From: Candidatus Hydrogenedentota bacterium
GTDB lineage: Bacteria; Hydrogenedentota; Hydrogenedentia; Hydrogenedentales; JAGMZX01
Reading direction: 5' to 3'
Length of the DNA stretch: 44,541 nt
Assembly (NCBI GenBank): GCA_029556545.1
Contig: JAKQEQ010000024.1
Coordinates: forward strand, 1 to 44,541
How positions within the stretch are numbered: position 1 is the first letter of the stretch; each line of letters starts with the position of its first letter. Shown here piece by piece: positions 1 through 44,541 of this stretch. The notes beneath the pieces were generated by a model. That model did no database searches. It had not been told where the DNA came from and saw nothing but the letters and a program-made list of their open reading frames with translations. Made by a program: the position numbers and the translations under genes.

Positions 1-107
1 GCGGCGGCTACGGCGGTAGTGGCGGCGGTGGTGGTCGCGGCAGCTACGGCGGCGGCGGTGGCGGTCGTGGCGGTTACGGCGGCGGCGGCGGGCGGGGCCG
101 GTACTAG
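1..107 (+). CDS. Gly-rich C-terminal tail of RNA-binding protein (5' partial)
   Basis: Reading from base 3, the frame gives about 34 residues that are almost only Gly with spaced Arg, Tyr and Ser (GGYGG, GGGRGSY, GGRGGY) and ends in RGRY followed by TAG at 105-107. Such RGG/GGY tails are typical of small bacterial RRM proteins (Rbp type), in which one RRM domain of about 80 residues is followed by a Gly-rich tail that binds RNA or promotes association. The RRM itself lies outside the window, so the family call is an inference from the tail alone. Another Gly-rich protein, such as a single-stranded-DNA-binding protein, is possible. Confidence 0.55.
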   Translation, partial: GGYGGSGGGGGRGSYGGGGGGRGGYGGGGGRGRY

Positions 108-188
108 ATTTGACATCGCGCGGGCCGCAAGCGGCGCGCGCGTGACAAGTCGCGGCATCCCCGACCTTTGCAGTCAACACATCCAGGC

Positions 189-215
189 GCGGGAAAGTCA
201 CGGAGGCTTTCCCGC
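189..215. terminator. Hairpin between convergent genes
   Basis: A perfect 9-bp stem (GCGGGAAAG with CTTTCCCGC) encloses a 9-base loop. It lies between the end of the Gly-rich protein gene and the stop of the convergent flavodoxin gene, so it could serve both. Neither strand has a proper U run after the stem. A second GC-rich imperfect hairpin lies at about 117-147. Confidence 0.45.
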
Positions 216-217
216 TC

Positions 218-829
218 CTACTGATTCTTCACCAGCCTCCTGCCCAGTCGGCGCGCTTTTCTGACCGCGCGTGGGCAGAGCGGCTGGTGTCGCCGTTGCG
301 CGCTCAGACCGGCGAACACGACGCCAATGACCCGTCCTCCCATGAGTCGCGCCGCGGTCTTCATCAGGCCGATCATTCCCGTGGTGAGTCTGGACAGGAT
401 GGCGGGCGCCGCCGACGAGGCTACAAGCACGACTTTCTTGTCCCGCCGCGAGTCCCGTGCCCGGGGCGCCGGCCTGCCCCAAGGCCAGTACGCGGTACAC
501 AGCAAGCGCTCGATGAAGCGCTTGGTGACCGCTGTTACCGTCCCGAAATTCATCGGCGACGCCAGCACGATCCCGTCCGACGACCGGATCTCGTCGAGGA
601 TGGCCCGCAGGTCGTCCTCGAGCACGCACGCTCCCGGCGCGGTCCCTTCCTCCTGCGTGCAGGTGCGGCAGTTCGTGCAAAACTCGATGTGCCGGTCGAT
701 CAGATAAATCTTCGTGGTCATCGCGCCCGCGTCACGCGCCGAAGCGAGCACTTCGTCGACCAATCGGTCGACAACGCCGCCTTTCCGGTAGCTGCCGACA
801 AGCGCCGTTACCCTCGAAGCGGATTCCAT
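218..829 (-). CDS. Flavodoxin-family NAD(P)H-dependent FMN reductase with Cys cluster
   Basis: This is a protein of about 203 residues of the NADPH-dependent FMN reductase / flavodoxin-like fold. The N-terminus has a beta strand and phosphate-binding turn (VTALVGSYRKGG). A middle segment (IVLASPMNFGTVTAVTKRF) matches the region that contacts the FMN ring in WrbA and iron-sulfur flavoproteins. Between them lies CTNCRTC followed by a further Cys ten residues later, resembling the compact Cys motif of iron-sulfur flavoproteins (ISF). An Fe-S cluster is therefore possible but not proven. The start at 829 is chosen because AGGAAGG sits just upstream of that ATG, and the longer frame to 907 adds only unfolded-looking sequence. 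The C-terminus is Arg-rich. It is a single gene, divergent from the polysaccharide block. The physiological substrate is unknown. Confidence 0.75.
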   Translation of the reverse strand: MESASRVTALVGSYRKGGVVDRLVDEVLASARDAGAMTTKIYLIDRHIEFCTNCRTCTQEEGTAPGACVLEDDLRAILDEIRSSDGIVLASPMNFGTVTAVTKRFIERLLCTAYWPWGRPAPRARDSRRDKKVVLVASSAAPAILSRLTTGMIGLMKTAARLMGGRVIGVVFAGLSAQRRHQPLCPRAVRKARRLGRRLVKNQ

Positions 830-927
830 TGCGTTCCTTCCTGGACTATCTTGCTTGTCTGGGCGTTCCTTCCCGGACGTTACAATACAGGGGACCGCCC
901 GGATCAAGTGGGGTTCGTGCCATTCGA

Positions 928-955
928 TTGTGCCGCGGCCGGCTTGTGTTATGCT
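928..955 (+). promoter_or_regulatory. Possible sigma70-type promoter for GT2 gene
   Basis: TTGTGC (928-933), a 16-base spacer and TATGCT (950-955) lie 43 bases before the ATG at 999. The match is modest. A TACAAT hexamer at 881-886 lacks a good -35 partner. Confidence 0.35.
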
Positions 956-998
956 TGCGTCTCTTCGTGAGCATCAGGGCATTTGGCGGTAAGGCGGC

Positions 999-1769
999 AT
1001 GTGGCGCGACAAGACAGTCTCGGTGATCTTCCCGACGTACAATGAGAAGGACTCGATTCGGGCGGCTATCGAGGATTTCTTTGCCTCGGACCTGGTGGAC
1101 GAAGTCGTCGTGGTGAACAACAACGCGGTTCCCGGCACGGACGACGAAGTTGCCGCGACGCGCGCCCGGCTGATCCACGAGCCCCGCCAAGGCTACGGCT
1201 ACGCCATCCGCAGGGGGCTCGAAGAGGCCACGGGCGATATTCTCGTTATCTCCGAGCCCGACGGGACGTTCTCCGGTCATGACGTCATGAAGTTGCTTGC
1301 CTACAGCGACGACTTGCCGGTGGTGTTCGGCACACGGACCGCCCGGGAATTCGTCTGGGAAGGAGCCAACATGGGCTTCTTCCTCAAGTGGGGCAATTAT
1401 GCGGCTGGCAAATTGATGGAGTTTTTGTTCAATACGACGTTCTTGAGCGACGTGGGCTGCACCATGCGCCTGTTGCACCGCCACGTCTATGAAGCCCTGC
1501 GCGACCAATTCACGGTGGGCGGCTCCGCCTTCGGTCCGCACCTCATGCTGCTCGTTATCTTGAACGGCTACCCCTTTGTCGAAATCCCCGTGAATTACCG
1601 TCGGCGCGTCGGCGCCTCATCCGTCACGGGGAACAAGTGGCGCGCCTTTCTACTCGGGTGTGAGATGGTCGCCATGATCCTCCGCTACCGCATCGCCTCC
1701 TGGTGCGGACGCCTGCCCCGAACATCTCCGCCTGAGACAAAAGCGACGCGGCCGGCGTCGGATTCCTGA
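999..1769 (+). CDS. Glycosyltransferase family 2, dolichyl-phosphate-mannose-synthase-like
   Basis: The protein is 256 residues with a GT-A fold. SVIFPTYNEKDSI at the N-terminus is the nucleotide-sugar binding strand, and VVVNNNAVPGTDDE and GYGYAIRRGLEEATGD follow as in DPM1/ArnC/polyprenyl-phosphate glycosyltransferases. EPDGTF occupies the position of the metal-binding DxD-type motif. The C-terminal part (VEIPVNYRRRVGASS) matches the conserved I-x-Y/R-R-x-G-x-S region of this family. One hydrophobic stretch (AFLLGCEMVAMILRY) may associate with the membrane. Role by family: transfer of a sugar to undecaprenyl phosphate or to a lipid-linked glycan at the cytoplasmic face. It is the first gene of the polysaccharide block, 85 bases before the Wzz gene. 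The donor sugar cannot be told. Confidence 0.85.
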   Translation: MWRDKTVSVIFPTYNEKDSIRAAIEDFFASDLVDEVVVVNNNAVPGTDDEVAATRARLIHEPRQGYGYAIRRGLEEATGDILVISEPDGTFSGHDVMKLLAYSDDLPVVFGTRTAREFVWEGANMGFFLKWGNYAAGKLMEFLFNTTFLSDVGCTMRLLHRHVYEALRDQFTVGGSAFGPHLMLLVILNGYPFVEIPVNYRRRVGASSVTGNKWRAFLLGCEMVAMILRYRIASWCGRLPRTSPPETKATRPASDS

Positions 1770-1771
1770 CC

Positions 1772-1801
1772 TTGCAGGCTCTCCGCACGCCGTGCTAGTC
1801 T
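1772..1801 (+). promoter_or_regulatory. Possible promoter for wzz-like gene
   Basis: TTGCAG (1772-1777), an 18-base spacer and TAGTCT (1796-1801) are followed by about 50 bases to the ATG at 1855. The -10 is weak (3 of 6) but is preceded by GC, as in GCTAGTAT before the giant gene at 11197. Confidence 0.3.
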
Positions 1802-1854
1802 CGCCCCATCAACGGAAACAAGTGAACACGCCCTTTGTTTCGGGGAGAGCATCC

Positions 1855-3195
1855 ATGACGAATGTCGCACATGAGGAGTCCTGGATCGCGCGGAATTTCG
1901 ACCAGGTGGTCGCCTGCGTGGTGCGGGACTGGAAGCCCATTCTGGCGGCGACCCTCGCGCTGGCCTTGATTGGGGCGGTCGCGGGAAAACTGACGAATGC
2001 CGTCACCTCGACCGCATACTTGGCGCTGACGCCGCTGCCCGTGCGGATTTCAACCACGGAAGACGCCCTCACAAAGATGACCGCTGAACCGCTGGACGTA
2101 ACGACCGTATCGCTCTTGTGCATTGGCGATGAAGTGCTCGAACGCACGATGGAGGCCTACAACGAGCGCGTCGAGGAACCTACGGCGGGAGACGACGACC
2201 CTTACGGCGTTCTCCCGATACCCGACTTGTACAAACTTCGCAACGCCCTCGAATATGAAATCACGATAGCCAAGGAAACTCCTTATGAGACGGTGCAATC
2301 CCCTGTGCTGAAGCTTACCGCCAAGGGCGCCTCGCCGGCGCAGGCGAAGCTGCTGGTGGACACCTGGGCCGAAGAATGCGTGCATGCGGCGCAGCGGTTT
2401 CAACTCGCGCGCTATAAGCCGAGCGTCGACGGATTCGAACAGCAGACCGAGGCGCAATTGCGGAAGCTGGAGGCGGTCGACAACCGGGTACGGGATTTCT
2501 GGACGAGCAACAACCCCGAACTGCTTGAGGAACAGTTGAATCTCCTCATCGGTCTCGCGCGAAATTACCGCGAGTCTATGTGGACGGTTGAGCAGGAAAT
2601 CATGCAAGAACAGGCGCGCGCGGCGTCGCTTGACGCGGCCCTTGAGGGAGAGGGACCTACACTGAAGCTCCGTTGGGTCCCGCCGCAACGCTTGTTCCAG
2701 ATGGTCGTTGCGGGAGCCGCCGCCGGCGATGCGCCCGAAGGGACGCAGGAGGACGTGCTCCTGATGGAGCAGGAGAACCCGATCCATACGCGCCTCGCAA
2801 CCGAGGCGGCGATTGCGCGCGCGAGCGTCGCTGCAAACGAGGCAAAACGACGCAAGCTCGATGAACTGCTGGTGCAGATCGACGAAGAGCGTGCGGACCT
2901 CCAGGAACGGTCGGCGGCGGTTGAGCTCGAACTGGAACGCATCAGCCGCGATTCGGAAGTGGCGACCAGCGCCTACAAGAATGCGGTGCTCAAACTGGAA
3001 TTCGCGCGCATGGCCAAAGCGCTCGAGGAACCGGGTCTGCAATTGCTCTCGAAGGGCGCGGAGTGGCCCCTGCCGCGCTATCGCCGCGCGATTCTGTTCG
3101 CCGCCTTCTCGGCCTTCGTGGGCGCCCTCACGGGCATGTTCGTATCCGTGCTTCATCGCCTGGTGTTGCACCCCGTCTTAGAAACGGTGCAATGA
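1855..3195 (+). CDS. Wzz-type polysaccharide chain-length determinant / co-polymerase
   Basis: The protein is about 446 residues. It has an N-terminal membrane segment (PILAATLALALIGAVAG, about residues 28-45), a long periplasmic region rich in charged helices with coiled-coil character (for example ERADLQERSAAVELELERI), and a C-terminal membrane segment (AILFAAFSAFVGALTGM). This two-TM plus coiled-coil layout is that of polysaccharide co-polymerases, which set the chain length of Wzy-made polymers at the inner membrane. No Walker A tyrosine-kinase domain is attached. The start at 1855 is preferred because GGGGAGA lies eight bases upstream; the GTG-initiated longer frame from 1792 lacks that. 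The stop overlaps the next start (CAATGA), indicating translational coupling with the polymerase gene. Confidence 0.75.
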   Translation: MTNVAHEESWIARNFDQVVACVVRDWKPILAATLALALIGAVAGKLTNAVTSTAYLALTPLPVRISTTEDALTKMTAEPLDVTTVSLLCIGDEVLERTMEAYNERVEEPTAGDDDPYGVLPIPDLYKLRNALEYEITIAKETPYETVQSPVLKLTAKGASPAQAKLLVDTWAEECVHAAQRFQLARYKPSVDGFEQQTEAQLRKLEAVDNRVRDFWTSNNPELLEEQLNLLIGLARNYRESMWTVEQEIMQEQARAASLDAALEGEGPTLKLRWVPPQRLFQMVVAGAAAGDAPEGTQEDVLLMEQENPIHTRLATEAAIARASVAANEAKRRKLDELLVQIDEERADLQERSAAVELELERISRDSEVATSAYKNAVLKLEFARMAKALEEPGLQLLSKGAEWPLPRYRRAILFAAFSAFVGALTGMFVSVLHRLVLHPVLETVQ

Positions 3196-4679
3196 TCTCC
3201 GAACAACACACGGTCATCGCCGCGGCGTCGCGCTGGGGGCCCGGGATTGCCTTGATGTGTTGGGGCGGCGCCGTCTTGGGAGGACTCGCGGCGATCCCGA
3301 TGGTCTTACTCACCGACCTTTCCCCCTTGCTGCTCCCGGCGATACCACTTGCCGCGGTGGCGGGTATATTGGTCCTCTGGGACACACGCCTAGGTCTCTA
3401 CCTTGCCGCATTCGCCATAGGTCCGCTGAATATTGTTCAGGTCGAGCTGGCCGAAGTTACCGTCAGCTTCCCCGAAGTCTTGATTCTGGCGTTGTTTCTC
3501 AAGGAACTGCTTCGTTTCGTCGCGGGCGGAGAACGCCCCCGCGATTTCCTTCCGTGGATCGCGCTGGGATTGTACGTCATGGCGTCGCTGGTCGGGGTCG
3601 CCACCGGCCTCCTGCGCGGGAACGGGACCGTCAAGGTGTTTCAGGATTTCCGCCAGTTCACCGAATACATCGTCTTATATCTTCTTGTATTGCATCGGGT
3701 CTCGGGCCGCCGGCAGATTCTCGGTCTGCTGGTGTGCTTCATGGCGGGATTTGCGCTTCTCGGGCTCCACGGCATCGCGCAACGCTATACCGGCCTCGGC
3801 ATTCCCGGCATCCAGCAGGAAAGCGACCTGGTGCAGTTCGGTTCCTTGCGCAGTGGTTCCTTCTATGGCTCCACTCCCCTCGGTGCGATGATGGTGCTGT
3901 GTCTGGGCGTCACGGTCGGCGTGATCCTTTCCATTCGCGACCGGCTCATTCAGATCATCCTCTGCGGCGTCGCGGGGGTGTGCGTGATTGCGGCGGTCTT
4001 CACGCAGACGCGCGCCTCGTGGCTGGCGATGGCCGTTGTCATCGTGGTCGTTTTCCTCTCGATTCGGAAGACGCCGCTCCTGCTCGGGGCCGTGTTCTGC
4101 GGTCTCGTCGTGTTCGGCCTGACCTTGGGCGGCGAAGTCGTCGCGCGATTCAGCCAGTTGCGCGTCACGAAAGCGGAGCGGTCGCTTTATCAGCGCACCC
4201 AGTACTACGAAGCCGCGTGGCACATATTCCGCGAATACCCCCTCCGAGGCCTCGGTTGGGGATGTTATTACAACGTCAAGAGCATCGTGCGGAACAATCG
4301 CTACGTGCCCCGCGAACGCCCCTCGCCCAAAGCCGTCGCCACCGTCCACAGCGCCTATCTCCAACTGCTCGTAAAAGGCGGGCTTCTGACCCTGGGCTCG
4401 CTCGGCGTGTATCTCTTCACCTGGTTCATGTGGGTCGCGCGCGAATGGCGCGCGCGACCGCGCGACGAACTGGACCACAATCTCTTCGTCGGAACGATGG
4501 CCGCGTTGCTGGGCTACCTGTTCCATTCCGCGTTCGAGAACTTTTTCCAGTGGCCGGTCATGTCGCAGGCCTTCTGGCTCCTCTTGGCGCTCTCCACCTT
4601 GATGGCCGTGTCCCTCGTGCGCCACGGGCGGCTCGACGGACCCCTCCCGGAATCGGACCATGACGCCGCGAACGCCTGA
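3192..4679 (+). CDS. O-antigen ligase / Wzy-type polymerase
   Basis: The protein is 495 residues and consists mostly of hydrophobic segments (about ten to twelve TM helices). The central VFTQTRASWLAMAVVIVVVF matches the Wzy_C / O-antigen ligase signature (T-R-x-x-W-L-A before a long TM helix). A hydrophilic loop follows (residues about 325-400, YYEAAWHIFREYPLRGLGWG), as in the large periplasmic loop of WaaL and Wzy. VHSAYLQLLVKGGLL is the conserved H-N/S-x-Y motif. Role: polymerise or ligate undecaprenyl-linked repeat units in the periplasm. The ATG at 3192 overlaps the wzz stop by four bases. Polymerase and ligase are not separable by sequence; proximity to Wzz favours polymerase. Confidence 0.8.
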   Translation: MISEQHTVIAAASRWGPGIALMCWGGAVLGGLAAIPMVLLTDLSPLLLPAIPLAAVAGILVLWDTRLGLYLAAFAIGPLNIVQVELAEVTVSFPEVLILALFLKELLRFVAGGERPRDFLPWIALGLYVMASLVGVATGLLRGNGTVKVFQDFRQFTEYIVLYLLVLHRVSGRRQILGLLVCFMAGFALLGLHGIAQRYTGLGIPGIQQESDLVQFGSLRSGSFYGSTPLGAMMVLCLGVTVGVILSIRDRLIQIILCGVAGVCVIAAVFTQTRASWLAMAVVIVVVFLSIRKTPLLLGAVFCGLVVFGLTLGGEVVARFSQLRVTKAERSLYQRTQYYEAAWHIFREYPLRGLGWGCYYNVKSIVRNNRYVPRERPSPKAVATVHSAYLQLLVKGGLLTLGSLGVYLFTWFMWVAREWRARPRDELDHNLFVGTMAALLGYLFHSAFENFFQWPVMSQAFWLLLALSTLMAVSLVRHGRLDGPLPESDHDAANA

Positions 4680-5835
4680 GACGCGGCCCGTGCGCGCCGT
4701 GTTCTGCCATTTCACGGCGGATGTATGCGGCGGTTCGGACCGATCCCTCTTTGATCTCGTGACCCACCTCCCGCGAGACCGTTTTGCTCCCGCGGTCATC
4801 CTGCGGCGGGGCGACCCGCTCACACGGGAGTACGCCGCCGCGGACGTGCCCGTGATCGAGCGGACATTTGTGCCGCCGCGCCGAGCGTTCGAACCTCTGA
4901 AAATCGCCCGCTATCTCCTCCATTTCGGCCCGGCCGCGTGGGGTATCGCGCGGGACTTGCGCCGCTTGGAGGCGGACGTCGCCCACGTCAACACCCTTTT
5001 CAACGTGCAGGGCGCGCTCGGAGCATGGCTGGCGGGCTGTCCGCTCGTCTGGCACGTGCGGGAACTGGTGCCCGGGTCCCGCGCCGCGCGGGTGATGCAC
5101 TGGCTCGTCGCGCGACTGGCCGCGCGGGCCGTCGCCAATTCGACGGCTGTGCTCGACTCGATCGCCCGCTACGGCGAACGGGCGCGACTGGTTTTCAACG
5201 GCATTGACGCGGAGGATTACGCGGTGCAGCGCGACGGCGCCGTCCTCCGGCGGGAATTCGGCGTGGCGCCGGGGCAGCCGTTGATTGTCACTATCGGGCG
5301 TCTCGAACCCTGGAAAGGCCAGCACGTTCTTATCGAGGCGGCGGCGCGTACACTGTTGGCGCATCCCGACGCGCGCTTCCTGGTTGTCGGCGGGGCCGCG
5401 GTCAACAAACCGGAATATGCCGCGCAACTCCATGCACGCTGCGCCGAACTCGGCATCGCGGACCACGTCCACTTCACCGGTGTCCGCCAGGACGTGCCCG
5501 ATATCCTGGCCGCCGCCGATGTCCTCGTGCTGCCTTCCGTTACCCCCGAGCCGTTCGGGCGGACGCTGGTCGAGGCAATGCTCGCCGGGACGCCCGTGGT
5601 CGCCACGAACGCGGGCGGACCGCGCGACATCGTGGTTGACGGAGAGACCGGCGTGCTCGTGCCGCCCGATGACGCGCCCGCATTGGCGGCGCGGCTCGAT
5701 GAACTGATTGCGGACCCCGCCCGCGCCCGCGCCATGGGCACCCGAGGCCGCGCTCGGGCGCTCGCGCATTTTACGCTCGAACGAATGGTGCGCGAGATGG
5801 CCGTCGTGCTCGAAGAAGCCGTTTCGCGCTCGTAA
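4660..5835 (+). CDS. Glycosyltransferase family 4
   Basis: The protein is 391 residues of the GT-B fold. The N-terminal acceptor domain starts with VRAVFCHFTADVCGGSDRSLFDLV, whose GGSDRS is the glycine-rich loop. The C-terminal donor domain has VTIGRLEPWKGQHVLIEA and the E-x7-E motif region TPEPFGRTLVEAMLAGTPVVATNAGGPRDIV, with both donor-binding glutamates present. Role: retaining transfer from a nucleotide sugar to the growing lipid-linked repeat unit in the cytoplasm. It starts 20 bases inside the polymerase gene, so it is co-translated. It is followed by a promoter-like site, so it may end the first transcription unit. Confidence 0.88.
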   Translation: MTPRTPETRPVRAVFCHFTADVCGGSDRSLFDLVTHLPRDRFAPAVILRRGDPLTREYAAADVPVIERTFVPPRRAFEPLKIARYLLHFGPAAWGIARDLRRLEADVAHVNTLFNVQGALGAWLAGCPLVWHVRELVPGSRAARVMHWLVARLAARAVANSTAVLDSIARYGERARLVFNGIDAEDYAVQRDGAVLRREFGVAPGQPLIVTIGRLEPWKGQHVLIEAAARTLLAHPDARFLVVGGAAVNKPEYAAQLHARCAELGIADHVHFTGVRQDVPDILAAADVLVLPSVTPEPFGRTLVEAMLAGTPVVATNAGGPRDIVVDGETGVLVPPDDAPALAARLDELIADPARARAMGTRGRARALAHFTLERMVREMAVVLEEAVSRS

Positions 5836-5854
5836 CGACGGCACGGCGCTTTCT

Positions 5855-5884
5855 TTGCCGGTATCCGGCCCGGTTTGCTAAGAT
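5855..5884 (+). promoter_or_regulatory. Promoter for epimerase-sugar transferase unit
   Basis: TTGCCG (5855-5860), an 18-base spacer and TAAGAT (5879-5884) lie 55 bases before the ATG at 5940. The same -10 hexamer and spacing occur before the tRNA gene on the other strand. Confidence 0.45.
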
Positions 5885-5939
5885 GCACTCCCCCCATGAA
5901 CTTGGCGCGCTTGCGAGGTGCGCATACGGAGGGTGTGAC

Positions 5940-6863
5940 ATGTCAAGAATCCTGGTGACGGGCGGCGCGGGCTTTATCGGGTCGCACGTCGCGGATGCCT
6001 ATATCGCCGCGGGCCACGAAGTCGTGGTCGTCGATAACCTGAGCACCGGCGCGCGCGCGAATGTCCCGGCGGCGGCGACCTTCCACGAAGCCGACATTTG
6101 CGGCGAGGCGCTGGCGGAAGTCTTCGCCGCGGAACGCCCCAAGGTGGTTAATCATCTCGCGGCGCAAATCGATGTGCGCAAGAGCCTCCAGGACCCGCAA
6201 TTCGACGCAAGAACCAATATTCTCGGGTCGATCAACCTGCTCGAAGCTTGCGTGAAGCACGGCGTGCGCAAGTTCCTATTCGCTTCGACCGGCGGCGCGA
6301 TCTACGGCGAGCCGAAGACCCTCCCCGCATCGGAAGACACCCCCGCCGCGCCGCTGTGCCACTATGGCGTCAGCAAGTACTGTGTCGAGCAGTATATCCG
6401 CTTGTATCACGCGCTCTACGGCCTGCCGTACACGATACTCCGGTTCCCGAACGTGTACGGTCCGCGCCAGAGCCCCCACGGCGAAGCGGGCGTCTGCTCC
6501 ATCCTCGTCGGCAAGATGCTGCGCGGCGAAACGCCCGTCCTTTACGGCCACGGCGCGCCGCTCCGCGATTACGTCTACGTCGGCGACATCGCCCGGGCCG
6601 CCGTGCTTGCCCTGGACCGCGGCGACGGCGAAATCCTGAATCTGGGTTCGGGTCGGGGCGTCTCGGTGCGGGAATTGTTCGACATCCTGCGCGAGTTCAC
6701 CGGATTCACCGGCGAGCCCGCGCTCGAACCGCTGCGGCCGGGCGAGGTTGATCGCATATACACGACGGGCGACCGCGCCAGTGCCGTTCTGGGATGGGTG
6801 CCGGAGATGAACTTGCGCGAGGGGCTCCGCCGGACCGCGGAACACATTCGCGCGCATGGCTGA
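5940..6863 (+). CDS. NAD-dependent sugar-nucleotide epimerase/dehydratase (extended SDR)
   Basis: The protein is 307 residues. The N-terminus has the Rossmann motif GGAGFIGSH and the acid residue VVDNLSTG that picks NAD. FASTGGAIYGEP and YGVSKYCVEQY contain the Thr/Ser and Y-x3-K catalytic residues of extended SDRs. PYTILRFPNVYGPRQ and RDYVYVGDIARA follow in the order typical of UDP-glucose 4-epimerase and dTDP-glucose 4,6-dehydratase relatives. The length and the NLSTG motif favour a GalE- or WbpP-like UDP-sugar 4-epimerase, but specificity cannot be read. The start at 5940 has GGAGGG eight bases upstream; the ATG at 5883 does not. It supplies an activated sugar for the neighbouring transferases. 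Confidence 0.87.
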   Translation: MSRILVTGGAGFIGSHVADAYIAAGHEVVVVDNLSTGARANVPAAATFHEADICGEALAEVFAAERPKVVNHLAAQIDVRKSLQDPQFDARTNILGSINLLEACVKHGVRKFLFASTGGAIYGEPKTLPASEDTPAAPLCHYGVSKYCVEQYIRLYHALYGLPYTILRFPNVYGPRQSPHGEAGVCSILVGKMLRGETPVLYGHGAPLRDYVYVGDIARAAVLALDRGDGEILNLGSGRGVSVRELFDILREFTGFTGEPALEPLRPGEVDRIYTTGDRASAVLGWVPEMNLREGLRRTAEHIRAHG

Positions 6864-6883
6864 TCCACGCGGAGGGTTGCAAA

Positions 6884-8248
6884 CTGAGCAGCTTTGAAAC
6901 ACAGGTCGCGCAAGACCGCGAGGAACAACTGATTCCCTTGTTCTGCCTGCTGACGGACGCGCTCATCGTCTGGATCGGTCTCAACCTCGCAACACTCACG
7001 CGCCTCGAAACCCTGCCCAGCGAGAGCCTGCTGCTCTTGCAGCGGGACCGCCTTATGTGCCTGCTGCTGTACGTGGTCTCCGGGCTTGCGGCCGGCGCGT
7101 TCCGCGGCGCCCGGCTGACGGACCGCTTCGACTCCATGTACTACGCCGGGATCGCGCTCCTGGGCGCGGTGGTGCTGGCGTTTCTTTCTGTTGCGCTGCT
7201 GCCGCGCGATTTCATGACCATATCCCGCCGCGAAATCGGCCTCGGCATGCTCTTCAGCGCTCCCATGCTGGCGCTGTGGCGTTACTTCGCCACGAGCCTG
7301 GCGACCCGATTCACGGCGCTATATCGCTCGTTCTACGTGCTCGGCGCCGCAGCCGAGGCCAAACGCATCGCCAAAGCGCTCGTGGTAAACCCCGACGTAC
7401 CCGCCGACGCCGAGTACCTGAGCGCACAATCGCGGCGAAGCATCGCCGCGCAAGACGCCGCCCAGGACGAGCCCCGGCGCGACGCCATCGTCTGTGTCAC
7501 GGACAAGACCAGCGCCGAGTTCCTGCGGCTTCTGGAGTTCTGCGAGGCCCACTGCCGCCGCGTTTTCGTGTACCCGAGTGTATACGACACGCTCCTCTTC
7601 CAACACAGCAGCCTGCTGGCCATCGGCGGCGTTCCTCTGGTCGAGGTGGCCGGGCGCGAGCCGCAAGGCGCGTATGTCTTCGTGAAACGATGCATTGACA
7701 TCGCCGTATCGCTGGTCGGCCTGCTGTTGGCCGCGCCCGTGTGTCTGGTGGCCGCCGCGGCCATATCCGCCACGTCGCCCGGCGGCGTGTTCTATACCCA
7801 GGAGCGCATTGGGCGCCGCGGTCAGATATTCAAGATATACAAGTTCCGCACCATGGTCTCGGACGCCGAGGCCCGGACCGGCCCCGTCTGGGCGGGCAAG
7901 AACGACGCCCGCGTGACGCCCGTCGGCCGTTTCCTGCGCAAGCACCGCATCGACGAAATCCCGCAGTTGTGGAACGTGCTGCGCGGCGACATGAGCCTCG
8001 TCGGGCCGCGTCCGGAACGGCCCCATTTCCACGAGGAGTTCTCGAAGGCGCTGTCGCTGTTTGATCGGCGGCTTGCAGTGCGGCCCGGTCTCACCAGCCT
8101 CTCCCACGTCCTCGGCTCCTACAGTTCCGACCCCGCGGACCGCCTGCGGTACGATCTCGTGTACATCGGCACGCTGTCCCTCTTGAACGACCTCAAGATC
8201 ATGTTCTCGACGGTCCGCGTGGTGCTCGGGGGCAAGGGAGCGCAATAG
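6884..8248 (+). CDS. Polyprenyl-phosphate sugar-1-phosphate transferase (WbaP-like)
   Basis: The frame encodes several N-terminal TM helices, a soluble Rossmann-like middle part, one more TM (KRCIDIAVSLVGLLLAAPV) and the bacterial sugar transferase catalytic domain. FKIYKFRTM, the Asp-Glu pair in RIDEIPQLWNVLRGDMSLVGPRPERP (written here only in part: DEIPQ, GPRPE) and RPGLT are the hallmark motifs. Role: start repeat-unit synthesis by moving sugar-1-phosphate onto undecaprenyl phosphate. The start is unclear. An ATG at 6794 would overlap the epimerase gene by 70 bases. GGAGGG at 6871-6876 lies seven bases before an in-frame CTG at 6884, which would give about 454 residues; the next usable start would cut into TM1. 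I place the start at the CTG with reserve. Confidence 0.85.
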   Translation: MSSFETQVAQDREEQLIPLFCLLTDALIVWIGLNLATLTRLETLPSESLLLLQRDRLMCLLLYVVSGLAAGAFRGARLTDRFDSMYYAGIALLGAVVLAFLSVALLPRDFMTISRREIGLGMLFSAPMLALWRYFATSLATRFTALYRSFYVLGAAAEAKRIAKALVVNPDVPADAEYLSAQSRRSIAAQDAAQDEPRRDAIVCVTDKTSAEFLRLLEFCEAHCRRVFVYPSVYDTLLFQHSSLLAIGGVPLVEVAGREPQGAYVFVKRCIDIAVSLVGLLLAAPVCLVAAAAISATSPGGVFYTQERIGRRGQIFKIYKFRTMVSDAEARTGPVWAGKNDARVTPVGRFLRKHRIDEIPQLWNVLRGDMSLVGPRPERPHFHEEFSKALSLFDRRLAVRPGLTSLSHVLGSYSSDPADRLRYDLVYIGTLSLLNDLKIMFSTVRVVLGGKGAQ

Positions 8249-8249
8249 A

Positions 8250-8918
8250 ATGCGGAAGAAACGCTTCAAACACCCCGCGCGGGTGCTTGCCCTCTGGGCA
8301 GCGGTCCTTGCCGTCGTCTTCGGCGCGACGCTGCTCGGCAACGTCGCGATGGCGCGCTATGTCGCCCACGTGCGCGCCCACGACCCCGCCCCGCACCTGA
8401 ACGCCGCCGAAAACTCGCTGAACCGGAACAGTTATTCCGAGGCATGGGCTCAAATCGAGCGCGCCCGCGAAAAAGCGCCCGACGCCCCCCGCGTCTATAA
8501 GGTCATGGGCGACTTCCATTTCCATCAGAAACACTGGAAAGAAGCCCTCGAGGCGTACCGCACCGCCATCGACAAAGGCACGACGTCGCACGGCGTATAC
8601 ATCAACGCCTTGTGGGCCCTCATCGAACTGCGCTACTACCGCGACGCAGTCGCCTTCGGCGAGCAGTGCATCGCACAGGGATTCCAGGAACCGATCTTCC
8701 CCCGATACATCGCCGAGGCCCACCTCCGCCGCGGAGAGCAGAACGAGGCCATACCGCACCTCGAACGCGCCCTCGAAGGCTACGTAAACGACCCCTACCT
8801 CATGCGCCAGCTCGCCGCCGCGTACCGGGCGACCGGGCGCAAGACGCGCGCCGCCACGCTCGAACAGCGCATCGCCGAAGTCGAGGCGGCTGTCGAACGC
8901 CTCCGAGGCGGCAAGTGA
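8250..8918 (+). CDS. Membrane-anchored TPR protein
   Basis: The protein is 222 residues. A single N-terminal membrane segment (VLALWAAVLAVVFGATLLG, about residues 11-29) follows a basic KKRFK stretch, so the rest is predicted periplasmic. Residues about 48-215 form TPR-like helical pairs: AAENSLNRNSYSEAWAQIERA, KVMGDFHFHQKHWKEALEAY and AEAHLRRGEQNEAIPHLERAL (each quoted in part). A glycan-assembly scaffolding role is inferred from the context only. It starts one base after the sugar transferase stop, with AGGGAG upstream, and is followed seven bases later by a GT2 gene, so it belongs to the same operon. Confidence 0.75.
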   Translation: MRKKRFKHPARVLALWAAVLAVVFGATLLGNVAMARYVAHVRAHDPAPHLNAAENSLNRNSYSEAWAQIERAREKAPDAPRVYKVMGDFHFHQKHWKEALEAYRTAIDKGTTSHGVYINALWALIELRYYRDAVAFGEQCIAQGFQEPIFPRYIAEAHLRRGEQNEAIPHLERALEGYVNDPYLMRQLAAAYRATGRKTRAATLEQRIAEVEAAVERLRGGK

Positions 8919-8925
8919 TCCGGCC

Positions 8926-9900
8926 GTGTTGCCGACGCCTGACACAGCCGGAAACGCGCCCGCCGCGCCGTCTGTCTCCATTGTGCTCCTCACCCTCGAC
9001 GGCATGCCCGAGTTCGAGCGCGCTCTCGACATGATCGCCCGCCAGGAGTACCCCGGCCCCGTCGAGATCGTCCACATCGACTCCGGATCCACGGACGGCA
9101 CGCTCGAAGTCGCCGCCAAGCGCGGCCTGCAAACCCATTGCATACGCCCCGAGGAATTCCATCACGGGCGCACGCGCAATCTTGGCGCGGACCTTGCCCG
9201 TCACGACATAGTCGTCTACCTCTCGCAGGACGCCATACCCGCGAACGAATCCTGGCTTCGCAGCCTCACCCAGGCGTTCAGCGAACGCCGCGTCGCCGCC
9301 GTATTCGGTCGCCAGGTCGCCCCCGAAGGCGTAGGGCCGCTGCGCCGCTACGCCATGGAATGGACCTACGGCCCGGAGCGCGAGGTGCGCGACCTTGCCG
9401 CCATGCCGCGCCTGACCCTCGGCTCGTACCGCTTCTCGAACGCCAATTCCGCGCTGCGCGCCGAACTCGTGCGCAGGCATCGCTTCGACGAGACCTCGCC
9501 CATGTGCGAGGACCAGGCCATGTGCCGGGCGTTGCTGCACGCCGGGCACGTGGTCGTCTATGAGCCCGACGCCGCCGTCTACCATGCTCACGAGCGCACC
9601 GTCTGGGGCGAATTCGTGTGGGCCGTCGACAACGGCATCGCGCTCCGTCGCAACGGCATCCTCGGCGACCCCCGACTCGGCGGCGAAATGCGCTACGGAC
9701 TCCGCCGCATAGCCGACGAACTTGCCTACTTTCTCCGCCGCGGCCGCCTCGGCCTCGCAGCAAAAGGGCTGCTTATCAACGCCGCCAAGTGGGTTGGCGT
9801 TCAACTTGGAAAACGCGAGACCCGCCTGCCCCGCGCCCTCATGCGCCGCATCTCGACCATCGCCCGCCGCGAAACTGTGGCACGGGCGTCCCGCCCGTGA
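8926..9900 (+). CDS. Glycosyltransferase family 2 (rhamnosyltransferase-like)
   Basis: The protein is 324 residues with a GTG start at 8926. The GT-A core shows VSIVLLTLDGMPEFERAL, EIVHIDSGSTDGTLE and FHHGRTRNLGADLARHDIVV. The H-G-x-T-R-N pattern and YLSQDAIPANESWL (the metal-binding Asp) are typical of rhamnosyltransferase-like GT2 enzymes, and RHRFDE, MCEDQAMCRALLHAG and VYHAHERT complete that family pattern. Role: add a sugar to the lipid-linked unit. The last residues (ETVARASRP) and the stop codon fall inside a palindromic dispersed repeat at 9881-9899, so the native C-terminus may have been altered by repeat insertion. Confidence 0.83.
   Translation: MLPTPDTAGNAPAAPSVSIVLLTLDGMPEFERALDMIARQEYPGPVEIVHIDSGSTDGTLEVAAKRGLQTHCIRPEEFHHGRTRNLGADLARHDIVVYLSQDAIPANESWLRSLTQAFSERRVAAVFGRQVAPEGVGPLRRYAMEWTYGPEREVRDLAAMPRLTLGSYRFSNANSALRAELVRRHRFDETSPMCEDQAMCRALLHAGHVVVYEPDAAVYHAHERTVWGEFVWAVDNGIALRRNGILGDPRLGGEMRYGLRRIADELAYFLRRGRLGLAAKGLLINAAKWVGVQLGKRETRLPRALMRRISTIARRETVARASRP
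9881..9899. repeat. Palindromic GC repeat (CACGGGCG / CGCCCGTG)
   Basis: A perfect 8-bp inverted repeat with a three-base TCC loop overlaps the stop codon of the upstream GT2 gene. Its form resembles REP/dispersed palindromes known from many environmental genomes. It could also act as an RNA-stabilising or termination hairpin. Confidence 0.5.
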
Positions 9901-9905
9901 TCTTC

Positions 9906-9924
9906 CCTCTCCCTGTGGGAGAGG
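9906..9924. repeat. Second palindromic repeat (CCTCTCCC / GGGAGAGG)
   Basis: A perfect 8-bp stem with loop TGT is followed by GGTGAGGGTT. The combination CCCTCTCCC...GGGAGAGG...GGTGAGGG is a dispersed repeat type I recognise from many bacterial genomes. It lies only six bases from the preceding palindrome. Confidence 0.5.
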
Positions 9925-9982
9925 CTCAAGGTGAGGGTTTCCCGAGCCGACTTGAGCCATTCCACGTCCTTCAGTATGATTC

Positions 9983-10018
9983 CGTCCATATCGTCCATAC
10001 CGTCCGTGCCGTCCACCC
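9983..10018 (+). repeat. Four-copy 9-bp tandem repeat (CGTCCATAC-like)
   Basis: Four head-to-tail 9-mers are present: CGTCCATAT, CGTCCATAC, CGTCCGTGC and CGTCCACCC. They lie in the short gap before uppP. A related 9-bp GTCC-based array lies inside the cytochrome gene at 34046-34099. Confidence 0.7.
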
Positions 10019-10045
10019 CCTGACAACCCCACGGAGACCCCACCG

Positions 10046-10840
10046 TTGGACTACCTCAAAGCTGTCATCCTTGCCATTGTCGAAGGTGTCACCGAGTTCC
10101 TGCCCATCTCCAGCACCGGCCACCTGATCCTCGTCCAGGACCGCCTCGCCCTTGGCGAGAGCGACTTCGCCAAAGCCTTCATCGTCATGATCCAATTCCC
10201 CGCCATCCTCTCCGTCGTCCTTTACTTCTGGAAGGAACTCCGGCCCTTTGGCCGCGATACCGATACCAAGGCGTCCCTCAACCTCTGGCTCAAGACCGCT
10301 TTTGCCTTTCTCCCCGCCGCCGTGCTCGGCGTGCTTCTCAACGACCGCATCGAGGCGCTCCTCGACAACAGCCTCACCGTCGCCGTGGCCCTCGTCATCG
10401 GCGGCATCCTCCTCCTCGCCATCGAATACCGCGGCCTCGGCGGCAGACTCCCCTCCGTCGCCGCCATCCCCTTCCGTTCCGCCTTCTTCATCGGATGCTT
10501 TCAATGCCTCGCCATGATCCCAGGCGTCTCCCGATCCGCCGCCACTATCATCGGCGGCATGATCCTCGGCGCAAGCCGGCCCGCCGCCGCCCAGTTCTCC
10601 TTCTGCCTCGCCATCCCCACCATGGCCGGCGCCGCCGCGCTCACCCTCCTCAAGCACGGTCTGGCTTTTTCCGCCCGCGAATGGGCCCTACTCGCACTCG
10701 GCGGCTTCGTCTCTTTTCTCGTGGCCTACGCCGTCATCGCGTTCCTCATGACCTACATCCGCCGCCACACCTTCATCCTCTTCGGCTGGTACCGCATCCT
10801 CCTCGGCGGCCTCGTCCTCCTTTTCTTCTACCTGCTGTAA
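10046..10840 (+). CDS. uppP: Undecaprenyl-diphosphatase UppP (BacA)
   Basis: The protein is 264 residues, the usual family length. EGVTEFLPISSTGHLIL near residue 13 is the first UppP signature (the E-x3-E and S-S-T-G-H residues are catalytic), and PGVSRSAATI near residue 155 is the second (the conserved P-G-x-S-R-S motif). About seven to eight hydrophobic helices are visible. Role: dephosphorylate undecaprenyl diphosphate at the membrane so that the carrier lipid can be reused by cell-wall and polysaccharide pathways, which fits its place at the end of the glycan block. The start codon is TTG at 10046, with GGAG nine bases upstream. The preceding 145 bases hold three dispersed repeats. Confidence 0.95.
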   Translation: MDYLKAVILAIVEGVTEFLPISSTGHLILVQDRLALGESDFAKAFIVMIQFPAILSVVLYFWKELRPFGRDTDTKASLNLWLKTAFAFLPAAVLGVLLNDRIEALLDNSLTVAVALVIGGILLLAIEYRGLGGRLPSVAAIPFRSAFFIGCFQCLAMIPGVSRSAATIIGGMILGASRPAAAQFSFCLAIPTMAGAAALTLLKHGLAFSAREWALLALGGFVSFLVAYAVIAFLMTYIRRHTFILFGWYRILLGGLVLLFFYLL

Positions 10841-11196
10841 CGCCGCCGCTACGCCTCCCGAAGGCCATCGGGCCAGCCCGGCGACGTGGCCGCTATGACA
10901 ATTATGGCCATATGTCCAGACATAAAGGCCTGTCCGACAAGGACTTGCATTTCTTGCCACCAATTCCGTACAAATTCCGTATTCCTATACGAACTGGAAA
11001 TACCGCGCTTATCCCGGATACGGTGAATTTTCTTGTTGACGGGGCGGGGACTTTCGGCTAGTATATTGCGGATTCTTGGGATACCTTGTGTACCCGGTAT
11101 TCCAGGACTTGTCAGTTTTCATCGAATGGCGCTTTGGGCTGAGCCAGGACAGGCTACAACTCCAAACACTAACCTGTGTCGGAATGGGAGGCAATT
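10841..11196. other. 356-bp intergenic leader region of the giant surface-protein gene
   Basis: No gene is seen here. The stretch is richer in AT than its surroundings. It holds a good promoter (11036-11064), a leader of about 125 bases, and five related GGTATTCC-like motifs around the promoter: 10977-10985, 10996-11004, 11014-11023, 11078-11085 and 11093-11103, in both orientations. It also holds a direct repeat of ATTCCGTA near 10964 and 10975. GGGAGG at 11186-11191 is the ribosome binding site for the ATG at 11197. Confidence 0.6.
11036..11064 (+). promoter_or_regulatory. Sigma70-type promoter of the giant surface-protein gene
   Basis: TTGACG (11036-11041), a spacer of exactly 17 bases and TAGTAT (11059-11064). 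The -35 matches 5 of 6 and the -10 matches 4 of 6. Transcription would start near 11071. Confidence 0.6.
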
Positions 11197-14100
11197 ATGT
11201 ATACGCATTTCAGAGTTAGTCTTGTGCTGTTGTCGGTATTGATTTTCGGAAGTGGCGCCGCCGACGGCCTCGAAAACGGCCTGCTCGGCCGGTACTTCAA
11301 TAACACGACCGCAACCGAACCGAATGTGATGACGAGGACGGACCCCACCGTCAATTTCTATTGGCCGGACGGTGTATCCCCGGCGGTGGGTGTCAATGCC
11401 AACTTCTCTGCCCAGTGGACCGGTTACGTCAAGGCGCCCGGCACCGGTACATACACTTTCTATGTCTACACCGACGACGGTAACCGCCTCTGGGTCAACG
11501 ACGTGTCGCTTACGAACCGCTGGGCGGCCGGCGCCGGGCCCGAGAACAGCGGCTCCATCGCCTTGGTTGAGGATGAGTTGTACCCGATTAAGCTGGAATT
11601 CTTTGACAGCGGCGGCGTGGGCTTCGCCTACCTGAGTTGGGAAGGCCCGAACGTCCCTTACAAGCAGATAATCCCCGCCACGTACTTGTTCCGCGATGAA
11701 GTCCCCACCGTCGTCAACGTCACCAGTTCCCTGTCCAACGGCGGCTACCGGGCCACGCAAGTCATTTCCGTCGAAATCGAGTTTTCCGAAGACGTCACCG
11801 TGACGGGCACGCCCGCCCTGCTTCTCGATATGATCACCACCGACCGCAGCGCCTCCTACGTGAGCACCGACGGCGCCGTTATCACGCTGAGTTACACTCT
11901 CGTCGCCGGCGACAACGCCCCGGACCTCGACTATGTGATCGTCAACTCATTGACCGCCGGAACCATTGTCAGCGCAGTGACCGGGAGGTATGCGGACCGA
12001 ACCCTGCCGTTCCCCGGGACCGCCGGCTCCTTGAGCTACAATAAGAACCTTGTTATCGACACCGTCGTGCCGACGGTGACCGCCGCGACCGGCGGCGTGC
12101 GCAGCCCCATGCCGGACGGAACGTATCGGATAGGCGACGAGATCGATATCCAGGTCTATTTCAGCGAGCCGATGTGGGTCACGGGGTCGCCGACCCTGCT
12201 GCTCGAAACCGGCGTGTTGGACACGCCGGCGGTCTACGATTCCGGCAGCGGCTCGAACGTGCTCGTGTTCCTGTACACGGTGCAGGCGGGCGATTTCTCG
12301 GTTGATCTGACCTACCAGTCCACCTCGGCTCTCTCGCCGAACACGGCGGTTGCCGACATCGCCGGGAACAATCCCGTGGCGGCCATGCTCCCGGCTGTCA
12401 CAGCGGCGGGGTCGCTCTTCGCGAACAATAACCTCTTCATCAACGGCGTGCCCATCGTCGTGAACGTTACCAGTCCCGTGGACGATGGACGCTACCGGGT
12501 AGGCGACGTGATTCCGATTCACGTCGAATTCAGCGATCCGGTCGTTGTAACCGGTACGCCCACGCTTACCTTGCGAGTAAATGATACCGGGCCTGTCAAT
12601 GTGGCCACCCCCTACAGCGCGGAAGAAAGCGCCTTGATCCCCGACGGCAAGACCATGGTGTTCCTCTACACCGTCGCGGCCAATCACAATCACGTCGACG
12701 TTCGGTATCTAAACACCACGTCGCTGGCCCTCGCCGGCGGCACAATCCAGGACGAGTTGGGCAACAACGCCACCTTGACACTGCCCGCCGTCGGCGCACC
12801 CAACTCGCTCGATGGCAACAAGCAGATCGTCGTCGAGTCGACCGCGCCCACGGTCAGCACTAACGTGCGGCAGAACCCGACGACCACGCCCACGAACGCG
12901 CAGGAAGTGACGTGGCGCGTGACCTTCGCTGATGGCGGCGCGGCGGGCGCGTTGGGCGGCGTCACCGGCGTGGACGCGAATGATTTCACGATCACGCATA
13001 CTGTGGTCGGTATCTCGGGCGCCGAAGTGATCGACGTTACGCCGGTGTCGGACCTGATCTACGACGTTACGGTCGATACCGGGACCGGCAACGGGACCCT
13101 CCGGCTCGACGTGCTCACGAGCGCCGGCGCTACGATCTCGGACATCGCGGGCAACCCCTATACCGCGAACTATACCGGCGGGAACATCTTCGCCATTGAT
13201 AAAGCATCCCCGACGGTAACGAACGTCACGAGCCCCACCGCAAACGGCAGCTACCGCGCCGGCCAGACCATCAATATCCAGGTCGTGTTCAGCAAAGCGG
13301 TGACGCTGAACCCGGTGGGAGCCGCATATGCGTGGCTGCTCCTCGAAACGGGCGCTGTCGACCGCACCGCCCCGTATCTCAGCGGCAGCGGCACGACCAC
13401 GCTGGTCTTCCAATACACGATCCAACCGGGCGACGCCTCGCCGGACCTTGATTACGTGGCGACCAATTCGCTGTACCTGCTATCCGGCTTCGAGGGCGCT
13501 ACATTACGCGACGCGCTCGGGAATAACGCCGATCTGACCCTGCCCGCGCCGGCCGGGGCCGGCTCGCTCGCCGCCAATAAGGCCCTGGTCATCGACACCG
13601 TTATTCCCTACGTGACCAATGTTTCCAGTTCCTCGATCGACGGCACGTACTTCTCCGGCGGTCAGATCATTATTCAGGTCACCTTCTCCGAGCCTGTGAA
13701 TGTTACCGGCGCGCCGACGCTCCTGCTCGAGACCGGCGCGGTAAAGCGCGCCGTCGCCGCGACGAACGGCACGGGCCTCCTTAACGTCAACTTCGTATAT
13801 AACGTGGCGAACGGGGAAAACAGTCCCGATCTCGATTACGTGGCGGTGGACGCCCTCGGAACGGTCGGGGTCATCCAGGACCCGGCGGGCAATCTCGCCG
13901 ATAGAACCCTGCCGGAACCCGGCGAACCCGGCTCGTTGGGATTCAATAATGACCTCATCGTCACGACGGACCCCGTCGTGATCGACGTCACGAGCGATGT
14001 CGAGGACAGACGCTACGGACTCGGCGAGGTTATCCCGATCAAGGTCGTCTTCAGCGAACCGGTCAACGTCCCGGGCGCGCCTACGCTTACGGTAAATTCC

Positions 14101-17100
14101 AATCCGAACGTCGCGGTGCCTTACACGAGCGGCGCCGGCACGGACACGCTGGTGTTCAACTACACGGTGGGCGCCCACAACAGAGACGACTTGAACTACG
14201 CCGCCACAACTTCCTTGGCGCCCAACGGCTCGATCCAGGCCGTGGACAACAGCAACAACGCCATTCTGACGCTGCCGGCGCTGGCCGCGGCGAGCTCTTT
14301 GGCGGGACATAAACAAATCGTTGTGGACGGACTCCCCCCGACCGTAACGACCAATGTGCGGCTTACGCCGTCCGGGCAGAATACGAACGCACAGGAGGTG
14401 ACGTGGCGCGTAACGTTTCTCGACAACGGCCCGACCGGCGCGGTATTCCCTCAAGGTATGCTCAACGTGGGTGTGAACGACTTCACGCCGACAGTGACGG
14501 CGGGGTCCATCACCGGCGCGACCGTGCTCAGCGTAACGCAAGGCGCAACCCCGCTAATTTGGGACGTGACGGTGGACACGGGAACCGGTGACGGTAACCT
14601 GCGGTTAGACGTGCTCAACACCGCGACCATGACGGACACCGCGGGCACGCCCTATGTGGCCAATTACCAGGCCGGCGCCCTCTACACGATCGACAAGACG
14701 CCGCCGACGGTGACGAACGTCGGCAGCGGTCTGGCGAATGGGACCTACTCCGTAAATACAGTGGTCGATATCGGGCTTACGTTCAGTGAGAACATCATTC
14801 TCCTTCCGCGGACGGTGGGCGCCTCGCTCGGGCTTACCCTTGAGACCGGAGACGTGGACCGTGTCGCCTACTACCAGGCCGGCGGCGCGACCGTGACAAC
14901 AATAACCGTCCGTTACACGGTTCTGGCGGGCGACACGTCGCCGGACCTCGACTACGTGAGTATCAACGCGCTCGAACTGCTCGAAGGTTCAACCTTGCGC
15001 GACGCGGTCGGGAACGACGCGGTCCTCACGCTGCCCGTGCCGGGGACACCCGGTTCTCTCGGCGCCAACAAGAACATCGTAATCAGCCCCATGCCGACGG
15101 TAGTTAACGTGACCAGCACGGTGGAAGACAAACGGTACGGCGCGGGCCAGGTGGTTCCCATTCAGGTCGTCTTCAGCCGGGCCGTCAATGTCACCGGCAC
15201 GCCGACGCTGACCGTGAATTCCAACCCGAACGTTGCGGCGCCTTACGTGAGCGGCGGCGGTACGGATACGCTGGTTTTCAATTATACCGTGGCCGCGCAT
15301 AACCGGGATGACCTGAACTACGCAGCCATTACTTCGCTGGCCTTGGCCGGCGGGACAATCAGGGCTGTGGACACGGCGGCGAACGCCACGCTGACGTTGC
15401 CGGCGCTTACGGCCCCCAACTCGCTGGCCAGTAACAAGGACATCACCGTGGACGGCATTGCGCCCACGGTATCGGGCATCGTCCGGCAGGACCCGACTGT
15501 GCAGAACACGAACTCGGACACCGTAGTCTGGCGCGTGACGTTTGTGGACAACGGCCCGGCGGGCGTGCACCCGCTCGGCGTCAAGAACGTGGACGTCGCT
15601 GACTTCACTCCTACCGTTACCGCCGGGTCCATGACGGGCGTCACGGTGACGAACGTGACCGAGGTCACGCCCCTCATCTACGACGTCGAGGTGGACACAG
15701 GCACGGGCAACGGCACGTTGCGACTGGATATTACGGCGACCACGCCGCCCGTCGCGACGATCACCGATAACGCCGGGACGTCGTATGCGCAGAATATCAA
15801 CACCAATGCGAACACGTTCATTGTGAACAAGACGCCGGCGGTGATAACGAACGTGACGAACGGCCTCGCCGACGCGGTGGGCAACAAGTACAGCGCGGGG
15901 CAGAACATCGACATCACGTTTACCGTTGACAAAGCCATTACCTTGTTGCCGAGGACGGTCGGCGCGTCGGTCGGGCTTACACTTGAAACGGGGACGGTTG
16001 ACCAGACCGCCTACTATCTGTCCGGCGGCAACAACGCGACAACATTCGTCGTGCGCTATACCGTGCAGCCGGGCGACGAGGCGGCGGACCTCGAGTACCT
16101 CAGCGTCAACGCGCTGCAGCTTCTCGAAGGTTCCACAATCCGGGACGTCTGGGGCAACGACGCCAATTTGACCTTGCCGGCCCTGTACGGCACCGGTTCG
16201 CTGGGATTCAACAAGAACCTTGTGATCGACACCGAGATACCCACGGTGGTCAATGTCTTCAGCACCACGGCGAACGGCACCTATGGCAACGGCGCCATTA
16301 TCTCGCTGAGCGTCCAGTTCTCGGAACCCGTAATTGTCGCGGGTACGCCCGTGCTCACAATGGCGGCGGGGAATACGAACCGGAACACGGCTACGATCAC
16401 CGGGTCCGGCACGGACACTATCAGCATGATCTACACCGTTCTTGATGGCGACTACTCGCTGGACCTGGACTACGTGGCGACGAACTCGCTGTCCGCGGGC
16501 ACATCCATCCGTGACGGGATCAACGCGGGCTCGAACAACGCGGACCGCACGTTGCCCGAGCCGGGAGCGCCGGGCTCAATCGGCTTCAACAATGACATCG
16601 TGATCAACACCAGACCGGTGATCTCGTCCGTAAACAGCCCGCTGGCCGACGGCACCTACACGGTCGGCACGACCGTGCCCATCGACGTGGTGTTCAGCGA
16701 AGCAGTCATCGTTACCGGCACGCCGCCGTTCGTCAACCTGACCACGAGCACGACGCCAGCCGCCGTAGTGGCCTATGGCAGCGGCACCGGCACGGACACC
16801 CTACGGTTCAACTATGTCATCGGCGCGGGACAGAACGTACTTGACCTCAACGCCGCCTCGTTGGTGTTGAGCGGCGGTAACCTCACCGACACCAACGGAT
16901 TTACGCCCCTCAACCTGAACATGCCCGCCGCCCCGAATCGGTTGATGGACAACAAGGACATCACGATCGATACGACCGCGCCGCGCGTATTGAATGTCAA
17001 CAGCTCGATTGCGAACGGCACCTACACCGTGGATGCGGAAATCCCGATTACGGTCAACTTTACGGGTGGTATCCCCGTGGCCGGCGGCGGTTTCCCCATA

Positions 17101-20100
17101 AACAGCGTGTTCGTGGACACGACGGGCGGCGTCCCGACGCTTACCCTCGAAACGGGGACTGTGAAACGGCAGGCGACGTATGTGAGCGGTAGCGGCTCCA
17201 CGGCCCTCCTTTTCGTGTACAAGGTGCTGGCCGGCGATTCCTCGCCGGACCTGGACTACCTGTCGTCGGTTGCCCTTAACTTGAACGGCGGCACGATCAA
17301 GGACTACGTGAACGACGCTGATCTGCTGCTGCCCGGCCCCGGCCAGGCCAATTCGCTCGGCGCGAACAAGAATATTGTCATTTCCGCCGTATTGGCCGAG
17401 GTGACGAATGTGACGAGCACCACGGCCAACGGATCGTACCGCGCGGGCCAGACCATCACCCTTTGGGTCGACTTCTCGAAGCCGGTTACCGTTACCGGCA
17501 CGCCGCTGCTCATCCTCGAGACCAGCGCCGTCGACAGCGCGGCCGAGTACATCACCGGCAGCGGCTCCTCGACGCTGCGGTTCCGCTATGTCGTCCAGCC
17601 GGGCGACACGTCGCCGGACCTGGACTACGTCGACGTCAACGCGCTCGTCCTCAACGGCGGCACGATCAAGGACTCGCTCGGCAACAACGCCGTGCGCGAC
17701 TTGCCCGCGCCCGGCGGAGAGGGCTCGCTCTCCTTCAATAAGGACCTCGTAATCGATACGACGCCGCCGGAGATTACGTCGATTACACGGTTGAATCCGC
17801 CCGACGCCATCACGAGCGCAACCTCGGTCACGTTCGCCGTCACGTTCAGTGAGCCGGTCACCGGCGTCGCGACCACCGATTTCGAACTCGCCATGACGGA
17901 CATCACGGACGCCTTCTTCACCGCCGTCACCGGCGACGGCACGGATTACACCGTTACCGTCAATACCGGCTCCGGCTCTGGCACGGTCGGCCTGAACGCG
18001 AACGCGACCGACGGCCCGTCCATCGACGCGGCGGGCTACCAGCGCTCGGGCACGCTCACGGGCGAGGTCTACACCATCGACAAGACCGGACCCACCGTTA
18101 CCGCGATCGACCGCTCCGTGCCGCCGGGCGACATTACCGGCCTGGCGTCGGTCACGTTCGCCGTCACCTTCGACGAGGACGCCTTCAACGTCGCCGAGGC
18201 CGACTTCACGCTGGTCGACACCGGCGTAAGCGGGGCGGAAGTCACCGGGGTGAGCGGTAGCGGCCAGAACTGGAACGTCACCGTCAGCACCGGCACGGGA
18301 AACGGCTCGATCCGGCTCGACGCCAATGCATTCGTCGATGGTCCGGCCGAAGACGCCTACGGCAACCTCCGCTCAGGCGCCTTCGAGGGGCAGACCTACA
18401 CCATCGACAAGACGCAGCCCCATATCACGGCGATCAACCGATCCGTTCCCTTGGGCGCGCTGACCAACGCCGCCAGTGTGACTTACGCGGTCACCTTCGA
18501 CGAAGACGTGCTTAATGTCGCCGCCGCGGACTTCGATCTGGTCACGACCGGCGGCATTACCGGCGCGTCCATAGGCACGATTGCGGGTAGCGACGCGAAT
18601 TACACCGTCGAGGTGGACACCGGCACGGGCGACGGCACGATCCGGCTCAACGCCAACGATGCCGCCGACGGCCCCGCCGAGGACCTCATCGGCAACCTCC
18701 GTACCGGCTCGTTTACCGGACAGATGTACACCGTCGATAAGACGCCCCCGACGCTGCTCTCCATTACCCGCGTCGGCGCGAACCCGACCAACGCGGCCTC
18801 CGTCACCTTCGTCGCCACCTTCAGCGAATCGGTCGGTGGCGTCGCGGCGGCCGACTTCGCCATCGCCGCCTCCGGCGTCTCCGGCGCGGCCATCACGAAC
18901 GTCGACGGTTCCGGCGCGGCTTACGCCATCGAAGTCAGCACGGGAACCGGCAGCGGCACGCTCGGCCTCAATGCCGCGCCCACCGACGGACCCGCAGCCG
19001 ACCCGACAGGCAACCTCCGCACCGGCGCGCTGACCGGCGAGGTCTTCACCATCGACCGCACCGGCCCGCAAGTTACCGCCATCACGCGCTCCGTGCCGGC
19101 GGGACCGCGCACCAACGCCACCGAGGTCGAATTCCTCGTCCAGTTCGACGAGCCGGTTACCGGCGTCGTCGCGGGCGACTTCTCCGTCGTGGCGGTCGGT
19201 GTGGCCGGCGTTGCAATCCAGTCCATCAGCGGAACGGGTGACCAGCGGACCGTCACCGTGGCCACGCCGACTGGCGAAGGCACCGTGCGGCTCGACGCCC
19301 TGGCCGGCCCCGGCCCCGCGACGGACCTCCTCGGGAACCAGCGCACCGGCGCGCTCACGGGCGAAACGTATACCTTCGACCGCACCGCGCCTCAGGTCAC
19401 GGCCACTAACCGTGCCGTGCCCGCGCAGCAGACCACGAACGCCGCGAGCGTCACTTTCCTCGTCACGTTTAACGAAAATGTGACCGGCTTCGCCGCCGGC
19501 GACTTCGACCTCGCCCTCACCGGCACGGTCTCCGGCGCGGCCATCACCGCCGTCAATGGCAGCGGTACGAACTGGACGGTGGACGTCAGCACCGGCGCGG
19601 GCGACGGCACGTTGGGCCTGAACTCCGTCACGGGCGGCCCTGGCACGGACGTGGCCGGCAACCCGCTCGAAGAGGGCTTCACGGGCCAGACCTACACGCT
19701 CGATAAGACGCCGCCGTTGGTCTCGGTCAACACGCTGCGCACGAACGACCCCACGCCCGCGCTCAGCGGCTCCGTGAACGACAACGACGCCACTATCAGC
19801 GTTACGGTCGACGCGCAGACGCTTCCCGCGGTGAATAACGACGACGGCACGTGGACCCTCCCGGACAACACGCTCGCGGCGCTGCTCGACGGCGTTTATG
19901 ACGTGGTGGCGGTCGCCACCGACCCGCCGGGCAATCCTGGGACCGATACGTCGACCAACGAACTGACCATCGACACCACGCCGCCGTCGATCACGAACAT
20001 TCAGTCGACTGTCCCGCAGGCGGAGCGGGGCGACGTCGTCCAACTTGCCGCGACCGTCACCGACGTGAGTCTCCTGGGCACGCCGACACTCACTGTGAAC

Positions 20101-21855
20101 GGCAATCCCGCCACGTTCGATACGACCGTGGGCGGCGTGTACACCTACTCCTACACCATCCTCCCATCCGACCCGCTCGGGCCGACGACCATCGTCGTCT
20201 CGGCGACGGACGGACTGAATCCCGCCCAAGCCACCAACACCACGGCGCTCGAAGTGATCGACATCACCCCGCCGACGCTGCTGTCCATCACACCTATCGG
20301 CCCCAACCCGACCTCGGAAACCAACGTCGAGTTCCAGTTCGTCTTCAGCGAAAACGTACAGGACTTCGACGCGACGGATGTCCAGTCCGCGGTCACCGGC
20401 ACGGGCCTCGGGGCCATCGTGCTCAACGCGCCCGTCCAAATCGACGGCGCAACCTACACGCTCAATGTCACCGGCATCCACGAGGAGGCCGAGGGGACCA
20501 TCACCCTGTCGCTCCGCGCGACGCAGAACATCCGCGACCTGGCGAGCAACGCGCTCGTACTCACGGGCGTCTCGGGCATGGTGACATTGAGCAACGAACT
20601 GAGCGTGTCAGCCGTGGCTGGCGGCGGTTACTTCTACACCGGCGACAACGTGGCGCTGTCGGTCGTCCGCACGGGCGGCACCGGTCCCTACACGTTCACC
20701 TGGAAGAAGAACGGCAACCCGATCCCCGGCGCGCCGAACGCGGCCGCCTACGCATTCACCGCCGCGGTGAACGTCGAGGACCTGTACACCTGCACGGTGG
20801 TGGACCAGTTCGATAACGCCACCGTCACTGCCGCCGCGGCCTCGGTCCAGGTCCGCGAGCCCCTCGCGGTCGATGTTCCGGCGACTGTCGGCGCGTATCT
20901 CGGCGGCCCCGCCACGCTCGACGCCACCGTCACCGGCGGCTTCACCCCAGTCGCGTACCAGTGGTACAAGGACGCCGACAACGACGGCCAGCCGGACGCG
21001 GGCGAAGAGGTACTCAACGGCGGCGCGTTCTCGGGCGCGACCACGGCGACGCTGGTGATCGACCCGGTGGACGGCGAAGAAGGCGATTACTTCGTCGTGG
21101 TGACGGATGCGAATCCGACGCTGCCGCCGAAGTCGTCGCTCCAGGCGGTCGTCGTCTCCGACATCATCGCCGTGATCAGCGGCCCGGCCTTGACGATCCT
21201 CGGGCCGACCCCGAACTTCGTCCAGCTCTACAGCGACCGGCCCGCGTTCCAGATGTCTATCACGGCCACCGGCGGCATCGAACCGCTCGCCTTCGAGTGG
21301 TTCCACGCGCTGCCCGAACTGCCGCCCCTGTCGTTGGCCGCGCTGCCCGGCGGAACCACGACCGAGGTAACCATCAACCCCGCGGACATCCCGCGCGGCG
21401 ACGCCGTCATCTATTGCGTCGTGTCGGACGCGGCGGGCGACCACCCGTCGGACAACGCGCTCGTCGAAATCGAGGATCATCTGTCCTTTGTCCAGGAACT
21501 TCGCGACGCCGTCGCGGAACTTGGCAAAGACTTCACGTTCGAACTCGAAATCGGCGGCGGCCTCGGCGACATCGTCTTCGAGTGGTCGAAGGACGACGGC
21601 ACCAAGGCGTTTGTGCCCATCGCGACGACCTCCGAGCCGAGCCTGACACTGCCGACCGTCACCGCCGAGGACGCTGGGCTGTACCAGGTGCAAGTCTTCG
21701 ACGAGGAAGAGATGATCTCGTCTCAGGCCATGTTGACGGTGAGCGCGGGCGTGCCCGCCGCCGGCCTCGCGGCGCTGAGCCTGCTCGTCGGCGCTTGCGC
21801 CGCGGGCGGCGCCATGGCGCTCCGCCGCCGCAACCCGCGTAGGGGAGGCAAATAG
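11197..21855 (+). CDS. Giant secreted Ig-repeat surface protein with PA14-like domain
   Basis: The protein is about 3,552 residues. A signal peptide (VSLVLLSVLIFGSGAADG, to about residue 27) is followed by a PA14-like domain (about 29-165: GLLGRYFNN, YTFYVYTDDGNRLWVND, YPIKLEFFDSGG), which suggests glycan binding. Residues about 169-2189 hold thirteen 120-130-residue Ig-like repeats (VTNVTS, VxFSEPV, GDxSPDLDYV, LxNKxLVID) plus three of another type (TNAQEVTWRVTF). Residues 2190-2838 hold six repeats of about 108 residues (SVTFAVTFSEPV, GTGDGTIRL). More divergent Ig-like units follow, then about four Ig domains with Trp cores (3135-3516). The tail is VPAAGLAALSLLVGACAAGG plus an Arg-rich end. 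The start has GGGAGG upstream; the GTG at 11176 is rejected. A surface adhesin or matrix protein is inferred. Confidence 0.85.
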   Translation: MYTHFRVSLVLLSVLIFGSGAADGLENGLLGRYFNNTTATEPNVMTRTDPTVNFYWPDGVSPAVGVNANFSAQWTGYVKAPGTGTYTFYVYTDDGNRLWVNDVSLTNRWAAGAGPENSGSIALVEDELYPIKLEFFDSGGVGFAYLSWEGPNVPYKQIIPATYLFRDEVPTVVNVTSSLSNGGYRATQVISVEIEFSEDVTVTGTPALLLDMITTDRSASYVSTDGAVITLSYTLVAGDNAPDLDYVIVNSLTAGTIVSAVTGRYADRTLPFPGTAGSLSYNKNLVIDTVVPTVTAATGGVRSPMPDGTYRIGDEIDIQVYFSEPMWVTGSPTLLLETGVLDTPAVYDSGSGSNVLVFLYTVQAGDFSVDLTYQSTSALSPNTAVADIAGNNPVAAMLPAVTAAGSLFANNNLFINGVPIVVNVTSPVDDGRYRVGDVIPIHVEFSDPVVVTGTPTLTLRVNDTGPVNVATPYSAEESALIPDGKTMVFLYTVAANHNHVDVRYLNTTSLALAGGTIQDELGNNATLTLPAVGAPNSLDGNKQIVVESTAPTVSTNVRQNPTTTPTNAQEVTWRVTFADGGAAGALGGVTGVDANDFTITHTVVGISGAEVIDVTPVSDLIYDVTVDTGTGNGTLRLDVLTSAGATISDIAGNPYTANYTGGNIFAIDKASPTVTNVTSPTANGSYRAGQTINIQVVFSKAVTLNPVGAAYAWLLLETGAVDRTAPYLSGSGTTTLVFQYTIQPGDASPDLDYVATNSLYLLSGFEGATLRDALGNNADLTLPAPAGAGSLAANKALVIDTVIPYVTNVSSSSIDGTYFSGGQIIIQVTFSEPVNVTGAPTLLLETGAVKRAVAATNGTGLLNVNFVYNVANGENSPDLDYVAVDALGTVGVIQDPAGNLADRTLPEPGEPGSLGFNNDLIVTTDPVVIDVTSDVEDRRYGLGEVIPIKVVFSEPVNVPGAPTLTVNSNPNVAVPYTSGAGTDTLVFNYTVGAHNRDDLNYAATTSLAPNGSIQAVDNSNNAILTLPALAAASSLAGHKQIVVDGLPPTVTTNVRLTPSGQNTNAQEVTWRVTFLDNGPTGAVFPQGMLNVGVNDFTPTVTAGSITGATVLSVTQGATPLIWDVTVDTGTGDGNLRLDVLNTATMTDTAGTPYVANYQAGALYTIDKTPPTVTNVGSGLANGTYSVNTVVDIGLTFSENIILLPRTVGASLGLTLETGDVDRVAYYQAGGATVTTITVRYTVLAGDTSPDLDYVSINALELLEGSTLRDAVGNDAVLTLPVPGTPGSLGANKNIVISPMPTVVNVTSTVEDKRYGAGQVVPIQVVFSRAVNVTGTPTLTVNSNPNVAAPYVSGGGTDTLVFNYTVAAHNRDDLNYAAITSLALAGGTIRAVDTAANATLTLPALTAPNSLASNKDITVDGIAPTVSGIVRQDPTVQNTNSDTVVWRVTFVDNGPAGVHPLGVKNVDVADFTPTVTAGSMTGVTVTNVTEVTPLIYDVEVDTGTGNGTLRLDITATTPPVATITDNAGTSYAQNINTNANTFIVNKTPAVITNVTNGLADAVGNKYSAGQNIDITFTVDKAITLLPRTVGASVGLTLETGTVDQTAYYLSGGNNATTFVVRYTVQPGDEAADLEYLSVNALQLLEGSTIRDVWGNDANLTLPALYGTGSLGFNKNLVIDTEIPTVVNVFSTTANGTYGNGAIISLSVQFSEPVIVAGTPVLTMAAGNTNRNTATITGSGTDTISMIYTVLDGDYSLDLDYVATNSLSAGTSIRDGINAGSNNADRTLPEPGAPGSIGFNNDIVINTRPVISSVNSPLADGTYTVGTTVPIDVVFSEAVIVTGTPPFVNLTTSTTPAAVVAYGSGTGTDTLRFNYVIGAGQNVLDLNAASLVLSGGNLTDTNGFTPLNLNMPAAPNRLMDNKDITIDTTAPRVLNVNSSIANGTYTVDAEIPITVNFTGGIPVAGGGFPINSVFVDTTGGVPTLTLETGTVKRQATYVSGSGSTALLFVYKVLAGDSSPDLDYLSSVALNLNGGTIKDYVNDADLLLPGPGQANSLGANKNIVISAVLAEVTNVTSTTANGSYRAGQTITLWVDFSKPVTVTGTPLLILETSAVDSAAEYITGSGSSTLRFRYVVQPGDTSPDLDYVDVNALVLNGGTIKDSLGNNAVRDLPAPGGEGSLSFNKDLVIDTTPPEITSITRLNPPDAITSATSVTFAVTFSEPVTGVATTDFELAMTDITDAFFTAVTGDGTDYTVTVNTGSGSGTVGLNANATDGPSIDAAGYQRSGTLTGEVYTIDKTGPTVTAIDRSVPPGDITGLASVTFAVTFDEDAFNVAEADFTLVDTGVSGAEVTGVSGSGQNWNVTVSTGTGNGSIRLDANAFVDGPAEDAYGNLRSGAFEGQTYTIDKTQPHITAINRSVPLGALTNAASVTYAVTFDEDVLNVAAADFDLVTTGGITGASIGTIAGSDANYTVEVDTGTGDGTIRLNANDAADGPAEDLIGNLRTGSFTGQMYTVDKTPPTLLSITRVGANPTNAASVTFVATFSESVGGVAAADFAIAASGVSGAAITNVDGSGAAYAIEVSTGTGSGTLGLNAAPTDGPAADPTGNLRTGALTGEVFTIDRTGPQVTAITRSVPAGPRTNATEVEFLVQFDEPVTGVVAGDFSVVAVGVAGVAIQSISGTGDQRTVTVATPTGEGTVRLDALAGPGPATDLLGNQRTGALTGETYTFDRTAPQVTATNRAVPAQQTTNAASVTFLVTFNENVTGFAAGDFDLALTGTVSGAAITAVNGSGTNWTVDVSTGAGDGTLGLNSVTGGPGTDVAGNPLEEGFTGQTYTLDKTPPLVSVNTLRTNDPTPALSGSVNDNDATISVTVDAQTLPAVNNDDGTWTLPDNTLAALLDGVYDVVAVATDPPGNPGTDTSTNELTIDTTPPSITNIQSTVPQAERGDVVQLAATVTDVSLLGTPTLTVNGNPATFDTTVGGVYTYSYTILPSDPLGPTTIVVSATDGLNPAQATNTTALEVIDITPPTLLSITPIGPNPTSETNVEFQFVFSENVQDFDATDVQSAVTGTGLGAIVLNAPVQIDGATYTLNVTGIHEEAEGTITLSLRATQNIRDLASNALVLTGVSGMVTLSNELSVSAVAGGGYFYTGDNVALSVVRTGGTGPYTFTWKKNGNPIPGAPNAAAYAFTAAVNVEDLYTCTVVDQFDNATVTAAAASVQVREPLAVDVPATVGAYLGGPATLDATVTGGFTPVAYQWYKDADNDGQPDAGEEVLNGGAFSGATTATLVIDPVDGEEGDYFVVVTDANPTLPPKSSLQAVVVSDIIAVISGPALTILGPTPNFVQLYSDRPAFQMSITATGGIEPLAFEWFHALPELPPLSLAALPGGTTTEVTINPADIPRGDAVIYCVVSDAAGDHPSDNALVEIEDHLSFVQELRDAVAELGKDFTFELEIGGGLGDIVFEWSKDDGTKAFVPIATTSEPSLTLPTVTAEDAGLYQVQVFDEEEMISSQAMLTVSAGVPAAGLAALSLLVGACAAGGAMALRRRNPRRGGK
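12451..16239 (+). repeat. Three copies of a three-domain super-repeat inside the giant gene
   Basis: Copies lie at about 12451-13606, 13972-15093 and 15094-16239. Each has the order A' (VxDxRY, VIPIxVVFS, ...AAHNRDDLNYA), then B (TNAQEVTWRVTF, DVTVDTGTGNGTLRLDV), then a long A'' with an insertion such as LLPRTVGAS before LTLETG. Copies 2 and 3 are adjacent. Single A repeats at 13607 and 16240 onward surround them. The unit length is about 1.12-1.16 kb. Confidence 0.75.
17764..19710 (+). repeat. Six tandem Ig-like repeats of about 320 bp
   Basis: Units begin near 17764, 18088, 18418, 18745, 19066 and 19387. Shared features are ITxxNRSVP, TNAASVTFxVTFxExV, ADFxL, STGTGxGTIRLxA, GPAxDxxGN and GxTYTIDKT. 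They resemble bacterial Ig-like domains with the S-E-P-V-T-G-x3-x-D-F signature. Confidence 0.8.
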
Positions 21856-21913
21856 ACAAAACACACTCGCGCAACGGGAAACCAACTGAAGCGCGGATAG
21901 TAGGCAACGAGCC

Positions 21914-21942
21914 GGCCCCGCTCGGACTCTCCGGGCGGGGCC
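21914..21942 (+). terminator. GC-rich hairpin after the giant gene
   Basis: GGCCCCGC (21914-21921) pairs with GCGGGGCC (21935-21942) around a 13-base loop, 58 bases after the stop codon. Only a weak T-containing tail (GCGCTTCATT) follows. The rest of the gap up to the tRNA (21943-22011) shows nothing else. Confidence 0.5.
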
Positions 21943-22011
21943 GCGCTTCATTCAGCCTGGAAAACAAGAAACCCGGAAACCGTTCAGGCTTCCAGGCTTA
22001 GTCGGCATACA

Positions 22012-22097
22012 TGGTGCCCGAGGCGGGACTTGAACCCGCACGCCTTGCGGCACAAGATCCTTAGTCTTGCGTGTCTGCCAAATTCCACCACCCGGGC
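22012..22097 (-). tRNA. tRNA-Leu (anticodon AAG)
   Basis: This is an 86-nt type II tRNA with an encoded CCA end. Acceptor stem: GCCCGGG with CTCGGGC (one G-U pair). Discriminator base: A, as in leucine tRNAs. Anticodon stem: CAAGA/TCTTG with loop CTAAGGA, so bases 34-36 are AAG (22060-22062 on the plus strand). The variable arm has stem GCC/GGC with loop GCAA. T arm: GCGGG TTCAAGT CCCGC. Leucine is assigned from the anticodon, the long variable arm and A73. AAG is rare among bacterial tRNA-Leu; GAG is usual. It has its own promoter immediately upstream. Confidence 0.93.
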
Positions 22098-22106
22098 GTC
22101 ACACCT

Positions 22107-22136
22107 ATCTTACCCGCCGCCGCCTTCATGTTGCAA
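22107..22136 (-). promoter_or_regulatory. Promoter of tRNA-Leu
   Basis: On the minus strand, TTGCAA (22136-22131), an 18-base spacer and TAAGAT (22112-22107) end ten bases before the mature tRNA 5' end. Confidence 0.55.
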
Positions 22137-22230
22137 GGGAAATGTCCTGCCGCGAGCCGATCCGCGAGAAGAAGCATCGGGAAACCGGCGCGCGAAGATG
22201 CAAGCGCGCGGGCCTTGGTAAGCCCCTCGA

Positions 22231-23494
22231 TTACCTGTAAGCCACCGGTTTGGCCATGTGTTTCCAGAAGAACGCTTCCGGGTCGCCGAACAGTTGCAGC
22301 GCCACGCCCTGCTGCGGCAATTCGGTTACGATGCGCACCTCCTCATAGGCGGGCGGGGACGCGCGGAGCGGGTGTTCGCGCGCCCGGGACACTTCGTTCA
22401 AGGCGGAGCACGCGCCGATGAGAAGCAGAAACACCAGTATGCGCGCCCACTGCTTCTCCGTGTCCGTCGAGGCGTTACGTATCGTGGCCGCGATGTACAC
22501 CTGAATGAGCAAGAGCGACGGCAGGGCCGCCTTCGCCGCGAGATCGTTATAGACGCCCAGACGATACAGCGCGAGAACCACCAACGTGCCGATGGCCGTC
22601 CAGAGCCAAAGTCGCCCGGGCCGCCCGCCCGCCGCCGCCAATCGCGGCGGACACACGGCGAGGTACACGCCAAACTCGATCAGGAAGAAGAGAAACAGCA
22701 CGATCCATGCCGTGGTCATGCTGTGAAATTGCCGGAGCCAGCCGTGGGGGTACTCGGCGTTATTACTCCTGAAAAACAGCCAACTGACGAGCGCCAACAT
22801 GGGCCCCGCGACGCAGTTCTGAAACGTGACGAGGCGTCGTCCGCGCACGGCAATGACCGAAACCAGCAAGTACGGAATCATGCCTATGGCAACCAGTATC
22901 GAGCCCGTTGAAGAAAAGAAAAAACACGGCATACTTGACCGAACGCGATCCTACAAGACGCAGGAACCATGCGACGCACAAATATACGCCCAGCATGGTC
23001 CATAACAGGGATGAAAGGTTCGCCGCCCGCCAGCCCATCAGTTTGTCCACCGCCGCGTGCGGCAGATAGAACGCGAAGTACGTGACCAGCGGACCACTCG
23101 CGCTGTCGCCACGCTGCACGTAACCGATCGGCCACGCCGATTCGATGAAATCCTTGAGGAACGAATTGTGCTTCATCGCGTAATCCGGGACCTGATGCGC
23201 GAAGCCGCCCATGCCGGAGAACGCAACGACCAGAACCGCGAGCGCGATAATCCCGACCTCGTTAATTATGCGCGCGCGGCGGCTTTGCCCGGTCCCCTCG
23301 CGGGGCTCGGCGTCTTCGGAATCCGACGTGCGCAACGCGCGGAACGCGGCGAAAACGCCCAACGCCAGCACGACGGAACTCGGGATCGCGAAATACCATC
23401 TCAGCCAGCCGAGCACAAAGAGATAACACGGCAGAAAGACGTGTACCAGAGAAACTTGTTCGAGGAGACTGCTGAAACGGGCTTGCTGTGTCAT
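22231..23494 (-). pseudogene. Polytopic membrane protein, broken by frameshift (possible internal deletion)
   Basis: The first frame starts at the ATG at 23494 (GGGGGA upstream) and encodes MTQQARFSS, TM helices and a loop with HNSFLKDFIESAWPIGYV, LVTYFAFYLPHAAVDKLMGW and LLWTMLGVYLCVAWFLRLVG (each quoted in part). After VKYAVFFLFFNGLD (about 22905-22930) the open frame turns to unrelated low-quality sequence, while the +1 frame takes over with LVAIGMIPYLLVSV and five more TM helices to the stop at 22231. One extra base there would join the halves into about 420 residues. The pattern recalls GT-C-like integral membrane glycosyltransferases, but I do not recognise it firmly. The join also looks short for that layout, so bases may be lost. 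A run of six T lies next to the junction, so sequencing error or slippage is an alternative. Confidence 0.6.
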
Positions 23495-23528
23495 CACGGA
23501 ATCCCCCGCGGCCCAAGCAACACGCCGT

Positions 23529-23557
23529 ATTCTACGATATACTTTGGCGGGTTGCAA
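23529..23557 (-). promoter_or_regulatory. Promoter of the broken membrane-protein gene
   Basis: On the minus strand, TTGCAA (23557-23552), a 17-base spacer and TAGAAT (23534-23529) lie 35 bases before the ATG at 23494. It is back to back with the brnT promoter. Confidence 0.5.
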
Positions 23558-23591
23558 GGCAGGCATGCAAGGCAACGCCAATTTGCTCGAT

Positions 23592-23617
23592 CTACTTGAC
23601 GTAACGACGTCTTGTAG
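23592..23617. promoter_or_regulatory. Inverted-repeat operator over the brnT promoter
   Basis: A symmetric 26-bp element has half-sites CTAC-tt-GACGT and ACGTC-tt-GTAG around a four-base centre AACG. It covers the -35 hexamer and the spacer of the brnT promoter, so protein bound here would block RNA polymerase. BrnA antitoxins are known autorepressors, so a BrnA or BrnTA site is the natural reading. Confidence 0.6.
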
Positions 23618-23624
23618 ATACAAT
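23596..23624 (+). promoter_or_regulatory. Strong sigma70-type promoter of brnTA, leaderless
   Basis: TTGACG (23596-23601), 17 bases and TACAAT (23619-23624): both hexamers match 5 of 6. Only six bases separate the -10 from the ATG at 23631, so transcription should begin at or next to the start codon. Confidence 0.65.
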
Positions 23625-23630
23625 AGCACC

Positions 23631-23930
23631 ATGCAATTCGCGTGGGACGAGGCGAAGCGGAAAGAAAATACTCGCAAGCACCGGCTTGACCTCGCCGATG
23701 TCCCGGCGGTGTTTGACGGACCCATGTATGTGGCTCTTGATACGAGAATGGACTGCGGCGAAGACCGCTGGGTCGGGATTGGGTTTCTCGGCACGGCCGT
23801 CGTGGTTCTGGTGTTCACGGAGACGGCGCACGGAACCATTCGCATTATTTCAGCCCGAAAGGCGGAAAAACATGAGCGCGAAAAGTTCAAAAAGCAAATC
23901 GGGGACCGATTGGGACTATCTGGCCTCTGA
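23631..23930 (+). CDS. brnT: BrnT family ribonuclease toxin
   Basis: The protein is 99 residues, the normal BrnT size. MQFAWDEAKRKENTRKHRLDLADVPAVFDG (quoted in full length only as WDEAKRKENTRKH and VFDGP) is the family N-terminus; ERxVxIG is represented by DRWVGIG, and TIRIISARKAEKHERE is the conserved C-terminal R-I-I-S-A-R-K-A motif. Role by family: a RelE-like-fold RNase that stops translation under stress and is neutralised by BrnA. The start is fixed by the family N-terminus and by the promoter, which leaves no room for a Shine-Dalgarno site. It overlaps brnA by 59 bases, the usual toxin-first BrnTA order. Confidence 0.92.
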   Translation: MQFAWDEAKRKENTRKHRLDLADVPAVFDGPMYVALDTRMDCGEDRWVGIGFLGTAVVVLVFTETAHGTIRIISARKAEKHEREKFKKQIGDRLGLSGL

Positions 23931-24147
23931 GTCGGACGCGGGAATCGAGCGATCGGACGTTCCACGCCTCGGACCCGAGTTTTGGCGCAAGGCCGCGCTG
24001 AGGATGCCGCAGAGGAAGGAAAGCATCACCCTGCGGCTGGACCAAGACGTCCTCGCGTGGTTTCGCGCCATGGGGCGCGGCTATCAGACGCGCATCAACG
24101 CTGTGCTCAAGTCCTACATGGAAGCCGCGCGAGAATCGAGGCGATAA
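23872..24147 (+). CDS. brnA: BrnA family antitoxin
   Basis: The protein is about 91 residues. The N-terminal part (SGTDWDYLASESDAGIE, DVPRLGPEFWRKA) is the toxin-binding region typical of BrnA. The C-terminal part (KESITLRLDQDVLAWFRAMG, YQTRINAVLKSYMEA) is a ribbon-helix-helix DNA-binding unit. Role: bind and inhibit BrnT, and repress the shared promoter; the inverted repeat at 23592-23617 is the likely target. The ATG at 23872 lies inside brnT, in another frame, after GGCGG. It converges on the GT9 gene 15 bases downstream. Confidence 0.9.
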   Translation: MSAKSSKSKSGTDWDYLASESDAGIERSDVPRLGPEFWRKAALRMPQRKESITLRLDQDVLAWFRAMGRGYQTRINAVLKSYMEAARESRR

Positions 24148-24156
24148 AGGGGGGCT

Positions 24157-24176
24157 GCCGCGCTACGCGCGGCTTT
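24157..24176 (+). terminator. Terminator-like hairpin after brnA
   Basis: GCCGCGC and GCGCGGC pair around loop TAC, followed by TTT. The 7-bp stem overlaps the 3' end of the convergent GT9 gene, so it could end both units. Confidence 0.45.
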
Positions 24177-25842
24177 CGGCGATGAGTTCGAGCTTGCGCC
24201 GGAGCAGGTCCGCGCGGTCGCGGCACGCTTGGTAGATAGCAAGCGTGGCCTCGGCGAGCACAAGCGGGTCCGCGCCCTCGAGGTTGTCGCGCTCGAAACG
24301 GGCTATGCCGATCAGCGGCCGGCACGGCGGATGTAGCTCGCTGTGGATGCGCATTTCCTCGTCCAGCGCCATCAATGCCGCCACCAGGTCCTTGGCCTTC
24401 GCCATGCCGCCGCCGCCGCGCAGGTGGTCGAGCAACCCGTCCGTGGCCCCGACGCCCCGCTGCGCCAGTTGCGCGAGCCCTTCGAAGTCGCCGTCGAGTT
24501 CCCGCATCCACGCGCGGACGGCCTCCGCGTCGGGACCATCGTGGCAGCGCAGAAGCCGCTGGATGCTCTCCCTTTGCTGTGCTTCCACGTTGCGCCCCTC
24601 CCCGCCCAGATGGTCGAGCCACATGAGCCGGTACGCGCAACGCAGAAAGTCCCGTTGCGTCATGGGCCGCCGTAGCGCGGGATAGTATTCAAGGCACCCG
24701 TCGGGTGCGAAGCACGTCACGTACAGGTCTATCGGCGCGAGTTCGGGCATGTCGGCGACCGGTTCCACGCGCCCCGTCTCCCGAAAGCGCAGCGCGCACT
24801 CGACGGCCCGCAGCGCGTGCTCCGGTTGGACCAGTTCGCGCTCGTCGAGCCCGCCCGGCACCTCGTGTCCCGTCCCGAGGTTGTCGCGCCGCCACTCGAC
24901 CGCGCAATGCCCTTCGCCGTAGGGGCCGGTTTCTCGATAATGCACATGGCCGACCGACACCAGCGCGACTGGGCAATTCACTGCCGCCGCGATGTGCATC
25001 GTTCCCGTATCGTTGGTGACCAGGACCCGCGCGCGTTCCAAGAGCGCGCCCAACTCGGGGATCGTCGTTTCCCCGTAGAGCGGCACGGCAAGCCCCGGTG
25101 CGTGGCCCTCGAACACCTCGCCGAGAACCGCCTCCTCGCGAACCCCGACGAGCAGTATGCGCGCCTGGTATCGGTCCCGCAGCAGCCGCGCGAGGCGCGC
25201 GAAGTGCGCCTCGCTCCAGCGCTTGTTCTCCTCGCTCGCGCCCAGTTGCATGCACACCAGGAAAGCGTCGCGCGGCACGCCGCGCCGTTCGAGCAGCGCG
25301 TCCGCGGCGGCCCGGTCGGCGTCGCGCACCTCGAAGACCAGGCGCGGCGGCGACACGCCCGGTTCGAAATGCCGCGAGATGTCGCACAGATTCAGATCGT
25401 TATATTCCCGGTGGAAGATACTCGTGAAGAAGTAGGTGGTCCACGCGCCGCGCAGCACGAACTGCCCCTCGTCGCTCAGGTGCGCCCCCACCACCTTGGG
25501 AATCCCCGCGAGTTTCAGCAGCATGGCGGAGGCGATGCTGTGCGTAACGTTGTAGGCGAGGTCGAATCCTTCCTCCCGTAGCGCGCGAATACGCTCTTCG
25601 GCGAGGTCATACGCCCGTAGCAGCCGCTCCGAGTCGTTCGCGCGCAAGTCGAGGAAGAGTTCGTCTTCCTCGTACACAATGACCTCGTCAATGTCCGGGT
25701 GCCGCTCGGCGACCGCGCGGCCCATGCGCCGCACCAGCACCGCGATATGCGCGTCGGGGTACCGCTCGCGGATGCCGCGAATCAACGGCGAGGTCTGGAG
25801 CACGTCGCCCATGCGCGTGGTCTGGAGCACGAGGATACGCAT
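24163..25842 (-). CDS. GT9 (heptosyltransferase-family) glycosyltransferase with long C-terminal extension
   Basis: The protein is about 559 residues, against roughly 350 for the family. Residues 1-360 are a GT-B fold of the ADP-heptose:LPS heptosyltransferase family. RILVLQTTRMGDVLQTSPLI is the N-terminal G-D-x-L motif, CMQLGASEENKRWSEAHFA and VTNDTGTMHIAAAVNCPVA are the donor-domain motifs. The last 190 residues are a helical extension of unknown role. The ATG at 25842 shares one base with the stop of the gene before it (TGATG); a GTG at 25845 is also possible. It is the last gene of the fliW operon. Operon membership suggests that the acceptor is flagellin or another surface protein, not necessarily lipid A core. 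Confidence 0.85.
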   Translation of the reverse strand: MRILVLQTTRMGDVLQTSPLIRGIRERYPDAHIAVLVRRMGRAVAERHPDIDEVIVYEEDELFLDLRANDSERLLRAYDLAEERIRALREEGFDLAYNVTHSIASAMLLKLAGIPKVVGAHLSDEGQFVLRGAWTTYFFTSIFHREYNDLNLCDISRHFEPGVSPPRLVFEVRDADRAAADALLERRGVPRDAFLVCMQLGASEENKRWSEAHFARLARLLRDRYQARILLVGVREEAVLGEVFEGHAPGLAVPLYGETTIPELGALLERARVLVTNDTGTMHIAAAVNCPVALVSVGHVHYRETGPYGEGHCAVEWRRDNLGTGHEVPGGLDERELVQPEHALRAVECALRFRETGRVEPVADMPELAPIDLYVTCFAPDGCLEYYPALRRPMTQRDFLRCAYRLMWLDHLGGEGRNVEAQQRESIQRLLRCHDGPDAEAVRAWMRELDGDFEGLAQLAQRGVGATDGLLDHLRGGGGMAKAKDLVAALMALDEEMRIHSELHPPCRPLIGIARFERDNLEGADPLVLAEATLAIYQACRDRADLLRRKLELIAESRA

Positions 25843-27620
25843 CACCGGCGCTCCCGCAGCACCGCTTCGGCGAATTCACGCACTTCGCGGAGATAATGGA
25901 AGACCCGGGCGGCGTAAAGGTCTTCGCCCACGCGCTGATCCTGCATCGCGCGCAGGCTGTCATACGTGAAGAGCGCATCTGGCGGCCATAGGGCCAGATA
26001 CTTGCCCAAGTCGCTGTCCGCGCCGACGCGCTCCATGATTTCTTTGCTCGAACGCTGCACGCGCACGCCCCGCTTGAGCAGGCGCGCGCCGTGCCGCTCG
26101 AGGATGAGGTCGAGCATCTGTTGCGCGCGCCGTTCGTAGGTGTGATCGCGCAGCGCGCGGTCCCGCGCCGCCCGCGCGATGGCTTTCCGATCGTCGGGAT
26201 GGGCAAGAAAGTAGTCGATACGGGCGCGCAATTCCGCAAGATTCGTAAAAGTCGGCAATTCCGTCTCGAAATCGAAATGATCTTCGAGACCGACGCACGG
26301 ATCGCAGAGTTGAAAGCCGCCCGCCGCCGCGATCTCGAAGACTCGCGGGTTGATCGCGTCGCAGGCCGGGTCCACGCCCTCGCGGCGGTTACTCGAGTGC
26401 AGGTTGAGGTTGATCTTCGACGCCGCGACGATCTTCATGAACTCCTCGGGACTGAAACGCTGGTCGCGCCGCTGCACCAGTCGCGCCAGGGCGCGCTCGG
26501 TCCAGTTCACGCCCCAAATCTTGAAGTCGTAGTCGGTCAGCCCGCGAAATAAGCGGTTGCGGTTGTAATAGCCCGCCCCCGCGAACGAGAGATCGCAGCC
26601 GAACTCCGCCCGTTCCTCCGCCGTCAATTCCGCGGGCCGGTGTACCGCCGGGTCGCAGCCCGTCTGGACGAACGCATGGTGCTTGCAGCCGATGGCCTCG
26701 AGTAGCGCGTCGAACTCGCCCGGCTGAATGTGGAAGAAGTAATCGTATTCGAGCGCCACCTGTTTCCAATAGGGCATGTGCCGCCAGTTCTCGACGAACC
26801 AGAACGCCGACACCGTCCCGCTTTCCGCGAGACGCGCCGCGAAATTCGAGCGAACCGGCGCCTGCGCGAGTACGATGCAAATCTCCGGGTTGAACTCCGC
26901 CACGCGGGCATAGGTCCATTCCCCGAGCAGGTTGGTGACCATCTGGCCGAGTTGCGCCTTGGCGCGGGCGTGCTCGACGCTCCCCGTCACCGCTTCGTAA
27001 AGCGGCCAGCCTTCGGCGTTATCCACCGCGAGCGTGCGATGACCCAGCGCGCGAAACGCATCGGCCAGATACCGCGTAATCGGCAGCGACCCGCCGTACA
27101 TCGGACCGACCACCGCCACGCTGAAGCGCACGCCGGAAAAGGCCTCGCGCGCCAATGCGGCGCGCAGGGCGTCCACGTACCGGGGATGCAGCCGCGCCGT
27201 CGGCGGGTGTATCAGCACTTGCGGCATCCGCCGCGCAAGCGACCGGAACGCCTCCGACGCCGCGACAGCCTCGACCTCCCCGATACCAAGCGGAAAAGCG
27301 GCCTCCCCGAGCGGACCCTCGAGGGCGCGGCGCGCCACGGCGGCGTCCGGCTCGACGGCGGCCGCCTCGAAACCGCGCGCAAGCAGTTCGCGCACGTGAT
27401 AGCCCAGCCCGAGCCCGATGACGAGCACGGGCCGGGAGGGATCAAGCCCCGCCGAATCGACGAGTTGCGCCGCCTCGCGTTCCGGGTCGTAACGGCTGTG
27501 CAGCAGCACCTGCCCGACCTTGAGCGTAGGCTTTCCCGACCGCGCTTCGATGATGCGCACGTCGTCGCGGTCGGGCGTGCCGCCCAACTCCGTCTTCCAT
27601 GCGTCAGCGGGTCGCATCAT
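25842..27620 (-). CDS. CgeB-like glycosyltransferase with Maf-like N-terminal domain
   Basis: The protein is 592 residues. The N-terminal 150 residues include LLHSRYDPEREA (39-50) and VLVIGLGLGYHVREL (about 65-79), a Rossmann-like domain also seen at the start of Maf flagellin-modifying proteins. From about residue 165 (VAVVGPMYGGSLPITRYLADA) a GT-B protein of the CgeB/DUF3880 type follows; its donor domain ends in NPRVFEIAAAGGFQLCD, ELPTFTNLAELRARIDYFL and DHTYERRAQQMLDLI, the Glyco_trans_1_2 signature. Role: protein or glycan glycosylation in the cytoplasm; CgeB and Maf relatives are frequent in flagellin glycosylation islands. It starts on the stop of the upstream fusion gene (TGATG) and ends on the GT9 start, so it is tightly coupled. 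Confidence 0.82.
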   Translation of the reverse strand: MMRPADAWKTELGGTPDRDDVRIIEARSGKPTLKVGQVLLHSRYDPEREAAQLVDSAGLDPSRPVLVIGLGLGYHVRELLARGFEAAAVEPDAAVARRALEGPLGEAAFPLGIGEVEAVAASEAFRSLARRMPQVLIHPPTARLHPRYVDALRAALAREAFSGVRFSVAVVGPMYGGSLPITRYLADAFRALGHRTLAVDNAEGWPLYEAVTGSVEHARAKAQLGQMVTNLLGEWTYARVAEFNPEICIVLAQAPVRSNFAARLAESGTVSAFWFVENWRHMPYWKQVALEYDYFFHIQPGEFDALLEAIGCKHHAFVQTGCDPAVHRPAELTAEERAEFGCDLSFAGAGYYNRNRLFRGLTDYDFKIWGVNWTERALARLVQRRDQRFSPEEFMKIVAASKINLNLHSSNRREGVDPACDAINPRVFEIAAAGGFQLCDPCVGLEDHFDFETELPTFTNLAELRARIDYFLAHPDDRKAIARAARDRALRDHTYERRAQQMLDLILERHGARLLKRGVRVQRSSKEIMERVGADSDLGKYLALWPPDALFTYDSLRAMQDQRVGEDLYAARVFHYLREVREFAEAVLRERR

Positions 27621-30600
27621 CAGCCTGTGTCTCGGTCCTCGATTTCGCGCAGGAGTTCGCGGGCGCGCGCGTGCTCCGGTTCGAGCAGCAAGACGGTGTC
27701 CAGCCGCTCCCGGGCCGCCGCGAGGTCGCCTTGCCGCAGCCGTAGCGCGGCGCAGGTACACGCCAACTCGGCGTTTCCGGGATAGAAGTCCGCATAGCGT
27801 TCGATCACGGGCAGCGCGTCCTCGACCCGGTCCAGAGTTTCGGCAAGCGGCGCGAAATGCTTGAGCAGCGCCGCATGCTCGAGACTGCTCTCCAGCGCCC
27901 GTTTCAGGCAATCATACGCCTCATCGGCTCGCCGTTCCGCCAATGCCGCCAGCCCCAACGCGCCCAGCGCGCGCGCATCCTCGGGGTGCGCCGCCACCGC
28001 GCGCTCGAGCAGCGGCCGCGCCGCGCCGGCCCGATTCATCCCCACCAGCAAAATGCCCAGTTCGCCCGCCACCGTCGCGTCCTCCGGGCGGATCGCCGCC
28101 GCCTCGCGCAACAGTTCCTCGGCCCGCGTCAGTTGTCCCGCCCGTGCAAGCGCTTTCGCCGCAACACGCCGCCGCTCGCATTCGTCCACGCCCGCCGCAT
28201 GCAGCGCCAGCGCCGCCGCCACCTCCGCATGGCCCTGTTCGAGGGCCGCGCGCGCCCGCGCGAGCCGGTCCGCGCCGGGATGTCCCGCGATCACACGATA
28301 CTGATACGTGCGCAGGTCCGCGTACTCCGCATCGCTCACGCCCTCGATTGTGATCTTGCCCATCCGCACCGAGCCGTCCGGTCCGAGCGGCAACAGGTCC
28401 TCGCGCCCCATCGAGAGCGGCGCGAGCTCGCACAATTCAAGGCCCGCATCCCGGACCAATCCCTCGAGTTCGACGCGCGTGAAAAACCGCAGGTGCGTGC
28501 GGTCCAGGATGCCCCGGTCCATGTATTGCCATCGCCCGAGCGAGAGACTCTCGATCACGGCGTAGTACCGCACGTTCGGGATGCTGATCACGATGACGCC
28601 GTCCGGCGCGAGCACGCGCGCGAGTTTTCGCAGCGCGGCGGCCGGGTCGACGAGATGCTCCAACACGTCCGCGCACACGATGCAATCGAAGCGCCCGTCT
28701 TCGAAGGGCAGGTCCATCGTCTCGATGCTGCCGACAATCACGCCGTCAAGGACGCGGCGCGCCTTTTCCGCGGCGTGTTCGACTACCTCCAGGCCGCTCA
28801 CCGTGATGTTCCGCCGCTGGCGCTTGAGCAGCCAGCCGAATGCGCCCGCGCCGCAGCCCACGTCGAGCACGCGCCGAGCGTGCAACGGGATGAACGGCAG
28901 TAATTCCGGGCGCGGGCATTCGTAGTACTCGCCAAGCTCGAAATCGGCGTCTTCGCGACCCAACGCGCCCAGAACGGCCCGAGTGGTGTCGAGTATTTCC
29001 CGCACGCGATGCGAGTAGGTGTGCTCGCCGAGTACGCACGCGAGCCCGGTCTCAGCGATGCGCGCGCGTTCGTCTTCATGCTCCAGGTAATAAGCGATCA
29101 GGTCGAGCAGTTCGTCGTCGTTGCGGTAGACCACGAGGTGCTTCCGGTCCTGGAAGAGGTCCTCGAGTCCGTCCGCCTCGTCTGTGATCACAAGCGCGCC
29201 CGACGCCATGCCCTCGAAGACCCGCATGTTCACGTCGCGGTTGACGCAGGCGTTCACGACGATCTTCGCGCCGGCGTAAATGCCCGCCATGTCTTCAGGC
29301 CAGGCCTTGCCGATGAAGCAGTCTGGAAAGCGCGCGCGCACGGCCTCGAGCAGCCGGGGCCGCCGCGCATCCTCTTCCGTGCTGAAGCTGCCCACGTAGG
29401 CCACGTCGAGCGCGCGAGCGCGGGACGCGACATTGTGCAGCGCGGGACTGCACGCCAACGGAACCCAGAACACGTGGCGGATGCCCGCCTCGCGGAAGGA
29501 CTCCACCTGCCCTTTCTGCGCGAGAAACACGCAATCGAACGGACGCGCCATCGCGAGCCGAAGTTCCGGCGCGATATGCGAGTCGATGAGATACGCGATC
29601 TTCGGCGCGTCGAGCGCCTCGAGTCCCTCGGGCGCGGCCTTCGGGCCGGAATCGACCCACAAATACAGGTCCGGCGCATAGCCCTCCGGCAGCCCCGCCG
29701 CCACGTCCGCCCAACTGGCCTCGAGCGCCAGGTTGACGGCGTGGGGGAGATACGGCGGCGTGGGGGCCGGGAACCCCCACAGGGCCAGCACGTCCTCCGG
29801 CACGCGATAACCGGCGGTAAGGACGTTATGGTTCTCGCGCAGCGCCTCGTCGAAATAGCGCCCTGTGGTTATGGGCGACGCCATATAGTGGAGCAAGATG
29901 TTCATTCGTGGCGTCGCCGCCGCTGCGGCGGTGGCCTGTGGGCCGCCGAAACGTTTCGCGCCCTGGTCCGCCGCCTCGAAGATGGCAGCGCGCCAACGCT
30001 CGACAAACGCCTCCAGCGGAAACTTCCGCGCCACCGTCTCCCGGCCCCGCGCGCCGATTTCCCGTGCCAACTCCCGGTCCCGAAGCAACGCCTCGATACG
30101 GTCCCGTAGCACGGCGGCGTCGTAGGACACAAACCCATCCACGCCGTCGGTTAGGGGCGACGTCGGATTCGCCAGCGCGACGATCGGCAAACCCGTCGCC
30201 ATCGCCTCAAGCGTGACGAGGTTGTAGCCGTCCTCATAGGCCTCCCGCGTCACATGGAGGAGACACCGCGATCGGCGGTAATACGCGCGGAGTTCGTCGA
30301 ACGACCGCGCCGGCATCGAGTCCGGGATGCCAGGGTTCTCCCCGATGACCCGATGAGGCAGGCCGGCCACAACCCGCTCCTGAAAATCCACGTCGAACAT
30401 GAGATTGCGGTCGCGCATCATGTTGCCGACGCGCAGCACGCACGCCTCCTCGCCCGTGTATCCGCCGTATTCCTCGATGTCGATCCCCGGCGGGATCACC
30501 CGGCCCGGAATGCCGTAATCCGCGCGCTTCGACTCCGAAATAAAGATGAACGCAAACCATTCCCGCAGGCATCCGATGAGTTTCCAAAATGACTCCGCCG

Positions 30601-30931
30601 GGTCGCCCCGGTCCGTTTTCGCCGTCGTCGCCAGGAAGGACCGGCGGTTATGGCACACGAGCAGCTTCGGGACCGACGCCTTGCGAACATCCAGCGCGTT
30701 GTTCTCATTGTGCGCAATGACCACGTCATACCGGCCCGCCATGAGGTCCGCCCGCCACTGTCCTTCCGGCACGAGCACGAGATTCGCGGGCTTCGGACGG
30801 TAATGCTCGAACCAGGGTCTGGCCAGGACGCCCCGCTCGTATTGCCCCACGTGCAGCGTCAGCCCGGTCTTCGCCATGAGGCAGAGGTAAGGCTCGTGAA
30901 AATTGAAGGTCAGAACCCGGGGCGCCTTCAT
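27620..30931 (-). CDS. Four-module protein: GT4/GT1 - CgeB-like GT - SAM methyltransferase - TPR
   Basis: The protein is 1,103 residues with four modules. Residues 1-335: GT-B glycosyltransferase (VIPPGIDIEEYGG, EDGYNLVTLEAMATGLPIVA). Residues 343-650: CgeB-like GT (NILLHYMASPITTGRYFDEA, KIVVNACVNRDVNMRVFEGM, SGALVITDEADGLEDLF, GEHTYSHRVREIL). Residues about 665-880: class I methyltransferase (RRVLDVGCGAGAFG near 690, CADVLEHLVDPAAALRKLA, DGVIVISIPN). Residues about 885-1103: TPR repeats (LEQGHAEVAAALALHAAG and similar). It may add two sugars and methylate one, with TPRs recruiting a protein acceptor; this is inference. Met343 opens the second GT with ACATCTTGCTCC-type coding after an Ala-rich linker, as expected for gene fusion. 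The gene starts one base after the upstream stop. Confidence 0.82.
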   Translation of the reverse strand: MKAPRVLTFNFHEPYLCLMAKTGLTLHVGQYERGVLARPWFEHYRPKPANLVLVPEGQWRADLMAGRYDVVIAHNENNALDVRKASVPKLLVCHNRRSFLATTAKTDRGDPAESFWKLIGCLREWFAFIFISESKRADYGIPGRVIPPGIDIEEYGGYTGEEACVLRVGNMMRDRNLMFDVDFQERVVAGLPHRVIGENPGIPDSMPARSFDELRAYYRRSRCLLHVTREAYEDGYNLVTLEAMATGLPIVALANPTSPLTDGVDGFVSYDAAVLRDRIEALLRDRELAREIGARGRETVARKFPLEAFVERWRAAIFEAADQGAKRFGGPQATAAAAATPRMNILLHYMASPITTGRYFDEALRENHNVLTAGYRVPEDVLALWGFPAPTPPYLPHAVNLALEASWADVAAGLPEGYAPDLYLWVDSGPKAAPEGLEALDAPKIAYLIDSHIAPELRLAMARPFDCVFLAQKGQVESFREAGIRHVFWVPLACSPALHNVASRARALDVAYVGSFSTEEDARRPRLLEAVRARFPDCFIGKAWPEDMAGIYAGAKIVVNACVNRDVNMRVFEGMASGALVITDEADGLEDLFQDRKHLVVYRNDDELLDLIAYYLEHEDERARIAETGLACVLGEHTYSHRVREILDTTRAVLGALGREDADFELGEYYECPRPELLPFIPLHARRVLDVGCGAGAFGWLLKRQRRNITVSGLEVVEHAAEKARRVLDGVIVGSIETMDLPFEDGRFDCIVCADVLEHLVDPAAALRKLARVLAPDGVIVISIPNVRYYAVIESLSLGRWQYMDRGILDRTHLRFFTRVELEGLVRDAGLELCELAPLSMGREDLLPLGPDGSVRMGKITIEGVSDAEYADLRTYQYRVIAGHPGADRLARARAALEQGHAEVAAALALHAAGVDECERRRVAAKALARAGQLTRAEELLREAAAIRPEDATVAGELGILLVGMNRAGAARPLLERAVAAHPEDARALGALGLAALAERRADEAYDCLKRALESSLEHAALLKHFAPLAETLDRVEDALPVIERYADFYPGNAELACTCAALRLRQGDLAAARERLDTVLLLEPEHARARELLREIEDRDTG

Positions 30932-30932
30932 A

Positions 30933-31559
30933 TCAGCCGGCGGCGGACGCCGCCCGCTCGCGGAGCAACCCGACGATCCGTTCCTCGCGCTCCGCGCGCG
31001 GCGCCAGTTCGTATTCGAGAAGGTCCCCCAGGAGAATGCAATCCCCGTTTTCGAGTGCCTCCGCCGCCTCCTTTAACTGCGCGTTCAGATCGTCGTGCAG
31101 GGCCTTCAGTGAACTCCCGTCAAGCGACATCGAATCGAGGTCAAGCCGCAACGCGTTCGCGATCAGCAATTGGCGCGTCTTCACGTGGCCCCAAAGCACC
31201 GCCAGTTCCTCGAACGGCTCGAATCCATCCTCGGGCGTCTCCCCGTGAAACACTTCCGCCAGACTGCGGCAGGCTTCGGGGAGGTTCGGCAACGCTTCGG
31301 CGAGCTCGATCAGGCATTGATTCACCAGTTCCGCCACGGGCGCGCTGCTCACTTCGATGGTCGTGACGGCTTCGGTCGGCACATCGCTGAGCCGCGCGAT
31401 AAGCGCGTCCGGCGCGATGCTCTTACCGTCCACGACGATGCTCAGCATGGCGCGTTCGCGTTCGCGCAGCCAACTCTCGATGGCCGCCGCCGCGGCGAGC
31501 GCGTCCGCCGGTTCGCCGGTGAACTCGAAGTTGCGTTCTCCATCCACGATCACGTCCAT
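30933..31559 (-). CDS. Uncharacterised acidic helical protein in the fliW-csrA operon
   Basis: The protein is 208 residues with no signal peptide or TM. The N-terminal half has strands (MDVIVDGERNFEF, MLSIVVDGKSIAPDALIARL, EAVTTIEVSSAPVAELVNQ), and the C-terminal half is helical and acidic (LKALHDDLNAQLKEAAEALE, LLGDLLEYELAPRAEREERI). I do not recognise the family. Its location between csrA and a glycosyltransferase gene, with GGAG upstream of 31559, 17 bases after csrA and one base before the next start, suggests a flagellar accessory, chaperone or regulatory role. It has some resemblance to short proteins I have seen beside csrA/fliW, but this is only an impression. Confidence 0.7.
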   Translation of the reverse strand: MDVIVDGERNFEFTGEPADALAAAAAIESWLRERERAMLSIVVDGKSIAPDALIARLSDVPTEAVTTIEVSSAPVAELVNQCLIELAEALPNLPEACRSLAEVFHGETPEDGFEPFEELAVLWGHVKTRQLLIANALRLDLDSMSLDGSSLKALHDDLNAQLKEAAEALENGDCILLGDLLEYELAPRAEREERIVGLLRERAASAAG

Positions 31560-31576
31560 GGGTGCGCTCCTGCGGC

Positions 31577-31798
31577 TTAGCGAGGGACGAGCCCCGAAAC
31601 CGCGTCGATATTCGGCGCGTTGGCCGCCTGCGCGTTCTCCGCGTGAATGGCCAGGTACACCTCGCGCCGGTGCACCACCACGGCGCGCGGCGCCACGATG
31701 CCCAGTTTCACCTGGTTGTCTCTGAGATCGAGCACCTTGACCTCGATGTCGTTGCCGATCATGATGCTCTCATTCTCCTTACGCGTCAGCACGAGCAT
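31577..31798 (-). CDS. csrA: CsrA translational regulator
   Basis: The protein is 73 residues. [20 protein letters not shown] (first strands) and [20 protein letters not shown] are the diagnostic CsrA/RsmA sequence; the R-x-E-V-Y segment that binds GGA loops reads HRREVY. A short tail ([15 protein letters not shown]) follows. Role: a dimeric RNA-binding protein that represses translation by covering Shine-Dalgarno GGA sites, in flagellated bacteria notably that of flagellin mRNA. The ATG at 31798 lies 20 bases inside fliW, with GGGAGA upstream. The adjacent FliW is its known protein antagonist. Confidence 0.97.
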
Positions 31799-32252
31799 GG
31801 CTGCTCTCCCGGGCTTCCGTGCCCTTCTTGGCCTGCGCAAGGAAAAACTGGATCGGGTAATCCGGCTGATCCAGCACGACTTGTCGGGCCAAGCGACGCT
31901 TCGGATGGACCACAATCGGCGCGCGCAGGTTCGTGCGTACCAGCGCGGGGTCCTCCGGCACCACCAGCAGCGTATATACCTCCAATTCCTCGACGCTTCC
32001 TGCCCCCAGTTCCGTCAACTCGACTGCGCTCAGAACCACCTTGTAATCCGGTACCAGCGCCCGCGGGTCAACCACCAGAAACGCCAAATCCGGCGTATCA
32101 ACGGACTGAAGCCATTTGACCGGCCCCTGGGTCGGCCCCGGAAGCAGCAGATATTGAAGCTGAGAGGCGAAGCCGATGATCGGTTGCGCGAACGTGATAA
32201 CCGCATCGGGTTCGATCGTGATTTCGCCGAATCGCGCCGTTTTCACTATCAT
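31779..32252 (-). CDS. fliW: Flagellar assembly factor FliW
   Basis: The protein is 157 residues, the family length. [59 protein letters not shown] and [20 protein letters not shown] are the conserved stretches in order. Role: FliW binds either flagellin or CsrA; free FliW sequesters CsrA allosterically, so flagellin translation follows flagellin secretion. The start at 32252 is chosen from the family N-terminus and GGAAG upstream; an in-frame ATG at 32264 would add four residues. The Shine-Dalgarno region has two GGA motifs (GGATGGAAG), so CsrA could control this operon. It is the first gene of an operon of six. Confidence 0.95.
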
Positions 32253-32369
32253 TCGGGCTTCCATCCGCGGCCGGACGCCGCGTCCCTTCCTTTGCGTCTC
32301 GTGGACCCGTTTCCGCGCGCCGACGCGAGACCGGTCCAACGTAAGCGCTGACCTGTCACCGTAGTATGC

Positions 32370-32385
32370 CGCAAATGCCTGTCCA
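32370..32385 (-). promoter_or_regulatory. Possible sigma54-type promoter of the fliW operon
   Basis: On the minus strand TGGACAGGCATTTGCG has GG and GC separated by exactly ten bases and a TTGC block, as in sigma54 -24/-12 elements (consensus TGGCAC-N5-TTGC). The CAC part is not matched. The start would be near 32359, giving a leader of about 107 bases. Confidence 0.3.
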
Positions 32386-32451
32386 ACGCAACGCCCAGGA
32401 GCGGGGGACCTGCGGCAGGAGAGACCGCGCAGGCGTAAGTTCTCTCTCTTG

Positions 32452-32481
32452 ATTGCGGAGATGCGGAGAATGCTCCGCAAT
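32452..32481 (-). terminator. Hairpin downstream of the cytochrome gene
   Basis: ATTGCGGAG and CTCCGCAAT form a perfect 9-bp stem around a 12-base loop, 56 bases after the cytochrome stop. There is no U run, so it is a terminator candidate only. The stretch between here and fliW otherwise shows only the sigma54-like site. Confidence 0.4.
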
Positions 32482-32536
32482 AACCGCGCGGCAATACCCC
32501 CCTGCGATGTGCTGCCCTCTCCCGTCGCTTCCAGAA

Positions 32537-35500
32537 TTACTGGGATGCCTGCGCGGCTTGATCGCCCACTTCTCTTACGCAGGCCCCGGTGTTCCCCGGT
32601 TCGGGGTGTTTCCAGTCCGCGTGGTGCTCATGCGCCCAGACGTCGCTGACCTTGCCGCCGAAGAGACTGCGCAGGCTATGCGGCACGACGACGGTGGCGA
32701 GGTACACGTGGGCCATGAGCAGGACGATCATGACGAGCCCGGCCACGTCGTGAATGGTGTACAGGAGTTCCTGGCCCGCGAAGTGTGCGTCGCGGTTGAG
32801 GCCCATGAGTACACCGGTGACGATGAGCGCGCCGAAGGCCGCCACAACCATCCAGAAGAGGACTTTCTGGCCGGCGTTGAATTTGCCGGCGGGCAGGTGG
32901 CCCTTCACGCCGCCGAGGTAGCCGCCGGCCTTGAGCAGCCACTTGAGGTCGCCGCGCGCGGGCAGCATCGAGAGGAGCCAGACCAGGACCATGATCAAGA
33001 CGCCCACGGAGGCGACGTAGCCGAAGTAGGTGTGCCAAGGCCGGGCCCAGTGGGCGAGCGGGTCGCTCTTGCCAAGCAGGAAGCAGAACCCGGTCACGGC
33101 GAGAAACACGACGGTGGTCATCGACACAAGGTGGCTGAGCCGCTCGTGGATGCGGAACCGCACGACGTTCGGCGGGCCGGCCGGGCTGCCGCCCTTGATG
33201 CCGAAGATGACGAAGTGCAGGATTATCATCGCGAGCACGGCGAGGACGGCGTAGGGGGATAGCGGCTTCAGCACGGTTTCGCGCCATGCGCCTATAAGCA
33301 GGTCCTGCTTGTTATAACCGAGCGCCTCGTACATGGGTCTCGTGGCGGGTGTGCCGTCGGCGGTGTAAGGGTCCGTGGCGATGGAGCCGAAGAAGAAGTG
33401 CGCGTCCGCGGCGTGGCAGTCGGCGCAGCCGTTCGCGCCGAGGGCCATCTTCGCCGGTTCGACGCCGTGTGAGACGGTCCAGGACAACCGTTGGGCCAAC
33501 GCGGCGATCTCAGGATGCGTCGCGGGGTCAACGGGCTGGACGGCGACTTCGTATGCCGGGGCGATCCGCATCTCGCGGCGTTCCCAGACCATCTGGGGCG
33601 GGTCCCAACTGCTTTCGCCGGGTCTCTCGACCCGTTCGTGGCGGTCGATGCGCAGGAACGGCGCGCCTTCGGCGACGGGGGGCATCTCGGTCAACGCGCC
33701 ATCGTAGGGATTGCGCCAATCGGCGATCTCCACGCGATACACGGTCTCGCCCTTGACGTAGAACAGGTCGCGGTCCGCGAGGCGCGGCGCGGTTTGCTTG
33801 AGCGCCCACGCGACCGCTGCGATTTCCTCGTCGGTGTTCGCCTCGGGGAACGAGTCGTTATTGTCGTCATGGATTTTGACGAGTCGGCGTTCTTCCGGCT
33901 TGAACGCGGTGAGCTTGCCGGTAATGGCCGCGGCAAGTTCCGCCTCGGACGGCCCGGGGGCCTCCGCTGTCTCCGCCGTTTCCGCGACCTCCGATGCGCC
34001 TGGCGGGGTTTCCTCCGCCGGAGCCTGGTCGGCGGGGGCTGCGGCGTCTGACGAGTCCGACGGGTCCGACGAGTCTGACACGTCCGACACGTCCGTCGGG
34101 TTCGCCTGAGCGACTCCGACGGCGGGCGACGGCGCGCCGTCCGCGGTATGGCCGGGATAGAGGTAATGCTTGTATTCGTCGTCGTGCAGGAAGTTCCAGG
34201 CCGCCTTCATTTCGCGGGGAAACAGCGGTCTTGCGAACTCGCCGTCCATGATCGCCCAGAAGACGCCCAGTTGATAGCCTTCGGGATGGATAACGCCGCC
34301 GTCCTTGGCGCGCGCGAAGGCGAAGGGGGATGCGGCGATGGTGGCGCCGGGTCGGCGAGGCTGGAGCGTGCTCTGCACCTCGCGCATCGCGCCGAACTGG
34401 AGGTGGTACGCATTTCCGCGAAATACGCCCACTGCATGCTCGCCGGACGCGCGCGATTCAAGAAGCGTATCCAGTGCGAACAGCATGGCGGCGCGCGCGG
34501 ATTCCGCTTCGAGTCCGCCGAGGCGGGCGACCTCGTCGCGGACGCGGAAGGGCTCTTCTGACAGACCCGGTGCGCTTTGCCGGATAGGCGCATCCGCCGG
34601 GACGATCATTTCCGCCGCCTGGGTCAGTTCCTCTTGCGTGAACGGCTGGAAGCGGCTGTCGAGCACGTCGCTCAGGATACTCCCCCACATGGCGCCGAAC
34701 ATCCAGGTATCTGCGGCGCTCGGGTCGGTCTCGAAGGGCAATTGCCGCCAGTCGCCCGCCACGGTGTCCACGACGCCGGTCCCGATAAAAGGCCGCGTCG
34801 TAATGTGGCACGCCTCGCAGCTGATTCGTTCCAAGTGAAGGTACGGCAGCCACTCGTGCTTGTAATCCGGCGCGCCCAATACCTGTTGCTCGTGGCACTC
34901 CTTGCACGAGAGCATCGAGTCATCGAGGTTGTCGCGCACGGTCTGGCTGGAGGACGAGCCCTTGGCGAAATTGTGGCGGAGGTCCCCCGGGTGGCACTTG
35001 AGGCAGGTCATGCCCTGTTCGGTGTGGACGTCATACTCGTAATGCTGATGCCACGTGCTGCCACGTTTCTGCACGCTCGAAATGTCGTGGCAGAACAAGC
35101 ACTGACGGTCGCCGGGCCGCTGGATGGGCAGGTGAACCGTACCGTCGGCCAGGAACAGACTCTTCTTGTAGTAGACATTCGGGGTCTGGCCATCGGCCAC
35201 CGATCCCCAGACATAACCCAGGCCCGAAGCCGCCGTCGCGGCCCACTTAAAATTAAGCTTCTTGATCTGCTGTGCCCGTATTGAGTATTCGTAACCCGCG
35301 AGGTGGCAGATAAAACAGTCCGCCTCCATCACACCGGTGAGTTCCCAGGGCGACTCGTGATAGTCGCCGTCGCCCATGTACGCGAGTTCGCGGTCGAGCC
35401 GGAGCGCCCGGTCGTAGCGTTGGCCGGCGCGGTCGTACTCGGCCGGGCCACCGCCCGGATGACAGACCCCGCAGCTGACGATCCACTCGAAGGGCGTCAT

Positions 35501-36007
35501 ATCCACGTGGTCGGGGTCGTCGAAATACTTGGGCGAGAGCTCGCGCTGATAGAGCAGTTGCCACTTGCCGAAGAAACCCGGGCTCCGATGCGGCGAAGTG
35601 CCTGCCGTCGCCGGGGATTCGGCGAATAGTTCGTCGCGGCCCGTCATGAAGTGATAGCCGTGGGTGACGCGGTCATAGTCGTGGCACGCGCCGCAGGTAT
35701 TGCGCGTGCTGATGGCGCGCGGGATGCCTCGCACGTCCTTCGGATCGACGGGCTGGCCGAATTCGTCCTTCGTGGGGTCGATGATTTCGCCGTTCTCGTC
35801 GAGGAGGTGGAACGGCGGGCAGGCAAGCGGCAGGGTACGGATGAGGTCAGCGTTGAGCGCGCGGCTGTCCTCGACCAAGGGGCGACCGATGTACTTGTCG
35901 AAGTTCTCGATCTCGGATTGCGCGGACTCTTCTGCCGCGCCAGGAACCAGCGTCACGCACCACACCAAAACAGCCAAGGCCGCGCGGGTAAACGAAGTTC
36001 TTACCAT
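32537..36007 (-). CDS. Octaheme cytochrome c fused to a cytochrome b561 / FDH-gamma-like membrane domain
   Basis: The protein is 1,156 residues. A signal peptide (ALAVLVWCVTLVPGAAEES) precedes a periplasmic part with eight CxxCH c-heme sites: Cys105, 179, 231, 303, 335, 368, 397 and 861. A loop of low-complexity Asp-Ser and Glu-Ala (about 637-680) separates heme 8 from the rest. From about residue 895 a membrane domain with about five helices follows. RFRIHERLSHLVSM, WHTYFGYVASVGVLIM and IHDVAGLVMIVLLMAHVYL carry the His residues that bind two b hemes in formate dehydrogenase gamma/NiFe-hydrogenase cytochrome b subunits. Inferred role: electron transfer between quinol and a periplasmic multiheme centre, possibly a reductase. 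No SGAT flavinylation motif is seen. The substrate is unknown. Confidence 0.85.
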   Translation of the reverse strand: MVRTSFTRAALAVLVWCVTLVPGAAEESAQSEIENFDKYIGRPLVEDSRALNADLIRTLPLACPPFHLLDENGEIIDPTKDEFGQPVDPKDVRGIPRAISTRNTCGACHDYDRVTHGYHFMTGRDELFAESPATAGTSPHRSPGFFGKWQLLYQRELSPKYFDDPDHVDMTPFEWIVSCGVCHPGGGPAEYDRAGQRYDRALRLDRELAYMGDGDYHESPWELTGVMEADCFICHLAGYEYSIRAQQIKKLNFKWAATAASGLGYVWGSVADGQTPNVYYKKSLFLADGTVHLPIQRPGDRQCLFCHDISSVQKRGSTWHQHYEYDVHTEQGMTCLKCHPGDLRHNFAKGSSSSQTVRDNLDDSMLSCKECHEQQVLGAPDYKHEWLPYLHLERISCEACHITTRPFIGTGVVDTVAGDWRQLPFETDPSAADTWMFGAMWGSILSDVLDSRFQPFTQEELTQAAEMIVPADAPIRQSAPGLSEEPFRVRDEVARLGGLEAESARAAMLFALDTLLESRASGEHAVGVFRGNAYHLQFGAMREVQSTLQPRRPGATIAASPFAFARAKDGGVIHPEGYQLGVFWAIMDGEFARPLFPREMKAAWNFLHDDEYKHYLYPGHTADGAPSPAVGVAQANPTDVSDVSDSSDPSDSSDAAAPADQAPAEETPPGASEVAETAETAEAPGPSEAELAAAITGKLTAFKPEERRLVKIHDDNNDSFPEANTDEEIAAVAWALKQTAPRLADRDLFYVKGETVYRVEIADWRNPYDGALTEMPPVAEGAPFLRIDRHERVERPGESSWDPPQMVWERREMRIAPAYEVAVQPVDPATHPEIAALAQRLSWTVSHGVEPAKMALGANGCADCHAADAHFFFGSIATDPYTADGTPATRPMYEALGYNKQDLLIGAWRETVLKPLSPYAVLAVLAMIILHFVIFGIKGGSPAGPPNVVRFRIHERLSHLVSMTTVVFLAVTGFCFLLGKSDPLAHWARPWHTYFGYVASVGVLIMVLVWLLSMLPARGDLKWLLKAGGYLGGVKGHLPAGKFNAGQKVLFWMVVAAFGALIVTGVLMGLNRDAHFAGQELLYTIHDVAGLVMIVLLMAHVYLATVVVPHSLRSLFGGKVSDVWAHEHHADWKHPEPGNTGACVREVGDQAAQASQ
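34046..34099 (+). repeat. Six-copy 9-bp tandem repeat inside the cytochrome gene
   Basis: Six 9-mers are present: GTCTGACGA, GTCCGACGG, GTCCGACGA, GTCTGACAC, GTCCGACAC and GTCCGTCGG. On the coding minus strand they encode a run of Ser-Asp-Val/Ser/Pro triplets (VSDVSDSSDPSDSSD). The repeat length and GTCC core match the array at 9983-10018. Confidence 0.75.
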
Positions 36008-36046
36008 GACACGTGCGTCTTTCCTTCCGGGGAGAAGCTGAGGTCA

Positions 36047-36077
36047 GCCGCGGCGCGGAAACGGCCCGCGCCGCGGC
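36047..36077 (-). promoter_or_regulatory. Perfect 12-bp GC hairpin in the cytochrome 5' leader
   Basis: GCCGCGGCGCGG and CCGCGCCGCGGC pair perfectly around a seven-base loop, in the 86-bp gap between the oxidoreductase stop and the cytochrome start. With no U run it may be an attenuating, stabilising or processing structure that sets the ratio of the two products. A terminator role is the alternative. Confidence 0.5.
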
Positions 36078-36093
36078 GGGGGTACTTCCGAGT

Positions 36094-37563
36094 CTAGCTG
36101 ACGACCGACGGGTCAGGCGTCGGGAAGTCGAATGTGTACCACGCGGGGTCGATTTCGACCTCGCGGCGTTCCGCCATCGCGATGTAGCCGGCCAGGCCGA
36201 GAATGGTCGAGCGCAGGCCCACCATGACATTGGACTTGGGCGCGCCGCCGTTGCGGATATAGTAGGCGAAGGCCTGGAACTGGAGCTGGTCGATGGACTT
36301 CGTATTGTCCACCACGATCGGGTCGCCCTGCTGCTGCGCCTTGTTCGAGAGCTGGAGCGTGCCGCCCGAGGTGATGACTGTCGCGTTCTGCTGCGAGGCG
36401 GCCTGCGCGCTCGAACTGCTGGCCCACTTGACCTTCGAGGTCGGCTCACGGAAGAAGTAACCGCCGTCCTCGGTGAGTTCGAAGGAGCCTTCGTCGCCCT
36501 GGATCAGTTCGCTGCAGCCCTTCTTCGCGTTGGCCGTGATGCTGGAGTAGACGACACAGACTTTGTACGGCTCGTTAATGCGCAATTTATCCTGCTGGTC
36601 GTTCCGCGCGTTGATGGCGTAGTAGCCGCGGCTTTCGGGCGTGATCTCGTACTCGTAAATCACGTTGACGTGGTCATCCACCTCGCGTCCGTCGCGCCAG
36701 TAGTCGAGGCCGCCGTAGCCGTACACGCGCTTCGGCATCGCATCGAGGAACCACGACGCGATGTCAAGCTGATGCGTCGCCAGTTCGGTCATCAACCCGC
36801 GGGAACTCTCGTTGTACAACCGCCAATTGAGGTGTTTTTCGAGGTCGCGGATAAATTTCGCCTCTTGCGGCGAGAGCCGCCGGTCGGGAAGGGGGCGGCG
36901 CCAGTCGTTGTTGCGGTGCCACTGGCAATCGATATGATTGACGCGCCCGAGGACACCCTCGTTCCACGCGAGGTTTACGGCGCGATTGTACAGGGGATTG
37001 TAACGGCGCTGATGGCCAACCTGGACGAACTTGCCCGTTTCGTGGCTCTTCTTCACCACGTCGCGCGCCTGATCGATCTCGTAGCACATCGTCTTCTCGG
37101 AGAAGACGTGGCAGCCCGACGATAGCGCGTCCATGATCATCTGATAATGCGTGTGCAACGGGGTCGCGATCACCACCGCGTCCAACTGCTCCTTCGCCAG
37201 CATTTCGCGGTAGTCGAAATAGCGGGCCGGTTGCACGGCGCGGTCCAGGCGCTCCTGCTGCGCCGCGGTCAGGCCCGTGTCGCCCGCCTCGAGGAGGATG
37301 CCCGCGTTCGACAGCCACGCCAGCTTGAATCCGTTCTCCTGGTGGGGCCGGTACACGTCGCACACCGCCACGATATCCACGTCCGGGCAGCCCAACAGGC
37401 CGTCCCGCACGTGGTACGAGCCCTGGCCGCCCGTGCCGATGCATCCCACGCGCACCTTTTCGTTCTGCGCGTAGGAGAACGGCGAATAGCCTGTGGCGAT
37501 GGCCACGCCCGCCGTCGCCCCGGCGGCCTTCATGAAGTTTCTCCGGCTTACTGTGTCGCTCAT
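36094..37563 (-). CDS. Tat-exported Gfo/Idh/MocA-family oxidoreductase
   Basis: The protein is 489 residues. SRRNFMKAAGATAGVAIATG is a twin-arginine signal. VRVGCIGTGGQGSYHVRDG is the NAD(P)-binding Rossmann motif, and VVIATPLHTHYQMIMDAL with SEKTMCYEIDQA matches the E-K-P region (here E-K-T). TELATHQLDIASWFLDAMPK carries the H-x2-D that lines the active site in this family. The C-terminal domain is the alpha/beta sheet typical of MocA proteins. Role: NAD(P)-dependent oxidation of a sugar, inositol or related compound, with the folded enzyme exported to the periplasm. The start at 37563 has GAGGAG upstream and overlaps the apbE stop (ATGA). It precedes the cytochrome gene by 86 bases. Confidence 0.88.
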   Translation of the reverse strand: MSDTVSRRNFMKAAGATAGVAIATGYSPFSYAQNEKVRVGCIGTGGQGSYHVRDGLLGCPDVDIVAVCDVYRPHQENGFKLAWLSNAGILLEAGDTGLTAAQQERLDRAVQPARYFDYREMLAKEQLDAVVIATPLHTHYQMIMDALSSGCHVFSEKTMCYEIDQARDVVKKSHETGKFVQVGHQRRYNPLYNRAVNLAWNEGVLGRVNHIDCQWHRNNDWRRPLPDRRLSPQEAKFIRDLEKHLNWRLYNESSRGLMTELATHQLDIASWFLDAMPKRVYGYGGLDYWRDGREVDDHVNVIYEYEITPESRGYYAINARNDQQDKLRINEPYKVCVVYSSITANAKKGCSELIQGDEGSFELTEDGGYFFREPTSKVKWASSSSAQAASQQNATVITSGGTLQLSNKAQQQGDPIVVDNTKSIDQLQFQAFAYYIRNGGAPKSNVMVGLRSTILGLAGYIAMAERREVEIDPAWYTFDFPTPDPSVVS

Positions 37564-38675
37564 GAATCCTGCTCCTCTTGACTTGGAAAGTTTATTCGCA
37601 CCACCCGGGGCGCGCCGTTTTCCGACAACACCAACAAAGCCCGGTATTCGGGATGGGCCGCGCAATAAGCCCGGGCGCGCGCTTCCCCCATCACGAAGAA
37701 GGCCGTACTTAACGCATCCGTCTCCATGGCGCCCGGTCCCACAACCGTGGCGCTCGAAATCCCGGAGACGGGCCACCCCGTCTTCGGGTCCACAATGTGA
37801 CCATACCACTTCCCGTCCAGTTCCAGGAAGTTCTCGGTGCTGGACGAGGTGGACAAGGATTCATTGCTTACCCGGACTTCTGCGATATGTTCACCTTCCT
37901 TATTATACGGGTTCCGGATGTGAATCGTCCACCCCGCGGCTCCGGGCGGCGCGCCGATGGCCTCGACCGTACTGGTGCCCGAGTGCAAGACGGCGGCCCG
38001 TACGCCTTGCGCGCGCAACACGTTCGCCGCGCGTTCGAGTGCAAGGCCCTTGCCGATCCCGCCGAAATCTAGCCGCATCCCCGGCGTCGCAAAGCGCACG
38101 GTCTGCGCTTGTTCGTCTACGGCGACCTTGTCCAGGCCGACCTTGTCGAGCGCGGTCCGGATTTCCTCGTCCGCGGGCAGGTGGCCGTCTCGCGTGTAGA
38201 ATCCCCAGAGATCGAGCAGCGGACCTACCGTTACGTCGAACGCGCCGTCTGTTGCGCGGTGTACGCGCTTGCAATCGAGCAGCAAATCAATCAATGGGGA
38301 AGACACCGCAACCGGCTCATCCGCCGCGCGCCGGTTCACTTGGGAGGTCTCGCTGTCGTCGCGCCAATTGCTGATCCGCCGTTCGATGGTGTCGATAACC
38401 GCGAAGGCCTCGTCGGCCAGATGGCGCAGTTCCTCGACTTGCATGTTCGGGCGCGGGGCGACGAGGATGCACTCGAACTGCGTACCCATCGCCATATGCT
38501 CGAACGTGGCCAAAGGAAGGTCTGGAATCTCCGTTGTGTCATTCGCTTGGGCAAAGCAGCAGCACAGGATTGCGGCGGAGGCAATAGTCCGCAGACCCGG
38601 GAATCCGAGATGAGGATTTCCAGTAAAACGATTAAATATGGCCGTTTTAGCGGCGTTATGCGGGACTCGCGCCAT
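37560..38675 (-). CDS. apbE: ApbE, FAD:protein FMN transferase
   Basis: The protein is 371 residues. An N-terminal hydrophobic stretch (TIASAAILCCCFAQA, about residues 30-44) suggests export, though the n-region is long. Family motifs appear in order: MGTQFECILVA, DGAFDVTVGPLLDLWGF, MRLDFGGIGKGLALERA (D-x-G-G-x2-K-G), YGHIVDPKTGWPVSG (H-x-V/I-D-P-x-T-G) and TDALSTAFFVMG (T-D-A-x-S-T, metal binding). Role: attach FMN through a phosphoester bond to Thr or Ser of exported redox proteins. No target with the S/T-G-A-T motif is visible here. It leads the MocA-cytochrome unit with a four-base overlap to the next gene. Confidence 0.93.
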   Translation of the reverse strand: MARVPHNAAKTAIFNRFTGNPHLGFPGLRTIASAAILCCCFAQANDTTEIPDLPLATFEHMAMGTQFECILVAPRPNMQVEELRHLADEAFAVIDTIERRISNWRDDSETSQVNRRAADEPVAVSSPLIDLLLDCKRVHRATDGAFDVTVGPLLDLWGFYTRDGHLPADEEIRTALDKVGLDKVAVDEQAQTVRFATPGMRLDFGGIGKGLALERAANVLRAQGVRAAVLHSGTSTVEAIGAPPGAAGWTIHIRNPYNKEGEHIAEVRVSNESLSTSSSTENFLELDGKWYGHIVDPKTGWPVSGISSATVVGPGAMETDALSTAFFVMGEARARAYCAAHPEYRALLVLSENGAPRVVRINFPSQEEQDS

Positions 38676-38703
38676 GGGAAGTGGGTCTCCGCGCCAATGC
38701 TTC

Positions 38704-38733
38704 AGTTTACCATGATGTGGGGGCGACAGTAAA
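38704..38733 (-). promoter_or_regulatory. Possible promoter of the apbE operon
   Basis: On the minus strand TTTACT (38733-38728), an 18-base spacer and TAAACT (38709-38704) lie 29 bases before the ATG at 38675. Each hexamer matches 4 of 6. Confidence 0.35.
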
Positions 38734-38755
38734 ATTGGGCGTGCACAGTCGCGCG

Positions 38756-38785
38756 TTGGCGATGGCTGCCGGGCCGTGGTACCAT
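38756..38785 (+). promoter_or_regulatory. Possible promoter of deoC
   Basis: TTGGCG (38756-38761), 18 bases and TACCAT (38780-38785) end 40 bases before the GTG at 38826. It is divergent from the apbE promoter. Confidence 0.4.
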
Positions 38786-38825
38786 AAGGCTGCCCGGACG
38801 GGGGAAACAGCGTCGAAGGGATACA

Positions 38826-39497
38826 GTGGCCGTGGCGGTGAACCGTACCCAGCTAGCCAGGATGATCGAGCACAGCCAGTTGCGCGCGTACGCGACGCAG
38901 GTGGATATTTCGGAGTTGTGCGACGAGGCGCTGCAGTACGGGTTCCACGCGGTGGCGGTGAACCCGGCGTGGGCGCCGTTCTGCGCGAAGAAGCTGGCGG
39001 GGTCGCGGGTGGGCGTGTGCGTGACGGTTGGGTTCCCGCTCGGGGCGAACACGGCGCAAGTGAAACTCGAGGAGGCGCGCGACGCGGCGCGCAACGGCGC
39101 GACGGAACTCGACATGGTGATCAACATCGGCGCGCTCAAAAGCGGCTACCCCGGCTACGTCGAGCGCGAGATAGCCGCCGTCGTCAAAGCGGTCCGCGGC
39201 ATCCCGGTCAAGGTCATTCTCGAGACCAGTTACCTCACGCGGGACGAGAAGATCGCGGTGTGCGAGATGAGCATCCGTGCCGGGGCCGCCTTCGTGAAGA
39301 CCTCCACCGGCTACGGCCAGGGCGGGGCCACCATCGAGGACGTGACGCTCATGAAGCAGGTGGTGGGCGACCAACTCGGCATCAAGGCGGCGGGCGGCAT
39401 CCGGACTTACGGCGACGCCGTTGCGGTAATCCAGGCGGGTGCGACGCGCATCGGCACCAGCGCCGGCGTGGAAATTTTCGAGGACGCGCCACAGTAA
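38826..39497 (+). CDS. deoC: Deoxyribose-phosphate aldolase DeoC
   Basis: The protein is 223 residues, the family length. It is a TIM barrel of class I aldolases: GVCVTVGFPLGANTAQVKL, ELDMVINIGALKSG and VKVILETSYLT, then FVKTSTGYGQGGATIEDV, whose Lys forms the Schiff base, and KAAGGIRTYGDA. Role: cleave 2-deoxyribose 5-phosphate to glyceraldehyde 3-phosphate and acetaldehyde in nucleoside catabolism, in the cytoplasm. The start codon is GTG (38826; another GTG at 38832 is possible), with GGGA a few bases upstream. It is followed 57 bases later by a MocA-type gene, so it may share a catabolic unit. Confidence 0.94.
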   Translation: MAVAVNRTQLARMIEHSQLRAYATQVDISELCDEALQYGFHAVAVNPAWAPFCAKKLAGSRVGVCVTVGFPLGANTAQVKLEEARDAARNGATELDMVINIGALKSGYPGYVEREIAAVVKAVRGIPVKVILETSYLTRDEKIAVCEMSIRAGAAFVKTSTGYGQGGATIEDVTLMKQVVGDQLGIKAAGGIRTYGDAVAVIQAGATRIGTSAGVEIFEDAPQ

Positions 39498-39554
39498 TCA
39501 ATCGCCATATCAGTGCGTGGCGGCATGACCGCGCGCTTACGGAGGAACACGAAC

Positions 39555-40793
39555 ATGAAGGCTGCACGCAAGGACGCGATGGACCGGCGGGAATTCCTGA
39601 GGACGGCGACGGCAAGCGCGGCGGGGATCACGGTCCTCGCCTCAGGCACGGCCACGTCCTATGCCGCAAACGACAGATTTGAGGTCGGCATTATCGGCTG
39701 TGGGGGGCGCGGTATTTGGATTGGCGACCTGTTCCAGAAACACGCGAACGCGAAGGTCGTGGCGGTGCATGATTACTTCAAGGACCGCGTGGACTTGGCG
39801 GGGAAACAGCTCGATGTCCCCGAAGACCGCCGGTACGTCGGACTGGAGGGTTACAAGGACTTGGTAGCGAGCGATCTCGATGCGGTGGCCGTGGAGAGCC
39901 CGCCGTACTTCCACCCGGAGCAGACAGTGGTCGCGCTCGAAGCGGGCAAACACGTCTATCTTGCGAAGCCGATCGCCGTGGATGTGCCCGGCTGCCTCGC
40001 GATCATGGAGGCCGCGAAGGCGCACGCGGGCAAGCTCAGTGTGCTGGTGGACTTCCAGACGCGGAACAACGAACTCTTCCGCGAGGCCGCCCGACGCATC
40101 CACGAGGGGGCCATCGGCACGCCGGTCTACGCGCAGGCGTATTACCATTGCGACCGGCTCGGCAAGCGGAGCGACCAAGGCGGCGAAATCGGACGGCTGC
40201 GCAACTGGTGCTTCGATATCGCGCTATCGGGCGACATCATCGTCGAGCAGAACATCCACGTGCTCGACGTGGCCAACTGGTTCCTCGGCGCGCATCCGGT
40301 CGAGGCGCGCGGGTGCGGCGCGCGGCGCGGCCGGACGGATATCGGCGATTGCTGGGACCATTTCATCGCGCAGTACCGCTATCCGAACGACGTGCTGCTC
40401 AGCTTCAGTTCGCAGCAGTTCGCGCCGGGCTGCGACGACCTCTGCACGCGCGTCTTCGGCACGGAAGGCGCGGCGGACGCCCATTACGGCGGCAATGTTT
40501 CGATTCAGTCGCGCAAGGACCACTGGCCGGGCGGCGAAACGAACCGTATCTACCAGGAGGGCGCGGTCAATAACATGAAGGATTTCCGCGCGGGCATCGA
40601 GAGCGGCAACCTGATCAACAACGCGGAGGACGGCGGCACGAGCACGCTTACCGCGATCCTCGGGCGCATGGCCGCCTACACTGGCGAAGCCGTTACTTGG
40701 GAACAGATGCTGGCGGCCGGGGAGGCGCTCGACCCGAAACTCGACCTTCCCGAGGATGGTCCTTACACCAAGGCGTGGCTCCGACAGGGTTGA
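39555..40793 (+). CDS. Tat-exported Gfo/Idh/MocA-family oxidoreductase (second)
   Basis: The protein is 412 residues. MDRREFLRTATASAAGITVL carries the twin-arginine signal, followed by FEVGIIGCGGRGIWIGDLF (Rossmann). VYLAKPIAVDVPGCLAIM is the K-P motif, and VEQNIHVLDVANWFLGAHP the H-x2-D active-site region. It differs from the first such protein (36094-37563) in the C-terminal domain, so the two are not recent duplicates. Role: probably NAD(P)-dependent oxidation or reduction of a sugar-like compound in the periplasm; the substrate is not readable. The start at 39555 has GGAGG nine bases upstream; the longer frame to 39513 is not supported. Confidence 0.88.
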   Translation: MKAARKDAMDRREFLRTATASAAGITVLASGTATSYAANDRFEVGIIGCGGRGIWIGDLFQKHANAKVVAVHDYFKDRVDLAGKQLDVPEDRRYVGLEGYKDLVASDLDAVAVESPPYFHPEQTVVALEAGKHVYLAKPIAVDVPGCLAIMEAAKAHAGKLSVLVDFQTRNNELFREAARRIHEGAIGTPVYAQAYYHCDRLGKRSDQGGEIGRLRNWCFDIALSGDIIVEQNIHVLDVANWFLGAHPVEARGCGARRGRTDIGDCWDHFIAQYRYPNDVLLSFSSQQFAPGCDDLCTRVFGTEGAADAHYGGNVSIQSRKDHWPGGETNRIYQEGAVNNMKDFRAGIESGNLINNAEDGGTSTLTAILGRMAAYTGEAVTWEQMLAAGEALDPKLDLPEDGPYTKAWLRQG

Positions 40794-40908
40794 GCAAGGA
40801 GGCGCCGGCGGCGGGCGCGCGCAATGGCCCGGCCAAGACGGGGTCGAAGCGGTGGCGCGGCCAGGGGCGAACATGGTATGAATGGGCTTCATTCGGAATG
40901 AGGCCCTT

Positions 40909-41346
40909 ATGTGCGCGAGTTCGTTGAACGGTTTTGATATTGTCACGCGGCACCTCGTGATGGAGAAGGACCTGAACCCGGAGGGGCATCTCTTCGGCGG
41001 CGCGATGCTGGCTTGGCTGGACGAGGCCACGGGCATCTACGTCATGGAGAAGATCGGCTATCCGGATTTCGTTACCGTGGGGCTCGATAACGTGTATTTC
41101 AAGGCGCCGGGGCACCGGGGCGACATCATTACCATCTACAGCCGCATCGTGAAGACGGGGGCGTCGTCCGTGACCGCCGAGACGAAGGCCGTGAATCACG
41201 AGTTGCACTCGGGTGCGGACCGCGAGATTATCACGTGCCGATTCACGTTTGTCTGCCTGAAGGAGCATCAGGCCTATCCGTATTTCAAGAGCCCGGAGTA
41301 TCGGGTCTGGCAGGAAAAGCAACGGGGCGCCCCGGCGCGCGATTGA
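40909..41346 (+). CDS. Hotdog-fold acyl-CoA thioesterase (YciA-like)
   Basis: The protein is 145 residues. HLVMEKDLNPEGHLFGGAML followed by AWLDEATGIYVMEKIG contains the N-x-x-G-x-L-F-G-G and L-D-E-A motif of acyl-CoA hydrolases; the Asp is the usual catalytic residue. VTVGLDNVYFKAPGHRGDII and TGASSVTAETKAVN follow the hotdog strands. Role: hydrolyse acyl-CoA to free acid and CoA in the cytoplasm. The start at 40909 is preferred for GAGG five bases before it; ATG at 40882 would add nine residues. The gap 40794-40908 upstream shows no clear promoter. Confidence 0.88.
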   Translation: MCASSLNGFDIVTRHLVMEKDLNPEGHLFGGAMLAWLDEATGIYVMEKIGYPDFVTVGLDNVYFKAPGHRGDIITIYSRIVKTGASSVTAETKAVNHELHSGADREIITCRFTFVCLKEHQAYPYFKSPEYRVWQEKQRGAPARD

Positions 41347-41386
41347 TCCCCGCGCCGCGCCCCCAACCGGCAGGAGAATCCATAGC

Positions 41387-42334
41387 ATGACATCGTCAAT
41401 GAATCGCCGCGGTTTTCTGCGGACTAGTCTGGCGGGCGTCGGCGCGACGGCCGCCGTATCGACCGCGCTTGCGGCCGCGCCCGAGAAACGCTACCAGGAA
41501 GGCGTCAGCCCGTGGCCGCTGGCGCTGAACGCAAGCACGATCCGCCCGACGCCGCCGCTCGAAAAGATTCGCATTGCGGCGGAAACCGGCTGGGACGCTC
41601 TCGAACTGTGGATAAACGATCTCGAACAAATCGAGAGCGAAGGCGGCAATCTCAAGGAGGTCGCCAAGCAAATCGAGGACCTCGGGCTGTTCGTGCCGAA
41701 CATCATCGGCTTGTGGGAATGCATGCCGCCGACGGAAGAGGCGTTCGAGCAGTCCCTGGAGAAAACGCGCGAGCGCATGCGCCGTTCCGCGGACGTGGGG
41801 TCGCACTACGTCGCCGCCATTCCTGCGCCGGACCGTGAAGATTTCGACCTCAAGTGGGGCGCGGAGTGTTATCGCCGTCTCCTGGAGATTGGCCGCAACG
41901 ACTACGGCATCACCGTCGCCTTCGAGTTCGTGGGCTTCCTCAAGGGCGTCCACCGGCTGGGCCAGGCCGCGGCCATCGCCATCGACGCGGACCACCCGGA
42001 CGCCTGCATCATCTGCGACACGTTCCACTTGTATCGCGGCGGCACGGGCTTCCAGGGCGTGCGGCATCTCGCGCCGACGGCCATCGCCAACTTCCACTGG
42101 AACGATATGCCCGCCGATGTTCCGCAGTTCGAGGGTAAGGACGAGCACCGCATCTATCCCGGCGAGGGCATCTTGCCGCTGACCCAGGTGTTGAAAGACC
42201 TCAAGGCCATCGGCTACGAGCGCACGCTCTCGCTCGAACTCTTCCGCCGCGAGCACTGGGAACAGGACCCGAAAGTCGTGGCCGAGACCGGTCTGCGCAA
42301 GATGCGCGAGAATATCACCGCGGCCGGGGTGTAG
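41387..42334 (+). CDS. Tat-exported sugar phosphate isomerase/epimerase-like TIM barrel
   Basis: The protein is 315 residues. SMNRRGFLRTSLAGVGATAA is a twin-arginine signal. The rest is a xylose-isomerase-like AP-endonuclease-2 TIM barrel. The metal-binding acids and histidine appear in order: Glu in VAFEFVGFL, Asp and His in CIICDTFHLY, His in IANFHWNDMP, and Glu in TLSLELFRR. Role: isomerise or epimerise a sugar or keto-acid in the periplasm; such proteins often accompany MocA-type oxidoreductases, as here. The ATG at 41387 has GGAGA nine bases upstream. It is 40 bases after the thioesterase gene. Confidence 0.87.
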   Translation: MTSSMNRRGFLRTSLAGVGATAAVSTALAAAPEKRYQEGVSPWPLALNASTIRPTPPLEKIRIAAETGWDALELWINDLEQIESEGGNLKEVAKQIEDLGLFVPNIIGLWECMPPTEEAFEQSLEKTRERMRRSADVGSHYVAAIPAPDREDFDLKWGAECYRRLLEIGRNDYGITVAFEFVGFLKGVHRLGQAAAIAIDADHPDACIICDTFHLYRGGTGFQGVRHLAPTAIANFHWNDMPADVPQFEGKDEHRIYPGEGILPLTQVLKDLKAIGYERTLSLELFRREHWEQDPKVVAETGLRKMRENITAAGV

Positions 42335-42353
42335 GCCGGAAACGAGACGAGCC

Positions 42354-44541
42354 ATGTCCGCCCTCTGTGTATCCCTTAGCCTGTGCGCCTGTTGCTGCGC
42401 GGCGGCAGTGCTCCCGGACACGGCGCCGCTGACGTGGGAAGGCGGTCTCGGGCTGCGCATGGTCGCCGGGATCGACGCCTACCTCACGCGCGCCACCGAG
42501 GAAATCGGCGCGCGGCGACACGAGCAGTGGCGGCGGGACACGTCCTCCGCCGAGGCCTATGAAGCGTCAGTCGCGCCGAACCGCGAGCGATTGCGCACGT
42601 TGCTCGGCGTTGTAAATACGCGCGTTCCCGTCGAGATGTTGCCGGACGCCACGCTGGACCGTCCGGCGCTGGTGGGCACGGGCACGGGATATACAATACA
42701 TGCGGTGCGATGGCCTGTGCGTGAGGGCGTTCACGGCGAGGGGCTGCTTCTCGAACCGGAACAGCCGCCGCAGGCGTCCGTGGTCGCGCTGCCGGACTGT
42801 GACTGGACGCCCGAGATGCTGGTAGGTCTCGAGGCGGGTGTGCCGGAGGCCGCGCAATACGCGCGGCGGCTCGCGGAGTCGGGCTGTCGCGTTCTTGTGC
42901 CGCTGTTGATCAACCGGGACCACACGCACTCGGGGAACCCGGCATTCCGCATGTTGAACGAGGCGCACCGCGAGTTCCTCATGCGCATGGCGTTTCACAT
43001 GGGCCGCCACATCATCGGTTACGAGATTGAGAAAGTCCTCGCGGCGATCGATTGGCTCGCGGCGCGGTATGCGGACCGGCCAGAACACAGCGTGGGCGTT
43101 TTCGGCTACGGCGAAGGCGGGCTCATCGCGCTGTATGCGGCGGCGCTCGATACGCGCATCGCCGCGGCCGCGGTTTCGGGGTATTTCGGGCCGCGCGAGG
43201 GGCTCTGGGAGGAGCCTATCTACCGGAGCGTGTGGGCGCTGCTCACCGAGTTCGGCGACGCGGAGGTCGCGAGTCTCATCGCGCCGCGCACACTCGTCGT
43301 CGAGGCCGCTCGGCATCCCGAGGGTGTCGAACCGCGCAAAGCCAAAGCCCGCACAGCGGCGGGCGCGCCGGGCCGTATCGTTACGCCGTCCATCGAGGCC
43401 GTGCGCGGCGAATGCGCGCGCGCCCGGAAACTGCTTGAAGGTTTGACGCCGCCCTGGACGCCGGGGCTGGTCCAGCCGCCGGAGGAACTCCCGGGCGGCG
43501 ACGAGACGTTGACGCGGTTTCTCGATGGGCTCGGTGTCGGATCGTTGTACCCGGAGACGGAATTGCCAAGGATATTGGGCTCGCCGGTAAACGCCGCGGC
43601 GCGGCTTAAGCGCCAGTTCGACGAACTGGTCGCATATACGCAGGGGCTCATGCGCGAGGCCGCCACGGTGCGCGAAGTGTTCTGGAATACGGCCGACGCT
43701 ACGTCGCTCGATGCGTGGGAGGCGTCGATGCCGCCGTACCGCGATTACCTCTGGGAAGAGGTGCTGGGTAAACTGCCGCCGCCGACGTTCCCCATGAACC
43801 CGCGCAGCCGCGAGGTCTTTGACGAGCCTGCGTACCGCGGCTACGAGATAGTCCTGGACGTATACCCCGATGTCTTCGCTTACGGCATTCTTCTTGTGCC
43901 GAAGGAATTCGCGCCCGGCGAACGGCGGCCCGTCGTTGTGTGCCAGCACGGCCTCGAGGGCACGCCGCGCAAGGTCGCCGACCCGGGTCAGCACGACCCG
44001 GCCTACAACCAATACGGCTGTCGGCTCGCGGAACGCGGCTTTATCGTCTTTGCGCCGCAGAACCCGTATATCGGCGGCAACGCGTTCCGGCAACTCCAGC
44101 GCAAGGCCCACCCGCTCAAGCTGTCGCTGTTTTCGTTTATCGTGCGCCAGCACGAGCGTATCCTCGAATGGCTGCGCGCGCTTCCGAACGTCGACCCGGA
44201 CCGCATCGGCTTCTACGGCATCAGTTACGGAGGGAAGACCGCCCTGCGCGCGCCCGCGCTGCTCGACGGCTACAAGGTGGTTATCTGTTCCGCCGATTTC
44301 AACGAATGGATTTGGAAAGTGGCGACGGTGGACGCGCCGTTCGGCTATATGTTCACCCACGAGTACGAAATGCTCGAATGGGACCTCGCCCACACGTTCA
44401 ACCACGCGGAAATGAGTTGGATGATCCTGCCCCGCCCGTTCATGGTCGAGCGCGGTCACCACGATGGCGTCTCGATTGACGAGTGGGTCGCCTACGAATA
44501 CGCCCGCACCCGCCGGCAATACGCCCGCCTCGGCATCGGCG
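42354..44541 (+). CDS. Double alpha/beta hydrolase (dienelactone hydrolase-like), first copy with Glu nucleophile position; 3' partial
   Basis: The frame is open from the ATG at 42354 through the window end (729 codons, no stop). A signal peptide (CVSLSLCACCCAAAVLP) starts it. The first alpha/beta hydrolase domain has FGYGEGGLIALYAAALD near residue 254, where a Glu stands at the nucleophile elbow (G-x-S-x-G usually). The second domain has PVVVCQHGLEGTPRKV (oxyanion loop) and FYGISYGGKTALRA with Ser624, so that copy looks active. Role: probably an extracytoplasmic esterase or acyl hydrolase acting on plant or surface polymers. Long hydrolases of this kind are common in planctomycete-like genomes. 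Its neighbours are the isomerase and oxidoreductase genes. The C-terminus is beyond the window. Confidence 0.8.
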   Translation, partial: MSALCVSLSLCACCCAAAVLPDTAPLTWEGGLGLRMVAGIDAYLTRATEEIGARRHEQWRRDTSSAEAYEASVAPNRERLRTLLGVVNTRVPVEMLPDATLDRPALVGTGTGYTIHAVRWPVREGVHGEGLLLEPEQPPQASVVALPDCDWTPEMLVGLEAGVPEAAQYARRLAESGCRVLVPLLINRDHTHSGNPAFRMLNEAHREFLMRMAFHMGRHIIGYEIEKVLAAIDWLAARYADRPEHSVGVFGYGEGGLIALYAAALDTRIAAAAVSGYFGPREGLWEEPIYRSVWALLTEFGDAEVASLIAPRTLVVEAARHPEGVEPRKAKARTAAGAPGRIVTPSIEAVRGECARARKLLEGLTPPWTPGLVQPPEELPGGDETLTRFLDGLGVGSLYPETELPRILGSPVNAAARLKRQFDELVAYTQGLMREAATVREVFWNTADATSLDAWEASMPPYRDYLWEEVLGKLPPPTFPMNPRSREVFDEPAYRGYEIVLDVYPDVFAYGILLVPKEFAPGERRPVVVCQHGLEGTPRKVADPGQHDPAYNQYGCRLAERGFIVFAPQNPYIGGNAFRQLQRKAHPLKLSLFSFIVRQHERILEWLRALPNVDPDRIGFYGISYGGKTALRAPALLDGYKVVICSADFNEWIWKVATVDAPFGYMFTHEYEMLEWDLAHTFNHAEMSWMILPRPFMVERGHHDGVSIDEWVAYEYARTRRQYARLGIG

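Follow-up and report, generated by a model that had tools for sequence, protein, structure and literature searches.

Within the window, a 44,541-nucleotide stretch of Hydrogenedentota DNA, three adjacent open reading frames are found on the minus strand at the positions originally predicted. The first, apbE (37560-38675), encodes an FAD:protein FMN transferase, the second (36094-37563) a Tat-type dehydrogenase of the Gfo/Idh/MocA family, called MocA here and the proposed FMN acceptor, and the third (32537-36007) an octaheme c-type cytochrome fused to an FdnI-type di-heme cytochrome b. The apbE stop codon and the MocA ATG share the sequence ATGA at 37560-37563, a four-base overlap. The third gene is at most a putative member of the same transcriptional unit, as the 86 bases that separate it from the end of MocA contain a 13-pair hairpin lacking a T-run (36047-36077, minus strand). 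Strong hairpins often intervene between MocA and the third gene at loci of the phylum, some of those elsewhere having T-rich tails, although the shuffles used to judge them preserve composition only and ignore kinship. An identical order of the three genes at 12 further Hydrogenedentota loci places the arrangement beyond chance.

The ApbE protein matches PF02424 with 258.1 bits against a gathering score of 25.6. Its residues S277, H293, D320 and T324 are invariant in an alignment of 12 rows, and the first three retain the catalytic Ser-His-Asp set, as matched by spacing rather than by alignment to Vibrio cholerae ApbE, in which the corresponding residues are given as S241, H257 and D285 in PMC12052999. 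The genome contains a second apbE at C151, where it closes a complete nqrABCDEF operon, and by match score, as opposed to a tree, the window gene falls in a score group distinct from this Nqr-linked copy. An apbE match of at least 220 bits occurs in 58 of the 61 genomes that contain this MocA and in none of the seven that do not, the next score being 165 (Fisher p 1.2e-7, a value that ignores kinship and genome completeness).

Exact flavinylation motifs are present in NqrB (DGYSGAT), NqrC (DGLSGAT) and a NosR-like protein (DAVSGAT) of the same genome. The FMN_bind domain (PF04205) was matched in this genome only at C151 and C182, and none of the three window products matches it at E<=0.01. This raises the alternative that the window ApbE modifies NqrB, NqrC or NosR-like proteins encoded elsewhere and that shared regulation alone accounts for its place beside MocA. 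The exact motifs of the C151 and C182 FMN_bind proteins are in its favour, but the nqr operon possesses an apbE of its own and the other score group tracks this MocA across the phylum in the 58/61 versus 0/7 pattern, making the alternative unlikely.

MocA gives a GFO_IDH_MocA match of 70.6 bits in Pfam, with Rossmann and C-terminal domains (PF01408, PF22725 and PF02894) above their cut-offs, whilst the protein scores below every NCBIfam equivalog cut-off. The Tat signal predicted for it is recognised by TIGR01409 (23.2 bits, above the cut-off of 16.7), with the Pfam Tat model just under its threshold (21.1 against 22.7). The signal region, beginning SRRNFMK, spans residues 1-32 (37468-37563, minus strand; the cleavage site was not predicted by program), and R7, R8 and F10 are conserved in at least 95% of 46 MocA rows. 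Several other Gfo/Idh/MocA proteins near the loci studied also start with Tat-type N-termini, and genes of this family are apparently very numerous in Hydrogenedentota, with up to 119 first-look candidates per genome, 23 of which were scored. The motif GTGGQG at residues 43-48, which we take to bind NAD, is accompanied by D69, K157 and H264, the last two occupying what are presumably the catalytic Lys and His places. G43, G45, D69, K157 and H264 are at least 95% conserved in the 46 rows, whereas G48, the last Gly of GxGxxG, is invariant in 13 cytochrome-linked rows and below 95% in the 46. The protein has EKT in place of the EKP usual in the family. In a fold comparison 319 residues superpose on 4koa (Z 28.7, rmsd 3.4), and the fold matches include glycoside and glucuronide 3-dehydrogenases, glucose-fructose oxidoreductase (GFOR) and NAD-dependent glycosidases.

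The cytochrome has the composition that was predicted for it, eight c hemes and a two-b-heme-type domain in one chain. CXXCH motifs begin at residues 105, 179, 231, 303, 335, 368, 397 and 861, so that hemes 1-7 (residues 105-401; 34805-35695, minus strand) are clustered and heme 8 (CADCH, residues 861-865; 33413-33427, minus strand), with C861, C864 and H865 invariant in the alignment, lies far beyond. The cytochrome b domain (residues 948-1133; 32609-33166, minus strand) matches the formate dehydrogenase gamma model TIGR01583 with 124 bits (cut-off 115.85) and FdnI (1kqf_C) with E 6e-31, and H959, H992, H1086 and H1100 are, by analogy with FdnI, taken to be the probable b-heme ligands. Structure comparison likewise matches 1kqf_C (Z 14.5) and, weakly, the octaheme tetrathionate reductase OTR 1sp3 (Z 7.5), whereas the corresponding family model TIGR04315 gives only 28.6 bits against a cut-off of 375, confined to residues 317-404. 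Foldseek returned no match at E<=0.001 for the cytochrome model.

This MocA (E<=1e-40) is present in 61 of 68 Hydrogenedentota genomes; as scoring stopped at 23 candidates per genome, its absence is non-exhaustive in five of the seven negative genomes. Of the 61, 55 have an apbE in the same orientation upstream of MocA, with a gap by match coordinates of at most 0.5 kb in 54 and of 1.4 kb in one. Every one of the 54 MocA proteins from these loci falls on one side of a single branch (SH-aLRT 100) in a tree made by a quick method with a midpoint root, from which rows shorter than 380 aa were omitted and in which the motif columns were retained. The fused cytochrome is the third gene in 13 loci; in one, L037, an FMN_red gene lies behind it. 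Gene neighbourhoods were compared in 38 of the 46 genomes that have this MocA and no fused cytochrome, along with G050 and G066, the eight outside this set being G006, G020, G037, G038, G039, G047, G053 and G062. Among the 40 other loci so obtained the third gene encodes a YceI protein in 27, and at no locus of either set do the cytochrome and YceI occur together. Nine of nine third-gene proteins examined exceed the PF04264 (YceI) gathering score, with 78 to 111.8 bits, the remaining 18 YceI calls resting on BLAST to eight of these nine, and a 19-row YceI profile matches the PDB entry 1y0g with E 5.3e-30. The YceI family is known to hold ubiquinone or other isoprenoids, and members of it have been found with ubiquinone-8 (PMC9113575, PMC8981238). 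Judged from the tree, the exchange of cytochrome and YceI appears to represent about one event (supports 82 and 87).

The cytochrome could instead be an independent quinol oxidase of the CbcL/MtrH type, serving extracellular electron transfer, transcribed separately and placed here by history. Relatives of the cytochrome in Zixibacteria, Acidobacteria and others do lie beside other multiheme genes or alone, the adjoining open reading frames compared there include neither MocA nor apbE, and the 13-pair hairpin precedes the window cytochrome gene. Had fused cytochromes never occurred near apbE the predicted association would have failed, but the apbE-MocA pair is present at all 13 fused-cytochrome loci with upstream sequence. 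The split form of the cytochrome is, moreover, paired with a second Tat-type MocA lineage (L049-L052), in which a 7-CXXCH multiheme gene and a separate cytochrome b gene adjoin. Independence of the cytochrome is hence improbable. The second lineage has neither apbE nor the motif described below, which indicates that FMN is not required for every pairing of MocA and cytochrome. Beyond the phylum, MocA matches at E<=1e-30 occur in three of the 10 genomes sampled, all reached via the cytochrome and none from Planctomycetota or Verrucomicrobiota, and around the seven MocA loci there (29-35% identity) neither apbE nor YceI was matched within about 1.5 kb.

It had been stated that no FMN-acceptor motif is visible, and no canonical motif is indeed found in the window. 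MocA, however, contains VITSGGT at residues 396-402, at a place where two relatives have full motifs, and the candidate site T-S-G-G-T (residues 398-402; 36358-36372, minus strand), with T402 as the putative acceptor, occupies a conserved column in a predicted hairpin that is otherwise variable. The ApbE target consensus is D-x-x-[S/T]-G-A-[S/T], in which replacing Asp by Ala has a minor effect and Ala by Val roughly halves modification (PMC12052999, section 8); the window sequence matches the S/T, G and T but has neither the Asp nor the Ala. Linked MocA rows were defined by a score above 240 bits, an apbE gap below 350 and a length above 390, giving 46, which were later joined by eight rows comprising second copies and rows without apbE; three rows (L083, L115 and L116) come from loci that lack an intact apbE. 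Column 402 is S or T in 54 of 54 rows and G400 is present in 48 of 54 under MAFFT --localpair, whereas the cruder --auto alignment gives S or T in 42 of 46 and Q in four. The model places T402 in a hairpin with strands 395-398 and 401-404, at low confidence (pLDDT below 50 for residues 397-401).

The pattern [ST]G.[ST] occurs in 37 of 53 distinct MocA loops and is absent from the other 16, whereas 300 shuffles produced it in 6.8 loops on average and in no more than 14. These shuffles preserve composition but not kinship, and the 54 MocA rows are kin. The full DxxSGA[ST] is found at the site in two loops (DTLSGAT and DMSSGAS, in L083 and L094; shuffled mean 0.04, maximum 1), and SGA[ST] alone in four, a number equalled by the best of the 300 shuffles (mean 0.8). 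The looser [ST]G.[ST] is found in none of 13 loops from unlinked MocA proteins, defined by a score below 170 bits, nor in seven from outside the phylum. One unlinked MocA has SGAT at another position in the chain, so single motif hits mean little. DGLSGAT (L041) and DGLTGAS (L077), at about residues 54-60 of MocA, were rejected as sites, as they directly follow the NAD motif and their last residue varies widely. So was KRPGAT in the cytochrome (residues 551-556), which is not conserved, the corresponding Thr being absent in L043-L046. An apparent loss of the motif where apbE is missing (L044/G057) was also discarded, with apbE present at L056:5310-6467.

Of the four families scanned, MocA is the only one in which a [ST]Gx[ST] column is conserved at strict thresholds. 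This bears on whether ApbE flavinylates the product of the third gene, cytochrome or YceI, in place of MocA. FMN is frequent in quinone-linked membrane complexes (PMC12052999), but neither the cytochrome alignments (13 and 20 rows) nor that of 19 YceI proteins has such a conserved column, the window cytochrome lacks the pattern entirely, and apbE is constant while the third gene differs between branches; modification of the third-gene product is thus very unlikely.

The best reading of the observed genes and domains, the conserved pair, its differing third partner and the conserved motif position, to which we give an even chance, is that ApbE flavinylates MocA itself and so makes it a periplasmic dehydrogenase with NAD and flavin that supplies electrons to quinones. 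The two proteins would then form one functional pair, with ApbE moving FMN from FAD onto T402 in the C-terminal hairpin. MocA would be exported folded, retaining NAD in its Rossmann site as conservation of the motif suggests, and would oxidise a sugar, polyol or glycoside in the periplasm, if substrate and direction are as envisaged. Hydride would pass to NAD and on to the tethered FMN, which would split it into single electrons. In the window lineage these may enter the octaheme chain, by a presumed contact with the cytochrome, and reach menaquinone or ubiquinone through the FdnI-type b hemes; in the second large branch of the MocA family a YceI-type quinone-binding protein would replace the cytochrome. 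The periplasmic sugar-quinone pathway originally proposed finds partial support, from gene context, although the conserved unit is apbE-MocA only and the cytochrome is replaceable by YceI, and the flavin acceptor missing from that proposal is probably the dehydrogenase.

Several points weigh against a flavin on MocA. Its motif departs from the consensus at the Asp and Ala that NqrB, NqrC and the NosR-like protein of this genome retain, members of the Gfo/Idh/MocA fold are not known to be flavoproteins, and the NAD motifs would also fit an enzyme with no need of an acceptor. MocA could instead act like GFOR, a Tat-exported enzyme, or an NAD-dependent redox glycosidase, cycling NAD internally with no outside electron acceptor. 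Both kinds of enzyme are among its fold matches, but apbE and quinone-linked neighbours remain constant beside MocA, and internal cycling appears quite unlikely. Flavinylation of MocA on a phylum-wide scale, as a new class of ApbE substrate in which a Tat-exported enzyme combines NAD with tethered FMN, exchangeable quinone modules, a loosened motif and a co-evolved ApbE, is a tentative proposal, somewhat short of an even chance. Exported Gfo/Idh/MocA enzymes would need a way to re-oxidise NAD beyond the cytosol, and a tethered flavin would provide one. It would also bring a large dehydrogenase superfamily within the reach of ApbE and would let extracytosolic hydride transfer from sugars supply quinones with single electrons. 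Flavinylation of MocA is testable at one residue, T402, and nature offers two partner modules for comparison.

The locus resembles the ApbE-flavinylated extracytosolic systems (Nqr, Rnf, NosR, PceC, FMN_bind and flavodoxin-like) in its dedicated apbE, exported redox protein and quinone-linked membrane partner, but differs in that none of the three products has an FMN_bind domain and that the acceptor suggested here, which has a degenerate motif, belongs to the Gfo/Idh/MocA dehydrogenases. The terms MocA and YceI do not occur, by term count, in the main text of PMC8238504, nor MocA, Gfo or octaheme in PMC11334425. In the literature searched no paper pairs ApbE with Gfo Idh MocA, nothing relevant on Gfo/Idh/MocA with cytochromes or ketoglycosides emerged from titles and the beginnings of abstracts, and the matches listed on glycoside 3-dehydrogenases and Hydrogenedentes contain nothing on an apbE-MocA pair. 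With glycoside 3-dehydrogenases and GFOR the window MocA shares the fold, the NAD motif and Lys and His at the places we take to be catalytic, and, like the exported GFOR, it is predicted to leave the cytosol; unlike them it has the [S/T]Gx[S/T] hairpin, EKT and an apbE neighbour. In architecture, as distinct from sequence, the cytochrome is like CbcL/MtrH/MtoC, as defined in PMC6295460, in joining a multiheme c N-terminal half to a six-helix HydC/FdnI-type b C-terminal half in one chain. It differs in having eight hemes and 1156 aa (the range given there reaches 1034), a big insert between hemes 7 and 8 and the adjoining apbE-MocA. The YceI branch recalls the YceI/BcnA-cytochrome b561 pairs, in which a lipocalin-like quinone binder is genetically tied to a b-type cytochrome (PMC9113575), but here YceI and the cytochrome substitute for each other behind the dehydrogenase.

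Three adjacent genes on the minus strand of the window make up the unit considered here. The first, apbE (37560-38675), matches PF02424 with 258 bits and shares an ATGA at its end with the start of the second (36094-37563), which encodes a Gfo/Idh/MocA protein (MocA below) with MocA domains and a Tat signal over the NCBIfam cut-off. The third (32537-36007) encodes a cytochrome with eight CXXCH motifs and a C-terminal part over the formate dehydrogenase gamma cut-off. The original prediction of an ApbE, a MocA-type oxidoreductase with predicted Tat export and a single chain joining eight c hemes to a b-type membrane domain, encoded side by side with a four-base overlap between the first two genes, is thus borne out. 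A deoC-type aldolase gene (38826-39497) lies divergently upstream of apbE, as it does in 14 loci altogether (the window, L046, L078, L079, L086, L090-L094, L098 and L111-L113), and beyond it in the window are a second MocA protein (39513-40793) and a xylose-isomerase-like protein (41387-42334), both with a Tat-like start by eye. The window also holds one open frame of 3559 codons (11176-21855).

By sequence comparison, the conserved unit is the apbE-MocA pair. Relatives of the window MocA (E<=1e-40) are found in 61 of the 68 genomes of the phylum sample, and in 37 of the 38 with a completeness of 90% or more and a contamination of 5% or less; 23 candidates were scored per genome, and the absence is non-exhaustive for five of the seven MocA-negative genomes (G009, G045, G056, G058, G060). 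In 55 of the 61, MocA has a related apbE upstream on its own strand; measured by match coordinates, the gap is no more than 0.5 kb in 54 of these and 1.4 kb in the remaining one. The exceptions comprise MocA at a contig end (G004, G053), a MocA contig with no apbE match (G006, G038), a different ORF upstream (G011) and a broken apbE upstream (G042). The apbE genes fall into two groups, defined by match score rather than by a tree, the next score below 220 bits being 165. Those of at least 220 bits occur in 58 of the 61 genomes with MocA against none of the seven without (Fisher p 1.2e-7), six of these seven being less than 90% complete. The other apbE of the window's own genome ends a complete nqrABCDEF operon. 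At one locus (L083:3279-3669), the apbE upstream of a MocA with the motif DTLSGAT is matched in its rear part only and in two different frames, through either assembly error or decay.

What follows the pair differs. The cytochrome stands behind MocA at 13 loci (the window and L035-L046) and a YceI-matching protein at 27 of the 40 further fetched loci (L077-L116), the remaining 13 of which either stop close to MocA or carry, on that strand, different genes or none; the two never occur together behind MocA in these 13 + 40 loci. The YceI proteins were called at 225-387 aa, with one cut at 107; PF04264 was confirmed by Pfam in all nine tested, and the family profile matches solved YceI structures (1y0g, E 5.3e-30). 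According to two papers, YceI lipocalins have been seen with octaprenyl compounds or ubiquinone-8 in the barrel, and in many bacteria a YceI lipocalin is linked to a cytochrome b561 (PMC9113575; PMC8981238). In a tree of 73 MocA proteins (quick method, midpoint root), a branch with SH-aLRT 100 sets the 54 that come from these loci apart from the rest. The 54 split in two: 15 are in a cytochrome branch (support 82), of which 13 have the cytochrome and two are at a contig end, and 39 are in a branch with all of the YceI loci (support 87). Because the YceI loci all fall in one branch and the cytochrome loci in the other, the exchange of the third gene would represent roughly a single event instead of 40 separate ones, both supports being moderate.

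Of 35 gaps separating MocA from the third gene, 16 contain perfect stems of at least nine pairs (cytochrome 6/13, YceI 10/22), with about 2.7 expected from mononucleotide shuffles, and three YceI loci (L088, L092, L094) have terminator-like T-rich tails. The whole-gap minimum free energy gives a weaker effect (z -1.97, -1.63, -0.46 and -2.65 at four loci). Given these stems, some with terminator-like tails, the apbE-MocA pair may be expressed separately from the third gene, or more strongly than it. Long gap hairpins, mostly GC-rich and differing in sequence, are seen in the window (36047-36077), L035, L036, L042, L080, L081, L088, L092, L094, L095, L098, L101 and L116.

The target consensus of ApbE is D-x-x-[S/T]-G-A-[S/T], in which Thr is preferred over Ser, Asp to Ala has a minor effect and Ala to Val one of about half (PMC12052999). 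When four aligned families were scanned at strict thresholds for a conserved G-x-[S/T] after S/T, a single column emerged, in MocA, and no such column with a preceding S/T was found in the cytochrome (13 and 20 rows), YceI (19 rows) or ApbE (12 rows). The window MocA reads VITSGGT at residues 396-402, making T402 the candidate site of FMN attachment. Across 54 MocA rows, column 402 always holds T (37) or S (17), G400 is kept in 48 and S/T399 in 42, and position 401 is variable (G 23, K 8, A 6, E 5, others); a cruder first alignment had S/T at column 402 in 42 of 46. Of 53 distinct MocA loops, 37 contain the pattern [ST]G.[ST] (shuffles: mean 6.8, maximum 14, n=300); none of 13 loops of MocA without apbE does, nor does any of seven from outside the phylum. 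The whole consensus is present in two loops, DTLSGAT (L083) and DMSSGAS (L094), with a shuffle mean of 0.04 and maximum of 1; SGA[ST] alone is found in four (shuffle mean 0.8), a weak count by itself because the shuffle maximum is also 4. Since NqrB (DGYSGAT), NqrC (DGLSGAT) and a NosR-like protein (DAVSGAT) of the same genome have exact motifs, the window MocA is, judged from its sequence, a degenerate case. The NosR-like protein (G000:C182:19814-23365 = L054:5814-9365), which has FMN_bind as well as its motif, lies in an unusual frame of 1183 residues, one stretch of which weakly resembles spermine synthase.

A model of MocA (12 sequences, mean pLDDT 69.7, pTM 0.73) has the Gfo/Idh/MocA fold, with a small predicted hairpin at the motif (strands 395-398 and 401-404; 397-401 under pLDDT 50). 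Top fold matches include sugar dehydrogenases/reductases, NAD-dependent glycosidases, glucuronide 3-dehydrogenase and GFOR. The window MocA has GTGGQG, D69, K157 and H264, and conservation in the MocA rows reaches at least 95% for these glycines, Asp, Lys and His, except G48. The hydride of NADH must be split before entry into hemes, for which a tethered FMN is a usual device. MocA would hold both NAD and an FMN placed by its own ApbE, and a quinone-linked module after MocA would provide the onward step. Such an arrangement probably accounts for a constant pair with a differing third gene, flavinylation, NAD retention after Tat export, substrate and direction all being proposed. No paper combining 'ApbE' with 'Gfo Idh MocA' was found in the open-access literature searched; 'MocA', 'YceI' and 'Hydrogenedent' are absent from the portion covered of the main text of a flavinylation survey (PMC8238504), as are 'Gfo' and 'MocA' from the part covered of PMC11334425.

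For the cytochrome, FdnI (1kqf_C) is both the sole PDB sequence match at E<=0.01 (E 6e-31) and the top fold match (Z 14.5, 195 residues, rmsd 4.7). The c part resembles octaheme tetrathionate reductase 1sp3 weakly (Z 7.5, 227 residues, rmsd 5.6), which may perhaps reflect just a common arrangement. Between hemes 7 and 8 lies a large folded insert (residues about 430-840), which by eye resembles a helix-strand module present twice; in the split forms described below it is shorter. Cytochrome matches occur in 17 of the 68 genomes (E<=1e-10). The possibility that orthologues never lie near apbE is contradicted by the fused loci with upstream sequence, the window included: in 13 of 13, the cytochrome is preceded by apbE and Tat-MocA, always in that order. 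Two more fused genes sit on 3.5- and 3.7-kb contigs (G066, G050), and apbE-MocA ends another contig of the respective genome. In one family, the cytochrome is followed by a gene of 188-192 aa (L037:8753-9319, L038:14658-15230, L039:9261-9827 and, on the opposite strand, L040:7928-8506), the one copy tested, that of L037, being FMN_red/flavodoxin-like. The b domain of the G021 cytochrome (L043:4373-7951) aligns poorly with the others, with long insertions and different motifs, as if swapped for another b-type domain.

Four genomes (L049-L052) have a split form, in which a gene with seven CXXCH precedes a separate cytochrome b gene, and upstream is a different Tat-MocA without apbE. This MocA lies in a separate group of the tree, which suggests that pairings between Tat-MocA and a cytochrome of this type came about more than once. 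Eight complete relatives from outside the phylum (740-907 aa; Zixibacteria, Acidobacteria, GN15 and Armatimonadetes) all have eight CXXCH, with six helices predicted in six of them; no MocA or apbE match was found among the compared neighbouring ORFs, within up to 8 kb. Several neighbours are multiheme genes with 10, 19 or 21 CXXCH (L066, L068, L070, L071, L074, L076), the 19 and 21 kinds having five or six predicted helices, and these loci are possibly extracellular electron transfer clusters. As described in one paper, the CbcL/MtrH/MtoC family joins a multiheme N-terminal half to a six-helix HydC/FdnI-like part in proteins of 416-1034 aa (PMC6295460). The architecture and setting of the cytochrome fit this family, a likeness drawn from the published description rather than from a CbcL sequence.
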